Shown here piece by piece: positions 1-64,000 of a stretch of 64,000 nt of DNA. Below the pieces are notes generated by a model, which ran no database searches, was not told where the DNA came from, and saw only the letters and a list, made by a program, of their open reading frames with translations. The position numbers were made by a program, and so were the translations under genes. Within the stretch, counting starts at the first letter, position 1. Every line of letters begins with the position of its first letter. Origin of the DNA: Aquabacterium lacunae (GTDB taxonomy: Bacteria; Pseudomonadota; Gammaproteobacteria; Burkholderiales; Burkholderiaceae_C). The stretch is taken from contig NZ_SIXI01000004.1 in assembly GCF_004310865.1 (NCBI RefSeq), positions 248,001 to 312,000 on the forward strand. Direction: 5' to 3'.

Positions 1-257
1 TCGCTTTCGGCGCCGACAGCATCACCTGTGGCCTGAAGAGATTGCGCCAGCAGCCACCGAGCTTCTGCCGAGTCAGGCTGCTGCTGGATCAGGTTCTTGA
101 GCTGAATCACGGCGGCCGCATGGTCGCGCTTTTCCGCGTAAGCCTTCGCAGACGACATCAGCTCGGCAGGGTCGCTGCCACTGCATGCGATCAAACTGCC
201 ACAGACCAGCCACACAGCCAGCCAGACCGATCGCCTGGTTTGAAAAACAAGAGACAC
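1..257 (-). CDS. prsT: PrsT-like TPR lipoprotein of the PEP-CTERM system (N-terminal part, cut by window edge)
   Basis: Only the first 85 codons are in the window. The reading starts at a GTG with a G-rich ribosome site just upstream, 24 bases after the prsR stop. A hydrophobic signal segment (WLAVWLVCGSLIAC) ends in a lipobox, so this should be a lipoprotein. The helix-rich stretch after it (AKAYAEKRDHAAAVIQLKN) reads like the first TPR unit. TPR lipoproteins of the TIGR02917 type normally follow prsK-prsR, and this position and order match. The rest of the protein lies left of the window. The assignment rests on the lipobox, the TPR start and the context. Confidence 0.75.
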   Translation of the reverse strand, partial: MSLVFQTRRSVWLAVWLVCGSLIACSGSDPAELMSSAKAYAEKRDHAAAVIQLKNLIQQQPDSAEARWLLAQSLQATGDAVGAES

Positions 258-280
258 AAAACCCCCAAATCTGGACACGG

Positions 281-1645
281 TCAGCGAAGCCCAAGGCGGT
301 GCATCAGGTCATACAGAGTGGGTCGGCTGACCCCAAGCAACTCTGCGGCCTGCAACACATTGCCATCCACACGAGCCAGTGCGGTGATGACCGCACGGCG
401 TTCAGCCATCTCACGCACCTTGCGCAGGTCGAGCCCCTCGTCCGGCGACAACGACTCATCCAGCGGAGGCAAGCCGAGGTCGTCCGGCAGGATGCGCGGG
501 CCATCTGCCATGATGCAGGCGCGCTTGATGCAATTTTCCAACTCTCGAATATTGCCAGGCCAGGCGTGGTGCTCAATGGCGCGCACGGCCTCGGGAGACA
601 GGGACAAGGCGGCTCGCCCTGGCTGGGTGGCAAACCGCGCCACAAAAGCATGAGCGATCAGCACGGCATCACCCAAGCGCTGGCGAAGCGCTGGGATCTC
701 GACCACGATTTCTGCCAGGCGATAGAAGAGATCTTCGCGGAACTGCCCCTGCGCGATCAGTTGCTTGAGATCCTGGTGGGTCGCACACACGATGCGCACA
801 TCCACACTGATCTCCTGACGCCCGCCCACGCGCTCGATGACTCGCTCCTGCAAAAAGCGAAGCAGCTTGGCTTGCAGAGGCAACGGCAGGTCACCGATTT
901 CGTCCAGCATCAAGGTGCCACCGTGCGCGGTCTCGATCTTGCCTTGAGTGGTCTTGACCGCCCCCGTGAATGCACCTTTTTCATGCCCGAACAACTCTGT
1001 TTCAAGCAGATTTTCGGGAATGGCAGCGCAGTTGATCGCCACGAATTTGCCGGTATGGCGGCCGCTGGCCTGGTGCAGCCCTCTGGCCATGACCTCTTTG
1101 CCTGTGCCACTCTCGCCCAGCAGCATGACCGTGGCATCGGTGTTGGCCACTTTTTCGATCATGCGGCATACCTTCAGCATACCGGGGTCGCGGGTGATCA
1201 GCCCCGCCATGGCGTCAGGCGCCTGGGCATGGCGCAAGCGGCGATTTTCCTGCTGCAACTCGTGCAACCGGAAAGCGCGCTCCACGGTCAGGGCCAAAAC
1301 CTCCGGCTCGAAGGGTTTGGCCAGAAAATCATATGCGCCCTCGTCCACGGCCTTGAGCGCATGCGCTTGATCGTTCTGTCCCGTCAACACAATGACCTTC
1401 GTGTCTGGGAACGCTGCCATGATCTCGGCCAGCAAGGCAAAGCCTTCGGTGGCATGGTCGGCGGCTGGAGGCAGGCCCAGGTCCATGGTCACCACAGGTG
1501 GCTGATGGCGTCTCATCAACGCCATGGCCTCCTGTCGGTCAGCTGCCGCCACAGACTCCAGGCGATCGAGCGACCAGCGAATCTGCTTTTGCAAGGCCAG
1601 ATCGTCTTCCACGACCAGGACGGAAGGGGTTTTCGCTTGGCTCAT
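281..1645 (-). CDS. prsR: PrsR, sigma-54-dependent response regulator of the PEP-CTERM system
   Basis: 454 residues in the classic NtrC order. A receiver domain (about 8-125) has acidic residues E13/D14/D15, phospho-acceptor D55 and K110. An AAA+ domain (about 145-380) has Walker A GESGTGKE at 177-184 and the sigma-54 contact loop GAFTGA at 224-229. A Fis-type helix-turn-helix ends the protein (about 410-454). It overlaps the prsK stop by ATGA, and a GGAG lies 8 bases before the start, so both genes are cotranscribed. Family knowledge (TIGR02915): PrsR activates sigma-54 promoters of PEP-CTERM genes. A perfect sigma-54 site lies before the PEP-CTERM gene at 43991. Confidence 0.95.
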   Translation of the reverse strand: MSQAKTPSVLVVEDDLALQKQIRWSLDRLESVAAADRQEAMALMRRHQPPVVTMDLGLPPAADHATEGFALLAEIMAAFPDTKVIVLTGQNDQAHALKAVDEGAYDFLAKPFEPEVLALTVERAFRLHELQQENRRLRHAQAPDAMAGLITRDPGMLKVCRMIEKVANTDATVMLLGESGTGKEVMARGLHQASGRHTGKFVAINCAAIPENLLETELFGHEKGAFTGAVKTTQGKIETAHGGTLMLDEIGDLPLPLQAKLLRFLQERVIERVGGRQEISVDVRIVCATHQDLKQLIAQGQFREDLFYRLAEIVVEIPALRQRLGDAVLIAHAFVARFATQPGRAALSLSPEAVRAIEHHAWPGNIRELENCIKRACIMADGPRILPDDLGLPPLDESLSPDEGLDLRKVREMAERRAVITALARVDGNVLQAAELLGVSRPTLYDLMHRLGLR

Positions 1646-3696
1646 GGTCGCACTCCGGCCTCAGGCACCCCGAGCGTGCCCGTGTCCAGCAAGGGCAGCA
1701 TCAAGCTGATCCGGGTACCGCCCCCAACCTTGCTGTCCACATTCATCTTGCCCCCCAACTCTTGCACGTATTGAGCGCTCTCGAATGCACCAATGCCCAT
1801 GCCTGCAGACTTGGTGGTCTGAAAAGGCCGGAAAAGGCGCGCACGGACAAACTCTTCGCTCATGCCGACACCATTGTCCTGGACTTCCAGGCAAGCATGG
1901 CTGCCAAATCGGTGCGACTTGACCCACACCCGGTGTCCGGTCGATTCCGTAGCGTCCAACGCATTGTGGATCAGATGTCCGACCACACGCGCCAGACGTT
2001 CTTCGTGGCCTCGCGCCCAAAGCCCTGGCTGAAGATCGAGATCCAGCTCGCGGCCCCGGGCCTTGGCCAAGGGCAGCGCGCCTTCCACAACTTTGGCCAG
2101 ATCAACCCCGACAGGGCCGCCTGAGGCCGGGCTGCCGCCCTCCCTCAGCTGCAACATCAGCTGCTTCATGCGCTCGAGCGCGTTGTCCACGGTCATGACC
2201 ATGTCGTCCTGAAACTCGGGGTTGTCCTTGAGGCGACGCGCATTTTTGGTCATCAAAGACAGCTGAGTGACGATGTTCTTGAGGTCATGAACCACAAAGG
2301 CCGACATGCGATTGAACGATTCGAACTGTCGGGCTTGCATCAAGGCTTCCGAGGCGCGCAGTTGGGCCAGGACGCTGGCAGCCTGACACGCTGCAGTCTT
2401 GAGCAAGTCTGTGACTTCCCAGTTGATGTCCCAGGCCGTGCGAGACGCTGCCAGCACCACAAAACCGATGTCCTCCCCACCTATTTTCAAAGGCACGATG
2501 AGCCAAGCAGCCTCGAGTTCGGCCAGCCAACGCGGCACATCGACCCGGTCGTAACGTTCCGGGTGCTGCCGATGCTCGACCAGATTGATCACCCATCCCG
2601 TCTTCGCCATGAAGCCCATCAGCGGCGAGTCAGCCGGCTCGGTGCACACAGCCTCAGGCATGTTCCACCGCGCCACTTGCGCGAAGGCATCGCTGCCCAG
2701 CGGCCGAAGCCACAGGGCACCACCCGGGCTTTCGACCATGCCTGCAAGCCCCTGAATGACCCGCTGGTTCAAGGCATCCGGATCATGGTGTGCCGACAGC
2801 GCTCGGGTGAACTTGAGCCACTCGTCGCGGTAGTCGTAGCGATAACGGAAAAAGTGCTTGCCCAGCCAGACCCGCAGGGTGGCCCGTACCGTGCCCGAAA
2901 GCGCAAAAGCCACCAACAGCACCAATGCGCAGAACATGAGGCCGACGCGCAGCACCTGCCCCACGTCACCACCAAACAGCTGGATGTAATAGCCCGAGGC
3001 GGCCACCAGCATCAAGTAACAACCCGCCAGCAAAGCAGACAGTGAGTGGAAGGCCACCTGCCTGGAGAGCTTGATGCGCTGAGCCCAATTGTGCTGACGC
3101 CAGCCCGCCACCATCAGCAGGGGGACCATCAGGGCGTGCACATACCCGCGAGCGGCCAAGGTCGACGCATCCAGGCGGCCCAGGATCGCGGCTTCTGAGA
3201 ACAAATAAAAATCGAACAGGAAGGTGCCCGCCAACCCCAGACAGACAGGCTTGATGCCCCATCGCCCGTCCACGGACACCCCCCGGTAAACCTGCTCGAT
3301 CAGGACCAGTCCGGTGACCGCCATCAACGTGAATGCCAAATGGCTGCCAGTCAAGCCGCCCCACAAGGGCAACAGGATGGCAAGGACGGCCACCACACGA
3401 TCAAATGCGATCGAGCGGACACCACTGACACGCCGGCGCGTCAAAAGCCACCAGAGGCTGAGGATCCAAAAGGCATAGCGCAAGGCATCGAGCCAACGTT
3501 CGGCCAGCACCCAGGGAGAATCGAACCAGACCGTGAACGGCGCGCTGGCGGCCCAGGCGATTGAAATGACAGCGGCTGGCAGCAACAGCCGACTGCCTTG
3601 CCGGTTGCGCCATGCGAACAGCACCCACACGGCAAGCGCCATGTGGGCAAGCCCGGCCATGACCAGCCCGGTCAGCAACAGCTGAGGCTGAGTCAT
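1642..3696 (-). CDS. prsK: PrsK, membrane histidine kinase of the PEP-CTERM system
   Basis: 684 residues. The N-terminal ~270 residues hold many hydrophobic segments, followed by a GAF-like sensory region (about 290-440). The phospho-acceptor is H470 in the FVVHDLKNIV motif. The ATPase domain shows the N box (HLIHNALDATE) and G1 box (DNGVGM). The start was placed at MTQPQLLL because the upstream in-frame extension overlaps the preceding sugar transferase gene and is not protein-like; this leaves an 11-base gap to that gene. It is the partner kinase of PrsR (TIGR02916). The ligand is unknown. Confidence 0.93.
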   Translation of the reverse strand: MTQPQLLLTGLVMAGLAHMALAVWVLFAWRNRQGSRLLLPAAVISIAWAASAPFTVWFDSPWVLAERWLDALRYAFWILSLWWLLTRRRVSGVRSIAFDRVVAVLAILLPLWGGLTGSHLAFTLMAVTGLVLIEQVYRGVSVDGRWGIKPVCLGLAGTFLFDFYLFSEAAILGRLDASTLAARGYVHALMVPLLMVAGWRQHNWAQRIKLSRQVAFHSLSALLAGCYLMLVAASGYYIQLFGGDVGQVLRVGLMFCALVLLVAFALSGTVRATLRVWLGKHFFRYRYDYRDEWLKFTRALSAHHDPDALNQRVIQGLAGMVESPGGALWLRPLGSDAFAQVARWNMPEAVCTEPADSPLMGFMAKTGWVINLVEHRQHPERYDRVDVPRWLAELEAAWLIVPLKIGGEDIGFVVLAASRTAWDINWEVTDLLKTAACQAASVLAQLRASEALMQARQFESFNRMSAFVVHDLKNIVTQLSLMTKNARRLKDNPEFQDDMVMTVDNALERMKQLMLQLREGGSPASGGPVGVDLAKVVEGALPLAKARGRELDLDLQPGLWARGHEERLARVVGHLIHNALDATESTGHRVWVKSHRFGSHACLEVQDNGVGMSEEFVRARLFRPFQTTKSAGMGIGAFESAQYVQELGGKMNVDSKVGGGTRISLMLPLLDTGTLGVPEAGVRP

Positions 3697-3707
3697 GCCC
3701 ACCAGGC

Positions 3708-5096
3708 TCACTGCGCGCCCTTCCCTGTCAGCACCACCCCGATGGTTTCGAAGAGGACAACCAGATCGAGAAAGAGCGAGTGGTTCTTGACGTAGTACAG
3801 GTCGTACTGCAGCTTCTGGGTGGTGTCTTCCAGCGTCGAGCCGTACTGGTAGCGGACCTGCGCCCACCCGGTCACGCCGGGCTTGATGCTGTGACGGACC
3901 GCATAAAAAGGAATCTGCTGGGTGAGTTGTTCAACGAAGAACTGCCGCTCGGGACGGGGCCCGACCAGGCTCATGTCCCCCTTGAGCACACTGAACAACT
4001 GAGGCAGTTCGTCGACGCGGCATTTTCGGATCACGCGCCCCACGCGCGTGACGCGGCTGTCACCCGCGGTGGCCCACCGAGGAACGCCGTCTTTTTCAGC
4101 GTCGGTACGCATGCTGCGGAACTTGACGACATGAAAGAGGCGCCCTCCCTGCCCAACACGCTCCTGGCTGTACAGGATCGGACCACGGCTGTCCAGCTTG
4201 ATCAGGATGGCGGTCAGGAGCATCACGGGAGCGGCCAGTGCCAGCAACACCAGAGAGCCCATCAGGTCGACCAGGCGCTTGACGAGGGTGCGAACCATGC
4301 CCTGCTCGAAGCCATCACCAAAGATCAGGTACCCAGCCGACATGGTGTCCAGGCGAATCTGCCCCACTTTTTGCTCGAAGTGGGTGGCCACGTCCATGAC
4401 CCGAACCCCGTCAAGCTTGCAGTCAAGCAGATCGCGCATGGGCATGCTGCCACCACGCCGCTCGGTCAAGGCGACAATGATTTCATCGACCTCCTGCTCG
4501 ACCACGATGTCGGACAGCTTGCGAGGGTGCCGGTACAGCCGTTGCGAGGGCATGTCGATCTGCGTTTCGTTGGGGCTGACATAAAAACCCACCACATCCA
4601 CACGCGGATCGCTCTGCAACAGCGACTCGGCGGCCGCCTGCGCCCTCAGCCCAGCACCGTAGATCAGCACGCGGGTGCGTGTGACGGACGCTGGCAGCAT
4701 CGACACACTCAACTCGCGCTGCAAGATGACCAGGGCCTTGGCGGCCATGAGCACCGCAAAAACCAGCCAGATGCTCTTGTCAATGACCTTTGGCATGAGA
4801 ACCAGAAGGCCCAGCGTGATGGCGCCTGAGGCCACCCAGGCCACGCCAGCGCGGATGCGCATCACGCCCAGAGAGAAGGAACGCGCGTTTTCGTACAAGC
4901 CCAGGGTGGCATTGACCATGACGAAGTTGGCCGCCACCAGCGCTCCGGTGAGGGATGCGTCCAGGATGGAAACCGGTTTTCTCAGGCTGGCCTGCAGCCA
5001 GACCGCAAAAAAAGCGGCCACCATGACCGCAGCGGCCTCCACCGCCACCTGCAAAGCCGACCGTTTGTGAAAATAGTGCCCGAAGATTTTGATCAT
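3708..5096 (-). CDS. XrtA-system initiating sugar-phosphate transferase (TIGR03013 type)
   Basis: 462 residues with N-terminal membrane segments, a CoA/NAD-binding-like middle domain (VLIYGAGLRAQAAAESLL) and a C-terminal bacterial sugar transferase domain with KFRSMRTDAEKDG and the DELPQLFSVLKGDMSLVGPRPE signature. Such enzymes move a sugar-1-phosphate onto undecaprenyl phosphate in the inner membrane, the first step of lipid-linked repeat-unit synthesis. The start at MIKIFGHYF is preferred over the ATG 18 bases upstream because GGAAG lies 8 bases before it and family members begin with this motif. It sits directly before prsK. The sugar (often glucose) cannot be read from the sequence. Confidence 0.92.
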   Translation of the reverse strand: MIKIFGHYFHKRSALQVAVEAAAVMVAAFFAVWLQASLRKPVSILDASLTGALVAANFVMVNATLGLYENARSFSLGVMRIRAGVAWVASGAITLGLLVLMPKVIDKSIWLVFAVLMAAKALVILQRELSVSMLPASVTRTRVLIYGAGLRAQAAAESLLQSDPRVDVVGFYVSPNETQIDMPSQRLYRHPRKLSDIVVEQEVDEIIVALTERRGGSMPMRDLLDCKLDGVRVMDVATHFEQKVGQIRLDTMSAGYLIFGDGFEQGMVRTLVKRLVDLMGSLVLLALAAPVMLLTAILIKLDSRGPILYSQERVGQGGRLFHVVKFRSMRTDAEKDGVPRWATAGDSRVTRVGRVIRKCRVDELPQLFSVLKGDMSLVGPRPERQFFVEQLTQQIPFYAVRHSIKPGVTGWAQVRYQYGSTLEDTTQKLQYDLYYVKNHSLFLDLVVLFETIGVVLTGKGAQ

Positions 5097-5159
5097 GTGC
5101 GGCGCTTCCGGCATTGAAACTGCCGGACATCGCTCCGAAACTACTGGTAACAGGCGATC

Positions 5160-7079
5160 TTACGCGGATCCCTTCACTCGAGCACTCCCTAAAAGAAGCG
5201 TCCAACCGAGCAGGAAATGCAACAGAAATGCCACGCGGGGGAACTCATGTGCGCTGATCAAGAGGCCCAGCAAAGCCATGCTCCCCACCGCAGCATGCAG
5301 CCCAGCCCACCGGAGAGCCGCTCCTGAGCGCAAAGCCCAGAGCGCCATCCCACCGAAAATGATCAGGCCAACCACACCACGCTCAAGCCCAACCTCCAAA
5401 AAGAGGTTGTCACTGTGCCAGGGGACAAAGTGTCGGGTCGCGACCGGCCACCACCCGGATAAACCCTCAGTGAATTGCCAATTGCGCCCCGTCATGGTCT
5501 TTCCAGCCTGACGCCAGCGAACTTCAAACACACGGATTTCAGCGCCAGGACTCAAGACGGAAAGCGTCACTTGCTGAGGGACCCGTGACCGCGCCGCACC
5601 CCCCGGAGGTTTTGGGGCCGATGCCGGCCACTCCCACGACCGAGTCACCACCCCAAGACTTGCAGGCCAGTTCACATCCAGCGACTCACACTGCATCGGA
5701 TGAAACAGCCACTGATCACACCGACTGATGCGCACCGTCAGGTCCCGATTCGACCGGGCTGTCAGCGCAAATCCATCAGGCCCGCTGCTGCCCCACGAAA
5801 CCGCCTGGTTGAGGCCAAACGCTCCACCAAGATCTGCCCGAGTGGGCGGCCCTGCCAAAAGCAAGTGGGCGGGGAGCCCGGCCGCCGGCGGCACCCAGCG
5901 GGCCCGACCGGCCATCTCAGCCGAGCCGGTCGAGGCACTGTACGCAGCGGGCACTTGGGCCAAGCCCAATCCGGCCACCCAATGTGTGGTCGAGGTCATC
6001 AGCGTCAGTTGCTGCCCCCAGTGACGCCATCGGCCCACAGCGTCAGCGGTGCTCTGCTCCAAGCGACTCACCGCAAAACTGGCAGACACCACCAAGGCCA
6101 GCCACCACAGGGTCAATGCGCCAGAGATCCAGCCGTGCATCAGGCGCCGATGAGGGCTGACCTGACGCCACACGGGCCGCACCGCCAGCCCATGCAACCA
6201 CAACACCCCAACGGCTGAGGCAACCAGGACACCCCGCGAAAATGTCGTGACCACCGCGTAGATGCCCAAGGCCACCAGACCCGCCCACATGCACCGGCTG
6301 GCCGTTGACCGTGCCAGCCAGAGCGACCACCACGTCCAAGGCAAGGCCATCGCAAGATAGGCATCGATTGCGCCCCCTCCAAGGCTCATGTCCCAGAACG
6401 TCCCCGCCGTTCGGTACTGGGTTGCCATGTCCCAGACGCCCACCGTGACATGGCGCTCCCAGACAACGGCCAGACCGACCCAGCACAACCCTGCGCACAT
6501 GGCTGTGCGCCAGCAAGACAAGGTGCGGGCGCGGGCCAGCCAGGGAGACAGCAGCCACAGGGTCAGCACCGGCCAGACCGATCCGCGAAGCGCACGCCAT
6601 GGCGCTGCAGCGCCCTCGTGGTCGGCCCATCGCCAACCCTCGTGCCAGGGCACCACCACCGCTGCGTCAAGGTGACGCAAGCCCTGGAAAACGCCCCAAA
6701 AGGCCCACGACCACAGAAGCAACCAAGCGGCAGGATGACCGAACTCCAACGCCTGGGGTGGCGCCTCACCGTGTGACCTCTGCCGCCACCGGGCCAGGCA
6801 CCAGCCGCCCGCCGATGCCGCAACGAGCAGTTCGAACTCGTCCACCTGCCGCCATCCAGTCCACAGTCCCGCATGGGCCAGGGGCAGGCATGTCAACAAG
6901 ACAGCCATGCTGAACACCGGACGAACAGCCCCTAGCCAGCACCAGGGCATCAACCAGAACACCGCTGACCAGCCACCGAACCAGGGGTGAGCATGCAACA
7001 CAGCCGCTGACCACGCCAGCAGGCCCAGGGCACCGCCCCACCACGCAGTCGTCACGGCAGACGAAGCCCAGCGACTCAC
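5160..7079 (-). CDS. O-antigen ligase/polymerase-like membrane protein
   Basis: 639 residues with about ten hydrophobic segments in the first ~350 residues and two or three near the C-terminus. Between them (about 375-560) lies a long, Pro/Trp-rich, polar insertion likely outside the membrane. The start is a GTG that overlaps the decarboxylase stop (GTGA), so it belongs to the same operon. Wzy/WaaL-type proteins polymerise or transfer undecaprenyl-linked glycans at the periplasmic face. Function is inferred from topology and context; no catalytic residues could be assigned. A second ligase-like protein is at 26241-27596. Confidence 0.7.
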   Translation of the reverse strand: MSRWASSAVTTAWWGGALGLLAWSAAVLHAHPWFGGWSAVFWLMPWCWLGAVRPVFSMAVLLTCLPLAHAGLWTGWRQVDEFELLVAASAGGWCLARWRQRSHGEAPPQALEFGHPAAWLLLWSWAFWGVFQGLRHLDAAVVVPWHEGWRWADHEGAAAPWRALRGSVWPVLTLWLLSPWLARARTLSCWRTAMCAGLCWVGLAVVWERHVTVGVWDMATQYRTAGTFWDMSLGGGAIDAYLAMALPWTWWSLWLARSTASRCMWAGLVALGIYAVVTTFSRGVLVASAVGVLWLHGLAVRPVWRQVSPHRRLMHGWISGALTLWWLALVVSASFAVSRLEQSTADAVGRWRHWGQQLTLMTSTTHWVAGLGLAQVPAAYSASTGSAEMAGRARWVPPAAGLPAHLLLAGPPTRADLGGAFGLNQAVSWGSSGPDGFALTARSNRDLTVRISRCDQWLFHPMQCESLDVNWPASLGVVTRSWEWPASAPKPPGGAARSRVPQQVTLSVLSPGAEIRVFEVRWRQAGKTMTGRNWQFTEGLSGWWPVATRHFVPWHSDNLFLEVGLERGVVGLIIFGGMALWALRSGAALRWAGLHAAVGSMALLGLLISAHEFPRVAFLLHFLLGWTLLLGSARVKGSA

Positions 7080-8284
7080 ACCAGCAACTCGACCGCAGCA
7101 GGGTGGCTCAGGAATGCCGCAGGGCTTGCGGACGCACCGTAGGCGCCCGACTGGAAAACCACCAGCAAATCACCAGGAGAGGCTCTCGGAAGTGTCACTG
7201 CCTGGCCGAATGTATCCAAGGGCGTGCAAAGGGGGCCGCTGACCGTGACGTCTTCGGTGGGAAGGCCCGCGTGGAGGCGATTGCCCAGGCACATCGGGTA
7301 CGGGCGTCTCAACACCTGGCCCAGGTTGCCACTGGCAGCCAGGTGGTGGTGCATGCCACCGTCAATGACGACATGAACGCGTCCACTTGAGACTTTTCGC
7401 TCCATGACCTGCGCGACATAAATGCCCGCCTCTCCAACCAGGAATCGACCCAACTCGATCACCACACGGGCCTGCGGCCACTCGCGGGCCACGCGCTGGC
7501 CAATCACCTCCAGGCCTGTGCGCATTGGGGCAAGGTCCAGCGCCTGTTCATGCGCGAAATAGGGGATGCCCCAACCGCCCCCCAGGTTCAACGATCGAAC
7601 CGGAGCAGGCAGCATGGGCTGCCAGGCCTTGAGCATGTCCAGCGTGCGGTGCATGGCCTGAAGCAACACCTCTGCCTGCAGAACCTGTGATCCTGCGTAC
7701 ACATGGAAGCCCTCGAACAACAAGGCGGGATGGGCCGCCAGGGTCAACGCTTCTGGTACGTCTGCAGCGTCCAGACCAAAGACCTGTCCAGCCCCTCCCA
7801 TGCGCATGCCAGCGGTACGCAGCTCGACATCCGGATTGACGCGCAGGCCCACGCGGGCCCGAATGTGCAACTGCTCGGACACGACGATGATTCGATTGAG
7901 CTCAGCCAAAGACTCCACGTGTAGCAAGACACCAGCGGCCACCGCTTGCCTCAGCTCGGCATCACGCTTGGCGGGCCCAGCAAAACTGATGGACTGTGGC
8001 GCACCCCCCGCGTTGAGCGCGGCGGTCAACTCGGCTGCCGATGCCACGTCCATGCCGTCCACCCGGCTGGCCAGCCAACTCAGCAACGCAGGCATCGGGT
8101 TGGCTTTCACGGCGTAATGCAGATGAAAAACCGGAGGCAGCACGCCACGCACCTCCTCCACGCGTCGCGCGAGGGAGAGCCGCTCGATGGCAAAAAAAGG
8201 GGTCTGTCCAGCACGCTCTGCCAGACGTGACAACGGCACCCCCCCCAAGCACAACTGCCCTGCATTCACCTCAAATCCACGCAT
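7076..8284 (-). CDS. PLP-dependent decarboxylase, exosortase A system-associated (TIGR03099 type)
   Basis: 402 residues of the alanine racemase-like fold III, as in diaminopimelate and ornithine decarboxylases. The PLP lysine is K60 in HYAVKANPMP. The phosphate-binding GGG lies in SLNLGGGWGIPY, and the C-terminal region has the CTPLDTF cysteine-aspartate motif. The start MRGFEVNAG is chosen because GGAGG lies just upstream; it overlaps the ligase gene end by 14 bases. It probably decarboxylates an amino acid, free or tethered to the carrier protein at 9911. The substrate is unknown. Confidence 0.9.
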   Translation of the reverse strand: MRGFEVNAGQLCLGGVPLSRLAERAGQTPFFAIERLSLARRVEEVRGVLPPVFHLHYAVKANPMPALLSWLASRVDGMDVASAAELTAALNAGGAPQSISFAGPAKRDAELRQAVAAGVLLHVESLAELNRIIVVSEQLHIRARVGLRVNPDVELRTAGMRMGGAGQVFGLDAADVPEALTLAAHPALLFEGFHVYAGSQVLQAEVLLQAMHRTLDMLKAWQPMLPAPVRSLNLGGGWGIPYFAHEQALDLAPMRTGLEVIGQRVAREWPQARVVIELGRFLVGEAGIYVAQVMERKVSSGRVHVVIDGGMHHHLAASGNLGQVLRRPYPMCLGNRLHAGLPTEDVTVSGPLCTPLDTFGQAVTLPRASPGDLLVVFQSGAYGASASPAAFLSHPAAVELLV

Positions 8285-9875
8285 GAGACCTCCATACGAC
8301 ACGGTCCAGCTTGCCATTCGGATTTCTTGGCAGGTCTTCGCTCACCCACACCACATGTCGTGGACACAGATAGGCCGGCGCGTGTTGCCGAAAATGCGCC
8401 AGCAAAGCCCGTGTGGCGTCATGGCCAGCCTCTCCCCCAGCAAGGGCTGAGACAGCCAGGCAGATCTTTTGCCCGAGTGCCGGATCATCCAGACCGATCG
8501 CCACCGCCTCCCGGGCCAGACCGGAGGCCAGCGCGACCTGTTCAACCTCGGTGGGGCTGACCCGATACCCCGATGTCTTGATCATTTCGTCAGTCCGCCC
8601 CACGAAGTACAGAAACCCGTCTTCGTCTTTCCTCACGAGATCTCCAGAGTACACCGCCTGCTCAGGCGGCGTCTCTTGAGTGCCCGTCGCGCCTGCGGGC
8701 GGCCAGGAACGAAATCTCAGCGATTGATCCTCCGGACGCCGCCAGTAGCCCAGCGAGACCAATGGCCCTGCATGCACCAGCTCCCCGATCTCGCCGGGCG
8801 CACATGCTTGCCCCTGTGCATTGATCACATGAACTTCGGCATAAGGAATGGCTCTGCCCATGGAATCAGGTCGTTGAGACAACTCCTGCGGCGGCAGGTA
8901 GGTCGACCGAAACGCTTCAGTCAGCCCGTACATCAGAAAGGGAGTGGCCTGTGGCGCTTTGGCTTGCATGGCTCGCAACACGGGTATCGGCATGCGCCCG
9001 CCGGTGTTGGCCCAGAATCGGAGCGAATCGGCACACCCCTCTGGCCACTCCAATGCCACCAGCTGGCTGAACAGCGGTGGCACTGCCGTGATGCCAGTCA
9101 CCCGATGACGCGCGATGGCCTTGAGCACATCCTGCGGAAACAGGTGATTCAGCAGCGCCACCTGGGCGCCACTCCACAGGGCGGTCGTGAGCTGACTGAA
9201 ACCCGCATCAAATGACAGGGGCAGCACCGCCAGCAGCACATCGTCAGGGCAGAGCGAAAGGTAAGAGGACACGCTGACGGCTCCCGCAATCAGATTGCGG
9301 TGAGACACCATCACACCCTTGGGCAGACCTGTGCTTCCAGATGTGTAGAAGATGACGGCCAGCCCATCGGGCTTCGCGGCCACACGAGAAACTGGTGCGC
9401 ACGATGGCTGCAGCCACTGCCACGGCGAACCATCATCCGCAGCCGGCAGGATCGCCACCTGCGAGGGCCCCGAATCAGGCCCCTGACCCCACACGGGCGC
9501 CAGCACGGACCAGCGGTTGTCCAGGGTGACGAGGCCCCATGCGTCACAGTCCCGCAGGATGTGATGCACCTGCGCCGCCTTGAGCACCGGGTTGATGGGC
9601 ACCAGCACGCCGCCCGCCATCAAAACGCCCAGCATGGCCGCCACACCGTCGAGGCGCTTGTCGAGCCAGACACCCACGCAATCCCCAGGCTGCAAACCTG
9701 CGTCCAGCCAGGACTGGGCCCAGTGGTTGGCACGCTGAGCCAAGGCGCGGAACGACCACACCTGCTCGGCTGAGCCTGCGGCCGGTCGATCAGGCCACGC
9801 CTCGGCCGCACGCAAGACCACCTGCCCCAGGGTCAAAGGCAAATCGCTCAAGCATGGCAGGTCAATGTCAGACAT
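8271..9875 (-). CDS. AMP-forming acyl/aminoacyl ligase, exosortase A system-associated (TIGR03098 type)
   Basis: 534 residues of the ANL adenylate-forming superfamily. The nucleotide loop YTSGSTGLPKG is at about 177-187. YSGDLV and GRTDEMIKTSGYRVSP are the hinge-region motifs, and NPNGKLDR holds the C-terminal catalytic lysine. It should activate a carboxylic or amino acid and load it on a thiol, most likely the carrier protein encoded divergently 35 bases away. It overlaps the decarboxylase gene. The acid cannot be predicted from these residues. Confidence 0.9.
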   Translation of the reverse strand: MSDIDLPCLSDLPLTLGQVVLRAAEAWPDRPAAGSAEQVWSFRALAQRANHWAQSWLDAGLQPGDCVGVWLDKRLDGVAAMLGVLMAGGVLVPINPVLKAAQVHHILRDCDAWGLVTLDNRWSVLAPVWGQGPDSGPSQVAILPAADDGSPWQWLQPSCAPVSRVAAKPDGLAVIFYTSGSTGLPKGVMVSHRNLIAGAVSVSSYLSLCPDDVLLAVLPLSFDAGFSQLTTALWSGAQVALLNHLFPQDVLKAIARHRVTGITAVPPLFSQLVALEWPEGCADSLRFWANTGGRMPIPVLRAMQAKAPQATPFLMYGLTEAFRSTYLPPQELSQRPDSMGRAIPYAEVHVINAQGQACAPGEIGELVHAGPLVSLGYWRRPEDQSLRFRSWPPAGATGTQETPPEQAVYSGDLVRKDEDGFLYFVGRTDEMIKTSGYRVSPTEVEQVALASGLAREAVAIGLDDPALGQKICLAVSALAGGEAGHDATRALLAHFRQHAPAYLCPRHVVWVSEDLPRNPNGKLDRVVWRSHAWI

Positions 9876-9910
9876 GCTGCGATGTTAAGCGAGGCCTCTA
9901 GAATGAGCGC

Positions 9911-10165
9911 ATGCCTGACCTCCAAGATGTGCTCCACGTGCTGGACCGCGCCCTGCAGTTGCAGGGTCGAGCCCTGCACTTCACGCCCGAAACGCCTTTG
10001 CTGGGGGCCTTGCCTGAGTTGGACTCGATGGGCGTGGTCGCCTTGCTGTCAGAACTGGAAACCCACTTCGGTGTGTTCTTTGACGACAGTGCCATCAGCG
10101 CAGACTCTTTCGCCACGGTGGCGCAAGTGTGCAAACTGGTCGAGCAGGCCACGGCCTCTTCCTGA
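9911..10165 (+). CDS. acyl carrier protein of the XrtA-associated ligase/decarboxylase group
   Basis: 84 residues, acidic and helical, with the phosphopantetheine attachment serine S39 in the ELDSMG motif. This is the normal length for a stand-alone carrier protein. It heads a three-gene plus-strand operon with two hydrolases; only one base separates its stop from the next ATG. It is divergent from the AMP-forming ligase with 35 bases between starts, so the two sets probably share control. It likely carries the acid activated by that ligase. Confidence 0.9.
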   Translation: MPDLQDVLHVLDRALQLQGRALHFTPETPLLGALPELDSMGVVALLSELETHFGVFFDDSAISADSFATVAQVCKLVEQATASS

Positions 10166-10166
10166 C

Positions 10167-11036
10167 ATGGGCACGCCAGCCGGGACGCCCATCCACTTCA
10201 CTGGCACACGCGGCCCCCTGTTCGGCGTCTTGCACCAGCCCTGTTCTGCCCATTTCAAAGGACTGGTGCTGCTGCTGCCACCTTGGGGAGAAGAACTCAA
10301 TCACACCCGGCGACTGGTGCGACAGGCGGCCACACGAATGGCCGACATGGGGTGGATGGTGCTGCGCCATGACCCCTGGGGCTGCGGCGACAGCGGTGGA
10401 GAGCTTCACGAAGCCACCTGGCGCGACTGGCAGAACGATGCTTTGCAAGCCTGGGAGTGGCTCACGCGGCAAGCACCCACAGCCCATGCCGGCGGCCTGA
10501 GTCATTGGGTGTGGGGCGTTCGGGCCGGCGCCTTGATGTCGGCATCGCTGCTTGACGCCTTCCAGGGACGGACGTCGGCTTTGGCATCTCCGCAACATGT
10601 GCTTTGGTGGCAGCCCGTGCTGCACGGCAAGCACATGGTTCAGCAATGGCTGCGGCAACAACAGGCTGCACGCTGGACTCGGAGCGATGCCACCACCACG
10701 ACGCAAGCCACCACAGCCCCGACCTTGTGGCTGGGAGGGCAAGCGCTGTCAGCCGATCTGCTGGACCATATGCAACGGTGCCCCATGCCCAATCCCCCCC
10801 AAGGCGCAAGGCACCTGGTGTGGCTGGACACCGCGGCACCCGACACCATCGCCTCCACGCCCCACCCAACCCCAGCGCAAGCGCTGACCCTGCAGGCTTG
10901 GCAGGCTGCAGGCTGCAGTGCCCATTGGCAGAATGTCGAGGGCCCGAACTACTGGTTGACGCTGGGTCTGGAAAGTGCGTCGCACCTGCTGGACCAAACA
11001 CTCGCATGCATGGACGCTGCACATGGCTCCCCCTGA
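10167..11036 (+). CDS. alpha/beta hydrolase-like protein, exosortase A system-associated hydrolase 2 (TIGR03101 type)
   Basis: 289 residues with an alpha/beta-hydrolase beginning (LLLPPWGEELNHTRR) and the strand-turn HDPWGCGDSGG. The place of the nucleophile elbow reads GVRAG (117-121), so the usual serine is not there. That suggests a modified activity or a non-catalytic role, though the alignment was made by eye. It starts one base after the ACP stop and overlaps hydrolase 1 by 14 bases. It may act on acyl-ACP. Confidence 0.85.
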   Translation: MGTPAGTPIHFTGTRGPLFGVLHQPCSAHFKGLVLLLPPWGEELNHTRRLVRQAATRMADMGWMVLRHDPWGCGDSGGELHEATWRDWQNDALQAWEWLTRQAPTAHAGGLSHWVWGVRAGALMSASLLDAFQGRTSALASPQHVLWWQPVLHGKHMVQQWLRQQQAARWTRSDATTTTQATTAPTLWLGGQALSADLLDHMQRCPMPNPPQGARHLVWLDTAAPDTIASTPHPTPAQALTLQAWQAAGCSAHWQNVEGPNYWLTLGLESASHLLDQTLACMDAAHGSP

Positions 11037-11949
11037 TCTCTGCACAACCCCTCAAGACTGGGTCAGCATTGACAGCCTGTGCTTTGAGCGCGCGGTACCC
11101 CTGACCTTGTCACCTGCGCCTGCAATCGCACCCATCCACAGCATGGCCATCTTGAGCCGTCCTGCCCGCGCGCACCGCTCTGGCATCTGCGTGGTGATGC
11201 TGTCGGGCGGGCTGCAGGCACGCACAGGCGCCCATCGCATGTTCACCACCCTGGCCCGAGCGCTGGCCGCAAATGGCCACAGTGCTGTGCGGTTTGACTG
11301 GCCTGGGCTGGGCGATGCAGATGGATCGGCAATGCCGTTTGAACAACTGGCCCCCATGCTGCCGCAGCTCCAACAGCAGTGCTTGGCGGCGATGCCTGAC
11401 ACAGACCGCATCGTGTGGCTCGGGCTGTGTGATGGCGCATCGGTGGCACTGATGCATTTGGCAGACCCAACCACCGTCCGACCAGATGCCCTGATCCTGC
11501 TGAACCCCTGGGTGCGCAGCGAGCAAAGCCAGGCCCAGACCGTGGTGCGGCACTACTACAAGCAACGCCTGCTCGAAGGCAGTTTCTGGCGCAAATTGTT
11601 GAGTGGCCAGGTGGGGCTGGATGCTGCCCGATCGGCCAGCCGCCTTCTGAGGGCCAGTCGACAACGCACGCCCGCCCAACCGGGCTTTCAGCAGCAGATG
11701 GCCAAAGGCTGGAAAAACTTCGGTCGCCCCCTGTGGCTGGTCGTGGCGGGTCAGGACCTCACAGGGCTGGAATTCATGGAACATGCGGGGCGCGATCTTG
11801 CTTGGCGCGGCGCTTTGGAGGCCCCCGCGGTCCATGTGTCCACCATGGCGGGCGCCGACCACACGTTCTCAGGGTCACAGGACATGCCAGAACTCATTCG
11901 GCTGATGATGGAGTGGTTGTCCGCGCAATGGCCGCAAGGCCCCAATTGA
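11023..11949 (+). CDS. alpha/beta hydrolase, exosortase A system-associated hydrolase 1 (TIGR03100 type)
   Basis: 308 residues from the start MAPPDLC. It shows the hydrolase strand FDWPGLGDADG and a nucleophile elbow GLCDG with C136, i.e. a cysteine where serine is usual. A late histidine (GADHTFSG) and DALILLNPW fit the fold. A thioesterase or transferase role on ACP-bound intermediates is an inference from the operon. Its 3' end overlaps the convergent acetyltransferase gene by 56 bases. The start is not supported by a strong ribosome site. Confidence 0.87.
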   Translation: MAPPDLCTTPQDWVSIDSLCFERAVPLTLSPAPAIAPIHSMAILSRPARAHRSGICVVMLSGGLQARTGAHRMFTTLARALAANGHSAVRFDWPGLGDADGSAMPFEQLAPMLPQLQQQCLAAMPDTDRIVWLGLCDGASVALMHLADPTTVRPDALILLNPWVRSEQSQAQTVVRHYYKQRLLEGSFWRKLLSGQVGLDAARSASRLLRASRQRTPAQPGFQQQMAKGWKNFGRPLWLVVAGQDLTGLEFMEHAGRDLAWRGALEAPAVHVSTMAGADHTFSGSQDMPELIRLMMEWLSAQWPQGPN

Positions 11950-12937
11950 CACGTTGCCGCGCTGAGGCCAGGCACACGCCCCCCACATGCCTCAGCAATG
12001 CAGGCCAACACCTTGGGTCACGCCAGCGAAACGCCACGAGTCCCCACAGTGGGCGCCTCACGCTCATCCAGTCCTTTTTATAGGCGTCGTCGCCCATCAG
12101 GAAGTCCACCGTCGACACCCTGTCCACGTCCATGACATGGGCCATCATGGCCGCCAACAACACCGACCCCACTGACAAGGCGTCGAATCCTGGCCGCTGG
12201 GCCAGCTTGTAGATGTCTGCCTGACCGTCGTGCACCAGCCAGACCTGAGCTGCCACCACCTCTCCGTCCAGGCGCAAAAGCCCCAAGCGCAGTGCACCTT
12301 GTTCAGCCGCCAGGCTCATCAAACCGGGCATGAACTGCGGGCACGGCTCAACACCTTTCCAGCTGTCGGCATACACCGCCTGGTAAGCCTCAATGGCCTC
12401 GCTCAGCACCTCTCCAGGCTCTGACACGATGTCGATGGATGTGCTGCTGCGGCGCGCCAATTTGCGACGCGCACGCTGCACGGTGTTTCGCAAGCGCGAC
12501 GGACGCTCGGCCCAGTAGGCTTCAAACCCGCCCGCCAGGGAGACAGGCTCCAGCCAGTTCACGCCACACTCAAAGTGCCAGCACGCAAAACCCGCCAAGC
12601 GAAGGGCTCGCTCAACATCCGACACCCAGAGGTCAGACGCACGGAATGGCTGCAGCCTGACCGAATGCACCTCAGTGCGACGCTTCAACCACCTCGCGCC
12701 GGCCTGTGGATCGATCGGGGCGGCGGAAAGGCCAGGCCCTCCGCAGGGCCCGAAACGCGGTGTGTAGTAACTGCTCAGCGAATACAGTGCCCCTCCCGCT
12801 CGCACCACAGGCAGGGCCACACCAGCCTCGGCGACGGCGCACTGAGCCCAGTTCAAGCGCTCGTCCCCCGAGCGAGGAAAGCCATGGTCCCACAGCAGGT
12901 CGAACCACTCGGGCTGCTGGTAGAGGCACTGGCTCAC
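11894..12937 (-). CDS. GNAT/FemAB-like acyltransferase (BioF2-like)
   Basis: 347 residues. The middle and C-terminal part (YWAERPSRLRNTVQRARRKL, then EAYQAVYADSWKG and a LRLDGEVVAAQVWLVHDG strand pair) resembles the Acetyltransf_6/FemAB-like GNAT proteins common in polysaccharide clusters. These move an acyl or aminoacyl group onto a sugar amine or peptide amine in the cytoplasm. It is translationally coupled (ATGA) to the beta-helix gene upstream, and its 3' end runs into hydrolase 1 on the other strand. The exact substrate is unknown. Confidence 0.7.
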   Translation of the reverse strand: MSQCLYQQPEWFDLLWDHGFPRSGDERLNWAQCAVAEAGVALPVVRAGGALYSLSSYYTPRFGPCGGPGLSAAPIDPQAGARWLKRRTEVHSVRLQPFRASDLWVSDVERALRLAGFACWHFECGVNWLEPVSLAGGFEAYWAERPSRLRNTVQRARRKLARRSSTSIDIVSEPGEVLSEAIEAYQAVYADSWKGVEPCPQFMPGLMSLAAEQGALRLGLLRLDGEVVAAQVWLVHDGQADIYKLAQRPGFDALSVGSVLLAAMMAHVMDVDRVSTVDFLMGDDAYKKDWMSVRRPLWGLVAFRWRDPRCWPALLRHVGGVCLASARQRVNWGLAAIARTTTPSSAE

Positions 12938-14319
12938 TGCAGGGCCCCCACCAGCAACGCACGCCCCTTGGGCAAGGGCTCCACCCTCAACGGATGGCGA
13001 TAGACCTCCGTCAGGGCTGACACCTCGGCGCCATCCACAAGTGGCGGGCTGTCAGCCACCCATTCAGGTTGCCAGTGCCCGGGCCGCAGATCACCCGCCT
13101 GCGCGTCCTGCACTGCATCAAGGCCCACCCGCAGGTTCCCGCCACTGGGCACCCCCTCCGGAACACGCCAAGTACCCCGTCCCACCACCAGATTGCGCCA
13201 CACCTGTCCGCCTGACAACGGTCCTGCCACCTGCAGGAATCGCCCACCGAAAGGATGCAGATTGACCCAGGAGTTGTGCACCGCATGCAACTCGTTTCTG
13301 GCCCAGGGCTGCCCCTCTTCCAGCATGGAAAGAACAGCCCCGTTCTGAGTGCTGCGAGACTGCCCGATGACGTTGCCAATCAGAAAAACCTGCCCGCCAT
13401 TCGGGAAGTTCAACTCATAGCTGGCTTGCCCCCCCGGGTTGTCTGTGATGCGGTTGGCCACCAACTTCGACACCTGGGCCCTGCTCTTGACCAGGTGCCC
13501 CACCTTCCCGTGGTGGAAATGGTTGCCACGCAACTCCAGCAAGCGGATGCGCCCGGCATACACCGCATGCGCATAGCCCATGCCATCACCCAGGCGCGCG
13601 AACTCAGTGAAAGACACTTGCACTTCGGTTGTTGCCTCATCAGGATCGCCGTTGATCAGAATCCCTGACTCACTGTCCTGAAAAACACAATGCTCGACTC
13701 TGAGGCGACCACCCTCGAACCGGATACCAGCGCCGTTGCGGTCCGCCACACGCGCGCCCTGGAAGGCCAGGTGACGCACCTCAAAGCTGCCGCCGCCCAG
13801 GACCAGCAGGGCCTTGCCTTCGGCCAGATCCGAACTTGCCATCAATCGGGCCAGGCCACCGTCGCCCCGGATCGAGACGCTTTTGCCGCGCCAGACCGCG
13901 CCATTTGTCCAATGGACTCCCGGCTGCAGCAAGACCACGTCCCCGTCAACTGCTTGCGCAGCTGCGTCGGCCAGGCTGCCCACCCTCTTGCGCGTTTCCC
14001 CTCGCAGCAACCAGATCGCAGGGGATTCCTGGAAGGGGTTCAAGGAGCCTGGCACCTCCCGCATGGCCGACGGCTCGACTGACGAATCAGGAGAAGCAGG
14101 CACATCGCTGTCGAGTTGGTCGTTCAACCACCTCATGGCACCCAGCGCAGGAGAGCCCAGCATCTGAAGACGGGGGTGACCATCCAGCCGCCGCTCCAGA
14201 TGACGCAAGATCTCCAAAGGAATGAAGCCGGAGCAGTCCCAGCAAGCCACCAGTCCAGCGCTGATGACAATCGCCACACAGGCACCAGCAGCGACGAGAA
14301 AATGCCTGAAACGTTTCAT
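12934..14319 (-). CDS. exported right-handed beta-helix repeat protein
   Basis: 461 residues from MKRFRHF, with an N-terminal membrane or signal segment (about 6-28). From about residue 130 the sequence runs in short beta turns typical of parallel beta-helices (VLLQPGVHWTNGAVW, HCVFQDSESGILING, LLELRGNHFHHG, LVANRITDNPGG). Such folds occur in polysaccharide lyases, epimerases and glycan-binding proteins. It sits in the glycan locus facing away from the GT2 gene at 14454, so a role on the exported polymer is inferred. An in-frame ATG at 14352 is an alternative start; neither has a strong ribosome site. Confidence 0.72.
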   Translation of the reverse strand: MKRFRHFLVAAGACVAIVISAGLVACWDCSGFIPLEILRHLERRLDGHPRLQMLGSPALGAMRWLNDQLDSDVPASPDSSVEPSAMREVPGSLNPFQESPAIWLLRGETRKRVGSLADAAAQAVDGDVVLLQPGVHWTNGAVWRGKSVSIRGDGGLARLMASSDLAEGKALLVLGGGSFEVRHLAFQGARVADRNGAGIRFEGGRLRVEHCVFQDSESGILINGDPDEATTEVQVSFTEFARLGDGMGYAHAVYAGRIRLLELRGNHFHHGKVGHLVKSRAQVSKLVANRITDNPGGQASYELNFPNGGQVFLIGNVIGQSRSTQNGAVLSMLEEGQPWARNELHAVHNSWVNLHPFGGRFLQVAGPLSGGQVWRNLVVGRGTWRVPEGVPSGGNLRVGLDAVQDAQAGDLRPGHWQPEWVADSPPLVDGAEVSALTEVYRHPLRVEPLPKGRALLVGALQ

Positions 14320-14453
14320 GAACCAAGGGGTGTACACGCCAGAGGCCTGACGCATGCAAAGGGCGACAGACAAGCCGGGACTCAAGGAGCAGCACAGCCG
14401 GCGCAGAGGGCGGCCTCCTGATCTGGGACTCTACACCCGGCAAGAACTGAGAG

Positions 14454-15476
14454 ATGATTCGTCATCCCTCGCGATCTGCCGCCGACATGCCCACATCGAC
14501 TGAACACTGCCTCCAGACATCCTTGGTGATCCCTTCTCACAACCGGGCCTCCTTGATTGGCGAGACCGTCGAATCTGCACTCGCACAGACTCATCCGTTT
14601 GCATCGATCACCGTGGTGAACGACGGTTCAACCGATGACACCTTGAAGGTGCTGGCGGAGTTCGGCCATCGTATTCAGGTCATCAGCACCCAGAATCAGG
14701 GGGTTCAAGCCGCACGCAACATTGGCATTGCCGCAAGCAACTGCCCACTCGTCGCCTTTCTCGACTCTGATGACCTGCTGGCGCCCACTTACCTGGATGA
14801 AACCGCAGGATGGATGGTCGCTCACCCTGAGGTAGACGCCACCTACAACAACTTCCTGACGATCGAAGACGCGCACACACGCCCGCCAAAGCTCACACAA
14901 GCCAGCTTCGACTGGCTGGAAGGGTCTCGTCGAGACGGAGACTTCCACCTGGACATCCCCGACCTTCTGCTGAGGTCACTGCGCTTTCAGCCCTTGTTTC
15001 CGAGCGGACAAATGGTGAGGCGCACCTTCCTGCAACAGCATGGTGGGTACGACCCTCGTTTCAGAGGGGTCGGCTCCGAAGACTGGGAATTCACTCTGCG
15101 GGTGATCACGAACGGCCAGTTGGCTTTGTGCGAGAAACCCCTGGTGAAGGTGCGCAAGCATGCCGCAAATGAGTCCAAAGACAACGTTCGGATGCGGATG
15201 GGAGAAACCGAGGTGCTGGCCCACTGCTTGGCTCACCACCCAAGCGCCTCAGCGTTCAAGCAGGAGATTACACAGTCCATCGAAGAGCGCCTCCACGCCG
15301 CCTTGAATTCGGCCTTCGACAACCGCGACTTTCACTCAGTGCGCCACATCGTAGCCAAAATCTCATCCCCATTGCCAGCCAAAACCCGCCTGAAGACTTT
15401 CATCTCCTCCTCTCCTGCGCCAGTGAGCGATTGGCTCTGGCACGCAATCCAGTTGTTGTCGCGCTCGGGGGCGTGA
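14454..15476 (+). CDS. family 2 glycosyltransferase
   Basis: 340 residues with the GT-A fold signature: TSLVIPSHNRASLIGETVES, NDGSTDDT, and the DXD-like DSDDLL. A later GSEDWEFTLR is the usual acidic ED motif. No membrane segments were seen, so it is a cytoplasmic enzyme adding a sugar to the lipid-linked repeat. It opens the plus-strand accessory block. MPTSTEHC at 14487 is a possible later start. Donor and acceptor cannot be predicted. Confidence 0.87.
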   Translation: MIRHPSRSAADMPTSTEHCLQTSLVIPSHNRASLIGETVESALAQTHPFASITVVNDGSTDDTLKVLAEFGHRIQVISTQNQGVQAARNIGIAASNCPLVAFLDSDDLLAPTYLDETAGWMVAHPEVDATYNNFLTIEDAHTRPPKLTQASFDWLEGSRRDGDFHLDIPDLLLRSLRFQPLFPSGQMVRRTFLQQHGGYDPRFRGVGSEDWEFTLRVITNGQLALCEKPLVKVRKHAANESKDNVRMRMGETEVLAHCLAHHPSASAFKQEITQSIEERLHAALNSAFDNRDFHSVRHIVAKISSPLPAKTRLKTFISSSPAPVSDWLWHAIQLLSRSGA

Positions 15477-15575
15477 GCTGTCGAGCTTCATCCTGCCAGA
15501 GGCCGGTCGATATAAGGGCAAGTCGCGGTCCAGCCTGGCTGGCGCCACCCTCGATCGGCACACCGGCAGATCGAC

Positions 15576-15594
15576 ACAACTTTGAAGCAGTTGT
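15576..15594. promoter_or_regulatory. inverted repeat upstream of the lyase-like lipoprotein gene
   Basis: Two perfect 6-base arms, ACAACT and AGTTGT, are separated by 7 bases. The element lies about 100 bases before the start at 15696 in a 219-base gap after the GT2 gene. Size and place fit a regulator site; no factor can be named. Confidence 0.35.
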
Positions 15595-15695
15595 AAGCAA
15601 TGGATACCAATTCAGGACTCAGGATTTTTCACGCTGGCAGCGAGTGCCTCGCTGGCTATGATCGGCGCAAGTTTTCTCTGCCAGAGGTCCGCAAG

Positions 15696-18263
15696 ATGTT
15701 CAAATCAGTAGCCGAGATAAAGGCCGTTGGCCTCTGTGCTGCAGCAGCACTGACCTTGAGCCTGGCCGGTTGTGGCGGAGGGGGGCCGAAGACAGAAACG
15801 CCAAGCGCACTGAACACTGGGGGACAGCTTTCCGCTTCAGGCGGCGGCGGGACAGTCTCATCGGCCAACCAGCCAGCTGCCTCGGTGACTGTGATGACCG
15901 ACCCTTCCCTGGCGAACATTCTCCAAGACAACGTCAGCGGGTTCACCTGCGCACAAGGCGCCATCACCTGCGTACAGGTACGGTCGAGCAGCGCATCGGC
16001 ACAGAGCAATGTCCCGATGACTTTCGGACAACCCTTCCGCCAGGGAGATCTTCCCAGCGGCAAACACCTGGTGGCCAAAACTTCTGGCGGTGCGATCATT
16101 CCTGTGCAACTGGATGCGCTGGCCAGCCGCGCCGATGGATCGGCTCGGTTCGGCGTTGTGTCCATCCAACTCCCGACCCTTCAGGCAGGGGGGAAGGAGG
16201 TCGTCAGTTTCTTTGTGACCGACCAAGCGCCCGTCACGCCACCCCGCCCCGTCGGAACAAACTACTCGCTGGACCTCACCATGCGGCTCTATCAGCCGCA
16301 GATGACCATGCTGACCTTCGGTAACCCAAATGGCTGGACCGATGGAACACCCTTCGTGGTCGGCGAAACCGTGGAACTGGATCTTGGCGGTGAAGTCCAT
16401 TCGATCACCATCGACGCCCAACTGGCGGGTGGGAGCCTGACCAATACCGAGCGCCTCGCCAAAGCGTTCATGAACAAAATCAATCAGGACTCCACACGTT
16501 TCTTGGCCCACAAGATCGGAGACGTCGGGGCCTGGAACAACCTCTGGATCACCACCCGATCCAATGAGGGTGGCGCCTTCACGGTCACACGACGCAACAC
16601 TGGGGGCTCAGCTCCCATCACCATCACCAACAAGGTGAATTACGCCGCGGCACGAACGCTGACCGCTTCAGCAGGCAATGCCGTTCGCACGGCCATCAGC
16701 CAGGATGCAAAGCTGCACCTCAGGGGGCCTGTGGCCCACGAGTACACGGTCGTCGTCCCGTTCAAGGACACCGCAACGAATCAGGCGCACCCCCAACTCA
16801 CCGCAAGGCTGCATGTCCGCTTGCTCGATGGTGGCGCACGCGCTCGCACGGATGTGGTCATCGAGAACAACTGGGCCTACAGCCCATCTCCAGGCAATTA
16901 CCTGTATGAACTGACCGGCACAAGCAACGGCCAGACCGTGCTGTCGCAACCAGCGCTGACGCACTACCACCACGCTCGCTGGCACAAGGTCGTGTGGCAA
17001 GGGCAGGCTGTTCAGGCCCAGGTACGGCACCACATGCCCTACTTCATGGCCACGCGGGTCGTGTGGAATTACAACCTGAAGCTGACCGTTCCAGACAGCC
17101 TGCTGCAGACCGAAAGCACTCGACTGGCCAGCGCCACATCAGGTCCGATGGCGAACGTGTTCCTGACTCCATACTTCGGCACCACAGGGGGGCGTCAGGA
17201 GATCGGGCCGTACCCGCGCTGGACCGCCCTGTTTCTGGTGACGCAGGATGATCGGGCACGCGCCAGCATGATGGCCAACGCCGACGCGGCAGGCAGTGTG
17301 CCGATCCACTACCGTGATGAAGTGACAGACGCCCCACTGGACCTGGACCGACACCCTACGGCCGCCACACTGTTTGGCTACAACTCGGGCACCAACAACG
17401 ACAGGTTCCCCGAGGTGCTGGACACGGGCACCATCTGGACACCAGACATTGCTCACCAAGGCTCGTTTGCCTTTGTGCCCTACCTGATCACCGGAGACCA
17501 GTTCTATCTGGACGAGTTGATGTTCTGGGCTGCCTGGAACATGACGGCGATCGCTCCCGGCTATCGGAATTATGCAGACGGGATTCTGAATGACCAGGTG
17601 CGTGGTCAAGCCTGGGGACTGCGGGCACTCGGTGAAGCCGCGCGCATCGCGCCAGACTCGCACGGACTCAAGGGCTACTTCAATACGCGGCTCCAGAAAA
17701 ACATCACCTGGCACAACCAGAAGACCGCGTATGGCAGCGATGTGTCCCCCCTGGGTCTCCTCGAGAAGCCGGACCAGCGCGGCCTGTCCGGGCTGTGGCA
17801 AAACGATTTCCTGAGCATCGTGATGTCTCAACTGGTCGACGACGGCGTCACAGGCATCAAGCCTGCGCTGGACTGGATCAGCGAGTACAACGTCGGTCGC
17901 TTCACGCATGAGACTGAAGGCTACTGCCTGTACAAGGCCGCTCGTGACTACGTGAATGTGCGAGACGGTTCCGGACAGTTTTACACCACATGGCGCTCGC
18001 TGTACCAAGCCAACTTCCCGGAAACATCCTGCCCCGCAGGCGTGGACCCCAACAGCCTGCCAGACAGCGCCAGCGCGCACTCGGCCATCGCCCGAGCCAT
18101 GCTTGCCGCGTCGTTCAACGCGCAACTGAGTGTGAGCGCCAACAGCGCGCTGACCGCCGAGGCCCTGTTGGGTTACCGTAACTGGACGTCACGAACCCCG
18201 CTCATCGACGGAAAGTACGCGACAGAAGATCCCACCTGGGCCATCATTCCGCGCGCCAACTGA
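15696..18263 (+). CDS. large secreted lipoprotein, lyase-like (RIFT-barrel/toroid architecture suspected)
   Basis: 855 residues. The start is at MFKSVAEIK with AGAGG upstream. The signal peptide ends in the lipobox LAGC (C26), followed by a glycine/serine linker (to about 70). The region around 120-180 contains pVQLDALASRADGSARFGVVS, which resembles the N-terminal RIFT-barrel of exo-rhamnogalacturonan lyase/YetA-like proteins (recalled, not searched). The C-terminal half is Trp/Tyr-rich and helical (VPYLITGDQFYLDELMFWAA, GLSGLWQNDFLSIVMSQLVDD), like an alpha/alpha toroid. It may cut or trim the polymer made by the cluster. A terminator follows. A second hairpin lies at 15638-15654 in its leader. 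Confidence 0.65.
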   Translation: MFKSVAEIKAVGLCAAAALTLSLAGCGGGGPKTETPSALNTGGQLSASGGGGTVSSANQPAASVTVMTDPSLANILQDNVSGFTCAQGAITCVQVRSSSASAQSNVPMTFGQPFRQGDLPSGKHLVAKTSGGAIIPVQLDALASRADGSARFGVVSIQLPTLQAGGKEVVSFFVTDQAPVTPPRPVGTNYSLDLTMRLYQPQMTMLTFGNPNGWTDGTPFVVGETVELDLGGEVHSITIDAQLAGGSLTNTERLAKAFMNKINQDSTRFLAHKIGDVGAWNNLWITTRSNEGGAFTVTRRNTGGSAPITITNKVNYAAARTLTASAGNAVRTAISQDAKLHLRGPVAHEYTVVVPFKDTATNQAHPQLTARLHVRLLDGGARARTDVVIENNWAYSPSPGNYLYELTGTSNGQTVLSQPALTHYHHARWHKVVWQGQAVQAQVRHHMPYFMATRVVWNYNLKLTVPDSLLQTESTRLASATSGPMANVFLTPYFGTTGGRQEIGPYPRWTALFLVTQDDRARASMMANADAAGSVPIHYRDEVTDAPLDLDRHPTAATLFGYNSGTNNDRFPEVLDTGTIWTPDIAHQGSFAFVPYLITGDQFYLDELMFWAAWNMTAIAPGYRNYADGILNDQVRGQAWGLRALGEAARIAPDSHGLKGYFNTRLQKNITWHNQKTAYGSDVSPLGLLEKPDQRGLSGLWQNDFLSIVMSQLVDDGVTGIKPALDWISEYNVGRFTHETEGYCLYKAARDYVNVRDGSGQFYTTWRSLYQANFPETSCPAGVDPNSLPDSASAHSAIARAMLAASFNAQLSVSANSALTAEALLGYRNWTSRTPLIDGKYATEDPTWAIIPRAN

Positions 18264-18280
18264 CACTTCCACGCGGCACA

Positions 18281-18315
18281 GAAGCCAGCCCGACGGCTGG
18301 CTTCTTTTCTTTTTG
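18281..18315 (+). terminator. intrinsic terminator after the lipoprotein gene
   Basis: A perfect 10-base stem (GAAGCCAGCC/GGCTGGCTTC) with a 4-base loop runs into a T-rich tract (TTTTCTTTTT). It starts 18 bases past the lipoprotein stop and separates it from the flippase gene. Confidence 0.9.
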
Positions 18316-18317
18316 AC

Positions 18318-18329
18318 ACAGACGTCTGT
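18318..18329. promoter_or_regulatory. 12-base perfect palindrome before the flippase gene
   Basis: ACAGACGTCTGT is fully self-complementary and lies directly behind the terminator, about 30 bases before the flippase ATG. A TTGACA overlaps its left edge (18313-18318), but no good -10 box sits at normal spacing. It could be an operator in the flippase promoter. Confidence 0.35.
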
Positions 18330-18358
18330 ACGATGCTCGCCTGCCTTGTGCGTCCTGA

Positions 18359-19810
18359 ATGAACACCCTGCGAAAGTCCTTGCTGCTCACGTTCTTTTCG
18401 ACGAACGGAGCAACTGCAGTCCAGTTTGCTGTGACGGTCGTGCTGGCACGCCTGCTTTCCCCTGAGGACATTGGCGTGTTCTCCATCACGGCCGTGATGG
18501 TCTCCATCGCACACCTGTTTCGCGATTTTGGTGTCGGGGCCTACCTCCAGCAGGAAAAGGAGTTGACCCCAGAGAAAGTCAGTGCCGCATTTGGCATGCT
18601 TCTGACTTCCTCCTGGTTGATTGCACTGGCCGTGTTCGCGCTCAGTTGGCCAGCCAGTGCTTTTTATGGACAAGAGGGGATTCAGGATGTGATGCAAGTG
18701 ATGGCCATCGGGTTTGCCGTGATCCCATTCGGCGCCGTGACGCACAGCATCCTGACCCGTGAGTACAAGGCTACCGAGCAAGCATACGTTCGGATTGTCG
18801 GCACGGCTGCTTACGCGATTTCTGCCATCAGCCTGGCTCACGCGGGCTTCGGCTATATGTCGATGGCGTGGGCCAGCCTCATCAACATCATCGCGACCGC
18901 TTTGGGGTATCTGCCATTCAAACCCGAGGTGATGACCTGGCGACCACGCTTCCGTGGCTGGAGAAAAGTGATGCACTTCGGTGCTGGTGCGACGCTCAGC
19001 AACAGCCTCGAAGCCGTGCACACCGCCATGCCAGACATGATGCTGGGCAAGCTCAGTGGCCCGCACGATGTGGGACTGCTGAGCAGAGGATTAGGCACCA
19101 CCAACCTGTTGAACCAGGTGATAGGCCCCACTTTGTCTTACGCGGTCCTGCCTTACCTTGCCAAGGCGCACCACAGCGGACAGGCCTTGGATCAGCACCT
19201 GGAAAAAGCACGGGCCTACGCCACAGGCATCATGTGGCCTGCCCTGGCATGCACCGGCTTTTATGCCCAGCCCCTGATTGCGTTCCTTTATGGGGAGAAA
19301 TGGCTCCCGGCCACCCCCATCGTTCAGTGGGGATGCCTGATGCTGCTCCTGTCAACTCCTTTCAGCTTCAATGGTGCAGCCTACATGGCGATTGGTCGCC
19401 CCTTGCTCGCTGTACTTCCCACGCTGGCCAGCCTGATATTGCGGGGAGCGCTGATTCTTTGGCTGTATGACGGCACCTTGGAATCATTTGCCGCCGGTTT
19501 GTGCATGGCAGCGGTGGCGGGATACCCCATCCATGCCTGGCTGCAACACCGCATTCTCGGAGTCAGTGCCCGCGCGTTTCTGCGAAGCCAGTACAAGAGC
19601 TTCTGGGTCTGCGTGGCATGCGGCTGCGTTGGTGCAGCACTGGCCCATCTGAGCAAGCCCTGGGCCGCGGGATGGCAGTTGCTGCTGGCAGGCCTGATCA
19701 TTCCCGTCTGGTGGCTGATCTGCCTCAGAATGTTGAGGCATCCCCTTCTGGCAGAGGTTCAACCCTTGGTGGTTAGATTCCCCCGGTTGGCTGGATGGCT
19801 CCAAGCTTGA
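18359..19810 (+). CDS. Wzx-type oligosaccharide flippase (lipopolysaccharide biosynthesis protein)
   Basis: 483 residues with about 12-14 hydrophobic segments. The opening LARLLSPEDIGVFSITAVMVSIAHLF is typical of the PST/Wzx family (MOP superfamily). It would move undecaprenyl-linked repeat units to the periplasmic face. It is the only clear flippase in the window. Its stop is followed at once by the GTG of the next gene, so these are cotranscribed. Confidence 0.9.
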   Translation: MNTLRKSLLLTFFSTNGATAVQFAVTVVLARLLSPEDIGVFSITAVMVSIAHLFRDFGVGAYLQQEKELTPEKVSAAFGMLLTSSWLIALAVFALSWPASAFYGQEGIQDVMQVMAIGFAVIPFGAVTHSILTREYKATEQAYVRIVGTAAYAISAISLAHAGFGYMSMAWASLINIIATALGYLPFKPEVMTWRPRFRGWRKVMHFGAGATLSNSLEAVHTAMPDMMLGKLSGPHDVGLLSRGLGTTNLLNQVIGPTLSYAVLPYLAKAHHSGQALDQHLEKARAYATGIMWPALACTGFYAQPLIAFLYGEKWLPATPIVQWGCLMLLLSTPFSFNGAAYMAIGRPLLAVLPTLASLILRGALILWLYDGTLESFAAGLCMAAVAGYPIHAWLQHRILGVSARAFLRSQYKSFWVCVACGCVGAALAHLSKPWAAGWQLLLAGLIIPVWWLICLRMLRHPLLAEVQPLVVRFPRLAGWLQA

Positions 19811-20767
19811 GTGTCGCCACACGCCGTTATGCATCCCTCTCACCCATTGCCCCAACGAATCCAACAACTGCTCGCTGCTGCAGCATCGCGTTGGCACAAA
19901 CGCCGATATCAAACGGCCGTCAAGGGCATTTTGCAAACCCCTCCAGTCGAGCGTGGGAGCAGAGATTTCACGGCACTGTCCATGGTGCACCAACGCGATG
20001 TGCTGCCCTACCTGTGCGCCCTGAAATCGTTCGCGCGGCACGCCGAGCCCTCCGATGTGGCGGTTGTGTGCGACCCCAGCATCGACGACGCATCTCGGGC
20101 GCTATTCCGCAAGCACATCCCGCACATCAGGTTGCTGGAAGCCTGTGACTTCCAGCATGACAGTCATCCAACCGGCGGAACCTGGGAGCGACTTGCCGCG
20201 ATTGCACACAACGCCAGCCGTCAATACACCGTTCAGGTGGATGCGGACACGCTGACCTTGGATTCCATCCCAGAGGTCACTGACGCCATTGATGCGGGCC
20301 ACGGATTCGTGATCGGTGAAGAAACAGGCCAACGCATCGTGTCGTTGGCGGCGACAGCGGCGCATGCGAGCCAGTGGACGGATGAACACATCCAGGCCTT
20401 CATCGAGAAACGCATGCACGCGCATCCTCCAGCACTGTCGCTGTACGTGCGCGGATGCTCGGGATTCACTGGTTTCCCAATCGACCCGCTGATGACCGAA
20501 AAGATGCGCGATTTTTCTCGCAGGATGCAGGCCATTGCAGGGCAGCGCTGGACGGAATGGGGCACTGAGCAGATCACCAGCAACTACCTGGTCGCCAATG
20601 CCAAAGGCAGTGCGGTATTGCCATTTCCTGCATATTGCACCCCAGATTCGTCGTTGCAGCATGTGCGCTTTGCGCATTTCATCGGCTACATGCGTTTCAC
20701 GAATGCCCTTTATCGCGACGCCACGACGGCACTCATCGGGCAACTGAGCCATCAGGCGCTCGCTTGA
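19811..20767 (+). CDS. putative GT-A-like glycosyltransferase
   Basis: 318 residues of no sharply defined family. The pattern LSMVHQRDVLPYLCALKSFARH, then VAVVCDPSIDD and VQVDADTLTL with a DAD motif (144-146), matches nucleotide-sugar transferases of GT-A type. The start is uncertain: a GTG directly after the flippase stop or the ATG at 19829. It lies between the flippase and a deacetylase, so a cytoplasmic glycan role is inferred. Confidence 0.6.
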   Translation: MSPHAVMHPSHPLPQRIQQLLAAAASRWHKRRYQTAVKGILQTPPVERGSRDFTALSMVHQRDVLPYLCALKSFARHAEPSDVAVVCDPSIDDASRALFRKHIPHIRLLEACDFQHDSHPTGGTWERLAAIAHNASRQYTVQVDADTLTLDSIPEVTDAIDAGHGFVIGEETGQRIVSLAATAAHASQWTDEHIQAFIEKRMHAHPPALSLYVRGCSGFTGFPIDPLMTEKMRDFSRRMQAIAGQRWTEWGTEQITSNYLVANAKGSAVLPFPAYCTPDSSLQHVRFAHFIGYMRFTNALYRDATTALIGQLSHQALA

Positions 20768-20792
20768 TCGACGCAAGCCATCCGGGACTCCC

Positions 20793-21818
20793 GTGAACAA
20801 GCTCCCTTCACCTCCTCAATCGTGCCAGACCGGTTCACTGAACTGGCTCAAGGAGCATGCGCAGTTGATGCTGTTCAAGGGGCTGCTGATCTCGATGCGC
20901 CAGCAAAAGATTGCGAACCGGCTGAGCATCCTGACCTTTCACAAACTGCCAGCAGCCCCCGATCCGCTGCTCCCCAGAGAACTTCTGGCCTCCGACTTCG
21001 TCCAGATGCTGGCGCAGCTGAAAGTCACCCGAAAAGTGCTGCCCCTGGAAGATGCGCTGCAACGACTCCGTCAAGGTCGGCTCCCCGAGGGCGCGGTGGT
21101 CCTGACCTTCGACGATGGCTACGGTGACTGGCATCAGCACATCACGCCATCGCTGCTTCGACATGACCTGCATGCGACGTTCTTCATCACCACAGGCATC
21201 CTCGACGGACAAGCGCTCTGGCATGAGCGACTGATCGAATGCATACGGCGCATGCCAGCCGACGGCCTGACTGCGCCTTGCCCATGGACAGGGGCCGCTC
21301 ATACGCACACAGCCACTCGGGAAGAGCACCTTCACCTGGCGCTCAAACATGCCAAAACCCTGACATTGAGGCAGAGAGAGGAAATGCTGAGCGCACTGGA
21401 GCACGAGCTTGGCGGAACGACACCGGGCGACTTCCGGGAGGCCGATGTGCGGCAGTTGTCCAATCAGGGTTTTGGCATCGGTGCCCACACTCAGCAACAT
21501 CCCATATTGCTGCACTGCTCCCCCCACGAAGCCCGGGAGGAAATCGCGAGATCCAAGCACACCCTGGAGCACATCACACGAGCCCCAGTCCCTTTCTTTG
21601 CATATCCGAACGGCAAGCCTGGAGGAGACTTCGACAGCACCCATGTAGAAATGGTCAAGCATTGCGGATTCAAGGCAGCCTTCACCACCAGTGCTGGCAC
21701 TGTCGACAGATCCAGTGACTGGTTCCAGCTGCCGAGACTGGGCCCCTGGAAAGCTTCAGCCACCGGCTTTGAACTTCAACTGATCCGCAACCTGTTCCAC
21801 GTCGAGCGACGCGTCTGA
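20793..21818 (+). CDS. polysaccharide deacetylase (NodB domain)
   Basis: 341 residues with a GTG start. The NodB motifs are VLTFDDGYGD (about 103-112) and GIGAHTQQHPIL, which keep the catalytic aspartates and the HxxxH zinc site. It removes N- or O-acetyl groups from sugars. No signal peptide was seen, though a hydrophobic stretch lies at about 25-36. This is the second deacetylase in the locus; the XrtA-type one is at 36941-37819. It is followed after 5 bases by a glycosyltransferase. Confidence 0.85.
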   Translation: MNKLPSPPQSCQTGSLNWLKEHAQLMLFKGLLISMRQQKIANRLSILTFHKLPAAPDPLLPRELLASDFVQMLAQLKVTRKVLPLEDALQRLRQGRLPEGAVVLTFDDGYGDWHQHITPSLLRHDLHATFFITTGILDGQALWHERLIECIRRMPADGLTAPCPWTGAAHTHTATREEHLHLALKHAKTLTLRQREEMLSALEHELGGTTPGDFREADVRQLSNQGFGIGAHTQQHPILLHCSPHEAREEIARSKHTLEHITRAPVPFFAYPNGKPGGDFDSTHVEMVKHCGFKAAFTTSAGTVDRSSDWFQLPRLGPWKASATGFELQLIRNLFHVERRV

Positions 21819-21823
21819 CACCC

Positions 21824-23083
21824 ATGGCTGACAAGCATCACCCCTCGGCCCGCATACTGCTGATCGCCAATACCTTTCCACCCATCCACGGAGGATCGGC
21901 CGTGGTCTATGGAGGACTGTGCGAGCACCTGCCATCAGGCAGCATCCACGTCCTCACGGCATCCAGGCGCCACACAGACCGCCAGGAGATTCGTGGGCAC
22001 CAAGCGCATGATGCATCGACCGGCTACCCGGTCGACCGCATGGATTACCTGCGCCCCCCCAGTCTCCCGCCATCAGGATCCATATGGGAATCGCTACGTC
22101 GCTTGCTCTGGATCGACCTGCCGCTCAACATCAGGATCCTGCTGAAGGTGCTGCACATGATCCGCAAGCATCGACTCAACGTCGTGTGCGTGGGTGAGTT
22201 GGTGTCCCATGGCTGGCTCGCACCGGCTTTGAAAAGACTGACCTCGTGCCGAATCATCATGTACATCCATGGAGAGGAGGTCACCACCCACACGTCGGGC
22301 CGTCTCAGTGGCGACCGTCGAGCCAGTTACCTGGCCAGCGCAGATGCCGTGGTAGCCGTGAGCAGCTTCACTGCACAAGCCCTGCAGCAGATGTTGAGGG
22401 TGCCGGCCGAAAAGATACGGCTGATACCCAACGGCGTGGATACCCGCCGCTTTCATCCCGCCGAGCCCGACACAGAGTTTCTTGCCCGTGAAGGGCTCTC
22501 AGGATGCCGCTTTGTGCTGACGGTGGCGCGACTGGTCGAACGCAAAGGCATCGATATGGCAATCCAAGCCATGTCGATCGTGAAGCAATCGATTGCGGAC
22601 GTGAAGCTCGTGATCGTGGGTGAGGGACCTCACCGCACGGCTCTGGAGGCGCGCATCGAGCAGTTGGGGCTGCAGCACGCTGTCCGATTGACCGGTAGCC
22701 GCTCCTTCGAAGATGTGCTCAAGCTCTTCCAGGGATGTGAACTGTTCCTGATGCCGAACAGAACCCTGCCCGACGGCGACACAGAAGGATTCGGCCTGGT
22801 GTTCCGTGAGGCAAACGCATGCGGTAAAGCCGTCATCGGCGGTGCGGCTGGTGGCGCGGTGGACGCCATTGCTCACGGTCAATCCGGCTATCTGGTCGAT
22901 GGCACTCGACCCGAAGACATTGCCGCACGCGTGATCGAACTCCTTTGCGATGCTCCGTTGAGAACCCGGATGGAAGCAACTGGGTTGGCACTGGCCCGTG
23001 CTGGAAGCACGGCTGCAGTGGCTCAGCAATTCCTGCACCTGTGCGAGGCACTGGTGGCGGGTGCAGATTCGCCCACGCCATGA
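21824..23083 (+). CDS. family 4 glycosyltransferase (GT-B fold)
   Basis: 419 residues. The N-terminal domain begins ILLIANTFPPIHGGSAVVYGG. The C-terminal Rossmann domain has the RLIPNGVDTRRFHP and LTVARLVERKGIDMAIQA motifs and the EGFGLVFREANACGKAVIGG donor-site E(x7)E motif. It is a cytoplasmic sugar transferase of unknown specificity. It overlaps the acyltransferase start by ATGA, so the two are coupled. Confidence 0.9.
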   Translation: MADKHHPSARILLIANTFPPIHGGSAVVYGGLCEHLPSGSIHVLTASRRHTDRQEIRGHQAHDASTGYPVDRMDYLRPPSLPPSGSIWESLRRLLWIDLPLNIRILLKVLHMIRKHRLNVVCVGELVSHGWLAPALKRLTSCRIIMYIHGEEVTTHTSGRLSGDRRASYLASADAVVAVSSFTAQALQQMLRVPAEKIRLIPNGVDTRRFHPAEPDTEFLAREGLSGCRFVLTVARLVERKGIDMAIQAMSIVKQSIADVKLVIVGEGPHRTALEARIEQLGLQHAVRLTGSRSFEDVLKLFQGCELFLMPNRTLPDGDTEGFGLVFREANACGKAVIGGAAGGAVDAIAHGQSGYLVDGTRPEDIAARVIELLCDAPLRTRMEATGLALARAGSTAAVAQQFLHLCEALVAGADSPTP

Positions 23084-24189
23084 ATCATTGGTTCGCGATG
23101 CATTTCGAGCTGCGCCGGGGGCAGGTCGACACACCCTCTCACGCGATGGAGGGTCTCAGAGGTCTCGCAGTGACGCTGGTGTTCCTCGTTCACTATGTCA
23201 CGCTCACCTCCCCTTGGGTGACGCGCGACGGGCTGACCGACCAATGGGCACAGTACATCCACCGCTTGGGCAATGCCGGGGTCGACCTTTTCTTCGTGCT
23301 CAGTGGCTACCTGATCTACCGGACTCTGATGACTCGGCCGCAGCCATACATCGGCTTCATGCGCCGGCGCATCCGACGCATCTACCCAGCCTTCCTGGTG
23401 GTCTTTGCAGTGCACCTGGCGCTGGCGCTGTCCATGGGCAGCAGCAAGCTGCCGACAGATGGTGTCGAACGGTGGATCTACATTCTGCAAAACCTGCTGC
23501 TTCTGCCTGGCCTGTTTCCCATCGAACCCCTCATTGCCGTCGCGTGGTCATTGAGCTACGAGTTCTTTTTTTACATTGCCCTTCCATTCTGGATCTCAGG
23601 TCTGCGGCTTCGCCAACAGCCAGCCAGCCGCCGAATCCTCCTGCTGTGTGGGGTAGCGCTCGCCATGCTGCTGACTCCGCAAATCTTGGGCTCACACATT
23701 CGCATGACGCTGTTCGTCGCTGGAATGATGGTTCACGAACTCATGCAAGGTGGACGACGCGTCTCGGCTGCCACAGGCATGACGGCTGGCCTTTTGGCAC
23801 TTGCATCCACACAGCTCGCGCCGTCGGGTCCATGGAGCGGAACCTGCATGACGGGTTCACTCAGTGTGGGATTTGGCCTTCTGTGTGCTGCAAGCCTGAA
23901 TCACCAGACGAGCAAACTGACGACCATCCTGTCGTGGCCACCGATCCGATGGCTGGGCAACATGAGTTACTCCTATTACCTGATGCATGGTCTGGCGCTG
24001 CATGCATGGGTGAACGTGCTGGCAAGGCTGGCACCACCCGATCAGCATCCTGATGCCTTGTTTTGGCTGAGCATGCTGCCCGCGTTCATGTTCACCCTGC
24101 TGCCCTCTGCCGCACTGTTTCTGTTTGTTGAAAAGCCGCTGTCACTGACTTCTTCATCCGCCGCCCCGTCCAGGGCGACAGCGACCTGA
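23080..24189 (+). CDS. membrane acyltransferase 3 family protein (OafA-like)
   Basis: 369 residues with about ten hydrophobic segments. Near the start are EGLRGLAVTLVFLVHY, with the family's catalytic-type histidine, and the VDLFFVLSGYLI motif of acyltransferase 3 enzymes. R/K-rich loops follow (RRRIRRIYP). It would O-acetylate or otherwise acylate sugars across the inner membrane. It ends 11 bases before the convergent GT2 gene; no terminator was seen there. Confidence 0.9.
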   Translation: MNHWFAMHFELRRGQVDTPSHAMEGLRGLAVTLVFLVHYVTLTSPWVTRDGLTDQWAQYIHRLGNAGVDLFFVLSGYLIYRTLMTRPQPYIGFMRRRIRRIYPAFLVVFAVHLALALSMGSSKLPTDGVERWIYILQNLLLLPGLFPIEPLIAVAWSLSYEFFFYIALPFWISGLRLRQQPASRRILLLCGVALAMLLTPQILGSHIRMTLFVAGMMVHELMQGGRRVSAATGMTAGLLALASTQLAPSGPWSGTCMTGSLSVGFGLLCAASLNHQTSKLTTILSWPPIRWLGNMSYSYYLMHGLALHAWVNVLARLAPPDQHPDALFWLSMLPAFMFTLLPSAALFLFVEKPLSLTSSSAAPSRATAT

Positions 24190-24200
24190 TCAGACTGAAG

Positions 24201-25172
24201 TCAAGGCCTGGCCAAACGGACTGTCAGGGTATCTTGAGCCCTTCCGTAGCGCCGCAGGACGTGGTGGATCAATGCAGCCCGAGCGGCATGCGCAAAGGGA
24301 GATGCAGACCACAACAGCCACCGGACCATCTCCCATTTGCCTGCAGCAGCCCCATCCTGCCGGATGTCATGCCCTGCCGTGTTGCACAGGGTCCAGAAGA
24401 GCTTGCGCATCGCCTTCAGGCGCCCAGACCAAGTGGCTTCGTGCTTGGCGGATAACAGCAACGAATTGCGGGTGATGTAATAAGTCTTGAGCGCGACCCT
24501 GCGTCCACCGAAGGACCGGGATTCCTTGTGCAGGACACGAGCAGCAGGTATGACATAAGCGGCAAAGCCGGCCTTGACGGCCCTGCGGTAATAGTCGGTC
24601 TCTTCCAGTTGCAGGAAAAAGCGTTCATCGAGCAAACCAACCCGCTCAAAAATGATCCGGTCGATCAACAAGGCAGCACCGAACGCATGGTCGAGCAGAA
24701 CAGGCTCGTCACGCGAGGCTGAAGGCAGATTCGCAACCGGATCCAACTGAGCGATGGAAGGCTCATCAAAATAATAGATCGATGGATGCAGAAGACATGG
24801 CCCGATTTCTCTGGCTGCCCGGAGCACAGCACACATGGCCCCAGGCAGAACCTCGGTGTCATTGTTGAGCAACAGCACATGTGAGGCGCCGCGTTCGAGG
24901 GCCCAGCGAACCCCCACGTTGTTTCCTCCCGCCCACCCCAGGTTCTCTCCGGTGGCAATCACGGAAACACCGGGAAAGGCCGTTCTGATGGCGTCGGCTT
25001 CTGGAGCGCCAGAGCCGTTATCAACGACCAACACTTGCAACCCGGCTTCGACATCGCTCGCCAGCGAGGCCAGACACTGCAAAGTGTCCTGCAAGCCATT
25101 CCAGTTCAGGATAACGACAGTGAGTCCTGATAAGGACAAGCTGGCCGAGCCTTTGTTTTCTTGCGCAAACAC
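24201..25172 (-). CDS. family 2 glycosyltransferase (rhamnosyltransferase-like)
   Basis: 323 residues with VVILNWNGLQDTLQCLASL, VVDNGSG and LLLNNDTEVLPGA, the pattern of dTDP-rhamnosyltransferase-like GT2 proteins. LEETDYYRRAVKAG supplies the later acidic motif. The ribosome site AGGAG sits 4 bases before ATG. It is the last gene of the long minus-strand XrtA operon, one base after the acyltransferase stop. The rhamnose specificity is only a family resemblance. Confidence 0.88.
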   Translation of the reverse strand: MFAQENKGSASLSLSGLTVVILNWNGLQDTLQCLASLASDVEAGLQVLVVDNGSGAPEADAIRTAFPGVSVIATGENLGWAGGNNVGVRWALERGASHVLLLNNDTEVLPGAMCAVLRAAREIGPCLLHPSIYYFDEPSIAQLDPVANLPSASRDEPVLLDHAFGAALLIDRIIFERVGLLDERFFLQLEETDYYRRAVKAGFAAYVIPAARVLHKESRSFGGRRVALKTYYITRNSLLLSAKHEATWSGRLKAMRKLFWTLCNTAGHDIRQDGAAAGKWEMVRWLLWSASPFAHAARAALIHHVLRRYGRAQDTLTVRLARP

Positions 25173-25173
25173 A

Positions 25174-26244
25174 TCAAACTCCTGACGTATGCTGAACCGG
25201 CAGACGCAAGCTGCCGGCGAAGATCAGAGAATGCAGGCCAGTCACCCTGTGTCTCATCCACTTCGCCATCCAGACAGGCACAGCGACGGACAAGACAAAA
25301 ATGAACGCCCCGATCAGCAAAGGATGCTCCGACAACCAGGGCCCTTTGGCAGCCAGCCTGAAAAGCGGCACTTGAATGAACTGATGGAGCAGAAAGATCT
25401 CAAGGCTGAACTGTCCGATCGTGCGAAACAGGCTCAATCGACCAGCCCCAATGCGGGACATCAGGCACAACATGAGCAGTCCCATCAGGTTGGCTGCCAA
25501 CAGAGCCAGGAACCAACCTGGCTGGGCAATGCCTGGCAATGCAAAGGTACCCACCTCAAATTGGCGGTCGGATTGCATCACCCACAGATGAGCCGCTGCA
25601 GCTCCAGCGGTCACGGCCAGCAAAGCAAGCACATGACGCCATCGCGAACCCGCGATGTACATGCCAACCCACGACAGGCATGGCCACACCAGGGCGCAGA
25701 TCGCCAGGGCATGGAGTGCAGGGCCACACCCCCACCAGAGCACGGCGCCACCAGAAATCTTCAGCAATTCGGCTGGCCATAACAATGCGACCCCAGCAGA
25801 GCCCAGCACAAGGCCTCGGGCCCAGACACTGTCGCGCTGTGCAAACTTTCCAAGCAGCACAAAGGTCAGCAAGGCCGGCAGGAACCACAACACGGACATG
25901 CCGCAACCGTCCTTGATGACGCCCATGCCGGCTTGCATCAGGCCGGTGACAAATCGCTCATGTTCAAAAGCGCCCAGCATCAACCACTGCCCCAAGGCCG
26001 CCAAAGCGTAAAACACCAGCCAAGGCACCAGGTACCGAGGCGTTCGTTTGCGGAGAAAAGTCCAGCCATCATCTTGGTTGCGATCAAGTCCGATCCTTGA
26101 GACCAGGAAGAATGCCAGCACATGCACCGTCAAAGGATGAAACCAGGACGGGGCGACCAGCCGAAATCCATCGTTGTGATCAGCAACGACCAGGAGGATG
26201 GCAAGGGCCTTGAGGCCGTCCAGATGGATCCAGCGGTGATTCAT
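25174..26244 (-). CDS. membrane acyltransferase family protein
   Basis: 356 residues from MNHRWIHLDGLK with about ten hydrophobic segments. LDGLKALAILLVVADHND places the expected histidine in the first helix, as in acyltransferase 3 proteins. The start was set by the ATGA overlap with the O-ligase gene; the longer in-frame reading would cover that gene. It probably acylates the glycan or its lipid-linked unit. Confidence 0.85.
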   Translation of the reverse strand: MNHRWIHLDGLKALAILLVVADHNDGFRLVAPSWFHPLTVHVLAFFLVSRIGLDRNQDDGWTFLRKRTPRYLVPWLVFYALAALGQWLMLGAFEHERFVTGLMQAGMGVIKDGCGMSVLWFLPALLTFVLLGKFAQRDSVWARGLVLGSAGVALLWPAELLKISGGAVLWWGCGPALHALAICALVWPCLSWVGMYIAGSRWRHVLALLAVTAGAAAAHLWVMQSDRQFEVGTFALPGIAQPGWFLALLAANLMGLLMLCLMSRIGAGRLSLFRTIGQFSLEIFLLHQFIQVPLFRLAAKGPWLSEHPLLIGAFIFVLSVAVPVWMAKWMRHRVTGLHSLIFAGSLRLPVQHTSGV

Positions 26245-27596
26245 GGGGTGTCCGACGGCTGGGCGTGAGCTGTGTGAGCCTGCGGTCGGCGCAGCGCCAG
26301 GTTTGGCGCCGCCGAGTGTGAGGCGTGGTCGCGGACCTGAACCCAGACCATTTGCAGGAGCATCACCAGGTAATAAGGCAGTTCGAAATAAGCGGCGCTC
26401 AACGCTGCGCCTCCAACTGCGTAAACAAGCAGGCACGCACTCAGCATGTCTGCCAGACTGTGCGCCCACCCCAACTGCAGCGGATTCTTCCGGGCAAGGC
26501 GTCGGATGCGCCACCAGTTGTAGAACGCATTGCCCAACAGTGCAACAAACAGCAGCAGCCCCACGAATCCCTGATCACCCAGTACTTCGAAGTAGATGCT
26601 GTGAGTGGCCGCTGCATAGCTCACATCCGGCGTTTCGACAAAGCCCAGAAGTCCCGGTTCGTATCGAAAACGGTCGAAGATGCCGTCGAACTGTCCGGCA
26701 TGGTATCCGCCGCCAAACACTGGATTCTCGACGGCAATGGCACTCGCTCGTTTCCAAGCCGTGACCCGCCCCATGAAGGAATCATCGTCATTGGCCTCCT
26801 TGATCGTGTCCATCCGATCAAACCAGCGATCTGGTGCCAGCTGAACGACCAGCATCGCCAGCATGGCGGCCAGCGCCATGCCGACCAGCTTTCGTTTGCT
26901 GAGCATGATCAGCCAGAGTCCCATCACGATCAACGAGAGCAAGCCGCCACGCGAGTTGGTCGCCAGAACCGCCAGAAAGGTCAGGAGGCCCACTGCAATC
27001 ACACCCCATCGCAACAACCATCGCTCGGCGTGACGACCGACATAAATCAGGAGCGGAATGACCATCAGCAGCACGATGGCGTAATGGTTGTTGTCACCGA
27101 ATTTTGGGATGCCATGGGCATTGTGATTCCCGGCACTGCTGAGGTATTTGAGTCCATCCAGCATGCCGTGAAAGCTCACGCTGATCGCAATGAGGATGAC
27201 ATAGATGTTCAGTCGTTCGCGAGATGTGAGAAACACCGGAATGATCAGACACAGCAGCACGGTCTTGGCCATGTTGCTGAACAACTCCCAGTTTCTAGGC
27301 AAACCCGAATAAGCCAGCAAGGCGCACATCAGGCCATGCAGGATCAACAGCAGCATGATGATCGATGTACCCCCACCCCAATAGGCGGTCTGCCCCCCAC
27401 GTCGTGTCATCACCAGTTGCACCAGTGAGATCAAGGCAAACAGCTGGACCACAGGAACACTGAGCATGAAGCCGTAGACGTGAGACTGGATGGCGATCAT
27501 TCCGCCCCAGCTCCAAAGCAGAAAGGCGCACAAAGGGCTGCGCAACGCCAATGGCAGGAAGGCAACAAGAAAAGACAAGACCAGCAGGTCTCTCAT
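26241..27596 (-). CDS. O-glycosylation ligase, exosortase A system-associated (TIGR03097 type)
   Basis: 451 residues with about ten membrane segments. The central extracytoplasmic stretch (RFRYEPGLLGFVETPDVSYAATHSIYFEVLGDQG, with a break here in my quoting between YAA and ATH) holds the H-S-I-Y-F-E-V-LG-QG pattern of the O-antigen ligase/polymerase superfamily. The gene follows the 52-residue membrane protein with ATGA overlap. In this family the enzyme is thought to transfer glycan to protein or polymerise it; the activity is not fixed by sequence. Confidence 0.88.
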   Translation of the reverse strand: MRDLLVLSFLVAFLPLALRSPLCAFLLWSWGGMIAIQSHVYGFMLSVPVVQLFALISLVQLVMTRRGGQTAYWGGGTSIIMLLLILHGLMCALLAYSGLPRNWELFSNMAKTVLLCLIIPVFLTSRERLNIYVILIAISVSFHGMLDGLKYLSSAGNHNAHGIPKFGDNNHYAIVLLMVIPLLIYVGRHAERWLLRWGVIAVGLLTFLAVLATNSRGGLLSLIVMGLWLIMLSKRKLVGMALAAMLAMLVVQLAPDRWFDRMDTIKEANDDDSFMGRVTAWKRASAIAVENPVFGGGYHAGQFDGIFDRFRYEPGLLGFVETPDVSYAAATHSIYFEVLGDQGFVGLLLFVALLGNAFYNWWRIRRLARKNPLQLGWAHSLADMLSACLLVYAVGGAALSAAYFELPYYLVMLLQMVWVQVRDHASHSAAPNLALRRPQAHTAHAQPSDTP

Positions 27597-27751
27597 GGAC
27601 GCTTCCCATCAACGGCTTTTCCCGTGTTGGTCTTGAGCGCGAACAAACGGTCGATCCAGCTGACAGCCTGATTGCTTTCAACGTGGCGAGTGTGCAGCAG
27701 CAGCAACAGAAAAAACACAAGCATGGCCAACAGGAAGACTCCTTCCAGCAT
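27593..27751 (-). CDS. 52-residue single-pass membrane protein
   Basis: A short gene between stp2-like and O-ligase genes. It starts MLEGVFLLAMLVFFLLLLLH, one leucine/phenylalanine-rich transmembrane helix, followed by a charged cytoplasmic-type tail (WIDRLFALKTNTGKAVDGK). A strong GGGGGT ribosome site lies before the ATG. Its stop overlaps the O-ligase start (ATGA), and only 3 bases separate its start from the upstream stop, so it fits the operon exactly. Function unknown; a partner or regulator of the O-ligase is possible. Confidence 0.8.
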   Translation of the reverse strand: MLEGVFLLAMLVFFLLLLLHTRHVESNQAVSWIDRLFALKTNTGKAVDGKRP

Positions 27752-27754
27752 GAA

Positions 27755-28882
27755 TCACCCCCTTTGGTGGAACAGCCGCTGATAAGTTCGCAGGACGAGC
27801 TTCAGTGAATGGTATTCAACGACATGCTGACGAGCCGGATGTCCGGAAGGGACGCCCGACGCACGCGCTGCCCCGATGGCATGTGCCATCGCAGACACAT
27901 CCTCTGTGGGCACCAATTGTCCAAACGTTGCCTGCTGCAACAAGCCTCGATTGCCGCCAACGTCGGTGGCAATGATCCGCAGGCCGGTCGCCATCGCTTC
28001 CTGCAGCGTGCAAGAGGTTCCTTCAGCCCGAGAAGGCAACACAAAGCAGTCCATGAAGCGGAGGAGTTCTGGCACGTCAGCACGCGTTCCTGGCAACCAG
28101 AGACGCTCTCGAATGCCTGCCTGTGCCGCATCACGCTCCAGAACACCACGCAAAGGTCCATCACCCACGATCACGAGGCGAGCGTCGCTGGATGTCACCG
28201 GGTCTGTCCTCACCCAATGTGCAAAGGCCTGGACAAGCAATTGATGATTTTTGATGGGCTCAAGCCGCCCGACTGCACCGACCACCCACTCTCGCCCCCT
28301 GTTGAAAGGAAAGCCCTCAGGGGGATCATCTTCACCCTGCAGGGGGCGGAAACGATCAGTGTCCACCCCGTTGGGAATCAGCGAAACTCGCTGACGGTCG
28401 ATTCCAATGACATTCAGCAAATATTCTTCAAGCTGGGCCGAAACAACGACGAATCGATGAACAGATCGTTGATAAAGGCGCCGCAGCCACTGGTATTTGA
28501 TGTTGCTTCCATCAGGATCCGATATATCCCATCCGTGCTCAGCATGAATGCGCAAAGGAACCCTTGCCGCCCACGCAACGGGCATGAACTCCAGTGCAGC
28601 CAGATTGCATGTGTGCAGAACATCGGGCGCGAGTTGCCTCAACAGCCGGTAAACCTGTGGGTACATCGCAAAGGGTTGTCCGGGTCTCTTGTGAAGCGAC
28701 ACGAACCGGACGTCATCACGCTCGATGCGGAGAGCGAAATCATCATCAATCTGGGTCAGCGCAACAATCGTGTGTCGAAACTGGTCGTGCGGCAAACCAT
28801 TGACCAGTTGAACAATGACGTTCTCCAGCCCACCGGCTGCGAAGCGATAGACCAGGTGCACGATGTGGGTGCGCGACGTCAT
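27755..28882 (-). CDS. glycosyltransferase, PEP-CTERM/EpsH1-associated (TIGR03088, stp2 type)
   Basis: 375 residues of GT-B family 4. It starts IVHLVYRFAAGGLENVIVQLVN and carries HAEHGWDISDPDG, SLIPNGVDTDRFRP and the C-terminal RAEGTSCTLQEAMATGLRII donor motif. The protein-start motif and the place beside other XrtA genes match the stp2 family. It overlaps the preceding gene by 4 bases. The sugar moved is unknown. Confidence 0.92.
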   Translation of the reverse strand: MTSRTHIVHLVYRFAAGGLENVIVQLVNGLPHDQFRHTIVALTQIDDDFALRIERDDVRFVSLHKRPGQPFAMYPQVYRLLRQLAPDVLHTCNLAALEFMPVAWAARVPLRIHAEHGWDISDPDGSNIKYQWLRRLYQRSVHRFVVVSAQLEEYLLNVIGIDRQRVSLIPNGVDTDRFRPLQGEDDPPEGFPFNRGREWVVGAVGRLEPIKNHQLLVQAFAHWVRTDPVTSSDARLVIVGDGPLRGVLERDAAQAGIRERLWLPGTRADVPELLRFMDCFVLPSRAEGTSCTLQEAMATGLRIIATDVGGNRGLLQQATFGQLVPTEDVSAMAHAIGAARASGVPSGHPARQHVVEYHSLKLVLRTYQRLFHQRG

Positions 28883-30078
28883 GCTTGCACTCCCTGCGCC
28901 TGGATGCGCTCGAACAGTTTCAGCTGCCCCTGCGTGGTGGCCTCCCAGCTGAACCGCTCGGCGTGTCGGCGTGTGGCCTCTCGCTCGGGGGGATCAGCCC
29001 GCAGTGCCAGCCAGGCATCGGCCAGCGCCTCAGGGGTGCGGGCGTCCAGCAAGCGCCCGGCTGCTGCACAAGTGACCACCTCGGGTGTACCCCAGATGTT
29101 GGTGGCCAGCACCGGGGTGCCGCAGGCCATGGACTCCAACAACACATTGGCCCAGCCCTCACGGCTGGAGCAAAGGGCCAAAGCGTCGGCTGCGCTGTAC
29201 CACCAGGCCAGTTCTTCGTGCGCAATCAGACCAACGAAGCGCACACGATTGGCCACACCCAAGGCTTGCGCCTGCTGTTGCAAGGCCTGTTGTTCTGGGC
29301 CAGCACCAGCGATCAGCAGCTGAACATCGGGCAAATGACGCATGGCCTCGATGGCAATGTGGTGTCCTTTGCGCTCGATGAGATGCCCCACAGACAGCAG
29401 GTACGCCGCATCGGGCTGCAACCCCAGACGCTCCCGGGCCTCTTGGCGCAGCTTGGGGCTGAAGCGCTGCAAATCAACACCGTTGCGCAAGGTGTGCAAA
29501 CGGTCAGGGCTGGCGCCCAGTTCGGCCAGGGTGTCCATCAAGGCCTGGCACACACCAATGGAGGCATGGGCCGCAGCGGCCGTCTGCAGTATGAGCTTGC
29601 GCGGCCAGGCATGCTGCGGAATGAGGTTCAGGTCGGTACCACGCGCCGTGACCACAAAGGGTTTGCTCAACCACCTGGACAGCAACATGGCGGCGACACC
29701 GTCGGGGTAGTAGTAGTGGGCGTCAATGAGGTCAAAATCGAACCCCTCCCGCTGCAGGCGGCGAATGGTCGGCCAGGCACCGACGGCCAGCGTCCATGGC
29801 GCCACATTCATGCCCACCTTGGGCGGCAAGACATAACGGGGGTGATGCACCTCGATGCCATTGCGTGTCTCGTGGCGCGGCGTGGACGCAAACTGCGCGT
29901 ACTCGCCGAACCGTGGGTGGGTGGAGGGGAACCAGGGCACAGGGGCCACCACTTTCACCTCGACGCGGCCCGTGCGCATGAGCTCACGCAGGCGCGTCTC
30001 GACGAACACGCCATGGGCGGGTCGTACCGCACTCGGGTACAGGGTGGAAAACAGAAGGATGCGGGTGGCGCGGCTCAC
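28879..30078 (-). CDS. family 4 glycosyltransferase
   Basis: 399 residues of GT-B fold. It opens RILLFSTLYPSAVRPAHGVFVE and has DLIDAHYYYPDGVAA, LRNGVDLQRFSP and SSREGWANVLLESMACGTP. The last one is the usual nucleotide-sugar E(x7)E region. It overlaps its neighbours by 4 bases on both sides, placing it firmly in the operon. Cytoplasmic, substrate unknown. Confidence 0.9.
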   Translation of the reverse strand: MSRATRILLFSTLYPSAVRPAHGVFVETRLRELMRTGRVEVKVVAPVPWFPSTHPRFGEYAQFASTPRHETRNGIEVHHPRYVLPPKVGMNVAPWTLAVGAWPTIRRLQREGFDFDLIDAHYYYPDGVAAMLLSRWLSKPFVVTARGTDLNLIPQHAWPRKLILQTAAAAHASIGVCQALMDTLAELGASPDRLHTLRNGVDLQRFSPKLRQEARERLGLQPDAAYLLSVGHLIERKGHHIAIEAMRHLPDVQLLIAGAGPEQQALQQQAQALGVANRVRFVGLIAHEELAWWYSAADALALCSSREGWANVLLESMACGTPVLATNIWGTPEVVTCAAAGRLLDARTPEALADAWLALRADPPEREATRRHAERFSWEATTQGQLKLFERIQAQGVQA

Positions 30079-31238
30079 CGGGCAGCCTCCTTGGCGAGGG
30101 CCACCACACGATCGGCATTGCCCAACCAGGTCAGGTTCAAGCGGTCGATGGTGTCATGCGCACCCTGAGCCAATCGCTGGCGAAGCCCTGTGTCTTCACA
30201 CAGGCGAGTGAGCGCCGCCTCCAGTTGGCCTGGCGCCTGATCCTGAAACAGCACGGCATTGAGCCCGTCGGTCAGCACCTCTTGCAGGTTGGGCACCGCA
30301 GGTGCGACGATGGCTTTGCCCAGCGCCAGATACTCCATCAGTTTCAGTGGCGATGCATAGGCCGTGACCGCCGGCTGCAAGGCCACATCGAATGCCGCCA
30401 CGTGGGCGGGCACACGGTCACGATCGATCACCCCGGTGAAGGTCACACGCTCAGCCAAACCCAGGTGCCTGGCTTGCTGCTCAAGTTCTGCGCGCACAGG
30501 CCCATCGCCCACGATGAGCAGATGGATGTTCGACGGTGCTGCCGGGGTGGCCATCCAGGCAACGATGCGGTCAACTCCATGCCAGTCACGCACGAATCCG
30601 GTGAAACCCAGGACCAACCGCCCCGACAGCCCCAACTGCGCCTTGGCCTGATCAGGCTGGGGCGCTTGCGCAAAGTGCGCGCGGTTGATGCCGTTCGGGA
30701 TGACCACCACCCGCTCACGCGGCACACCACAGGCCAGCACGTGCTTGGCCAGCACATGGGTCACCGGCAGCACACGGTCGGCCCCACGCCATGCAGCGCC
30801 TTCGGCCCATGCAGCCAGCCAGGGCAAAGCCAGCCCGCCACTGTGCCTGGAGCGCTCCTCCACCAGCGGCGCATTGACTTCAAGCAGCAATGGCACCCCG
30901 AGCCGGCGACTCGCCATGCGTCCAGACAACAGGAACAGGTTGTAGCGCTCGTAAATGACGTCAGGCTGAAACTCTTGGGCCGCTGCCATCAGTTTGCGAT
31001 AGGCCACCAGGCTGTAGGCCAGCTCCATCAGCTCGTACACCGCCTTGGGCAGCTTGGCCTTGAGTTGGTGCACCCAACCCATGTCACTGCCCATTTGACC
31101 TGGGCTGTCGCTGTGTTCAGGCATGGGCGCCACCACACGCACCTCGTGGCCCTGGCTGCGCAAGGCTTCGATCATCTCTTCTATGTGCACGGCCTGACCA
31201 TCTTTGGAGGCTGTGCGGTGGTGGTACAGAATCTTCAT
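30075..31238 (-). CDS. family 4 glycosyltransferase, XrtA cluster-associated
   Basis: 387 residues of GT-B fold with MKILYHHRTASKDGQAVHIEEM at the start, then VVVIPNGINRAHF, LGFTGFVRDWHGVDR and a short LKLMEYLALGKAIVAP donor-site motif. Proteins with this start are common in exosortase A clusters. It overlaps the amidotransferase stop by 4 bases. Specificity is unknown. Confidence 0.9.
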   Translation of the reverse strand: MKILYHHRTASKDGQAVHIEEMIEALRSQGHEVRVVAPMPEHSDSPGQMGSDMGWVHQLKAKLPKAVYELMELAYSLVAYRKLMAAAQEFQPDVIYERYNLFLLSGRMASRRLGVPLLLEVNAPLVEERSRHSGGLALPWLAAWAEGAAWRGADRVLPVTHVLAKHVLACGVPRERVVVIPNGINRAHFAQAPQPDQAKAQLGLSGRLVLGFTGFVRDWHGVDRIVAWMATPAAPSNIHLLIVGDGPVRAELEQQARHLGLAERVTFTGVIDRDRVPAHVAAFDVALQPAVTAYASPLKLMEYLALGKAIVAPAVPNLQEVLTDGLNAVLFQDQAPGQLEAALTRLCEDTGLRQRLAQGAHDTIDRLNLTWLGNADRVVALAKEAAR

Positions 31239-33148
31239 GGGTGGTCTTGAACTGCGCGCTCCTGCAAGCGCAGAAATGCGTCAAACATCATCAGCATCCA
31301 CAAGCCGTCAGCATGATCAGCCAAGCCCTGTTGATGCGCTTTCACCCAGCGATGCAGCTCGGCGGCATCGAACAGGCCGCTGTCCAGCATGCGATCACTC
31401 AACACGGCCTGCTGCATGCGCTGCGCCAGCGGCCCCCGCAACCAGCGGGCCAGCGGCACCGAAAAGCCCATCTTGGGCCGGTACAGCACATCGTGCGGCA
31501 GCAAGGGCTCGAAAGCCTTTTTGAACACGTGCTTGCCCTCTCCCCCATGGATCTTGTGACGGCTGGGCAAGGTTGCCAGCCACTGCACCAGTTCGTGGTC
31601 CATCAGGGGTTCACGCACTTCCAGCGAGTGCGCCATGCTGGCTCGGTCCACCTTGGTGTTGATGTCTCCCACCAGCCAGGTCTTGAAATCGATGTACTGG
31701 ATGAGTGCCAGTGGATCGTCGGTGCCTGCACGCGACGCATGCGCCTGGAACAGCTCCTGGCTCTGGTAGCCGCCCAGTGCTCGTTTGAAGCCGTCGCTGT
31801 AAAGGCGTGACCTGGCATCGGCACGCAAACGGGACATGCTGTGGTGATAGGCCTGAGCCGCGTCCATGGCCAGGGCCTGGAATGTGGTCTTGGCCCTCAT
31901 GAACCGGGGCGCCCAGTCCATCTTGGGGTACAGACGCCCCAGAGGGTTGAACACCATCTGACGCAGGCCAAGTGGCAGCGACTGCCGTGCGGATTCCTCG
32001 GCCAGGTGCATGCGGTAGCGGCGGTAACCACCCATGGCTTCATCACCGCCATCGCCCGACAGCGCCACGGTGACGTGCTTGCGCGCCATCTGGCAGACAC
32101 GGTAAGTAGGGATGGCAGAGCTGTCCGCAAAGGGCTCGTCGTACAGATGCGCCAGTCGATCGATCAGGTCAAAGTCATCGCTGCCGACGATCTCCAGGCG
32201 GTGATCGGTGCGATGTCGATCAGCCACCATTTGGGCAAACTCGGATTCATTGAACTGCGGGTCATCGAAACCGATGGCACAGGTGCGGACAGGCTGTCCG
32301 GCATGCCCTGCCATGGCCGCGACCACCGCGCTGGAGTCCACCCCCCCGGAGAGAAAGGCCCCCAGAGGCACATCGGCGATCATGCGCAACTTCACCGATT
32401 CCTTGACACGCGCCAGGAGCTCGGCCTGCGCGTCGGCCTCCGCAATCGGGTTGTCCAGCGTGAACTGCACATCCCAATAGCACTGTGGCGTGGGCGCCTT
32501 GGGCTGCCCCCTGCGCCAAGTGAGTGTGTGGCCGGCAGGAAGCTTCTGCGCATCGCGGTAGATGGACCTGGGATCTGGCACATAGCCCAGCGAAAAGTAA
32601 TCCTCCACCGCGCGAGGATCGATCGTTCGCACGAAGCGGGGATGCGCCGTGATCACCTTGAGCTCTGAACCAAACACCAAGGTGCCGTCTGCCAACACGG
32701 CGTAGTGCAACGGTTTGACACCCAAGCGATCTCGCGCCATGAACAGCGTCTGCTGACGGCGGTCCCAAATGGCGAAGGCGAACATGCCCCGCAAGCGGTG
32801 GACACAGGCTTCACCCCATGCGAGCCATGCCTGCAGGATCACCTCGGTGTCGCTGCGGGTCCGGAAACGATGCCCCAGGGCCTCCAACTCCTGCCGCAAT
32901 GTCTGGAAGTTGTACACCTCGCCGTTGAACACAATGACCACTGAACGGTCCTCGCTGAACAACGGTTGCTGCCCCATGGACAGGTCAATCACAGACAAGC
33001 GCCGATGGCCCAGTGCCACACCCGGCTCCAGGTGAACATCGGCTTCGTCAGGCCCTCGGTGAGCCTGTACGTCATTGATGCGAGCCATCAGCGCAGCGTC
33101 AAACAAACGGGTGCCCTGGAGGTCAAACAGGCCTGAAATACCGCACAT
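31235..33148 (-). CDS. XrtA/PEP-CTERM system amidotransferase (asparagine synthetase B-like, TIGR03108 type)
   Basis: 637 residues. Cys2 of MCGISGLFD is the glutaminase nucleophile, and HRGPDEADVH and FNGEVYNF are class II glutamine amidotransferase motifs. The C-terminal synthetase domain shows the pyrophosphate loop FLSGGVDSSAVV and LSGDGGDEAMGGYRRY. By family it uses glutamine nitrogen and ATP to amidate a carboxyl group. In this locus the target may be a uronic acid of the glycan or an amino acid building block, which is an inference. It sits between xrtA and a glycosyltransferase, with overlaps. Confidence 0.93.
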   Translation of the reverse strand: MCGISGLFDLQGTRLFDAALMARINDVQAHRGPDEADVHLEPGVALGHRRLSVIDLSMGQQPLFSEDRSVVIVFNGEVYNFQTLRQELEALGHRFRTRSDTEVILQAWLAWGEACVHRLRGMFAFAIWDRRQQTLFMARDRLGVKPLHYAVLADGTLVFGSELKVITAHPRFVRTIDPRAVEDYFSLGYVPDPRSIYRDAQKLPAGHTLTWRRGQPKAPTPQCYWDVQFTLDNPIAEADAQAELLARVKESVKLRMIADVPLGAFLSGGVDSSAVVAAMAGHAGQPVRTCAIGFDDPQFNESEFAQMVADRHRTDHRLEIVGSDDFDLIDRLAHLYDEPFADSSAIPTYRVCQMARKHVTVALSGDGGDEAMGGYRRYRMHLAEESARQSLPLGLRQMVFNPLGRLYPKMDWAPRFMRAKTTFQALAMDAAQAYHHSMSRLRADARSRLYSDGFKRALGGYQSQELFQAHASRAGTDDPLALIQYIDFKTWLVGDINTKVDRASMAHSLEVREPLMDHELVQWLATLPSRHKIHGGEGKHVFKKAFEPLLPHDVLYRPKMGFSVPLARWLRGPLAQRMQQAVLSDRMLDSGLFDAAELHRWVKAHQQGLADHADGLWMLMMFDAFLRLQERAVQDHP

Positions 33149-34689
33149 CAGCGCTGTCCTTGTGTGGCCAGGAGGGCTGCATCGATCTGCGCGTCGTGCG
33201 CCCTGGCGAACCGGGTCAGCCGAGCCACCGCCTCGGCATCGTCCTGGGTGTACAACGTGATGATTGCACCGTCATCACCCTGCCCACGCAGCAGCTGCCA
33301 GCCACCCAACAGCTTGGCATGAGCCGGACGCACCTCGATCTGTCCATTGAGCCAGAACAACTGCCACACCCTCAACCCCTTGCGTGATGCACCGGGCGCC
33401 AGATGCCGCTCCATCACCTCGGACTCCTTGAGGGTGACAAAGCCTTCGCGCCAAGGGACCTGCCTTGCGCGCTCAGCCGACACCGACCACATCGGGTCTT
33501 CGTTCTGAGCCAGGCGGTTCTCGGCACTGATGAGTTTGGAGTCGCCGCCCTGCCTGCGGTAGTAGGCCAGATGCAGGCCCACCTCCCCCTGATCGACTGG
33601 GTAGACCCGGTGAACACTTGCTCGGGCCCCGCGGTAGTCTGGCTCCCAGCGCCCGTCGGGTGCGCGCCCAGCGCCCATGGCCGCTGGGGCCGCGAGGAGC
33701 ACCGGCTCGGTCGACAAGCTGTCTCGCACGTGCGTGAGCCATGCCCAGGGAAGGGCCAGCGCCATGGCGGCGAGCATCACAGCCACAGCACCTCGAAGGC
33801 GCCAAGGTACGGCTGCGATCGGCAGTGCCTGAGGCTGGCCAGCGCCTGCGGACGTTACCGAAGCGGGATCATGCCAACGCCCACCGAGCCAGAACAGCAA
33901 GAGCAGGACAAACCCGAAAAACACCCAGCCGTAAATCAAGTGGTCGACCCCTGTGGCGATGGTGTTGCCCGAGTAGTGACCGAGCATCACGATGAGGTAG
34001 GCCCGCAACCAGTTGGCGATCAAAGCCACCGCCACCGACAACACGAGGAAGCGGACACGCAAGCGCATGCTGGTGTAGTTGAGGTAACCGTACAGGCAGC
34101 CCGCCATCACGGAGGCCACGAGGTAGCGAATGCCACTGCAAGCCTCGACCACCGACCACGAGCCGGAGGGAATGACGAACTGCAACCCCTCTCGGTACAC
34201 AGGCACACCCGACGCCCGAACGGCCAAAACTGTGAAGTCGGCCGTGCGGTTCATCAACCATGGCAGCAGGAAATCACCAAATGGCACGCACAGGAAGACA
34301 AAGCACAGCGGGAAAGTCAATGCACGGGCGAGGGCCCAGCCACCGACCAAAGGCACCGCCATCACCATCATGGCCACCAGCGCAAACTGCCTGAGGGCAT
34401 TGACGCTGACCAGCTCGCCAGCCAACCATGCCAAAGCGATCAAGGCCATGGGCACCACGGCACTGAACGCCGGCAGAGGAGAAAGCGACTGCCACTGTTG
34501 CCGTGCGCGCCAGATCAGCCACAGACACAACGGCGGCACCACAAAACCATGTGCGTAGGTCTCTGACCGTTCCCAGATGTCCACCATGGACAACGCAGTG
34601 GGTAGCCACGTCAGCAGCACCAGCACCCAAACCAGGCCAATGCCCGCCCATGCCAGGCGCCAACGAGCAGGCAAGGTCTGGGGGTTCAT
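33148..34689 (-). CDS. xrtA: exosortase A fused to an EpsI domain
   Basis: 513 residues from MNPQTLPARW; the longer in-frame reading would overlap stp1. Residues about 10-290 hold eight or so membrane helices with the exosortase residues C184 (VEACSGIRYL), R229 (NWLRAYLIV) and H250 (GVDHLIYGW). Residues about 300-513 are a periplasmic EpsI domain (TIGR02914 type). Exosortase A recognises the C-terminal PEP tag of exported proteins, such as the one at 43991, and processes it in the inner membrane. The gene overlaps both neighbours. Confidence 0.95.
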   Translation of the reverse strand: MNPQTLPARWRLAWAGIGLVWVLVLLTWLPTALSMVDIWERSETYAHGFVVPPLCLWLIWRARQQWQSLSPLPAFSAVVPMALIALAWLAGELVSVNALRQFALVAMMVMAVPLVGGWALARALTFPLCFVFLCVPFGDFLLPWLMNRTADFTVLAVRASGVPVYREGLQFVIPSGSWSVVEACSGIRYLVASVMAGCLYGYLNYTSMRLRVRFLVLSVAVALIANWLRAYLIVMLGHYSGNTIATGVDHLIYGWVFFGFVLLLLFWLGGRWHDPASVTSAGAGQPQALPIAAVPWRLRGAVAVMLAAMALALPWAWLTHVRDSLSTEPVLLAAPAAMGAGRAPDGRWEPDYRGARASVHRVYPVDQGEVGLHLAYYRRQGGDSKLISAENRLAQNEDPMWSVSAERARQVPWREGFVTLKESEVMERHLAPGASRKGLRVWQLFWLNGQIEVRPAHAKLLGGWQLLRGQGDDGAIITLYTQDDAEAVARLTRFARAHDAQIDAALLATQGQR

Positions 34690-35894
34690 GAACGGACTCC
34701 TTGCGGCCACAAGGCATCCAGGCCGGACAAATGGGCCTGCCAGCTGAAATGCTCGACGACGAAGTGGCGAGCATTCAGTCCGGCCTGCACATGCGCCTGC
34801 GGGGACGAAAGCGAGCGATCGATCGCCTGGCTCCACTCCTCGGGTGAATCAGCCACCCACAGCCCTTGCGCCGGAGTGGCGGAAATGGCCTCGGCACAGC
34901 CGTGAACCGTGATGACGGGCTGGGCCATGGCCATGGCTTCCAGGATCTTGTTCTGGATGCCCCGGGCCACACGCAAGGGCGCCACCACCGCATGTGCATG
35001 TTGCAGATAGGGGCGAACGTCTGGCACGGTACCCGTGACGGTCACGCCAGGCCCTTGGAGGGCGCGAACTTCGGGCGTGGGGTTGCGACCGACCACATGG
35101 AAGGTGGCATGAGGCCACCGCTGTCGCACCTGCGGCAGCACTTCCCTCGCGAACCAGATGACACCATCCACATTGGGCCAGTAATCCATGGCACCGGTGA
35201 ACACAATGGGTCGGTCAGTCGACGCGAACGGCGATGGGCTGTGAGGCTCGGGCGCAAACACACTGGCATCCACGCCATTGCACAGGGCTTGAACCTTGTG
35301 CTGGCTCTCAGGAGCCAGCGAGCGAAAGAGCGCCGCCTCCTTGTCGGTCACCAGGAAAGCGTGCTCGGAAATGGCCACAGCCTCTCGCTCAAACGCCAGC
35401 AGGCATCGGCTTTCACGTTGGTACAACCAGGCCATGGGGCCACGACGCGCCTGCGCGTACTGCGCCCACTTCACAGAATCGACATCGACAAGGTCAAGCA
35501 ACATGGGCACCTGCGCAATGTGGGGCATCGCAAACTGGGCCATGGCACCAGAAAAGACCACCGCGGCCTCCGGACGGTGATCACGGACCACCGACGCCAC
35601 CCAATCGCGCATGCGCTGGCTGCGATAGAACCGCACTGACAAGGGTTCCTCACACAGCATGGCTGGCAGGCTGCGGAGCTTGCCCCATGCGGGTGAGAGG
35701 CGTTCGACATGCAGATCCGGGCACAGCGCACGCAAAGCGGGCAGGTGCGCTTCGTCTTGCGGATCATCGATGAATGTTCCCAGGAACACCCTGTGGCGCC
35801 TCTGCAGGTGCTTCAGCAGGTGGTACGACCGCACCTTGTCGCCCTTGTCCGGGGGGTAAGGCATGCGGTGGACGAGGTACAGAACATTGCCCAT
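34686..35894 (-). CDS. glycosyltransferase, PEP-CTERM/EpsH1-associated (TIGR03087, stp1 type)
   Basis: 402 residues. The start VLYLVHRMPYPPDKGDKVRSYHLLK is the hallmark of the stp1 family, followed by VDSVKWAQYA, CNGVDASVFAP and IQNKILEAMAMAQPVI. It is a GT-B enzyme of unknown donor. It begins one base before the FemAB stop region and overlaps xrtA, so it is part of the operon. Confidence 0.93.
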   Translation of the reverse strand: MGNVLYLVHRMPYPPDKGDKVRSYHLLKHLQRRHRVFLGTFIDDPQDEAHLPALRALCPDLHVERLSPAWGKLRSLPAMLCEEPLSVRFYRSQRMRDWVASVVRDHRPEAAVVFSGAMAQFAMPHIAQVPMLLDLVDVDSVKWAQYAQARRGPMAWLYQRESRCLLAFEREAVAISEHAFLVTDKEAALFRSLAPESQHKVQALCNGVDASVFAPEPHSPSPFASTDRPIVFTGAMDYWPNVDGVIWFAREVLPQVRQRWPHATFHVVGRNPTPEVRALQGPGVTVTGTVPDVRPYLQHAHAVVAPLRVARGIQNKILEAMAMAQPVITVHGCAEAISATPAQGLWVADSPEEWSQAIDRSLSSPQAHVQAGLNARHFVVEHFSWQAHLSGLDALWPQGVRS

Positions 35895-35895
35895 G

Positions 35896-36948
35896 TCAGC
35901 CCAGATTGCGGACGATGAAGGGCCCCAGCCAGTTCGCCAGACCGATCGGCATCTTGCGCCACGTCTGGATCATCAGCTTGTACTTGCGATTGGAGGGGTT
36001 GTTCTGCGGGATGCTGTCCCGGGTGTACAGACGGTATTCGTAATGCAGCGGCTGCGGTTCAAAACCCCAGTTCTTCTTGAACGCATACGAGCCGGTCTCT
36101 TTCTTGCTGCGACCGTAATCGAACACCTTCAAACCACGCGCACAGGCCCGGCGCATCAACTCCCAGTACTTGAAATCGTTGGCTGCCAGGTCGCGGGCAG
36201 CCACAGCGTCCCCGGCGTAATACGGCAGCACTTCATCACGGAAGTAAAAGCTCATGACACTGCTGACGGGGACCCCCTCGGCATCACACACGGTCATGAC
36301 CTCGCAGTCACGACCGAAGGTGTCCATCAGACACTGGAAATACTTGCGAGGCATGGCCGGCGTGCCATGGCGATGGACATTGTCGGCATACAGCGCAAAA
36401 AAACGCCCGACGTCTGAATCGATCTCGGAGGTCAGCCCGTTCTTGATGCCCTTGCGGACCATGGCACGCTGCTTGCGCGGGATGGCCAACATGTTCGCCT
36501 CTTCGTCAGGCAGGATCTCCTTGCGGAATGTCACGTAAAGGTCCTGCAAGGGCCAATCGTCATGTCGACGCGACACATTGCGAAACTCGAGGTGATCCAC
36601 CTGCAGCTGCCGGGCCAGCTGGTCTGCATGCGCCTCCAGCGCGTTGCCAGCCTCCTGACTGGCAGCCAACAACCCGCCGTAAACGGCAAAAGGCAGACTG
36701 GTCAAAGACCGGCCAAACAACAGGCTGTCCACATGGGCCATGGGCAAGACACCGACGACCGTCTGGCCTTCCAGTGCGCACAGATAGTGGGTGTCGTGAC
36801 CGAACACGTCCCGCACCACATGGGCCCAGGCAGCCCTGTGGAAGAACGTGGCCTGAGGATGGTCCTGCACGAAGGCATCCCAGGCCTGAGCCAACGCCCG
36901 ATCCCAGGGCTCGAGGCGCACGACGCGCAACTTGACCGGCTCACGCAT
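35896..36948 (-). CDS. FemAB-like protein, XrtA/PEP-CTERM system-associated (TIGR03019 type)
   Basis: 350 residues from MREPVKLR, two-lobed GNAT fold. Motifs include DHPQATFFHRAAWAHVV, LPFAVYGGLL, RKQRAMVRKGIKNGL, and the C-terminal FDYGRSKKETGSYAFKKNWG, which is typical of the family. FemAB relatives attach aminoacyl groups from tRNA to peptidoglycan precursors. Here the acceptor may be a glycan or lipid-linked unit, unproven. It overlaps the deacetylase stop by 8 bases. The longer in-frame start would lie deep in the deacetylase gene. Confidence 0.92.
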   Translation of the reverse strand: MREPVKLRVVRLEPWDRALAQAWDAFVQDHPQATFFHRAAWAHVVRDVFGHDTHYLCALEGQTVVGVLPMAHVDSLLFGRSLTSLPFAVYGGLLAASQEAGNALEAHADQLARQLQVDHLEFRNVSRRHDDWPLQDLYVTFRKEILPDEEANMLAIPRKQRAMVRKGIKNGLTSEIDSDVGRFFALYADNVHRHGTPAMPRKYFQCLMDTFGRDCEVMTVCDAEGVPVSSVMSFYFRDEVLPYYAGDAVAARDLAANDFKYWELMRRACARGLKVFDYGRSKKETGSYAFKKNWGFEPQPLHYEYRLYTRDSIPQNNPSNRKYKLMIQTWRKMPIGLANWLGPFIVRNLG

Positions 36949-37819
36949 GCTGCACCTGGGTCTCGGCCGTCGGCAGGAAGATCTGATCCATGCGTCCCCA
37001 ACGGAAATCCGCAAGCAAACGCTCCAGCCTGGGCTGCATCCGCGACAGGTTCAGGTAGTGCCTGAACTTTGACTTGGGGTCAGCGCCTGCCACGCGAGGC
37101 TGCTCGGGATCCACCTCCCAAGGGTGGAAGTAAAAAACAGCCGCCTGACCCTCACGCTCATTGACCTGCCGAATCATCCAGCGGGAGAGCGCATACGGGA
37201 ACAGGCGAAAGAACCCACCCCCACTGGATGGCAGGTTTCGCCCGGCGAGGTGCAAGGTGGTCGGTGGCACCTCGATCAAACCCTGACGGGCCGCGTAGGC
37301 GAACCGAGGGGCATCCGGCATGCCGTAATGGTCATGGGCAATCGGGTAGATGCTTGAGCTGTAGCGGTGACCCGTCTGCAGCAGCACATCCAACGCCCAC
37401 AGATTGTCCTGACCAATCGAAAAACTGGGGGCGCGGTAGCCCAGTACCGCCTGCCCTGCAGCATCCTCCAGCGAGGCCTTGGCTCGCATCAAGTCTTGAC
37501 GGAAGCCCTCGGGTGTCAAATCACTGACCCGCTCATGGCCATGGCCATGGCTGGCCACCTCGTGACCGCGCCTGGCGATCTCGTGAACGAGCGCGGGGTA
37601 GCGGTCCGACAACCAGCCCAATGTGAAGAATGTGGCCCGGGTGTCATGACGGTCCAGCATGTCGAGGATCAGGTGCACATTGCGCTCGACGCGGCACTCT
37701 CGGGTGGGCCATTCGTCTCGGCGGATGTAGGGCGCAAAGGCCGAAACCTGGAAGTAATCTTCCACATCGATGGTCAGGGCATTGACAACCGACCGATGCG
37801 GGGTGGGGGACACGGTCAC
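36941..37819 (-). CDS. polysaccharide deacetylase, XrtA system-associated (TIGR03006 type)
   Basis: 292 residues. NALTIDVEDYFQV at the start carries the catalytic aspartates, ATFFTLGWLSDRYP and EVASHGHGHERV give the zinc-binding histidines, and the C-terminal part (VFYFHPWEVDPEQPRV) is the DUF3473-type extension. It deacetylates a sugar of the repeat unit or polymer. No signal peptide was seen. It overlaps the ATPase gene by 4 bases. Confidence 0.94.
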   Translation of the reverse strand: MTVSPTPHRSVVNALTIDVEDYFQVSAFAPYIRRDEWPTRECRVERNVHLILDMLDRHDTRATFFTLGWLSDRYPALVHEIARRGHEVASHGHGHERVSDLTPEGFRQDLMRAKASLEDAAGQAVLGYRAPSFSIGQDNLWALDVLLQTGHRYSSSIYPIAHDHYGMPDAPRFAYAARQGLIEVPPTTLHLAGRNLPSSGGGFFRLFPYALSRWMIRQVNEREGQAAVFYFHPWEVDPEQPRVAGADPKSKFRHYLNLSRMQPRLERLLADFRWGRMDQIFLPTAETQVQHA

Positions 37820-38868
37820 TGTTTCTCCTGCAACTTCTTGAGTGCGGCCATCAGCTCGAGGCTGAGTTTTTCCTGTCGCAGCAAGCTGCGCTCGATGCGT
37901 GCCATCTGGGCAGCCAATGAAGCAGATGGCAGACCGTCAGCAGCCACCGCGCCAGCCACACGGGGCACAGTGCCATGTGGAGCAGCATCACCCGACGTGG
38001 ACTCGGCCACGGCAGGCATGGCTTGCGAGGGATCGCCCTCGATCTCTGACAGCCAACTTTGCTCTTCGTGCAGCTCTTCGATGACGGATGCCAGCATGGC
38101 GGCTGAGACGTGTGATTCACCCGCCAGAAAGGCACTCAGCAACACGCGATCACACAAGGTGTTGATGCGGCGAGGCAGGCCACCGGTGTACTCGTGGATG
38201 GTGGCAAACACTGCCACATCGAACGACGGCTTGCCCGTGGAGCCAGCACGCTTGAGTCGGTGCTCGATGTAGCCACGGGTTTCATCTTCTGCCATGGCAC
38301 CCAGGTGACAGCTGGCCGTCACCCGTTGCCTCAGCTGCAGCATTTCAGGGCTGAGCAAAATGTTGCGAAACTCTGGTTGCCCGACCAGGAATGTTTGCAG
38401 CAATGCGCGATTGCCATGCTGGAAGTTCGACAACATGCGCAACTCTTCAACCGCCTGGGGTTTGAGGTTCTGCGCCTCGTCCACGATGAGCAGGCAACGC
38501 TTGCCCAGGGTGGCCTGGGTGATGAAGAAGGCTTCCAGCGCCATCAACAACTCTGCCTTGTTGACGTCCCGAACGCGCACGCCAAATGCGGCACCCACCA
38601 TGCGCAAGGTGTCATCGGCCCCCAGCTGGGTGCTCACCAGCTGCGCGGCCACCACGGCCTTGGGGTCGATGCTGTCGAGCAGACTGCGCACCACCGTGGT
38701 CTTGCCTGCACCGACTTCCCCTGTGATGACAATGAACCCTTCAGCGCGCATCACACCGTATTCAAGGTAGGCCCGAGCACGCCGATGCGGTTTGCTGCCG
38801 AAGTAGAAGGTGGGGTCTGGGTTGAGCTGAAACGGTTTGCTGCTCAGCCCGAAAAACGACTCGTACAT
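37816..38868 (-). CDS. ExeA-like AAA ATPase, XrtA/PEP-CTERM system-associated (TIGR03015 type)
   Basis: 350 residues. The start MYESFFGLSSKPFQLNPDP is diagnostic. Walker A GEVGAGKT is at 50-57, and Walker B is in RCLLIVDEAQNL. The last ~100 residues are low-complexity and end in a short coiled coil (LLRQEKLSLELMAALKKL). Relatives of ExeA power assembly steps at the envelope. It lies 4 bases after the outer membrane protein gene, so the two may work together. Its true client is unknown. Confidence 0.93.
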   Translation of the reverse strand: MYESFFGLSSKPFQLNPDPTFYFGSKPHRRARAYLEYGVMRAEGFIVITGEVGAGKTTVVRSLLDSIDPKAVVAAQLVSTQLGADDTLRMVGAAFGVRVRDVNKAELLMALEAFFITQATLGKRCLLIVDEAQNLKPQAVEELRMLSNFQHGNRALLQTFLVGQPEFRNILLSPEMLQLRQRVTASCHLGAMAEDETRGYIEHRLKRAGSTGKPSFDVAVFATIHEYTGGLPRRINTLCDRVLLSAFLAGESHVSAAMLASVIEELHEEQSWLSEIEGDPSQAMPAVAESTSGDAAPHGTVPRVAGAVAADGLPSASLAAQMARIERSLLRQEKLSLELMAALKKLQEKQ

Positions 38869-38872
38869 GGTG

Positions 38873-40420
38873 TCAGAACTGGTGCAGGAGGTTACCGATC
38901 AGCTCGTTTTCGTGGGTGGCACTGTTCAGCGTCTGCGAGCGACTTTGACGCCACTGCAAACCACCTGATGTGCGCAATCCAAAACGGGTGGAAAGGCCCA
39001 GTTGGCCCGTGTGTGTGGCACTGCGAACACCCGTTCGCGGCGCCTCACTGCTCTGCGCCGACCAGCCAGCCGACAATGTGGCCACGGGTGTGAGCCGGTG
39101 ACTGAAGGTCAACTGCCAACCGGTGGTCTGAATCTCGCCGCCCTGATCAAGGTCATCGCCGACCTGGCGAGCGTCACCAGACAATGTGCGGGTGTCACTT
39201 TGAGTCCAGTTCACGGCATAGGTCTGTCGGGTGGTGGTCCAGAGAAACGATGCAGTCTGCGAACGGCGGAGGGTGGGCCGAGAGGTCAGGTAACTCACAG
39301 CAACTGGCGTGCTGCCTGACAAACCTCGACGGCGGAGTTCTGCATCCACCAGGCGTGCCCGCGCAATCGGGTCGGCCTCCAGGGGGGTCAGCTGAAGATC
39401 AAACAGCTCTCGCAGGGTACCCAGCACCGCGGTTTCGGTGCCAGTGCCCAGACTCAGGTCCCGCACATCGGTCAAAGTGAAAGCACTGCGCGCCATGCGA
39501 TGGCTGAAGGCAATGTCGTGGCTGCGCCCGAAAAAACGCTCCACCACATTGCCGCTGAAGCGGGTGCGCTCCGACGGTCGCCAGACCAGACCCGCGCCGT
39601 AGGTGGCCTGAGCCCCCTGCCCAGCCCGCTGCTGGTTGGACGTCTCGGAGCCCACCCGCAGATTGCCTGCCCATTGGGCACCCCAAGGCCAGTTCATTTG
39701 CCCTTGCAAGGAAGTCAGACGGGCCTTGATGGCCGCGCCCTGGTAGGAGGACACCTGCTCGGCGCCCGTCAAAGACCAACTCGCGCCGCTGGCCAGGGGC
39801 TGGGACAATGCCAGCGAACTGGTTTGCCCCAGTGAGTCTGGTCGATTGCCTGCGTCGGATTGCTGAAGATTCCAGGCATGACGCGCCTCCAGGGAAATGC
39901 GATGGGGCAACAAGCCTCGGACGACCGGCGACAGACGCCAGCTGGAAGTTTGGGCGTGGTTCACATCGGACACAGCACTGCCAGACAAAGTGCCCAAGGC
40001 AGACACCGGCTGACGACTGACCGTGCCGGCCAAGTCCAGGTAGGCATGCTGATCCACCAGCTCGAGCTGCAACGCACTGTTCAATGCATGCCGCAGCTGC
40101 TGGGGCTCATTGCCGGCCGTGCGCGATTGAAGGGTCAAGCCATAGTCGACCGAGCCGCGCAAGCCAGGGCGCGTGCTAGACCACAGAAACCCCGGCGACA
40201 ACTCCACCTGCGCCCCACCACTGGCCGATGACACCGCACCTCCGCCCAGCTGATCAGACCATCGCACACGCGAGTCCAGCCGGTACTCGATTCGCGAGCG
40301 ACCGCTTGCGCCCGCCTGCGCGGTCTGCGCGGTCTGCGCTTGCACGTGAGCCGAAGGCAAAAGCACCCCAAGCACCCCAAGCACCGACAGCAGGCAAGTC
40401 CATGTGCGACGGGTGGTCAT
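38873..40420 (-). CDS. PEP-CTERM system-associated outer membrane beta-barrel protein (TIGR03016 type)
   Basis: 515 residues with a signal peptide (LLSVLGVLGVLLPSAHVQAQ). The rest alternates polar and aromatic/hydrophobic residues as in beta-barrels and ends in phenylalanine (NLLHQF), the outer membrane insertion signal. Probably the outer membrane channel or anchor for the polymer. Its start overlaps the stop of the tyrosine kinase gene at 40420. Confidence 0.88.
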   Translation of the reverse strand: MTTRRTWTCLLSVLGVLGVLLPSAHVQAQTAQTAQAGASGRSRIEYRLDSRVRWSDQLGGGAVSSASGGAQVELSPGFLWSSTRPGLRGSVDYGLTLQSRTAGNEPQQLRHALNSALQLELVDQHAYLDLAGTVSRQPVSALGTLSGSAVSDVNHAQTSSWRLSPVVRGLLPHRISLEARHAWNLQQSDAGNRPDSLGQTSSLALSQPLASGASWSLTGAEQVSSYQGAAIKARLTSLQGQMNWPWGAQWAGNLRVGSETSNQQRAGQGAQATYGAGLVWRPSERTRFSGNVVERFFGRSHDIAFSHRMARSAFTLTDVRDLSLGTGTETAVLGTLRELFDLQLTPLEADPIARARLVDAELRRRGLSGSTPVAVSYLTSRPTLRRSQTASFLWTTTRQTYAVNWTQSDTRTLSGDARQVGDDLDQGGEIQTTGWQLTFSHRLTPVATLSAGWSAQSSEAPRTGVRSATHTGQLGLSTRFGLRTSGGLQWRQSRSQTLNSATHENELIGNLLHQF

Positions 40421-41430
40421 CAGCCCCCCTGCCCCGATCCTGACGGTGGAGCCGGCAGGGACGGTGATTGCGCATTGGAGGCCATGTCGGCATGGCTGTA
40501 ACCATATCCATGGCCATATCCATAGCCGTAACCGTAGGCTTCCCCACCAGATGTTCGGGCCTGGTTGAGCACCATCAATTTGACCGGGCAGGCCTCGATG
40601 GTGGACAACGCAGCCTTCACCTGCGATTGCAAGGTTTTCTCAGCCTGAACCACCATCACGATCTGCCCCATGTGCGTGGCCAGCACACGCGATTCGGTGG
40701 TGAGCAACAGCGGTGGCGAATCGAAAATGATGATGCGGTCAGGGTAACGCTTCCCCATGTCCTCGACCAAGCGGGTCATGGCAGCGCTTGCGAGCAACTC
40801 GGTGGCACTGTCACGCGGCGAGCCGCTGGGCAAGAGCGTGAGGTTCTCGATGTTGGTGCGCAAAAGCACCTGAGACATCTCCACCTTGTCGTCCACCAGC
40901 AGGTCCAGCAAACCCGGTCCAGGGGGCAAACCGAGCACTTTCATCAAGGAGGGCCTGGCAACGTCGGCATCGACCAGCATGACGGTGTAGTCCACTTCCA
41001 TGGCCAGGCTAAGGGCCAGGTTCACGGCGGTGAAGCTCTTGCCCTCACCTGGCATCGAGCTGGTGACCATGATCAGGTTGCCATGCAGCACGTGGGCCGC
41101 GCTGCGCCCGCGCGCATTGTCCAGCAACGGGCGTTTGATGACACGGTACTGATCTGCTACCGACGACCGAGGCGACGAAGGCGTCACGAACCCCATGGCT
41201 GCGAGGCGGTCGAAATCGATCTCGATGGAACGCGAGACTGGCTGACCGAGGGGTTGACGTGCCTTCTTTTCGGAGGGCATGTCGGGCGAGGGCACCGTGG
41301 CTCGTTCGGCAGGAACCGGCAGCCCAGGCGCAGAGGGCCCAGGCAGAGGCGGCAGGTCATCGGGCATCTGAGCCCCCGCCTGCCGCAGTTGCGCCAGACG
41401 CAGAGCGGCCTGTTCGATGGAGTTGGTCAT
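40420..41430 (-). CDS. XrtA-associated BY-type tyrosine autokinase (TIGR03018 type)
   Basis: 336 residues from MTNSIEQ. The N-terminus is Pro-rich, then comes Walker A in TSSMPGEGKSFTAVN (K131) and Walker A' MLVDADVARP (151-160). The C-terminal tail has six tyrosines alternating with glycine (Y299-Y311), the autophosphorylation cluster of Wzc/BY kinases. Here the kinase is separate from the membrane chain-length protein encoded just upstream, with a 13-base gap. The phosphatase at 45023 is its probable opponent. Confidence 0.93.
   Translation of the reverse strand: MTNSIEQAALRLAQLRQAGAQMPDDLPPLPGPSAPGLPVPAERATVPSPDMPSEKKARQPLGQPVSRSIEIDFDRLAAMGFVTPSSPRSSVADQYRVIKRPLLDNARGRSAAHVLHGNLIMVTSSMPGEGKSFTAVNLALSLAMEVDYTVMLVDADVARPSLMKVLGLPPGPGLLDLLVDDKVEMSQVLLRTNIENLTLLPSGSPRDSATELLASAAMTRLVEDMGKRYPDRIIIFDSPPLLLTTESRVLATHMGQIVMVVQAEKTLQSQVKAALSTIEACPVKLMVLNQARTSGGEAYGYGYGYGHGYGYSHADMASNAQSPSLPAPPSGSGQGG
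40492..40536 (-). repeat. hexamer-like tandem repeat coding the Tyr-Gly tail of the kinase
   Basis: Seen on the plus strand as consecutive units such as ccatat, ccatgg, ccatat, ccatag, ccgtaa, ccgtag. They translate on the minus strand to alternating Tyr/His-Gly. Length change by slippage would add or remove whole Tyr-Gly pairs and keep the frame. Confidence 0.75.
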
Positions 41431-41443
41431 GACGTCTCGCCCC

Positions 41444-42994
41444 TCAACCCGAAAAACCGGTGCGGAACACCAGGTAGGCCACCAGCCCCACAAACAAGAT
41501 CACCAACGCGGCCAAGGCCAACAAAAACCTGAAGAGGCTGCGCCGCTCAATGCGACGGCGCGCGTCATTGACCACCAGCGAGACCACCCCCAGCAAGGGC
41601 ATGCCCGACACCTGGCGCAGCGAGGCAGCGTCGAAAAACACCGGGCGGATCTGTGACAGCAGGAAGGCGACGCCCATGCCCGCAGCCAGGCCGACGATGA
41701 GTGCGCCCGGCATGAGCAGGGCACGGTTGGGCGCTGCGGGCTTGTTGCCCGCGCGCGGCGGATCGATCACGCGGAAATCGGCCACGTTGGACGCGGTTTC
41801 AAGCTCACTGGACAAGTTGGCAGACTCACGCCGAGACACCAGATCGTTGTAGTTCTTCTGGTGGATCTCGTAGTCGCGGTTCAACTGGGCCAATTCAGTT
41901 TCCAGCTGGGGTGCGAGTTTGAGTCTGGCTTGCGCCTGGGCCAGCCGGGCGTTGTACTCACCCACACGGGCACGCAAGCCTGCCACCTGCACCTCGGCCG
42001 TGGCCATGGTGCGGCTGAGTTCCTGCAGGGCGGGACTGCTTTCCAGCAACGCAGACGGTTGCTTGGCCGCAGCCACGCGCTTTTCTTCTTGCTCCCGCTT
42101 CTTTTGATCTTCAAGTTCTTTGATCAGGCGGCGGGTGTTGAGCACATCGGGATGCTGCTCGGTGAAGCGCTGCAGCAAGGCATCCAGCTGGCGCTTTTGC
42201 GCATCCAGTCGACTGTCGATTTCAGGTGTTGCGATGGAGGATCCCCCATCACTGACCCGTGTCAGTGCACCACGGGCCTGATCGATCTGGCGACGCGCGG
42301 CTTCACGTGCACTCTCAGCCTCACGCAGCTGCAGGCTGGCTTCGCTGAGTTGCGCCGTGAGCTGCGCGATCTGGCCCGCCGAATCGGTCTCACCCTGCAG
42401 CTCGATGTTCCGAAGCTTGAACTCTTTCAGGCGGGTTTCTGCCTCCGACAGCTTGTTTTCGTACGATTTGATCTGCTCGTCGAGAAAGCGGCGCGCTGAG
42501 TCGGTGTCGGTCCTGGAGGCACCCAGGCTGGACTCGACAAAAATGGTGACCAGCGCCTGCACCACGCGTTGCGCCCGCTCGGGGGAAGTGTCGCGGTAAG
42601 ACAAGGTGTACAGGTTGTCGCGCCCTGTGGTGCGAACCTGGATCTCTTTGGTGACCTGATCGATCAGGGCGTCTCGCTCTGCTTTGGTCTTGATGCTGAG
42701 GTCGAGGTCGGCGTTCCGGATCAGGCGCTCGATCGTGGGGCGACTGATCAGGGTACGGCTCAACATCTGAACCTGCTGCTCGACGTTTGGCTGGACCGCC
42801 AGACCGCTCATGAGCGGACGGAGGATCGATTCGGTGTCCACGTGAACACGCGCAGATGCCTCATACCGATCCTGCATGAGGAACACGAACGCCGCCATGG
42901 CCAAGGCCACCACCCAGGCCACCGCCATGGCGACGCGCCGGTACATCCACATGCCACGGGCCACCGTGGACAGTTGTTTGATCAGCTCATCCAT
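41444..42994 (-). CDS. XrtA system polysaccharide chain-length determinant (Wzz/GumC type, TIGR03007)
   Basis: 516 residues. One membrane helix lies near the start (about 20-40) and one or two near the end (about 435-455 and 490-510). Between them is a long periplasmic coiled coil (about 160-390) rich in Glu, Gln and Arg. YEASARVHVDTESILRPLMSGLAVQP is the Wzz-domain start. It sets polymer length and links the kinase with the export pore. No kinase domain is attached. Confidence 0.94.
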   Translation of the reverse strand: MDELIKQLSTVARGMWMYRRVAMAVAWVVALAMAAFVFLMQDRYEASARVHVDTESILRPLMSGLAVQPNVEQQVQMLSRTLISRPTIERLIRNADLDLSIKTKAERDALIDQVTKEIQVRTTGRDNLYTLSYRDTSPERAQRVVQALVTIFVESSLGASRTDTDSARRFLDEQIKSYENKLSEAETRLKEFKLRNIELQGETDSAGQIAQLTAQLSEASLQLREAESAREAARRQIDQARGALTRVSDGGSSIATPEIDSRLDAQKRQLDALLQRFTEQHPDVLNTRRLIKELEDQKKREQEEKRVAAAKQPSALLESSPALQELSRTMATAEVQVAGLRARVGEYNARLAQAQARLKLAPQLETELAQLNRDYEIHQKNYNDLVSRRESANLSSELETASNVADFRVIDPPRAGNKPAAPNRALLMPGALIVGLAAGMGVAFLLSQIRPVFFDAASLRQVSGMPLLGVVSLVVNDARRRIERRSLFRFLLALAALVILFVGLVAYLVFRTGFSG

Positions 42995-43046
42995 GCCAGT
43001 GCCATCGCTCCGCTTGGTGGAATTGCAACCACGACCACCCAGCGGG

Positions 43047-43676
43047 TCAGAACAGGCCTTGGGGAATGATCAGCACGTCGCCAGGCTGCATCTCGACGTT
43101 GGCCGAAATGTCACCTCGCTTGATCAGATCATGAAGCCGAACGGCATAGCGTTTGTTGCCTTCGGCAGCACGAACCAAGGTGGCGCGGTTGCCGTCGGCA
43201 AAGTCAGTGAGCCCGCCCACCGCGATCATGACGTCCAGCACTGACATTTTCTGTTTGAAGGGAAGCGCCTGCGGACGTGCCGCCTCGCCAACCACTCGGA
43301 TCTGCTGGCTGTAGGGCCCGACGAACCCCGTGACGATCACCGTGACCACAGGATCACGAACAAATTTGCCGAGGGCGCCTTCGATGTCACGCGCCAGTTG
43401 CGCCGAGGTCTTGCCCTGAGCCACCAACTCTTCCACCAGAGGCGCAGAGATTTTGCCGTCAGGGCGCACAGGCACCGACATGGACAACTCAGGGTTGCGC
43501 CACACCGTGATGCTCAAGGCGTCGCCCGGACCGATGATGTAATCAGACGACCCACTTTCGACCACCGCGGGCGCCGCGGGGTGGGGGCTGGAGGCACACC
43601 CGGCCAACCAGGCCGCAAGCATCATGACAGTGCACCAGCGAACAAGGGCCGACACGCCCGCATGGAAGAACCTCAA
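43047..43676 (-). CDS. Wza-type exopolysaccharide export lipoprotein (TIGR03027 type)
   Basis: 209 residues. A TTG start is chosen because GGAGG lies 5 bases before it, and the reading then gives a clean signal peptide ending in lipobox LAGC. The polysaccharide export domain (YIIGPGDALSITVWRNPELS) and SLBB-type segment (YSQQIRVVGEAARPQAL) follow. It forms the periplasmic/outer membrane export ring. It is the first gene of the 17-gene minus-strand operon and is divergent from the PEP-CTERM gene. Confidence 0.9.
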   Translation of the reverse strand: MRFFHAGVSALVRWCTVMMLAAWLAGCASSPHPAAPAVVESGSSDYIIGPGDALSITVWRNPELSMSVPVRPDGKISAPLVEELVAQGKTSAQLARDIEGALGKFVRDPVVTVIVTGFVGPYSQQIRVVGEAARPQALPFKQKMSVLDVMIAVGGLTDFADGNRATLVRAAEGNKRYAVRLHDLIKRGDISANVEMQPGDVLIIPQGLF

Positions 43677-43723
43677 GACAACCTCCAGATGTAAGAATTC
43701 CTTCAGACCGAAGGCACTGTATC

Positions 43724-43738
43724 GCAATCCGACACCCA
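43724..43738 (-). promoter_or_regulatory. possible sigma-54-like promoter of the export operon
   Basis: On the minus strand the sequence reads TGGGTG, 5 bases, TTGC. GG and GC are spaced 12 apart as required for sigma-54, but three of the six -24 bases differ from TGGCAC. It would place the transcript start some 35 bases before the TTG start. Confidence 0.3.
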
Positions 43739-43852
43739 ACAGAACCCACCATTGAGGCGGTTCCACCCCCCTACATTCGATGGTGCGGCGGGCCTCTTTT
43801 TGCACGAGACGGAAAGGAATTCGACATCGGTCAGGCCAAGCGCCACAGAAAA

Positions 43853-43871
43853 GTGTCAGTTTTTTTTACAC
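43853..43871. promoter_or_regulatory. putative activator (PrsR) site upstream of the PEP-CTERM promoter
   Basis: An imperfect palindrome with outer arms GTGT and ACAC around a T-rich centre (TGTCAG ... TTTACA). It is centred about 100 bases before the expected start of transcription, where sigma-54 activators bind. Assigning it to PrsR is an inference. Confidence 0.45.
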
Positions 43872-43933
43872 GATTGAGGTGAGCAGGCCACCCAGATCGC
43901 GCAAGTCGTTGAATTTGTTGGGGCTGCAACTTT

Positions 43934-43948
43934 TGGCACACCGTTTGC
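43934..43948 (+). promoter_or_regulatory. sigma-54 (-24/-12) promoter of the PEP-CTERM gene
   Basis: TGGCAC, 5 bases, TTGC is an exact match to the -24/-12 consensus, followed by T. Transcription should begin near 43960, some 30 bases before the ATG at 43991. This agrees with PrsR being a sigma-54 activator. Confidence 0.88.
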
Positions 43949-43990
43949 TTATTTGCGAGCAGTTCAAGCTCACCATTTTCTGGAGCCATC

Positions 43991-44956
43991 ATGAAACATC
44001 AAATTCTGGGTCTGTCGCTCGCCGCCGGCATGGGCATGCTGCACGCCGCTGCTTCCGCCACTCCGTTCACCATCAACACTGGCGTTGACTTCGGCTCCAA
44101 TGGCAGCACGACGACCAGCGCCGCCAACTCGCTGGGTTATTCCGGAACCCTGTCCACGATCGGCTACCAAGGCAGTCCGTACACCGTGGGCACCGAGGTG
44201 ATCGAATCCAACCGCACCACCCAGCTGAACAACCTGGGCTTCGTCTCGGGCGTGAACCAGAACATCCTGGGCACCCAACTGCAGATCGCCAGCGGTGCGA
44301 CCTCTTCGGCACTGCCGAACGTGGGTCAGCTGGACATCGACACGATCAACAGCCCCGTCAGCCCCTTTGATTCGAACGGTTTCATCTCGGCTTCGACCGC
44401 GGCAGGCACCATCCCTTCGCTGTACAGCCTGGTGCCCGGCAGCTGGGGCCTGACTTACGACTACACCTTCAAGGGTTCGGTGGTTTCGGCTGACGGTCTG
44501 GTGAACTACACCAGCGGCGACATCACGGTGTACTTCGTGAACGCGACCGTGTCAAAGAAGGTTCTGGGTCTGACCGTGCAGAACACCGTGAACGGCATCA
44601 ACAACCAGGACATCTCTGGTGTGTTGAACTTCTCTGGCATGAGTGCCTCTGAACTGGCCTTCGCACAGCAATTCTGGACCGATGTGTCGCCCAATGGCAT
44701 GAACTTCTACGACAAGTGGCTGGCCGACCCGCTCGCCATCACCTGGTTGCTGTCAAACAACGTGAAGCCGGCCACCCCGACCGATGAGCAACTGTTCAAC
44801 GGTACAGGCGACGCCGACGGCAAACCCTGGATGTTCCGTCAAGCCACGATGAACGGCTTCCTGTCGTTCAATGTGCCTGAGCCGGGCTCTGTGGCCCTGA
44901 TCGGCCTGGCCCTGGCCGGCCTGGGTCTGGCGACCCGCCGCCGTCAGCAAGCCTGA
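43991..44956 (+). CDS. PEP-CTERM exported protein (exosortase A substrate, PepA-like)
   Basis: 321 residues. The signal peptide is about 1-23 (LSLAAGMGMLHAAASA). A Ser/Thr/Gly/Asn-rich beta-type body follows, with no recognised catalytic motif. The C-terminal tag is PEP at 296-298, a hydrophobic helix (SVALIGLALAGLGLA) and a TRRRQQA basic tail, the exosortase sorting signal. Placement beside the export operon and under a sigma-54 promoter resembles the flocculation-linked PepA of floc formers, but membership in that family was judged by eye only. A terminator follows. Confidence 0.93.
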   Translation: MKHQILGLSLAAGMGMLHAAASATPFTINTGVDFGSNGSTTTSAANSLGYSGTLSTIGYQGSPYTVGTEVIESNRTTQLNNLGFVSGVNQNILGTQLQIASGATSSALPNVGQLDIDTINSPVSPFDSNGFISASTAAGTIPSLYSLVPGSWGLTYDYTFKGSVVSADGLVNYTSGDITVYFVNATVSKKVLGLTVQNTVNGINNQDISGVLNFSGMSASELAFAQQFWTDVSPNGMNFYDKWLADPLAITWLLSNNVKPATPTDEQLFNGTGDADGKPWMFRQATMNGFLSFNVPEPGSVALIGLALAGLGLATRRRQQA

Positions 44957-44974
44957 TTGGTTCTGCTCCGCGCG

Positions 44975-45005
44975 AAAAGCCCGCCTTGGCGGGCTTTTTC
45001 TTTTC
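44975..45005 (+). terminator. intrinsic terminator after the PEP-CTERM gene
   Basis: GCCCGCC and GGCGGGC form a strong stem with a minimal loop, flanked by AAAA before and TTTTTCTTTT after. It begins about 20 bases past the stop and ends just before the phosphatase gene, which therefore needs its own promoter or read-through. Confidence 0.92.
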
Positions 45006-45022
45006 CCGGGTACCATGCGCGG

Positions 45023-45541
45023 ATGGTTCGCATCCTGTTCGTTTGCATGGGCAATCTGTGCCGATCGCCAATGGCCGCCAGTGTTTTCACGCACCAGGCG
45101 GCCCGTCATCCATTGGGAGCAGGCGTGCAGGTGTCATCCGCGGGCACTTCTTCCAGGCATCAGGGTGAGGCAGCCGACCCCCGAGCGGTTCAGGCACTGG
45201 CGCGCGGCGGCTACCCAGTCGATGCAAGATTCAAGGCCAGGACATTGAATTCAGCCCTGATCTGTGACAGTGATCTGGTGCTGACCATGGACCAGGCGGT
45301 GCACCTGCAAACGCTCAGACGCAGCCCACCTCAGGGGCATGCCCGGATCCACATGCTGATGCCTTTTGCAGGACACCCGGTGGGCTCCGAGATACCCGAC
45401 CCCTACTTCGGCAACCAGTCAGGATTCGAGCATGTCTTGAAACTGCTGGAAGGCACTGTGGACACGGTGCTCCGTCGGGCCCATGCCTTGCGCTCCCTGA
45501 CAGACAGTGTGCAGCCCAGCGTCACGCGCCCTGGGCCTTGA
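45023..45541 (+). CDS. low-molecular-weight protein tyrosine phosphatase (Wzb-like)
   Basis: 172 residues. The P-loop CMGNLCRSP gives the CX5R signature with nucleophile C8 and R14. The general-acid aspartate is in PDPYFG near residue 124. It is the expected opponent of the tyrosine autokinase at 40420-41430 in capsule/EPS control. It lies 18 bases after the terminator of the PEP-CTERM gene. The ribosome site is weak. The gene ends 10 bases before a convergent acetyltransferase. Confidence 0.93.
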   Translation: MVRILFVCMGNLCRSPMAASVFTHQAARHPLGAGVQVSSAGTSSRHQGEAADPRAVQALARGGYPVDARFKARTLNSALICDSDLVLTMDQAVHLQTLRRSPPQGHARIHMLMPFAGHPVGSEIPDPYFGNQSGFEHVLKLLEGTVDTVLRRAHALRSLTDSVQPSVTRPGP

Positions 45542-45551
45542 TGCACCAGAA

Positions 45552-46067
45552 TCACCAAGTTGGCCGCCAGCCCATGTACACCGCATCGTCGGCGTAGGTG
45601 GCCAGTGCACGCTGGCCTGCGGCCTCCAGCGACATGACCTGCCAGCCCAGGCGCTGCCAGAACGCCAGCGACCCATTGACCGACACCAGCGTCGAGCCCT
45701 GCAGGGCCTGTGCTTGCGCAAGCTGCCGGGCTGCAGCCACCAGGGCCTGCGCCGCGCCCTGCCCACGCAAGGCCTGGCCAATGGCGAGGTCATGCAGGTA
45801 CAGCACCTCCGGCTGTGCGGCGTGCGCGAACGCCTGCCCCAGTGGCGACACCTTGCCCCACACCGAGCGGTACGCCACCAGGTAGGCCGCCACCTGCCCC
45901 TGCGCATCACAAGCCACCCAGGCGGTGTCGCCACAGGCTTGCCAGCGCGCCAGCAAGACATCGGCGGGCTCGTTCATGTGCGGCGGGTAGCACTGGGCCT
46001 GCACTGCCAGCATGGCGGGCACGTCATCGGCCTGCATGGGCCGGATCAGGATCGGCCGTGTGCTCAT
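45552..46067 (-). CDS. GNAT family N-acetyltransferase
   Basis: 171 residues. [13 protein letters not shown] is the usual GNAT beginning, and [23 protein letters not shown] is the acetyl-CoA loop (Q/RxxGxG/A). The end has FWQRLGWQ. The start overlaps the bioF stop (ATGA), so it is the last gene of the bioF-side operon. The acetyl acceptor is unknown. Confidence 0.9.
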
Positions 46068-47293
46068 GCCCGCAAGGCCCGCAGCAACTGGTCGACATGG
46101 CCTGCCGTGTGCGCGGCCGACAGCGAAATGCGCAAGCGGGCCGTGCCTTCGGGCACGGTGGGTGGACGAATGGCTGGCACCCACACGCCTTGCGAGTCGA
46201 GCGACTGCATCACGGCCAGGGCCTGGTCGTTGCTGCCGATCACCAGGGGCTGGATGGCCGTGGGAGAAGGCCACAGGGCCCAGGGCAGGCCTGCCGCCTC
46301 GATGCCCTCGACCAGCTGCGCACGCAAGGCCGCCAGGTGCTGGCGGCGTTGGGGTTCGTGACGGATGAGATGCAGGCCCGCACGCAAGGCCTCGGCCACC
46401 ATGGCCGGCGCCCCCGTGGCGAACATGTAGGTGCGTGCCGCCTGCATGACCCATTCGATCACCGACGGGTGCCCGGCCACGAACGCACCTGCCACCCCGG
46501 CGGCCTTGCCCAGCGTGGCCATGTACACGAGGCGGTCGAGGCGCCCCTGCCAGGTCGGAGCCACCCCGTTCACACCGGCCATGCCGAAATGGGCCAGCAC
46601 CCCTTCGCCGTGTTCGCCCAGCACGCCGAAGCCATGGGCATCGTCGATCACCAGCCAGGCGTCGTGGCGCTCGCACAAGGTCAGCAGCGCAGGCACGTCG
46701 GCCACGGTGCCATCCATGCTGAACACCGCATCACTGACCACCAGCTTGTGGCGCGCGGTGCTGGCGCCCAGGGCCTGGTCCAACGCGCTCAGGTCACCAT
46801 GCGGGGTGATGTGGATGTCGGCACGCGACAGGCGTGCGCCATCGATCAGGCAGGCGTGGTTGAGGGCATCGGAAAAGATCGCATCGCCCTTGCCCACCAG
46901 CGCTGGCAACAGGCCCACGTTGGCCGCATAACCGGCATAGAAATACAGGGCACGGGGCAGGCCCACGTGGGCGGCCAGTTCGGCTTCCAGCGCCTCATGC
47001 GCGGGGCTGTGGCCACACACCAGTGGCGAGGCGGTCGATCCCACGCCGTACTGCGCCACGGCACGCTGGGCGGCTTCGATCAGGGCCGGGTGCTGCGACA
47101 GGCCCAGGTAATCGTTGCTGCCGAAGGACAGCCTCGGCTGGCCATTGATGAGGTAGGTGGTGCCGCGGCAGTCGGCCTGGTCGGCGGGCAGCTCGACCGG
47201 GGCCCGCAGGGGCTGCACCTGGCGGCGGATGCGTTGACGCTGCGCCCGCTGCCAGTCGGCCAGGCGCGCTTCAAGGGCTTGAACAAGAGACAT
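46064..47293 (-). CDS. bioF: 8-amino-7-oxononanoate synthase (biotin synthesis)
   Basis: 409 residues, fold I PLP enzyme. It joins pimeloyl thioester and L-alanine to give KAPA in biotin synthesis. Motifs are [33 protein letters not shown], the aspartate in [12 protein letters not shown], and the PLP lysine K263 in [14 protein letters not shown]. It overlaps the aminotransferase gene upstream by 23 bases. bioA and bioD lie 10-13 kb away in the same direction; bioB is not in the window. Confidence 0.96.
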
Positions 47294-48494
47294 CGCCCAA
47301 GGGTATCAGGGCTTGCGACAACCGTCTCACGGCCTCGTCAATGGCCTGAGGGCCCAGCGTGACGAAGGACAGCCGCATGCAGTGCGCGCTGGGTGCATCG
47401 GCCGGCGCACGCCCGGGTTGCGGCAGATCGAAGGCCGCGCCCGGCACATAGGCCACGCCCTGGGCCAGGGCGCGCGGCAGCAAGGCCGTGGTGCAGGTGC
47501 CGGGCGGGCCTTGCACCCAGAAGAACATGCCACCCTCGGGCAGGGCCCAGTGCCATCCGGGTGGCATGTGCCGCTGCAACGCCTGAGCCATGGCATCGCG
47601 CTGCTGTCGATACCGGGCACGCACCTGCTGCAGATGCCCTTCCAGCGAGAAGCCTTGCTGCAGCAGGCTCAGCACCAGCGCCTGATCAAAGGTGGAGGTG
47701 TGCAGGTCAGCGCCCTGCTTGGCCAGCAGCAGGCGGTGCCCCAGGGTGTCCATGCGCGAAGCCGGGCACACGAGGAAGCCCAGCCGCAGGCCAGGGGCCA
47801 GCACCTTCGACCAGCTGCCCAGGTGCACCACGTCGTCGGGCGCCAGACTGGCCAGGCTGGGCGGAGGCGGCTGGTCGTACCAGAGCGCGCCGTAGGGGTC
47901 GTCTTCGATCAGCGGCACGCCCGCCTGGGCCACCTGCTGCACACAGGCCAGGCGCTCGGCCAGGCCCATGGCGTGTGCGGTGGGGTTGTGGAAGTTGGGC
48001 ACCGCATAGGCCAGGCGAGCCTGAGGCGGCACGGCATGGTCAGGTCGCCAGGCCAGCCACTGCGGCCTGTAGGGTGAAAAGCTCTGCACCGCACCCAGGT
48101 AGGTGGGCGAGCCCATGCACACGGGCTGCCCGGGGTCGATCAGCACCTTGCCCAGCAGGTCGAGCCCCTGCTGCGAACCCGTGGTGATCAGCACCTGCTC
48201 GGCCTGCACGCGATGCCCCTGCGCCCGGAGGTGGTCGGCCACCCACTGGCGCAAGGCTGGCAGGCCCTCGCTGGTGCTGTACTGCAGGCTGCGGTGGGCC
48301 TGATCGCGCCACACTCGCGCACTGGCCTCGGCCAGGGCCTCGACCGGAAAGGCCTCGGGCGCAGGCAGCCCGCCGGCCAGCGACAACACCTCGGGGTTCT
48401 GCGTGAGCTGCAGGATGTTGCGCACCGCCGAAGGCTGCAATGCGTGTGCGGCATCAGACAGCCGCCAGGTGGACGAGGTTGGCGCAGTGCGCAT
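47271..48494 (-). CDS. PLP-dependent aminotransferase (class I/II, LysN/2-aminoadipate aminotransferase-like)
   Basis: 407 residues. [58 protein letters not shown] and [15 protein letters not shown] (PLP lysine) mark the MocR-like aminotransferase group, but no N-terminal DNA-binding domain is present. The start MRTAPTSS is preferred since GGAG is 8 bases before it; MNLSETP at 48518 is also possible. The amino donor is not known. It is transcribed into bioF. Confidence 0.88.
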
Positions 48495-48559
48495 GGTCGG
48501 GGTCTCCGAAAGGTTCATGCCCAGGGCATGGGGAAGGTGATCGGCCGGGTGACGCGGTG

Positions 48560-49609
48560 TCAGCGCCGCAAGCTGCGCTGCCCGAACCACATGCACAAGG
48601 CCACGCACAGACCGACGGGCAAGGCCCAGGCGCTCACGGCCTCGCTCAGCAGGGCATGGGCCAGCACCACGGCCACCAGCGGTTGCAGCAGCTGACACTG
48701 GCTCACCCGCAGGGCATCACGGGCCAGGGCGGCGTACCAGGCCAGAAAGCCCAGCCAGCTCGACACCACGCCCACGTACAGCAGGGCCCACCACGCGGGC
48801 GCACCGACCTGCGCGCAGGCCTGCTGCAGCGCCTGGGTCGACACCTGGCCGCCCAGCGCCTGTTGCACCGCCCACAGGGTGAGCGGCGCCGTCAAGGGCA
48901 AGGCCAGCAACTGGGCCCACGACATCACCTGTGCAGCCGGCATGTGCCGGGCTGCACGTGCTCCCCCCACATAGGCCATGGCAGCGCCCAGCAAACCCAC
49001 CAGCAAGCTCCCCCAGGCCCAGCCCACCGGGTGAACGCGGCCAGCGCCCTCCCCTGCAAGGCCCGGGGCAAGCCCCACGGCCGACGCAGCGGCCTGCGCC
49101 GATTGCTGCCACCCGAACCAGGCCACCAGCGCTGCGCCCGCCAGACCGGCCCACCAGAAACGCGCCGGCGGGCGCTGCCCCATCCACACGCTGGCCAGCG
49201 CGGCCGTGAACAGGGGCAATATGGCGGTGCCCATGGCCACCTGCCAGGCCGGCAGCTGGCTCACGGCCCAGCCCATGCCCAGCGGAAAGGCCAGTACCCC
49301 ACCCGCCACCACAGCCACCAGGCAAGGCCACTGGGCTCGTGCGGGCCATGCGGCACGCGTGTGCCACAGGTACAGCGCCGACACCAGGGCCGCCAGCACG
49401 CTGCGCGCCGTGGCGATGAAGGCGGGCGGCAGTTGCGCATGCCCTTCTTGCACGGTGGCCAGGCGGGTCATGGGGATGGTCATGGCGAACATCAGCACCG
49501 CCAGCAGGCCCAGCACCAGGGGGTGCTGAAACCGGGTGAGCCAGGCGCTTCGGGCAGACCGAGCGGGTGACCCCTGGGCCAGGGTCGGGGCTTGCGTGAT
49601 CGAGTTCAT
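48560..49609 (-). CDS. EamA/DMT family transporter
   Basis: 349 residues from MNSITQ with about ten hydrophobic segments in two EamA repeats. Such proteins export amino acids or other small metabolites across the inner membrane. It is divergent from the MocR-type regulator at 49702, with 92 bases between starts, so that regulator probably controls it. It is followed by the aminotransferase gene in the same direction. Confidence 0.88.
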   Translation of the reverse strand: MNSITQAPTLAQGSPARSARSAWLTRFQHPLVLGLLAVLMFAMTIPMTRLATVQEGHAQLPPAFIATARSVLAALVSALYLWHTRAAWPARAQWPCLVAVVAGGVLAFPLGMGWAVSQLPAWQVAMGTAILPLFTAALASVWMGQRPPARFWWAGLAGAALVAWFGWQQSAQAAASAVGLAPGLAGEGAGRVHPVGWAWGSLLVGLLGAAMAYVGGARAARHMPAAQVMSWAQLLALPLTAPLTLWAVQQALGGQVSTQALQQACAQVGAPAWWALLYVGVVSSWLGFLAWYAALARDALRVSQCQLLQPLVAVVLAHALLSEAVSAWALPVGLCVALCMWFGQRSLRR

Positions 49610-49701
49610 GTGTGGCAATGTAGGCAGCCACACCAACACAGAACCAGCACAGAACAGCGATCAAAGCATCACTCTGTACCGGTCATGCCACCAGCACACG
49701 C

Positions 49702-51117
49702 ATGCCTGCCTCACTGACACGCGACAGCGACCAGACCCTCACCGAACAGCTGGTTCAGCGCTTTGCCGACCGCATCGAGCAGCACCTGCTGCCGCCGGGC
49801 ACCCGGCTGCCCTCGGTGCGCGAATGCGCCAAGGCGCACCAGGTCAGCCCCTACACCGTGGTGGCCGCCTACGACCAGCTTCAGGCCCGTGGCCTGGTGG
49901 AAGCGCGCAGCCAGCGCGGCTTCTTCGTGCGGCAGGCCACCGTGCGCAAGCCCCGTGACACCCAGGCGCCATCCCGCATCTTCGAGCCCAGCCGCCCCAT
50001 CGACGCCACCGCGCTGATCCGGGGCATGTTCCACCAGCCCGGGCACCGCGCCATGCCGGCCCTTGGCACCTTGCCGCCCGAGTGGCTGGATGCGCCCATG
50101 CTGGGTGCCGCCTTGCGCAAGGCCACGCAAGCCGAAAAGCTGGGCTCGCTCAGCCTGCACTACGGTGACCCGCTGGGCGATGAATCACTGCGTCAGGCGC
50201 TGAGCCACAAGCTGAGCGAATGGCGCCTGAAAGCACCCCCCTCGCAAATCATCACCACCGTGGGGGCGGCCAACGCGCTGGACATTGTCTCGCGCACCTT
50301 GCTGCAGGCCGGTGACGCCGTGCTGGTGGACGAGCCCGGCTGGGCCGCCGAATTCGCCCGCCTGCAGCTGATGGGTGCGCGCATCCTGCCCGTGCCGCGC
50401 GGGCCCGATGGCCCCGACCTGGCGGTGCTGGCGCAGCTGGCCGCCGCGCACAAGCCCAAGCTGTACGTGACCGTGTCGGTGCTGCACAATCCCACCAGCG
50501 CCATGCTGTCGCCCGGGCATGCCCACCAGGTGCTGCGCCTGGCCGAACAGCACAACTTCCACATCCTCGAAGACGACATCTACGCCATGCTGGCGCCGCC
50601 ACACGCCACGCGCCTGAGCGTGCTCGATGACCTGCAGCGCACGATCTCGGTGGGCAGCTTTTCGAAGGTGCTGGCCCCCGGCTGGCGCGTGGGCTACATC
50701 GCCGCGCCCGCCGCGCTGGTGGACCGGCTGGTGCACACCAAGCTGCTGAGCACGCTCACCACGCCGCCCGTGCTGGAGCGGGCCGTGGCGCAATGTCTGG
50801 AACAAGGCACGCTGCGCCGGCATGTGGAGCGGGTGGTGCAACAGCTCGACGCGGCCCGCAGCCGCTGCGCGCAACTGGTTCGCCAGCACGGTTGCCGGTT
50901 CGTGAGCGAGCCTCAGGGCCTGTTCGGGTGGGTGGAAGTGGGCGTGGACACCGAACGCCTGACCCACCCCATGCTGGACGCCGGCTGGTTGATCGCACCG
51001 GGCACCCTGTTCCATGCCAACCGGCAACCCACCACGCTGATGCGCATCAACGTGGCCACGGCGCAAGACGCATCGTTCTGGAAGGCCTTGCAGCAAGCGC
51101 GCAAAGGTCTGCGCTGA
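49702..51117 (+). CDS. MocR-type GntR/aminotransferase transcription regulator
   Basis: 471 residues. A GntR winged helix lies at about 10-80 (LPSVRECAKAHQVSPYTVVAAY is the recognition part). Then comes an aminotransferase fold I domain with the PLP lysine in VGSFSKVLAPGWRVGY and the aspartate region LVDEPGWAAEF. These regulators use PLP as effector. Divergence from the DMT exporter suggests that is a target. No catalytic aminotransferase role is expected. Confidence 0.9.
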   Translation: MPASLTRDSDQTLTEQLVQRFADRIEQHLLPPGTRLPSVRECAKAHQVSPYTVVAAYDQLQARGLVEARSQRGFFVRQATVRKPRDTQAPSRIFEPSRPIDATALIRGMFHQPGHRAMPALGTLPPEWLDAPMLGAALRKATQAEKLGSLSLHYGDPLGDESLRQALSHKLSEWRLKAPPSQIITTVGAANALDIVSRTLLQAGDAVLVDEPGWAAEFARLQLMGARILPVPRGPDGPDLAVLAQLAAAHKPKLYVTVSVLHNPTSAMLSPGHAHQVLRLAEQHNFHILEDDIYAMLAPPHATRLSVLDDLQRTISVGSFSKVLAPGWRVGYIAAPAALVDRLVHTKLLSTLTTPPVLERAVAQCLEQGTLRRHVERVVQQLDAARSRCAQLVRQHGCRFVSEPQGLFGWVEVGVDTERLTHPMLDAGWLIAPGTLFHANRQPTTLMRINVATAQDASFWKALQQARKGLR

Positions 51118-51139
51118 AGGTCTCCGCTGTAAGCCTGAT

Positions 51140-52051
51140 TCAGCGGCTGCTGGCGATTTCGACCACGTCGGCCTGCCAGCCGAACAGCTGCCGCGAGGCG
51201 CGCTCACGCTGCGCGGCCGTGGTCTGGTTCTGCAGGCTGGCGGCAAAGCCGCAACCGGCCTGGACCCAGCGCTGCATCTGGGCCTTGCGCAGGGGCTCTT
51301 GGGGGTCGATGCCGTCGAGTACCAGGGCCTGCAGGCGGGCACCGGCCTGTGCCGGGCTCAGCTTCTGTTCGGGCACGTCCTTGAGCAGCTGCTGGTAGCC
51401 CCGCTGGAAGCGCTGAAACTCCTGCAGGATGGTGCTGGCATTGAAGGGCAAAGCCTGCACCTCGCGCGCCCACTGCGTGCGCTGAGGCTCGGTGAAATCG
51501 CCGTACACCAGCGAGCCCCACTTTTCCATGAACTTCACGGCCAGCTGGGCTTGCTTCTGCGGGTCGGGGTCGATGTAGCGGTCACGAAACTCGTCGTTGG
51601 TGTCATCGAAGAACTCGGCCACCCGCTGACGCTGCCTGGGGCCCAGCTGCACCATGACGGCGCCCGCCAGCGGGGCGGCCTCGGCCACGGCAGCCTTGGC
51701 CACCTGGAGGTAGGCCTCGCGGCGTTCGCAGGCCAGGGCCGGGGTGATGGGCCCCTTCACATCGAGTGCCGCCAGGCGCAGCAGCTCGGCCACCTGGGGC
51801 ATCTGCTCGGCGCGCTGCCACTGGAACCAGCGGCGAATGGCACCCTGCGCCAGTTCGTATTGATCGTCGGTGAAGTGGTGGGCCACGTTGGTGCGCCATT
51901 GCACATACCGGGGGGCCTGGTTGTACACCGTCTGCAGCAGGTTGCAGGCCGTGAGCAGCACCGCCACCGACACCGCGGCCACAACCCGCCCACGGCGACG
52001 CAGGGCTGGGTTCGAGGGCGTCAGCAACAGGTCGGATGAAGGTTCACGCAT
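51140..52051 (-). CDS. DUF6279 family lipoprotein
   Basis: 303 residues. The N-terminal hydrophobic segment ends in lipobox LLTAC (C36). The mature protein is all-helical and charged (RWFQWQRAEQMPQVAELLRL, FFDDTNDEFRDRYIDPDPQKQ), as in DUF6279 proteins, whose function is not known. It is convergent with the MocR gene, 22 bases apart. Confidence 0.82.
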   Translation of the reverse strand: MREPSSDLLLTPSNPALRRRGRVVAAVSVAVLLTACNLLQTVYNQAPRYVQWRTNVAHHFTDDQYELAQGAIRRWFQWQRAEQMPQVAELLRLAALDVKGPITPALACERREAYLQVAKAAVAEAAPLAGAVMVQLGPRQRQRVAEFFDDTNDEFRDRYIDPDPQKQAQLAVKFMEKWGSLVYGDFTEPQRTQWAREVQALPFNASTILQEFQRFQRGYQQLLKDVPEQKLSPAQAGARLQALVLDGIDPQEPLRKAQMQRWVQAGCGFAASLQNQTTAAQRERASRQLFGWQADVVEIASSR

Positions 52052-52108
52052 GCCACCACCTTAGCCTCATCGCGCCGGGCTGTCATGCGTGAAGGCGCTG
52101 TCAACGCG

Positions 52109-53167
52109 TCAGACAAAGCCGCGTTGAAGCTGGGCCAGTGCCTCGCGGGCCTGGGCCACGGTACGCGCCATGATCTCGTCCACCGAGACCACATCGTGCA
52201 CCAGGCCCTGGCTCTGGCCGATCAGCTGCACGCCCTCGTCGTGGTTGGCCTCGTACATGGCCTTGCGCATGGCCAGCGTGGCCGCGCCGAAATAGGCGGT
52301 GCGCACGGCCTGGGCCGGGCCCTGGGCCATGGCATCGCGGGCCAGGTCCATCAAGGGGCGGTCGATCTCCAGCGCGGCCTGCACCGAACGGGTCAGGGCC
52401 ACCGGCGGGCTCAGCGGGCGTGCGGTGTACTTGCGGCCGCCTGCGGTGTCCATCACGCGGCAGGGGTAGGTGTCGAAGTTCTTCGAGTAGATGGTGGCTT
52501 CGGCCGCCTTGGACACCACCAGCTGCTTGGTGTCGGCATGCAGCGGGCTTTCCAGCGAGGTGGCAAAACGGGTGCCCATGGCCACGGCGTCGGCGCCCAG
52601 GGCCAGCGCAGCCACCAGGCCACGGCCATCGGCCACACCGCCGGCGGCAATGATGGGCAGGTCGCACAGGTCGCGCACCGCAGGCAGCAGCACCATCGAC
52701 GTGACTTTTCCGCCATGGGCAGCGGCTTCGTGGCCGGTCACGATCAGGCCGTCGACCCCGCTGTCGATGGCGGCCCGGGCATGCTTTTCGTTGGAGACGG
52801 TGGCGATCACCTTGCCACCATAAGCATGGGCGCGCTCGATCACCCAGTCGCCCTTGCCCATCGAGATGTTGAGCACGGGCACCTGCGCATCGAGGGCCAC
52901 GCTCACGCATTCACGCGCGCCGGGCAGCGCCAGGCTGCAGCCCACGGCAAAGGGCTTGTCGGTGATGGCGCGGATGTCGGCAATGGCCTGCGCGCATTCC
53001 TGGGTGGACAGCCCCCCCGAGGCCAGGATGCCCAGGCCACCGGCGCGGCTCACGGCGCCCACCAGGCGGGGCACGGCCACATAGGTCATGCCCGGCAGCA
53101 CGATGGGGTGTTCAATGCCCAGCAGGCGGGTGAGGCGGGTGGCGATGGAGGGCTGCGGCGAATTCAT
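52109..53167 (-). CDS. nitronate monooxygenase (2-nitropropane dioxygenase family)
   Basis: 352 residues, FMN-binding TIM barrel. It starts with GIEHPIVLPGMTYVAVPRLVGAVS, then GLGILASGG, and the catalytic histidine lies in VTGHEAAAHGG. PIIAAGGVADGRGLVAALALGADAV binds the FMN phosphate (quoted in parts: IIAAGGVADG, ALALGADAV). It oxidises alkyl nitronates. Single gene between a lipoprotein and a MocR gene on the same strand. Confidence 0.92.
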   Translation of the reverse strand: MNSPQPSIATRLTRLLGIEHPIVLPGMTYVAVPRLVGAVSRAGGLGILASGGLSTQECAQAIADIRAITDKPFAVGCSLALPGARECVSVALDAQVPVLNISMGKGDWVIERAHAYGGKVIATVSNEKHARAAIDSGVDGLIVTGHEAAAHGGKVTSMVLLPAVRDLCDLPIIAAGGVADGRGLVAALALGADAVAMGTRFATSLESPLHADTKQLVVSKAAEATIYSKNFDTYPCRVMDTAGGRKYTARPLSPPVALTRSVQAALEIDRPLMDLARDAMAQGPAQAVRTAYFGAATLAMRKAMYEANHDEGVQLIGQSQGLVHDVVSVDEIMARTVAQAREALAQLQRGFV

Positions 53168-53245
53168 GGCGGAATTGTCGCGCCAACCGGCGAGGCCTGC
53201 AGATCGCCCAGGCTGTGTTGCCCGCTTCGGGTGCCTCCACGCATG

Positions 53246-54706
53246 TCAGGCCTTGGTCAGCTCCGCCAGCTGTTTCACCAGGTGGTTCATGCGGCCCTCG
53301 GGCGTGTTGGCATAGCCCATGACCAGGCCATTGAAACCGTCGATGCCCCCGGTGCCATACAGCGACAGGGGGCGCGGGCTTTGCCCGGCCTGGTGGGCGA
53401 GCCAGGCCAGGGCACGGTCGTCGTGGGTGGCCGGCAGGCTGAGCACCAGGTGCATGCCGGCCTGCCCGCCCAGCACCTGGCCAGGCAGCGGCCAGTGCCG
53501 CGCCAGCGCCTCGCGCAGCGCCGCCTGCCGCGCGCGGTACAGGCGCCGCATGCGCCGCAGATGCCGGGTGAAATGCCCCTCGTCGATGAAGTCGGCCAGG
53601 GCCCACTGGCTGAGTGCGTGCCCGCGCGGGCACCAGGCGCCCACCACCCCGGCCACCCGATCGACCACGGCCTCGGGCACCACGAAAAAGCCCAGGCGCA
53701 GCGCCGGGAACACGGTCTTGCTGAAGGTGCCCACGTACACCACCGGGGCATGCGGCTCCAGGCCCTGCATGGCGGCCAACGGCGGGCCATCGTGCCGGAA
53801 CTCGCTGTCGTAGTCGTCTTCCACCAACCAGCTGCCGTGCGCGTGGGCCCGTGCGATCAGGTGCAGGCGCCGGCTCAGGCTCAGCGTGCAGCCCAGCGGG
53901 TACTGGTGGGAGGGCGTGGTGTAGACCAGCCGGGGCGTGCGCTCTGACCACCAGGCCTCGGGCGGGTCGATGCCTTCCGGGCCCACGGTGATGGGTTGCA
54001 GCTTCAGGCCCGCCGACACGAAGGCCGAGCGGGCGCCGCCATACCCAGGGTGTTCGATCCAGGCCAGGTCACCAGGGTCAGCCAGCAAGCGTGCCACCAG
54101 CTCCAGCGCCTGTTGCGTGCCGTCGGTCACGAACACCTGGTCGGCATGGCACTGCAGGCCACGCGCCGCGCGCATGTAGGTGGCAATGGCCTGGCGCAGC
54201 TCGGGCTCACCCGCTGCGGGGCGATAGCTCAGGCTGTCGGCACCCGCCATTTGCCGCGCGCGGGCCATGCTGCGGCCCCACACAGCTTGCGGAAACGCAT
54301 CGAGCGCCGGGATGCCCGGCATGAAAGGCTGCAGGTCATCGGCCACAGTGCGGCGGCGATCGAAGCCCTCGCTGCGTTGCGACATGCGGTGCCAGGGCAG
54401 GCTGCGGGGGTTGGTGACAGGCGGGCTGGGCGGCCGGCCCACGGGCGCCACCACCGTGCCCTGGCGCGTCGGCTGCACATGCCCCTCGGCCGTCAGCAGC
54501 TCGTAGGCATGGATCACGCCGTTGCGTGACATGCCCAGCTCCAGCGCCAGCTCGCGACTGCCCGGCAGCCGCGCGCCGGGCAACAACCGCCCCTGCCCGA
54601 TGGCCTGTTTCAGGCGCTCGTACAAGGCGCGCTGCAAGGTCTGCCCCTGGCCCATGGCCTGAGCCCGGAAGGTGGTGGGCTCCAGCAGATCGTTCAGCTC
54701 GCTCAT
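53246..54706 (-). CDS. MocR-type GntR/aminotransferase regulator (PdxR-like)
   Basis: 486 residues from MSELNDLL with GGAG 5 bases before. A winged-helix DNA-binding domain (about 20-90; LPGSRELALELGMSRNGVIHAY) is followed by an aminotransferase-like domain with the PLP lysine in YVGTFSKTVFPALRLGF. It is divergent from a pyridoxamine-phosphate-oxidase-like gene (98-base gap). That suggests a link to vitamin B6 or control of that operon, an inference. Confidence 0.9.
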   Translation of the reverse strand: MSELNDLLEPTTFRAQAMGQGQTLQRALYERLKQAIGQGRLLPGARLPGSRELALELGMSRNGVIHAYELLTAEGHVQPTRQGTVVAPVGRPPSPPVTNPRSLPWHRMSQRSEGFDRRRTVADDLQPFMPGIPALDAFPQAVWGRSMARARQMAGADSLSYRPAAGEPELRQAIATYMRAARGLQCHADQVFVTDGTQQALELVARLLADPGDLAWIEHPGYGGARSAFVSAGLKLQPITVGPEGIDPPEAWWSERTPRLVYTTPSHQYPLGCTLSLSRRLHLIARAHAHGSWLVEDDYDSEFRHDGPPLAAMQGLEPHAPVVYVGTFSKTVFPALRLGFFVVPEAVVDRVAGVVGAWCPRGHALSQWALADFIDEGHFTRHLRRMRRLYRARQAALREALARHWPLPGQVLGGQAGMHLVLSLPATHDDRALAWLAHQAGQSPRPLSLYGTGGIDGFNGLVMGYANTPEGRMNHLVKQLAELTKA

Positions 54707-54765
54707 CGTGGCTCCATGGTGTGTGGCTTGGGTGGTTCTTCTCATGGTGCCACGGGTGGCGCACG

Positions 54766-54814
54766 ATGCACCCACTTCATCCAAACCAATCAGTCAGGAG
54801 CACCATGCACCCAC
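54766..54814 (+). repeat. 10-base direct repeat ATGCACCCAC at the flavoprotein gene start
   Basis: The same 10 bases occur at 54766-54775 and again at 54805-54814, the second copy being the start of the gene. Both are in frame. They may be a duplicated start region or two half-sites for the divergent MocR regulator. Confidence 0.5.
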
Positions 54815-55518
54815 CCGCCAGCGCCCGAGTCACCGTGCGGCGCGCCGCCGAGCGCGGCCACTATGACGCCGACACCGTGCACGCCATCGTCGATGCGGCC
54901 TGGCTGTGCCATGTGGCCTTCACCGACACGCGCGGGCAGGCGCCCGACAGCGAGCCTTTTTCCGTGAACCTGCCCACGGCCTGCTGGCGGGTGGGCGACC
55001 GCCTGTACATCCATGGCTCCAACGGCAGCCCGATGATGAAGCGGCTGGCAGCCGGGGTCAGTGCCTGCGTGGCCATCACCCTCCTCGATGGGCTGGTGCT
55101 GGCGCGTTCAGCCTTCTCTCATTCGATGAACTTCCGTTCGGTGGTGGCTTATGGCTGCTTCGAGGTGGTGGCCGATGCCGACAAGCCCGCCGTGCTGGCC
55201 GCCTTCATGGAGCGGTTGATCCCCGGCCGGCAGGCCGAAGTGCGTGAGGGTGATGACAGCGAGCTGAAAGCCACGCTGGTGCTGTCGATGCCCCTGAACG
55301 AAGCCAGCGCCAAGGTGCGCAGCTGGGGCCCGCGCGACAAGGAAGGAGATGCCGAACACCCGGCCTGGGCCGGGGTGGTCCCGCTGCACCTGCAGCCGGG
55401 CTTGCCGGTGCCCGACGACACCTCGCGCGCACGCGGCCAGGCCGTGCCAGACAGCCTTCGGCAGTGGCTGGCGCGGAACTGGGAAGCACAGCCCATGACA
55501 GACTCGGTGGGCGAATGA
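54805..55518 (+). CDS. pyridoxamine 5'-phosphate oxidase-like flavin-binding protein
   Basis: 237 residues. The split-barrel part (AWLCHVAFTD ... FSVNLPTACWRVGDRLYIHGS ... SACVAITLLDGLVLARSAF) resembles PNPOx-related flavin reductase-like proteins. AGGAG lies 4 bases before the ATG; an in-frame ATG at 54766 is a longer alternative. Its stop overlaps the DJ-1/PfpI gene start. Likely under the divergent MocR regulator. Substrate unknown. Confidence 0.87.
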   Translation: MHPPASARVTVRRAAERGHYDADTVHAIVDAAWLCHVAFTDTRGQAPDSEPFSVNLPTACWRVGDRLYIHGSNGSPMMKRLAAGVSACVAITLLDGLVLARSAFSHSMNFRSVVAYGCFEVVADADKPAVLAAFMERLIPGRQAEVREGDDSELKATLVLSMPLNEASAKVRSWGPRDKEGDAEHPAWAGVVPLHLQPGLPVPDDTSRARGQAVPDSLRQWLARNWEAQPMTDSVGE

Positions 55519-56156
55519 ACAACCAACCCACCATGAACACCCCAGCATTCATCACGCGCCGCGTGGGCATCTACCTGTTCGACGAGGTCGAGGCCCTGGA
55601 TTTCGCGGGCCCCTACGAGGTGTTCACCACGGCCAGCCGGGTGGCAGGCAAGCTGTGGCCTGGGCAGCCGGCCCCGTTCGAGGTGTGCGCGGTGGCGCAC
55701 GATGCACAGGCTCGTCGGGCCCGTGCCGGCTTGCGCCTGCTGCCCGACCACTCTCTGCACGACCACCCACCGCTGGACGTGCTGGTGATCCCGGGTGGCG
55801 TGGTCGATGCCGAGCGAGTGCGCGCCGATGTGATCGCGTGGATCGCGGTGCAGGCCGCCCGCTGCGAGCTGACCGTGTCGGTGTGCACCGGTGCGTTCCT
55901 GCTGGCCCAGGCCGGGGTGCTGGAAGGCCACCGGGCTACCACGCACTGGGAAGACCTCGCCGATTTGCGGGCACAGTTCCCGACCCTGCAGGTGCTGGAA
56001 CAAGTGCGCTGGGTGGACGAAGGCCGGGTGATCACGTCGGCGGGCATCTCGGCAGGCATCGACATGAGCCTGCATGTGGTGGCACGCCTGGTGAGCCCTG
56101 CACTGGCCCAGGCCACGGCACGGCAGATGGACTACCGCTGGCAAGCCGAGGCCTGA
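55515..56156 (+). CDS. DJ-1/PfpI family protein (glutamine amidotransferase-like)
   Basis: 213 residues. GIYLFDEVEALDFAGPYEVF and LVIPGGV open the fold; the nucleophile elbow is SVCTGAFLLAQAG with C124, followed by ATTHWEDLADL. The pattern matches the isonitrile hydratase/AraC-like N-terminal branch of DJ-1/PfpI proteins, without a DNA-binding domain. Coupled by ATGA to the flavoprotein gene. Confidence 0.9.
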   Translation: MNNQPTMNTPAFITRRVGIYLFDEVEALDFAGPYEVFTTASRVAGKLWPGQPAPFEVCAVAHDAQARRARAGLRLLPDHSLHDHPPLDVLVIPGGVVDAERVRADVIAWIAVQAARCELTVSVCTGAFLLAQAGVLEGHRATTHWEDLADLRAQFPTLQVLEQVRWVDEGRVITSAGISAGIDMSLHVVARLVSPALAQATARQMDYRWQAEA

Positions 56157-56168
56157 AGGTCTTGCGCT

Positions 56169-57359
56169 TCAGCGGGGCGTGAACAGGTACAGACGCCCGG
56201 CCGTGCGCAAGGGGTCGGCGGCCGTGGCCGCGATCTGGCCGGCATCATTGAGGCCTGGCGCGTTCAGCAGGGCCTGACCACTGCCAATGCTCACCAGTTG
56301 CTGCAGTGCGGTCAACGTGCCCTGTCGCCACACAAACGCACCCGAGGTGCTCACGCCTTTGTAGGTGACCAGCCCATTCTGGGTGCCCACCACAGTGCCG
56401 GCCCGGTTGATGCCCGTGACCGTGCCACTGCCGACACCCAGGCGCTGGTAAGTGGCGCCGTCCCACACGTGCATCAGCGTGGCACCGCTGGCGTCACGCA
56501 CCGAAGCATGGCCCACGGCCAGCCCGTGGTCATTGAGTGCCACAGGCAGAAAGGCATTGCCTGCGGCCAGCATCGGCAACGCTCGCCACGCACTGCCATT
56601 CCACCACTGGCTGACCAGCGGTTCGCTGTAGCAACCGGTCGTGCTCACACACCCCGTGGGGCAGCAACCCGATGACGGCCTGAGCAGGCCCATGGCCACC
56701 TGGCCCAGGTTGTTGAACCCGAGGTCAGAGAGCGGCTGGGTGTAGCCGTCGCTGCGCAAGAAAGGCGCGGTGCGGAGTTCTTGCCCGCTGCGCTCGCGCA
56801 CCAGCACCGCGGTGTTGCCCGCCGCGTCCAGCACCGGGAAGGCCAAGGCCCCCTGGTCATTGAGCACCACGCTGCTGCCCGAGAAAAAGCCCGAGGCGCC
56901 CAGGTTCAGCGCCTGCCATGCCCCATTGCGCCACAGGCTGACGCCAGCAGCGCTCGACACCTGGTGGCGAAGCAGCACCTCGCCCAAGGCGTTGAACCCC
57001 ACCACGCGAACGCTGTCGGCACTGGTGGTGGGCACCACGGCATCGGGCAGCGTTTGTGGTGTCGTGCGCTGCCCGGCCTTCCACAGCACGGGCCGCAGGA
57101 AGGTGGTGCTGACCGTGGTCGAGCGGAACAGGTTGAACAGCAGGCCACCCGGGTTGTCGCCGATGCCGCCCACCCGCTTCACGGTTTTCTTGTAGCCGCA
57201 CTCGGCCAGCACGTCCCCGCGGGCGTTCACGCGCGGCTGCACACACCCGGTCGTGCCGCTGGGCAGGGTCAGTTCGGTGGTGGTGTAGCCGCTGGGGGAC
57301 TGGGCCTGGGCCAGCCCCACCATGCCGACCAGGACGGACGCCATGAGAATTCGATGCAT
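56169..57359 (-). CDS. secreted protein with HAF-like repeats
   Basis: 396 residues. The signal peptide is about 1-19 (cleavage after AQA), with AGGAGG 6 bases before ATG. The body repeats a short motif about seven times: N-x-x-G-x-V as in VNARGDVLA, FNALGEVLL, FNNLGQVAM, LNDHGLAVG, INRAGTVVG, LNDAGQIAA. Such repeats are known from extracellular beta-propeller-like proteins (HAF repeats). Two close cysteine pairs are also present (SGCCPTGCVSTTGC). No PEP-CTERM tag is found at its end. Function unknown. Confidence 0.72.
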   Translation of the reverse strand: MHRILMASVLVGMVGLAQAQSPSGYTTTELTLPSGTTGCVQPRVNARGDVLAECGYKKTVKRVGGIGDNPGGLLFNLFRSTTVSTTFLRPVLWKAGQRTTPQTLPDAVVPTTSADSVRVVGFNALGEVLLRHQVSSAAGVSLWRNGAWQALNLGASGFFSGSSVVLNDQGALAFPVLDAAGNTAVLVRERSGQELRTAPFLRSDGYTQPLSDLGFNNLGQVAMGLLRPSSGCCPTGCVSTTGCYSEPLVSQWWNGSAWRALPMLAAGNAFLPVALNDHGLAVGHASVRDASGATLMHVWDGATYQRLGVGSGTVTGINRAGTVVGTQNGLVTYKGVSTSGAFVWRQGTLTALQQLVSIGSGQALLNAPGLNDAGQIAATAADPLRTAGRLYLFTPR

Positions 57360-57468
57360 GCAATGCCTCCTGTTTTGGTGTGAAGGCATGCTAGCGGTGC
57401 AGCGGCCTTGTGCCCCTTGGCAGCAACCCGCGGACACCTGGCTCAGCGGGCGGCGACCAACGCTCCCC

Positions 57469-58170
57469 TCAGGGCAGTTGCAGGGGCAGCTGGTCGGCCT
57501 GCGCCTCGGCATCGAAAGGCCAATGCGCCAGCATCGGCGCCTGCAGGTGGTTCTGCAGCGTGGCCAGGTTGGCGGCCTGCTCGGGCATGTGGGGGTCGAT
57601 CACGTTGGCCACCCAGCCGGCCAGGGTCAGCCCGCGCGACAAGATGGCCTCCTGCGTGAGCAAGGCATGGTTCAGGCAGCCCAGGCGCAGGCCCACGGTC
57701 AGCACCACGGGCAGGCGCAGGCGCGCGGCCAGGTCGGCACTGGTCACGAAGCCTTCCGGGCCGTCGTGCAGGGGCACGATGAAGCCGCCCGCGCCTTCCA
57801 CCACCACCGCATCGGCATGAGCCTGCAGCGCATGGAAGCTGGCCTCCAGGTGGCCCAGGTCGATCACCGCCTCGTCATTGCGCGCGGCAATGTGCGGCGA
57901 CACGGCATCGGGCAGGGCATAGGGGTTGTCGAAGGCCGGCGGCACCTGCAGGCTGGAGGCTGCGCGCAGGGCCGCCACGTCTTCATTGAGCCAGTGGCCT
58001 GAGAGCCCACTTTGGCCGCCCTGCCCCTCCACCCACTCGCATCCCGCGGCCACGGGCTTCATGCCCACCACACGGGCATGGCCGGCGCGGCGCAGGGCGT
58101 GGATCAGGGCGCAGCTGGTGCGGGTCTTGCCCACGCCGGTGTCGGTGCCGGTCACGAAGTAAGCGGTCAT
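57469..58170 (-). CDS. bioD: dethiobiotin synthetase (biotin synthesis)
   Basis: 233 residues. The P-loop GTDTGVGKT (8-16) is at the N-terminus, MKPVAAGC holds the catalytic lysine, and VVVEGAGGFIVPL is the family GAGG motif. It closes the ureido ring of dethiobiotin using CO2 and ATP. It lies 24 bases after bioA on the same strand. Confidence 0.96.
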   Translation of the reverse strand: MTAYFVTGTDTGVGKTRTSCALIHALRRAGHARVVGMKPVAAGCEWVEGQGGQSGLSGHWLNEDVAALRAASSLQVPPAFDNPYALPDAVSPHIAARNDEAVIDLGHLEASFHALQAHADAVVVEGAGGFIVPLHDGPEGFVTSADLAARLRLPVVLTVGLRLGCLNHALLTQEAILSRGLTLAGWVANVIDPHMPEQAANLATLQNHLQAPMLAHWPFDAEAQADQLPLQLP

Positions 58171-58194
58171 GCAGCAATGTGTCTCGCGAAAGGG

Positions 58195-59592
58195 TCAGGC
58201 CATGTTCAAGGGGCGGTCGGTGGGCGTGGCGACAGGGCTGCCGGCCAGCGCGTCGCACTCGGGCAGCACACGGTCGAGCACACGCAGGCACCCGTCGATC
58301 AGGTGGCGCTGGTCGGCCTCGGTCAGCACGTAAGGTGGCATGGCGTAGAGGGTGTGGCCGATGGGGCGCAGCAGCAGGCCTTCGTCCATGGCGGCGCGGT
58401 GGAACCGGGCGGCGAAGGTGGGCTCGCCCACGTCGATGTCCCAGGCCCAGACCATGCCCAGGTGCCGGTGCGCCTTCACCCGGGGGTGTCGGGTCAGCGG
58501 TTCGGCCAGGGCGTTGAAGCGGGCGGCGGCCACGCGGTTGTGGTCCAGCACGCCCAGGCCCTGGGTGTCACGGGCCTCGAAGGTGTCGAGCACGGCCAGC
58601 GCGGCGCGGCAGGCCAGCGGGTTGCCCGTGTACGAGTGCGAATGCAGGAAACCGTGGGTGGTGTGGTCGTGCCAGAAGGCGTCGTACACCGCGTCGGTGG
58701 TCAGCACGCACGACAGCGGCAGCACGCCACCGGTCAGGCCCTTGCTCAGGCAGATGAAGTCGGGGCGCACCGGCTGCCCGTCGGCACCGAGGGCCTGCTG
58801 GTGCGCGAACAGCGTGCCGGTGCGGCCAAAGCCCACGGCGATCTCGTCGGCGATCCAGTGCACATTGAAGCGGGTGCACAACTCGCGCACCGCCACCAGG
58901 TAGGCGGCGTCGTGCATGGCCATGCCGGCGGCACCCTGCACCAGCGGCTCCATGATGAAAGCGGCCGTGTGCGCATGGTGCTCGACCAGGTAGGCCTCGA
59001 GCGCGGCCACGCAGTGTTGCAGGTGCTCGGCCGCCAACACGCCCGGTGCGGCCCGGCGCGGGTCGGGCGAGGGCAAGGTGGCGCTCAGGCGCAGCAGCGG
59101 TGCGTAGGCTTCGCGGAACAGCGGGATGTCGGTCACCGACAGGGCCCCGGCGGTTTCGCCGTGGTAGCCGCCTTGCAGGCCGATGAAACGGTGCTTGCCG
59201 GGGCGGCCCTGGTTGCGCCAGCTGTGTGCGCTCATCTTCAGGGCGATCTCGGTGGCGCTGGCGCCATCACTGGCGTAAAACGCATGGCCCAGGCCCGTGA
59301 GCGCGGCCAGGCGCTCTGACAGCTCGACCACCGGCGGGTGGGTCAGGCCGGCCAGCATGGTGTGGTCCAGCCGGTGCAGCTGGTCGGTGATGGCCTCGCG
59401 GATGGGCGCGAAGTTGTGCCCGAACAGGTTCACCCACCAGGAACTCACCGCATCCAGGATGCGATGCCCCTGGTCGTCGATCAACCAGGGCCCTTCGGCA
59501 GCCACGATGGCGCGGGGCGGGAACTGTTCGTGCACCTTCATCTGGGTGCACGGGTGCCACACGGCGTGGCGGCTGCGTTCTGACCAGTTCAT
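58195..59592 (-). CDS. bioA: adenosylmethionine-8-amino-7-oxononanoate aminotransferase (biotin synthesis)
   Basis: 465 residues, class III aminotransferase. WHPCTQMK and DAVSSWWVNLFGH are BioA-specific near the start, GGYHGETAGALSVTD binds PLP, IADEIAVGFGRTG carries the aspartate, and K284 in CLSKGLTGG is the PLP lysine. It turns KAPA into DAPA with S-adenosylmethionine as amino donor. Operon with bioD downstream. Confidence 0.97.
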   Translation of the reverse strand: MNWSERSRHAVWHPCTQMKVHEQFPPRAIVAAEGPWLIDDQGHRILDAVSSWWVNLFGHNFAPIREAITDQLHRLDHTMLAGLTHPPVVELSERLAALTGLGHAFYASDGASATEIALKMSAHSWRNQGRPGKHRFIGLQGGYHGETAGALSVTDIPLFREAYAPLLRLSATLPSPDPRRAAPGVLAAEHLQHCVAALEAYLVEHHAHTAAFIMEPLVQGAAGMAMHDAAYLVAVRELCTRFNVHWIADEIAVGFGRTGTLFAHQQALGADGQPVRPDFICLSKGLTGGVLPLSCVLTTDAVYDAFWHDHTTHGFLHSHSYTGNPLACRAALAVLDTFEARDTQGLGVLDHNRVAAARFNALAEPLTRHPRVKAHRHLGMVWAWDIDVGEPTFAARFHRAAMDEGLLLRPIGHTLYAMPPYVLTEADQRHLIDGCLRVLDRVLPECDALAGSPVATPTDRPLNMA

Positions 59593-59649
59593 GGGCGGCA
59601 GTGTGCCAGCCGGATCAAAGCCCTGTCACGAACCCTGCCCAGGGCCAGG

Positions 59650-60018
59650 TCAGGCCGGGCGGTACACGCAGCGGTCACCGGCCGCACGCGACACCGACAC
59701 GGCAGACACCTGCGGCAGTTGCTGGTGCACGCGGGCGTAGATGAACACGCACAGGTTTTCCAGCGTGGGCGCGCCCAGGCCGGCCACTTCGTCGAGGAAG
59801 TGGTGGTCGAGCTGCTCGCGCACCTCGGCGATCACGGCGCGCAGCACGGCCAGGTCGACCACCATGCCGGATTCGGCCTGGCGCTCACCGCACACGAACA
59901 CTTCGGCCGTGTAGGTGTGGCCATGGATGCGGCGGCTGCCCGCGGCTTCCTCCGCGGACACCTTGCGCTTGAGCGTGTGGGCCGCATCGAAAGAAAAGGT
60001 CTGACTCAACTCGAACAT
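59650..60018 (-). CDS. queD: 6-carboxytetrahydropterin synthase QueD-like protein
   Basis: 122 residues of the PTPS/QueD T-fold. Zinc ligands are H14 (FDAAHTL) and H32/H34 (RRIHGHTY); HHFLDE and LENLCVFIYARV follow. It makes 6-carboxy-tetrahydropterin in queuosine synthesis and sits beside queE. Oddity: where E. coli QueD has its catalytic cysteine (CGRLHGH) this protein has serine (S28, SRRIHGH). So it may belong to a variant subfamily. Confidence 0.9.
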   Translation of the reverse strand: MFELSQTFSFDAAHTLKRKVSAEEAAGSRRIHGHTYTAEVFVCGERQAESGMVVDLAVLRAVIAEVREQLDHHFLDEVAGLGAPTLENLCVFIYARVHQQLPQVSAVSVSRAAGDRCVYRPA

Positions 60019-60039
60019 GATGATCCTTGCGCGGCCGCT

Positions 60040-60702
60040 TCAGCGAATGCCCAGGGTCTTGTGCGTCTGCACGCTCAACAACCAGCTGGGGTGGTCCAGG
60101 CACCACTGAACGGCCCACTCCATCGCAGCCCGCCGCGCCTGCGGCTGCGCACTGTCCATGGCTTGCACCCGGCGCTGGGCGAAGTCCAGTTGCTCGAAGG
60201 CCAGCAGGTCAGCCTCCGAAAACCCGGCCTGAGGCACCACCACCTTCAGCTCGTGGCCCGAGGTCTGCACCAGGGTGCTGCCGGCCTTGGGGCTCACGCA
60301 GATCCAGTCCAGGCCTTCCGGGGCCGCGATCGTGCCATTGGTTTCGACCGCAATCTCGAAACCCTGAGCATGCAGGGCATCGATCAGTGCGCGGTTGACC
60401 TGCAGCAGGGGCTCGCCACCGGTCAGCACCACGAAGCGGCGGCCTTGCTGGCCTGCCGGGGTGGCCGGCCAGAACGAGGCGATGCGCTCGGCCAGGGCCT
60501 GCGCAGTGTCGAACTTGCCGCCGCCCAGGCCGTCGGTGCCCACGAAATCGGTGTCGCAGAACTGGCAGACGGCGCTGGCGCGGTCCTGCTCACGGCCCGT
60601 CCAGAGGTTGCAGCCTGCAAAGCGGCAGAACACGGCCGGACGCCCGGCATGTGTGCCTTCACCCTGCAGGGTGTAGAAAATTTCCTTAACGCTGAAGGTC
60701 AT
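60040..60702 (-). CDS. queE: 7-carboxy-7-deazaguanine synthase
   Basis: 220 residues, radical SAM fold. YTLQGEGTHAGRPAVFCRF is the QueE start. The cluster cysteines are C31, C46 and C49 with the long CX14CX2C spacing known for QueE. LTGGEPLLQ follows. It rearranges carboxytetrahydropterin to CDG for queuosine, directly after the QueD step. The genes are 21 bases apart in the order queE-queD. Confidence 0.96.
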   Translation of the reverse strand: MTFSVKEIFYTLQGEGTHAGRPAVFCRFAGCNLWTGREQDRASAVCQFCDTDFVGTDGLGGGKFDTAQALAERIASFWPATPAGQQGRRFVVLTGGEPLLQVNRALIDALHAQGFEIAVETNGTIAAPEGLDWICVSPKAGSTLVQTSGHELKVVVPQAGFSEADLLAFEQLDFAQRRVQAMDSAQPQARRAAMEWAVQWCLDHPSWLLSVQTHKTLGIR

Positions 60703-60797
60703 CGAACAACTCGTGCAAGCGTGAACACCACGCGTGAATCTGCGCGCTCAGGCCAGCACCCGGCAAGGTGCACCCTGAACCCAGGCCCGAAGGCCGA

Positions 60798-61076
60798 TCA
60801 GCGACGGCCCCGAAAGGCCGTCCACCACACCGTGCCGGCCGAAGCCAGCACCAGGGCGGCGTAGGTGAGCATGGCGCCATCGCGCCCCAGCACCACCACA
60901 CCCACCACCAACACCCCCACGCCCACGGCGGCAATGCGCCGGGCCATCAAGGCCCAGCTGACCGATTTCAACGCGCGGAACCACACCACCCGAACCAGGG
61001 TGGGCAGGATCAGGGCCATGCCCAAAGCAGGCGCCAGAAAGTTCACGAAGTGGAAGATTGCGTCGAGCGGGCCCAT
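60798..61076 (-). CDS. small membrane protein of unknown function
   Basis: 92 residues from [10 protein letters not shown], with three hydrophobic segments (about 12-30, 52-64, 68-86) and a short basic end (FRGRR). The start is 65 bases from the divergent hemA start. I do not recognise a named family. The membrane-like pattern and clean spacing argue that it is real. Confidence 0.68.
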
Positions 61077-61105
61077 GGACTGCGGTGTGGGGCAAACCCG
61101 CCATT

Positions 61106-61133
61106 CTGACAGGCCATCGCAAGATTTTATAAT
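61106..61133 (+). promoter_or_regulatory. sigma-70 promoter of hemA
   Basis: CTGACA (-35, 5 of 6 bases), 16 bases, TATAAT (-10, perfect). The start of transcription is expected near 61140, directly at the hemA ATG (61141), and no ribosome site lies between. This suggests a leaderless or near-leaderless mRNA. Confidence 0.75.
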
Positions 61134-61140
61134 CTCTGGA

Positions 61141-62430
61141 ATGAGCGTCCTGGCCCTGGGTTTGAACCACACCACCGCAGCCGTCGACCTGCGGGGTCGT
61201 TTTGCGTTCAGCGTGGACCAGTTGGGGCCGACGCTGGCCGCCCTGCGCGAGCGCCTGTCGGGCGAAGCCGCCCTGCTGTCCACCTGCAACCGCACCGAGC
61301 TGTACTGCGCCGCGCCCGCCCTGGCCGGTGGCGGCCGCCAGTTGCAGCACCGCGCCATCGAATGGCTGGCCGGCGTGGGCCAGGTCAGCCCCGACGAGCT
61401 GCTGCGCCACACCTACGTGCTCGAAGGTGGGGCCGCGGCCCGGCACGCCTTCCGCGTGGCCAGCGGGCTGGATTCCATGGTGCTGGGCGAGGCCCAGATC
61501 CTGGGCCAGATGAAGCAGGCCGTGCGCGAGGCCGACGCCGCCGGCACCCTGGGCACCACCTTGCACCAGCTGTTCCAGCGCAGCTTTGCCGTGGCCAAGG
61601 AGGTGCGCACCTCGACCGAAATCGGCGCGCACTCCATCAGCATGGCTGCGGCGGCCGTGCGCCTGGCCGGCCAGGTGTTCGAAGACCTCGGCCGCACCAA
61701 GGTGCTGTTCGTGGGCGCCGGTGAAATGATCGAGCTGTGCGCCACCCACTTCGCGGCGCGCACCCCGAAGGCCATGGCCGTGGCCAACCGCACGCTCGAG
61801 CGTGGCGAAAAGCTGGCCAGCCACCTGGGCGCCGAGGCCATGCGCCTGGGTGACCTGCCCCAGCGCCTGCACGAGTTCGACATCGTGGTCTCGTGCACGG
61901 CCAGCACCCTGCCCATCATCGGGCTGGGCGCGGTCGAACGCGCCATCAAGGCCCGCCGCCGCAAGCCCATCTTCATGGTCGACCTTGCCGTGCCGCGCGA
62001 CATCGAGCCCGAGGTGGGCCAGCTGGCCGACGCCTACCTGTACACGGTCGACGACCTCAGCGCCGTGGTGCAGACCGCCGGCACCAAACGCCAGGCCGCC
62101 GTGGCCCAGGCCGAAGCCATCATCGAAACCGGCGTGCAGGGTTTCGTGCACTGGCTGGACCAGCGCGCCACCGTGCCGCTCATTCAAGCCCTGCAGTCGC
62201 AAGCCGACGTGTGGCGCGCCACCGAACTGGCCCGCGCCCGCAAGATGCTGGCCAAGGGCGACGATGTCGAAGCCGTGCTGGAAGCCCTGTCGCGGGGCCT
62301 GACCCAGAAGATGCTGCACGGCGCGCTGGCCGAACTGCACAGCGCCGACCCGCACCACCGCCCGCAAGTGGCCGAGACCGTGTCGCGCCTGTTCCTGCGG
62401 GGTGAAGTCACCCCGGAGCGCCGCTCGTGA
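61141..62430 (+). CDS. hemA: glutamyl-tRNA reductase
   Basis: 429 residues. [15 protein letters not shown] is the family start and the catalytic C49 is in [22 protein letters not shown] and SISMAAAAV precede the NADPH-binding domain ([13 protein letters not shown]). The C-terminal dimer helix follows. It reduces glutamyl-tRNA to glutamate semialdehyde, the first step of heme synthesis. The prfA start overlaps its stop (GTGA), a coupling seen in many proteobacteria. Confidence 0.97.
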
Positions 62431-63551
62431 GCGGGGGCCTGGCCCCTTCGCTCGCTGCTTCGCTGGACCGCCTCTCCCACCGACTCGCCGAGCTGGACGC
62501 CACACTGGCCGACGGCAGTGCCGCGTCCGACCCGAAACGCTACCGGGCCCTGTCGCAGGAGCATGCCGAGGTGGCGCGCGTGGTGGCCATGGCCCGCGAG
62601 CACGCCCAGCGGCAAGACGACCTGCACACCGCCCGCCAGATGCTGGACGACGCCAGCGGCGACGCCGAGCTCAAGGCCATGGCGCAGGAAGAAATCACCC
62701 AGGCCCAGGCCGACATCGCGCGCCTGGAGGCCGAGCTGCAGACCCAGCTGCTGCCCAAGGACCCCGACGACGCGCGCAACGCCTTCCTCGAAATCCGGGC
62801 GGGCACCGGCGGCGACGAATCGGCCCTGTTCGCGGGCGATCTGGCCCGCATGTACACCCGCCACGCCGAACGCCAGGGCTGGAGCGTCGAGATCATGTCG
62901 GCCAGCGAGAGCGACCTGGGCGGCTACAAAGAAGTGGTGTTGCGCCTGGAAGGCCATGGCGTGTACGGCCACATGAAGTTCGAATCGGGCGGCCACCGCG
63001 TGCAGCGCGTGCCGGCCACCGAAACGCAAGGTCGCATCCACACCAGCGCCTGCACCGTGGCCGTGCTGCCCGAGCCCGATGAAGCCGAAGAGGTGCAGCT
63101 GAATCCGGCCGACCTGCGCATCGACACCTACCGCGCCAGCGGCGCAGGCGGCCAGCACATCAACAAGACCGATTCGGCCGTGCGCGTGACCCACCTGCCC
63201 ACCGGCCTGGTGGCCGAGTGCCAGGACGACCGCAGCCAGCACCGCAACAAGGCCAAGGCCCTGGCCGTGCTGGCCGCCCGCCTGCGCGACAAAGAACGCA
63301 GCGAACGCCAGGCCCGCGAGGCCGCCACCCGCAAGGGCCTGATCGGCTCGGGCGACCGCTCCGACCGCATCCGCACCTACAACTTCCCGCAGGGCCGGCT
63401 GACCGACCACCGCATCAACCTCACGCTGTACAAGCTCACCACCATCATGGAAGGCGACCTGGGCGACGTGACTGCTGCCCTGCTGGCCGCCCAGGCCGCC
63501 GAACAGCTGGCCGAGCTGGAAGCGGCCAGCGGCTTTGGCCCGACGGCCTGA
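62427..63551 (+). CDS. prfA: peptide chain release factor 1
   Basis: 374 residues with a GTG start overlapping hemA. The stop-codon reading tripeptide PAT is at 196-198 (RVPATETQG) and the catalytic GGQ at 241-243 ([16 protein letters not shown]). It ends translation at UAA and UAG. The next gene encodes PrmC, which methylates this GGQ glutamine. Confidence 0.97.
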
Positions 63552-63561
63552 ACGGACCCGC

Positions 63562-64000
63562 ATGAGCGCCCCCGACACCGTGGCCCAGGCCCTGAACCAC
63601 GCCCGCCGCCTGGGCGTGGACCGCCTGGACGCCCAGTTGCTGCTCGGCCACCTGCTGGGCGGGCGCAGCCGCACCTGGCTGATGGCGCACGACACCGACG
63701 CCCTGCCACCGGGCTGCTTCGAGGCCTTCGACGCGCTGCTGCAGCGCCGCTTGGCCCACGAGCCGGTGGCCTACCTGCTGGGCCACAAAGAGTTCTTCGG
63801 CCTGCCACTGCAGGTGGGCCCGGGCGTGCTGGTGCCCCGCCCCGACACCGAAGTGCTGGTGGAATGGGCCCTGGACTGCCTGCCTGATGCACGCAAAGGG
63901 CATGAAGACCACGCTGAACCGCCACGCCGCGTGCTCGATCTGGGCACCGGCAGCGGCGCCATCGCCCTGGCCATCCAGTCGCAACGCCCGCAGGCGCAGG
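63562..64000 (+). CDS. prmC: release factor glutamine methyltransferase (start only, cut by window edge)
   Basis: 146 codons are visible. The helical N-terminal substrate-binding domain (LDAQLLLGHLLGGRSRTWLM ... LAHEPVAYLLGHKEFFGLPL) and the start of the methyltransferase domain, VPRPDTEVLVEW and VLDLGTGSGAIALAI (SAM motif I), are present. The NPPY motif would lie beyond the edge. It methylates the GGQ glutamine of release factors. It starts 10 bases after prfA. Confidence 0.95.
   Translation, partial: MSAPDTVAQALNHARRLGVDRLDAQLLLGHLLGGRSRTWLMAHDTDALPPGCFEAFDALLQRRLAHEPVAYLLGHKEFFGLPLQVGPGVLVPRPDTEVLVEWALDCLPDARKGHEDHAEPPRRVLDLGTGSGAIALAIQSQRPQAQ

Follow-up and report, generated by a model that had tools for sequence, protein, structure and literature searches.

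D-alanylation is a familiar case in which an amino acid destined for a surface polymer is loaded, the stand-alone ligase DltA working with the stand-alone carrier DltC. To our knowledge, that system has neither a decarboxylase nor a Cys/Arg hydrolase pair. The butirosin side chain pathway, with the carrier BtrI and the decarboxylase BtrK, yields a product that decorates an antibiotic, and its ligase BtrJ is of another kind than the ligases of family TIGR03098. In vicenistatin biosynthesis, VinN loads methylaspartate. VinN, VinL and VinO are a precedent for the combination of a stand-alone adenylation enzyme, a stand-alone carrier and a PLP decarboxylase that acts after loading, and the pathway also has a second ligase (VinM), a transferase (VinK) and an amidohydrolase (VinJ) (PMC11284099). 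In a report on the VinN pocket, Asp230 is described as binding the amino group and Arg331 as lying in the b13b14 loop (PMC11253843).

Gene content and setting of the unit

We analyzed a window of 64,000 nucleotides from Aquabacterium lacunae (NZ_SIXI01000004.1, positions 248,001 to 312,000). Profile matches across the window placed the unit within an exosortase A (XrtA) polysaccharide locus, which includes a response regulator and kinase (281-3867), a sugar transferase (3708-5114), an O-ligase (26241-27596), XrtA (33148-34836), an export protein (43047-43805) and a PEP-CTERM protein (43991-44956). All five genes of the unit have open frames. On the minus strand lie the decarboxylase (7076-8317; TIGR03099, 521.7 bits, cut-off 478.45) and the ligase (8271-9875; TIGR03098, 613.5 bits, cut-off 592.35). 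The plus strand carries the carrier (9911-10165; PF00550, 21.2 bits, cut-off 20.8), with Ser39 in the motif LDSMG, followed by hydrolase 2 (10167-11036; TIGR03101, 162.2 bits, below the cut-off of 202.75) and hydrolase 1 (11023-11949; TIGR03100, 215.4 bits, cut-off 168.45). Hydrolase 2 scored below its family cut-off, yet its gene order and Arg elbow match those of its relatives.

The ligase overlaps the decarboxylase, hydrolase 2 overlaps hydrolase 1, and a single base separates the carrier from hydrolase 2, so both sets look like operons. Between the divergent starts of the ligase and the carrier, coordinates and sequence show a gap of 35 bases (9876-9910). The coordinates and the profile matches thus agree with the original prediction of a decarboxylase, a ligase, a DSMG carrier and two alpha/beta hydrolases in two divergent operons. 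Next to hydrolase 1, a gene for a PF13480 GNAT-like acyltransferase (88.2 bits) lies on the minus strand (11894-12937). A search of the window for sigma-54 sites with at most one mismatch gave 8 matches, against a mean of 12.6 in shuffles, and none within the unit.

We know of no activity for any member of the families TIGR03098 to TIGR03101. NCBIfam describes all four as exosortase A system-associated, with the type hypoth_equivalog and no function given. Among the matches listed in the open literature, no paper named TIGR03098, TIGR03099 or TIGR03100.

Occurrence across loci and genomes

We compared 99 decarboxylase loci, namely the window, 18 stretches from 17 class genomes and 80 further loci; some species may occur in two of these sources. 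The further loci were the best 80 of at least 583 confirmed matches, and the sample therefore leans to close relatives. Two loci (L046 and L047) belong to one genome (G094), and L048 (G026), whose score fell in the lysA range, was left out. Alignment rows were dropped below 600 bits for the ligase, 400 for the decarboxylase, 70 for the carrier, 200 for hydrolase 1 and 150 for hydrolase 2, which removed mainly contig-end pieces and second, lower-scoring matches. Every row count below includes the window.

Within the stretch examined, the ligase was present in 95 of the 99 loci and the carrier in 69. Wherever hydrolase 1 was found (54 loci), the carrier, hydrolase 2 and hydrolase 1 followed each other in this order on one strand. 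The near-constant presence of the ligase and the fixed order of the carrier and hydrolases indicate that the grouping is not due to chance. Hydrolase 1 was absent from the examined stretch in 45 of the 99 loci, some of which end at contig ends, suggesting that transfer may have other routes. Relatives with the unit include Zoogloea, Thauera, Massilia, Rhodoferax and Accumulibacter.

Among 143 class genomes, hydrolase 1 exceeded its cut-off in 15, all of them within the 18 genomes that have the decarboxylase (17 over the cut-off plus G094, in which two contig ends each hold part of the gene). The families had been described as traveling with exosortase A, and this association is not strict for the unit: XrtA was over its cut-off in 13 of the 18 decarboxylase genomes, leaving five without it, and 14 of the 27 XrtA genomes lack the decarboxylase. 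In three loci (L035, L036 and L044), the ten neighbors scanned were not plainly polysaccharide genes. Across the 99 loci, a flippase-like gene cluster was found in 31 and an asparagine-synthase-like cluster in 30.

A BtrK-like decarboxylase

In a comparison with solved structures, BtrK was the closest relative of the decarboxylase at 251 bits, with the next one at 144. The two proteins share the motifs GPLCTPxD and DGGMHHH. Throughout the family, Cys364, Pro366 and Asp368 are invariant (98 of 98 rows), and Thr365 is replaced once, by Ser. The C-E-S motif of the C-terminal domain of diaminopimelate decarboxylase is absent, the sequence being CTPLD here versus CESSD in 3c5q. However, 6knh, which is named a probable diaminopimelate decarboxylase, carries CTPKD too, so the motif alone is no proof of a BtrK-like substrate. 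The lysA model TIGR01048 matched the decarboxylase at 235.3 bits, under its cut-off of 297.9. The TIGR03099 protein is thus predicted from its sequence to be a BtrK-like fold III PLP decarboxylase acting on a carrier-bound amino dicarboxylate.

The ligase pocket

Asp223 and Arg323 of the ligase align without a gap to Asp230 and Arg331 of VinN and are invariant in 92 of 92 rows. Furthermore, the b13b14 loop is as short as that of VinN, whereas insertions occur at this point in one 8xjz domain and in the second A domain of LgrA. Both residues are missing in the 11 other aligned AMP ligases of the same genome (among its AMP-binding matches, L140 and L141 form one ORF, and L142, under the cut-off, was left out of the alignment). 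Four NRPS A domains keep the Asp and have Val or Ile instead of the Arg. The pocket motif SFD occurs in all 92 rows, as opposed to FH or YH in 7 of those 11 ligases. The models for long-chain fatty acid CoA ligases (254.2 bits) and for amino acid adenylation (254.7 bits) matched the ligase under their cut-offs. With BtrK as the best solved relative of the decarboxylase and VinN-like Asp and Arg residues in the ligase, an amino dicarboxylate is, as judged from sequence, a likelier substrate than a fatty acid.

Three other pocket residues of VinN, Lys330, Phe231 and Ser299, are not kept in the ligase family. Their counterparts are position 322 (Phe in 92 of 92 rows), position 224 (Ala in 60, Tyr in 32) and position 291 (Thr in 60, Ser in 32). 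The replacement of Lys330 and Phe231 by Phe322 and, in the window, Ala224 means that the pocket does not fix the exact acid. Four pocket positions divide the family into two types, and for the window ligase, of the A224/T291 type, glutamate is the likelier substrate and aspartate the next. A quick tree without a mixture model gave four switches between the types. One of them is at L045, whose long branch meets that of the window row, and three switches is therefore the safer count. Columns tracking the two types numbered one in the decarboxylase (Leu/Ile), one in the carrier (Gly/Ala) and none in the hydrolases, so a substrate difference between the types is not clearly mirrored in these proteins.

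The carrier and the hydrolase pair

Ser39, the phosphopantetheine site of the carrier, was present in 70 of 70 rows. The carrier matched DltC weakly (22 bits of 68). Two PF01648 matches in the genome are candidate phosphopantetheinyl transferases.

Predicted single-chain models of hydrolase 1 (pLDDT 84.4) and hydrolase 2 (pLDDT 89.0) both gave alpha/beta-hydrolase matches in Foldseek. The 50 matches listed for each protein were feruloyl esterases, lipases and the like, and these were taken to indicate the fold and set aside as a guide to function. The prediction of two alpha/beta hydrolases was thus correct as to fold, but the serine nucleophile is missing in both. In hydrolase 1, the nucleophile position holds Cys136 in 53 of 54 rows, accompanied by Asp245 (53 of 54) and His280 (52 of 54). 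In hydrolase 2, it holds Arg119 in 55 of 55 rows; no His was found among the columns conserved at 80%, nor any recognizable triad in these rows. The same Arg/Cys elbows appeared in six of six distant hydrolase pairs, taken as the better-scoring adjacent pairs among the matches listed, which included two fusions and one A-T-hydrolase 2 fusion.

Discussion

On balance, we favor the reading that the unit makes an omega-amino acyl group (GABA- or beta-alanyl-) on the carrier and hands it on, the hydrolase pair transferring it, probably to polysaccharide. From the observed gene content, gene order and residues, we infer the following catalytic steps. A phosphopantetheinyl transferase, perhaps one of the two candidates in the genome, would arm Ser39 of the carrier. 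By analogy with the VinN pocket, the ligase would hold an amino dicarboxylic acid through its alpha-amine (Asp223) and alpha-carboxylate (Arg323), adenylate the side-chain carboxyl and load the acid on the carrier. As in the cases of BtrK and VinO, the decarboxylase would then take off the alpha-carboxyl on the carrier, giving a 4-aminobutyryl- or beta-alanyl-carrier. The Cys of hydrolase 1 may form a thioester with the acyl group, which would then go to an acceptor and not to water, and hydrolase 2 with its Arg, paired with hydrolase 1, could position the carrier or the acyl group. The acceptor step is the weakest of the scheme; the acceptor would most likely be an amino or hydroxyl group of a lipid-linked exopolysaccharide unit. 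The adjacent PF13480 GNAT protein is perhaps a partner at this step.

The original prediction that an acid is loaded, decarboxylated on the carrier and passed on gains from the amino-acid-type ligase pocket and from the close precedents of BtrK and VinO for on-carrier decarboxylation. It also proposed a small amine or acyl decoration of the glycan or of PEP-CTERM proteins, which FemAB-like, GNAT and amidotransferase genes could attach; our comparisons revealed no specific connection between the unit and the FemAB-like or amidotransferase genes of the locus. A substrate joined to the carrier via its side-chain carboxyl would leave an omega-amino acyl group still on the carrier, which sharpens the acyl part and speaks against a free amine. 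More tentatively, the Arg and Cys proteins could be the subunits of a two-part acyltransferase, so far undescribed, that moves amino acyl groups from carrier proteins to surface glycans, the pair in distant loci being found next to NRPS modules or joined to one; XrtA polysaccharides would then bear GABA or beta-alanine, two chemical types set by the four-residue pocket switch.

Other readings have to be weighed against transfer by the pair. The pair might instead set free a small molecule, be it a lactam, a short peptide or a signal, as a cyclic or soluble compound, the link to polysaccharide being only positional or regulatory. Two distant pairs (L146 and L147) indeed adjoin NRPS genes, with three ORFs scanned across both loci, and ligase-decarboxylase pairs occur both beside other genes and in genomes where XrtA does not exceed its cut-off. 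However, in the window the unit is part of a polysaccharide locus, flippase-like genes recur around it, and two other distant pairs (L148 and L149) also have flippase-like genes nearby, and we regard a free product as unlikely. Cys hydrolases can hydrolyze thioesters, and the two proteins might be proofreading or housekeeping thioesterases that clear misloaded carrier, with transfer left to a GNAT or FemAB-like protein. In 29 of the 54 loci with hydrolase 1, a PF13480 gene occurs no more than 6.6 kb away from it (one match being weak), and ten loci, some ending at contig ends, have the carrier, ligase and decarboxylase with no hydrolase in the examined stretch. This idea leaves unexplained why an invariant Arg protein stands beside the Cys protein in all 54 loci and why fusions exist, and it seems to us improbable to a similar degree.

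Far less credible is a chance pairing, in which the ligase would be an ordinary fatty acid CoA ligase and its neighbor a second diaminopimelate decarboxylase. Models of both enzyme kinds do match, under their cut-offs. Against this stand the ligase pocket residues, the missing CES motif and the joint occurrence of the two genes noted above; moreover, a further decarboxylase-like gene of the genome, at C11, scores in the lysA range.

If acyl transfer by the pair is correct, the surface polysaccharides of bacteria with the unit would carry basic amino acyl groups that alter the charge of the polymer, and a serine-less, hydrolase-like pair would represent a novel mechanism for moving carrier-bound amino acids. 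Floc or biofilm properties might depend on the unit. Among the matches listed in the open literature, no polysaccharide bearing GABA or beta-alanine was found. Four NCBIfam families labeled hypothetical gain a concrete, testable chemistry.

Compared with known systems, the unit resembles the butirosin side chain pathway in its decarboxylase, BtrK being the closest relative among solved structures. The substrate of BtrK is a carrier-bound amino acid (glutamate, by its PDB molecule name). With the families TIGR03098 to TIGR03101 the agreement is direct, three genes being members by cut-off and hydrolase 2 a near member. The pathways for the beta-amino acid starters of macrolactams (VinN/VinL/VinO and FlvN; PMC11284099) have the same enzyme set, and the ligase shares two pocket residues, Asp and Arg, with VinN, VinO being likened to the decarboxylase by description rather than by sequence. 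Whereas the vicenistatin enzymes belong to a polyketide locus, the unit described here belongs to a polysaccharide locus.

Gene organization and co-occurrence of the unit

The unit lies within an XrtA (exosortase A) polysaccharide locus, in which model searches identified a regulator pair, glycosyltransferases, an O-ligase, an amidotransferase, XrtA, a FemAB-like protein, a deacetylase, chain-length and export genes, and a PEP-CTERM protein. On the minus strand, the ORFs of the ligase (8271-9875) and the decarboxylase (7076-8317), which scored over the TIGR03098 and TIGR03099 cut-offs, respectively, overlap. On the plus strand, the carrier (9911-10165; PF00550, just above the cut-off) is separated by 1 base from hydrolase 2 (10167-11036; TIGR03101, 162.2 bits against a cut-off of 202.75), whose ORF overlaps that of hydrolase 1 (11023-11949; over the TIGR03100 cut-off). 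All five frames were open, and 35 bases separate the divergent ligase and carrier starts, in agreement with the divergent layout of the original prediction. The top NCBIfam match of the carrier was AmcB of cispentacin synthesis, far under its cut-off (33.6 versus 80). NCBIfam types all four families, TIGR03098 to TIGR03101, as hypothetical equivalogs. Among the papers listed by an open-literature search, TIGR03098 to TIGR03100 were not named, phrase searches found no paper, and a word search of the paper that founded the PEP-CTERM field (PMC1569441) met neither ligase nor decarboxylase nor hydrolase in its main text.

The decarboxylase was found above the cut-off in 17 of 143 genomes of the class, and an eighteenth (G094) carried the gene split across two contig ends. 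All 15 genomes with hydrolase 1 above the cut-off, and all 10 with hydrolase 2 among the matches listed, fell inside these 18. XrtA was above the cut-off in 27 class genomes. The families had been described as travelling with exosortase A, which held for 13 of the 18 decarboxylase genomes and failed for five: G008, G044 and G068 had lower-scoring exosortase matches only, and the model search of G052 and G104 gave no exosortase match. The association between hydrolase 1 and the decarboxylase is therefore much tighter than that of either with XrtA. The window's own genome also gave three exosortase-like matches that fell short of the XrtA cut-off, all outside the window: at 200216-200929 and 206051-206827 of the window's contig and at 67713-68489 of contig C62.

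We compared 99 decarboxylase loci: the window, 18 stretches that came from 17 genomes of the class, and the best 80 of 583 matches in named genomes. Within the stretches examined in this set, the ligase was present in 95, the carrier in 69, hydrolase 2 in 56 and hydrolase 1 in 54. In each of the 54 loci with hydrolase 1 (two with an extra piece), the genes for carrier, hydrolase 2 and hydrolase 1 occurred in this order on a single strand, and none of these loci lacked the carrier or hydrolase 2. With the same sampling (80 being the best of 583), the exact ORF order of the window was the commonest layout (31/99), followed by loci in which only the ligase and decarboxylase were found (28/99).

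Rough ORF clustering of the neighbors in these 99 loci (80 being the best of 583) showed a PF13480 GNAT in 33, a flippase-like gene in 31, an asparagine-synthase-like gene in 30 and a DegT-type aminotransferase in 21, and thus polysaccharide genes are common near the unit. A candidate helper is the GNAT gene at 11894-12937, relatives of which lie no more than 6.6 kb from hydrolase 1 in 29 of the 54 loci. In three stretches (L035, L036 and L044) from genomes with no XrtA over the cut-off, the ten scanned neighbors were not plainly polysaccharide genes and included sulfate assimilation, SrfB, GlnE, AsmA and acyltransferase genes, among others. The ligase-decarboxylase pair lies beside sulfate assimilation genes in L035 (4145-12239) and beside an SrfB gene in L036 (5378-8723), both in genomes with neither XrtA nor hydrolase 1 over the cut-off.

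Elsewhere in the window, two ORFs (47271-48698 and 49702-51117) with MocR-like regulator and aminotransferase model matches, both below the cut-offs, diverge around an ORF at 48717-49664 that gave no NCBIfam match. Upstream of the PEP-CTERM gene (start 43991), at a distance of 42 bases, lies an exact sigma-54-type match (TGGCAC-N5-TTGC, 43934-43948), and another falls within coding sequence at 36462, in a window scan not above chance; the former agrees with the RpoN-dependent PEP-CTERM gene that the title of PMC9850573 mentions.

Ligase pocket and possible substrate

The pocket region of the ligase could be aligned without gaps to that of VinN, which loads 3-methylaspartate, with only one or two residues of length difference far from the pocket. 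By hand count on the alignment, in which VinN chain numbering equals literature numbering + 16, Asp223, Ala224, Thr291, Phe322 and Arg323 of the ligase correspond to Asp230, Phe231, Ser299, Lys330 and Arg331 of VinN. In VinN, Arg331 contacts the carboxylate. Asp230 and Arg331 are kept in the ligase; against the match to VinN, Lys330 and Phe231 are replaced. Asp223 and Arg323 were present in 92 of 92 aligned ligases; as a control, the 11 other aligned AMP ligases of the window's genome had neither residue, and four NRPS A domains keep the Asp but have Val or Ile in place of the Arg. Also on the negative side, general models were indecisive, with 254.7 bits for amino acid and 254.2 for fatty acid ligases. 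According to a review (PMC11253843), Asp230 of VinN binds the amino group; the loop that carries the key residues Lys330 and Arg331 lacks one residue relative to alpha-amino acid domains, and Phe231 and Ser299 face this loop.

Positions 224, 263, 289 and 291 alone separated the ligases into two types at >90%, A224/T291 (60 members) and Y224/S291 (32), with perfect linkage. The latter (FDYG, TNS) looks nearer to VinN (WDFG, TNS). On a quick ligase tree, built after removal of the four separating columns and one further column, the type changed four times, or three without the doubtful placement of L045 beside the window, a pattern suggestive of repeated switches in specificity. The window ligase belongs to the A224/T291 type. 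Because a residue smaller than Phe231 of VinN might accommodate a longer acid, our first guess for its substrate is glutamate, and our second is aspartate. In the quick tree, the branch leading to the window ligase is very long (1.08 versus a median of 0.26), although the pocket and Lys522 of the enzyme are intact.

Decarboxylase and hydrolase pair

The best solved relative of the decarboxylase was BtrK (251 bits), recorded as L-glutamyl-[BtrI acyl-carrier protein] decarboxylase, followed at 144 bits by 6knh, named probable diaminopimelate decarboxylase, and at 128 bits by a further protein of that name. The lysA model scored 235.3 bits, under its cut-off of 297.9. A second decarboxylase-like gene of the genome, on contig C11 (TIGR03099, 210 bits), is in our reading lysA. 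The window motif GPLCTPLD aligns with GPLCTPED in BtrK and CESSD in 3c5q; since 6knh carries CTPKD, the CTP motif extends wider than BtrK. Of the CTPLD residues, Cys, Pro and Asp occurred in all 98 aligned decarboxylases, and Thr and Leu in 97 each. Fold III decarboxylases act on a free alpha-amino acid end, and a carrier-bound substrate must therefore be attached via another carboxyl.

The structure models of both hydrolases are alpha/beta hydrolases (mean pLDDT 84.4 for hydrolase 1 and 89.0 for hydrolase 2), and structure searches with each gave matches of this fold. The hydrolase 1 elbow reads G-L-C-D-[GA], with Cys in 53 of 54 aligned members, Asp245 in 53 and His280 in 52. Hydrolase 2 has Arg at the elbow position in 55 of 55 members. 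Its position 192 is Tyr in 51 of the 55 and Gln in the window protein, and the columns conserved at 80% include no His. We could not match the pair to a described system. Lower-scoring matches, among those listed, traced six distant pairs in four genomes lacking the decarboxylase, and all six retained Arg in the half resembling hydrolase 2 and Cys in the half resembling hydrolase 1. Both pairs of L145 (5911-7758 and 11681-13450) are single fused ORFs; those of L146 (9306-10987) and L147 (8391-10083) adjoin NRPS ORFs, downstream and upstream, respectively. A flippase-like gene is close to the pair in L148 (4749-6550), and flippase-like and deacetylase-like genes are close in L149 (9065-12575), where an 877-residue ORF combines adenylation and carrier domains with the Arg protein and is followed by the Cys protein gene. 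These fusions and neighbors give an independent reason to place the ligase, carrier and pair in one pathway and to connect the pair to amino acyl groups held on carriers, and in some cases to glycans.

Proposed pathway and comparison with known systems

The carrier would probably be armed, loaded with an amino dicarboxylate via its side chain and the substrate decarboxylated on the carrier, after which the Cys/Arg pair would transfer the acyl group. The transfer step is suggested by residues, fusions and gene order, and we infer the acceptor from the location of the unit. The first three steps have close precedents in BtrK and VinN-VinL-VinO. According to PMC11284099, the thioester has to be in place before decarboxylation in VinN-VinL-VinO, and FlvN of a related pathway loads aspartate. 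The unit is best filed with carrier-bound amino acid decarboxylation, to which a hydrolase pair is added.
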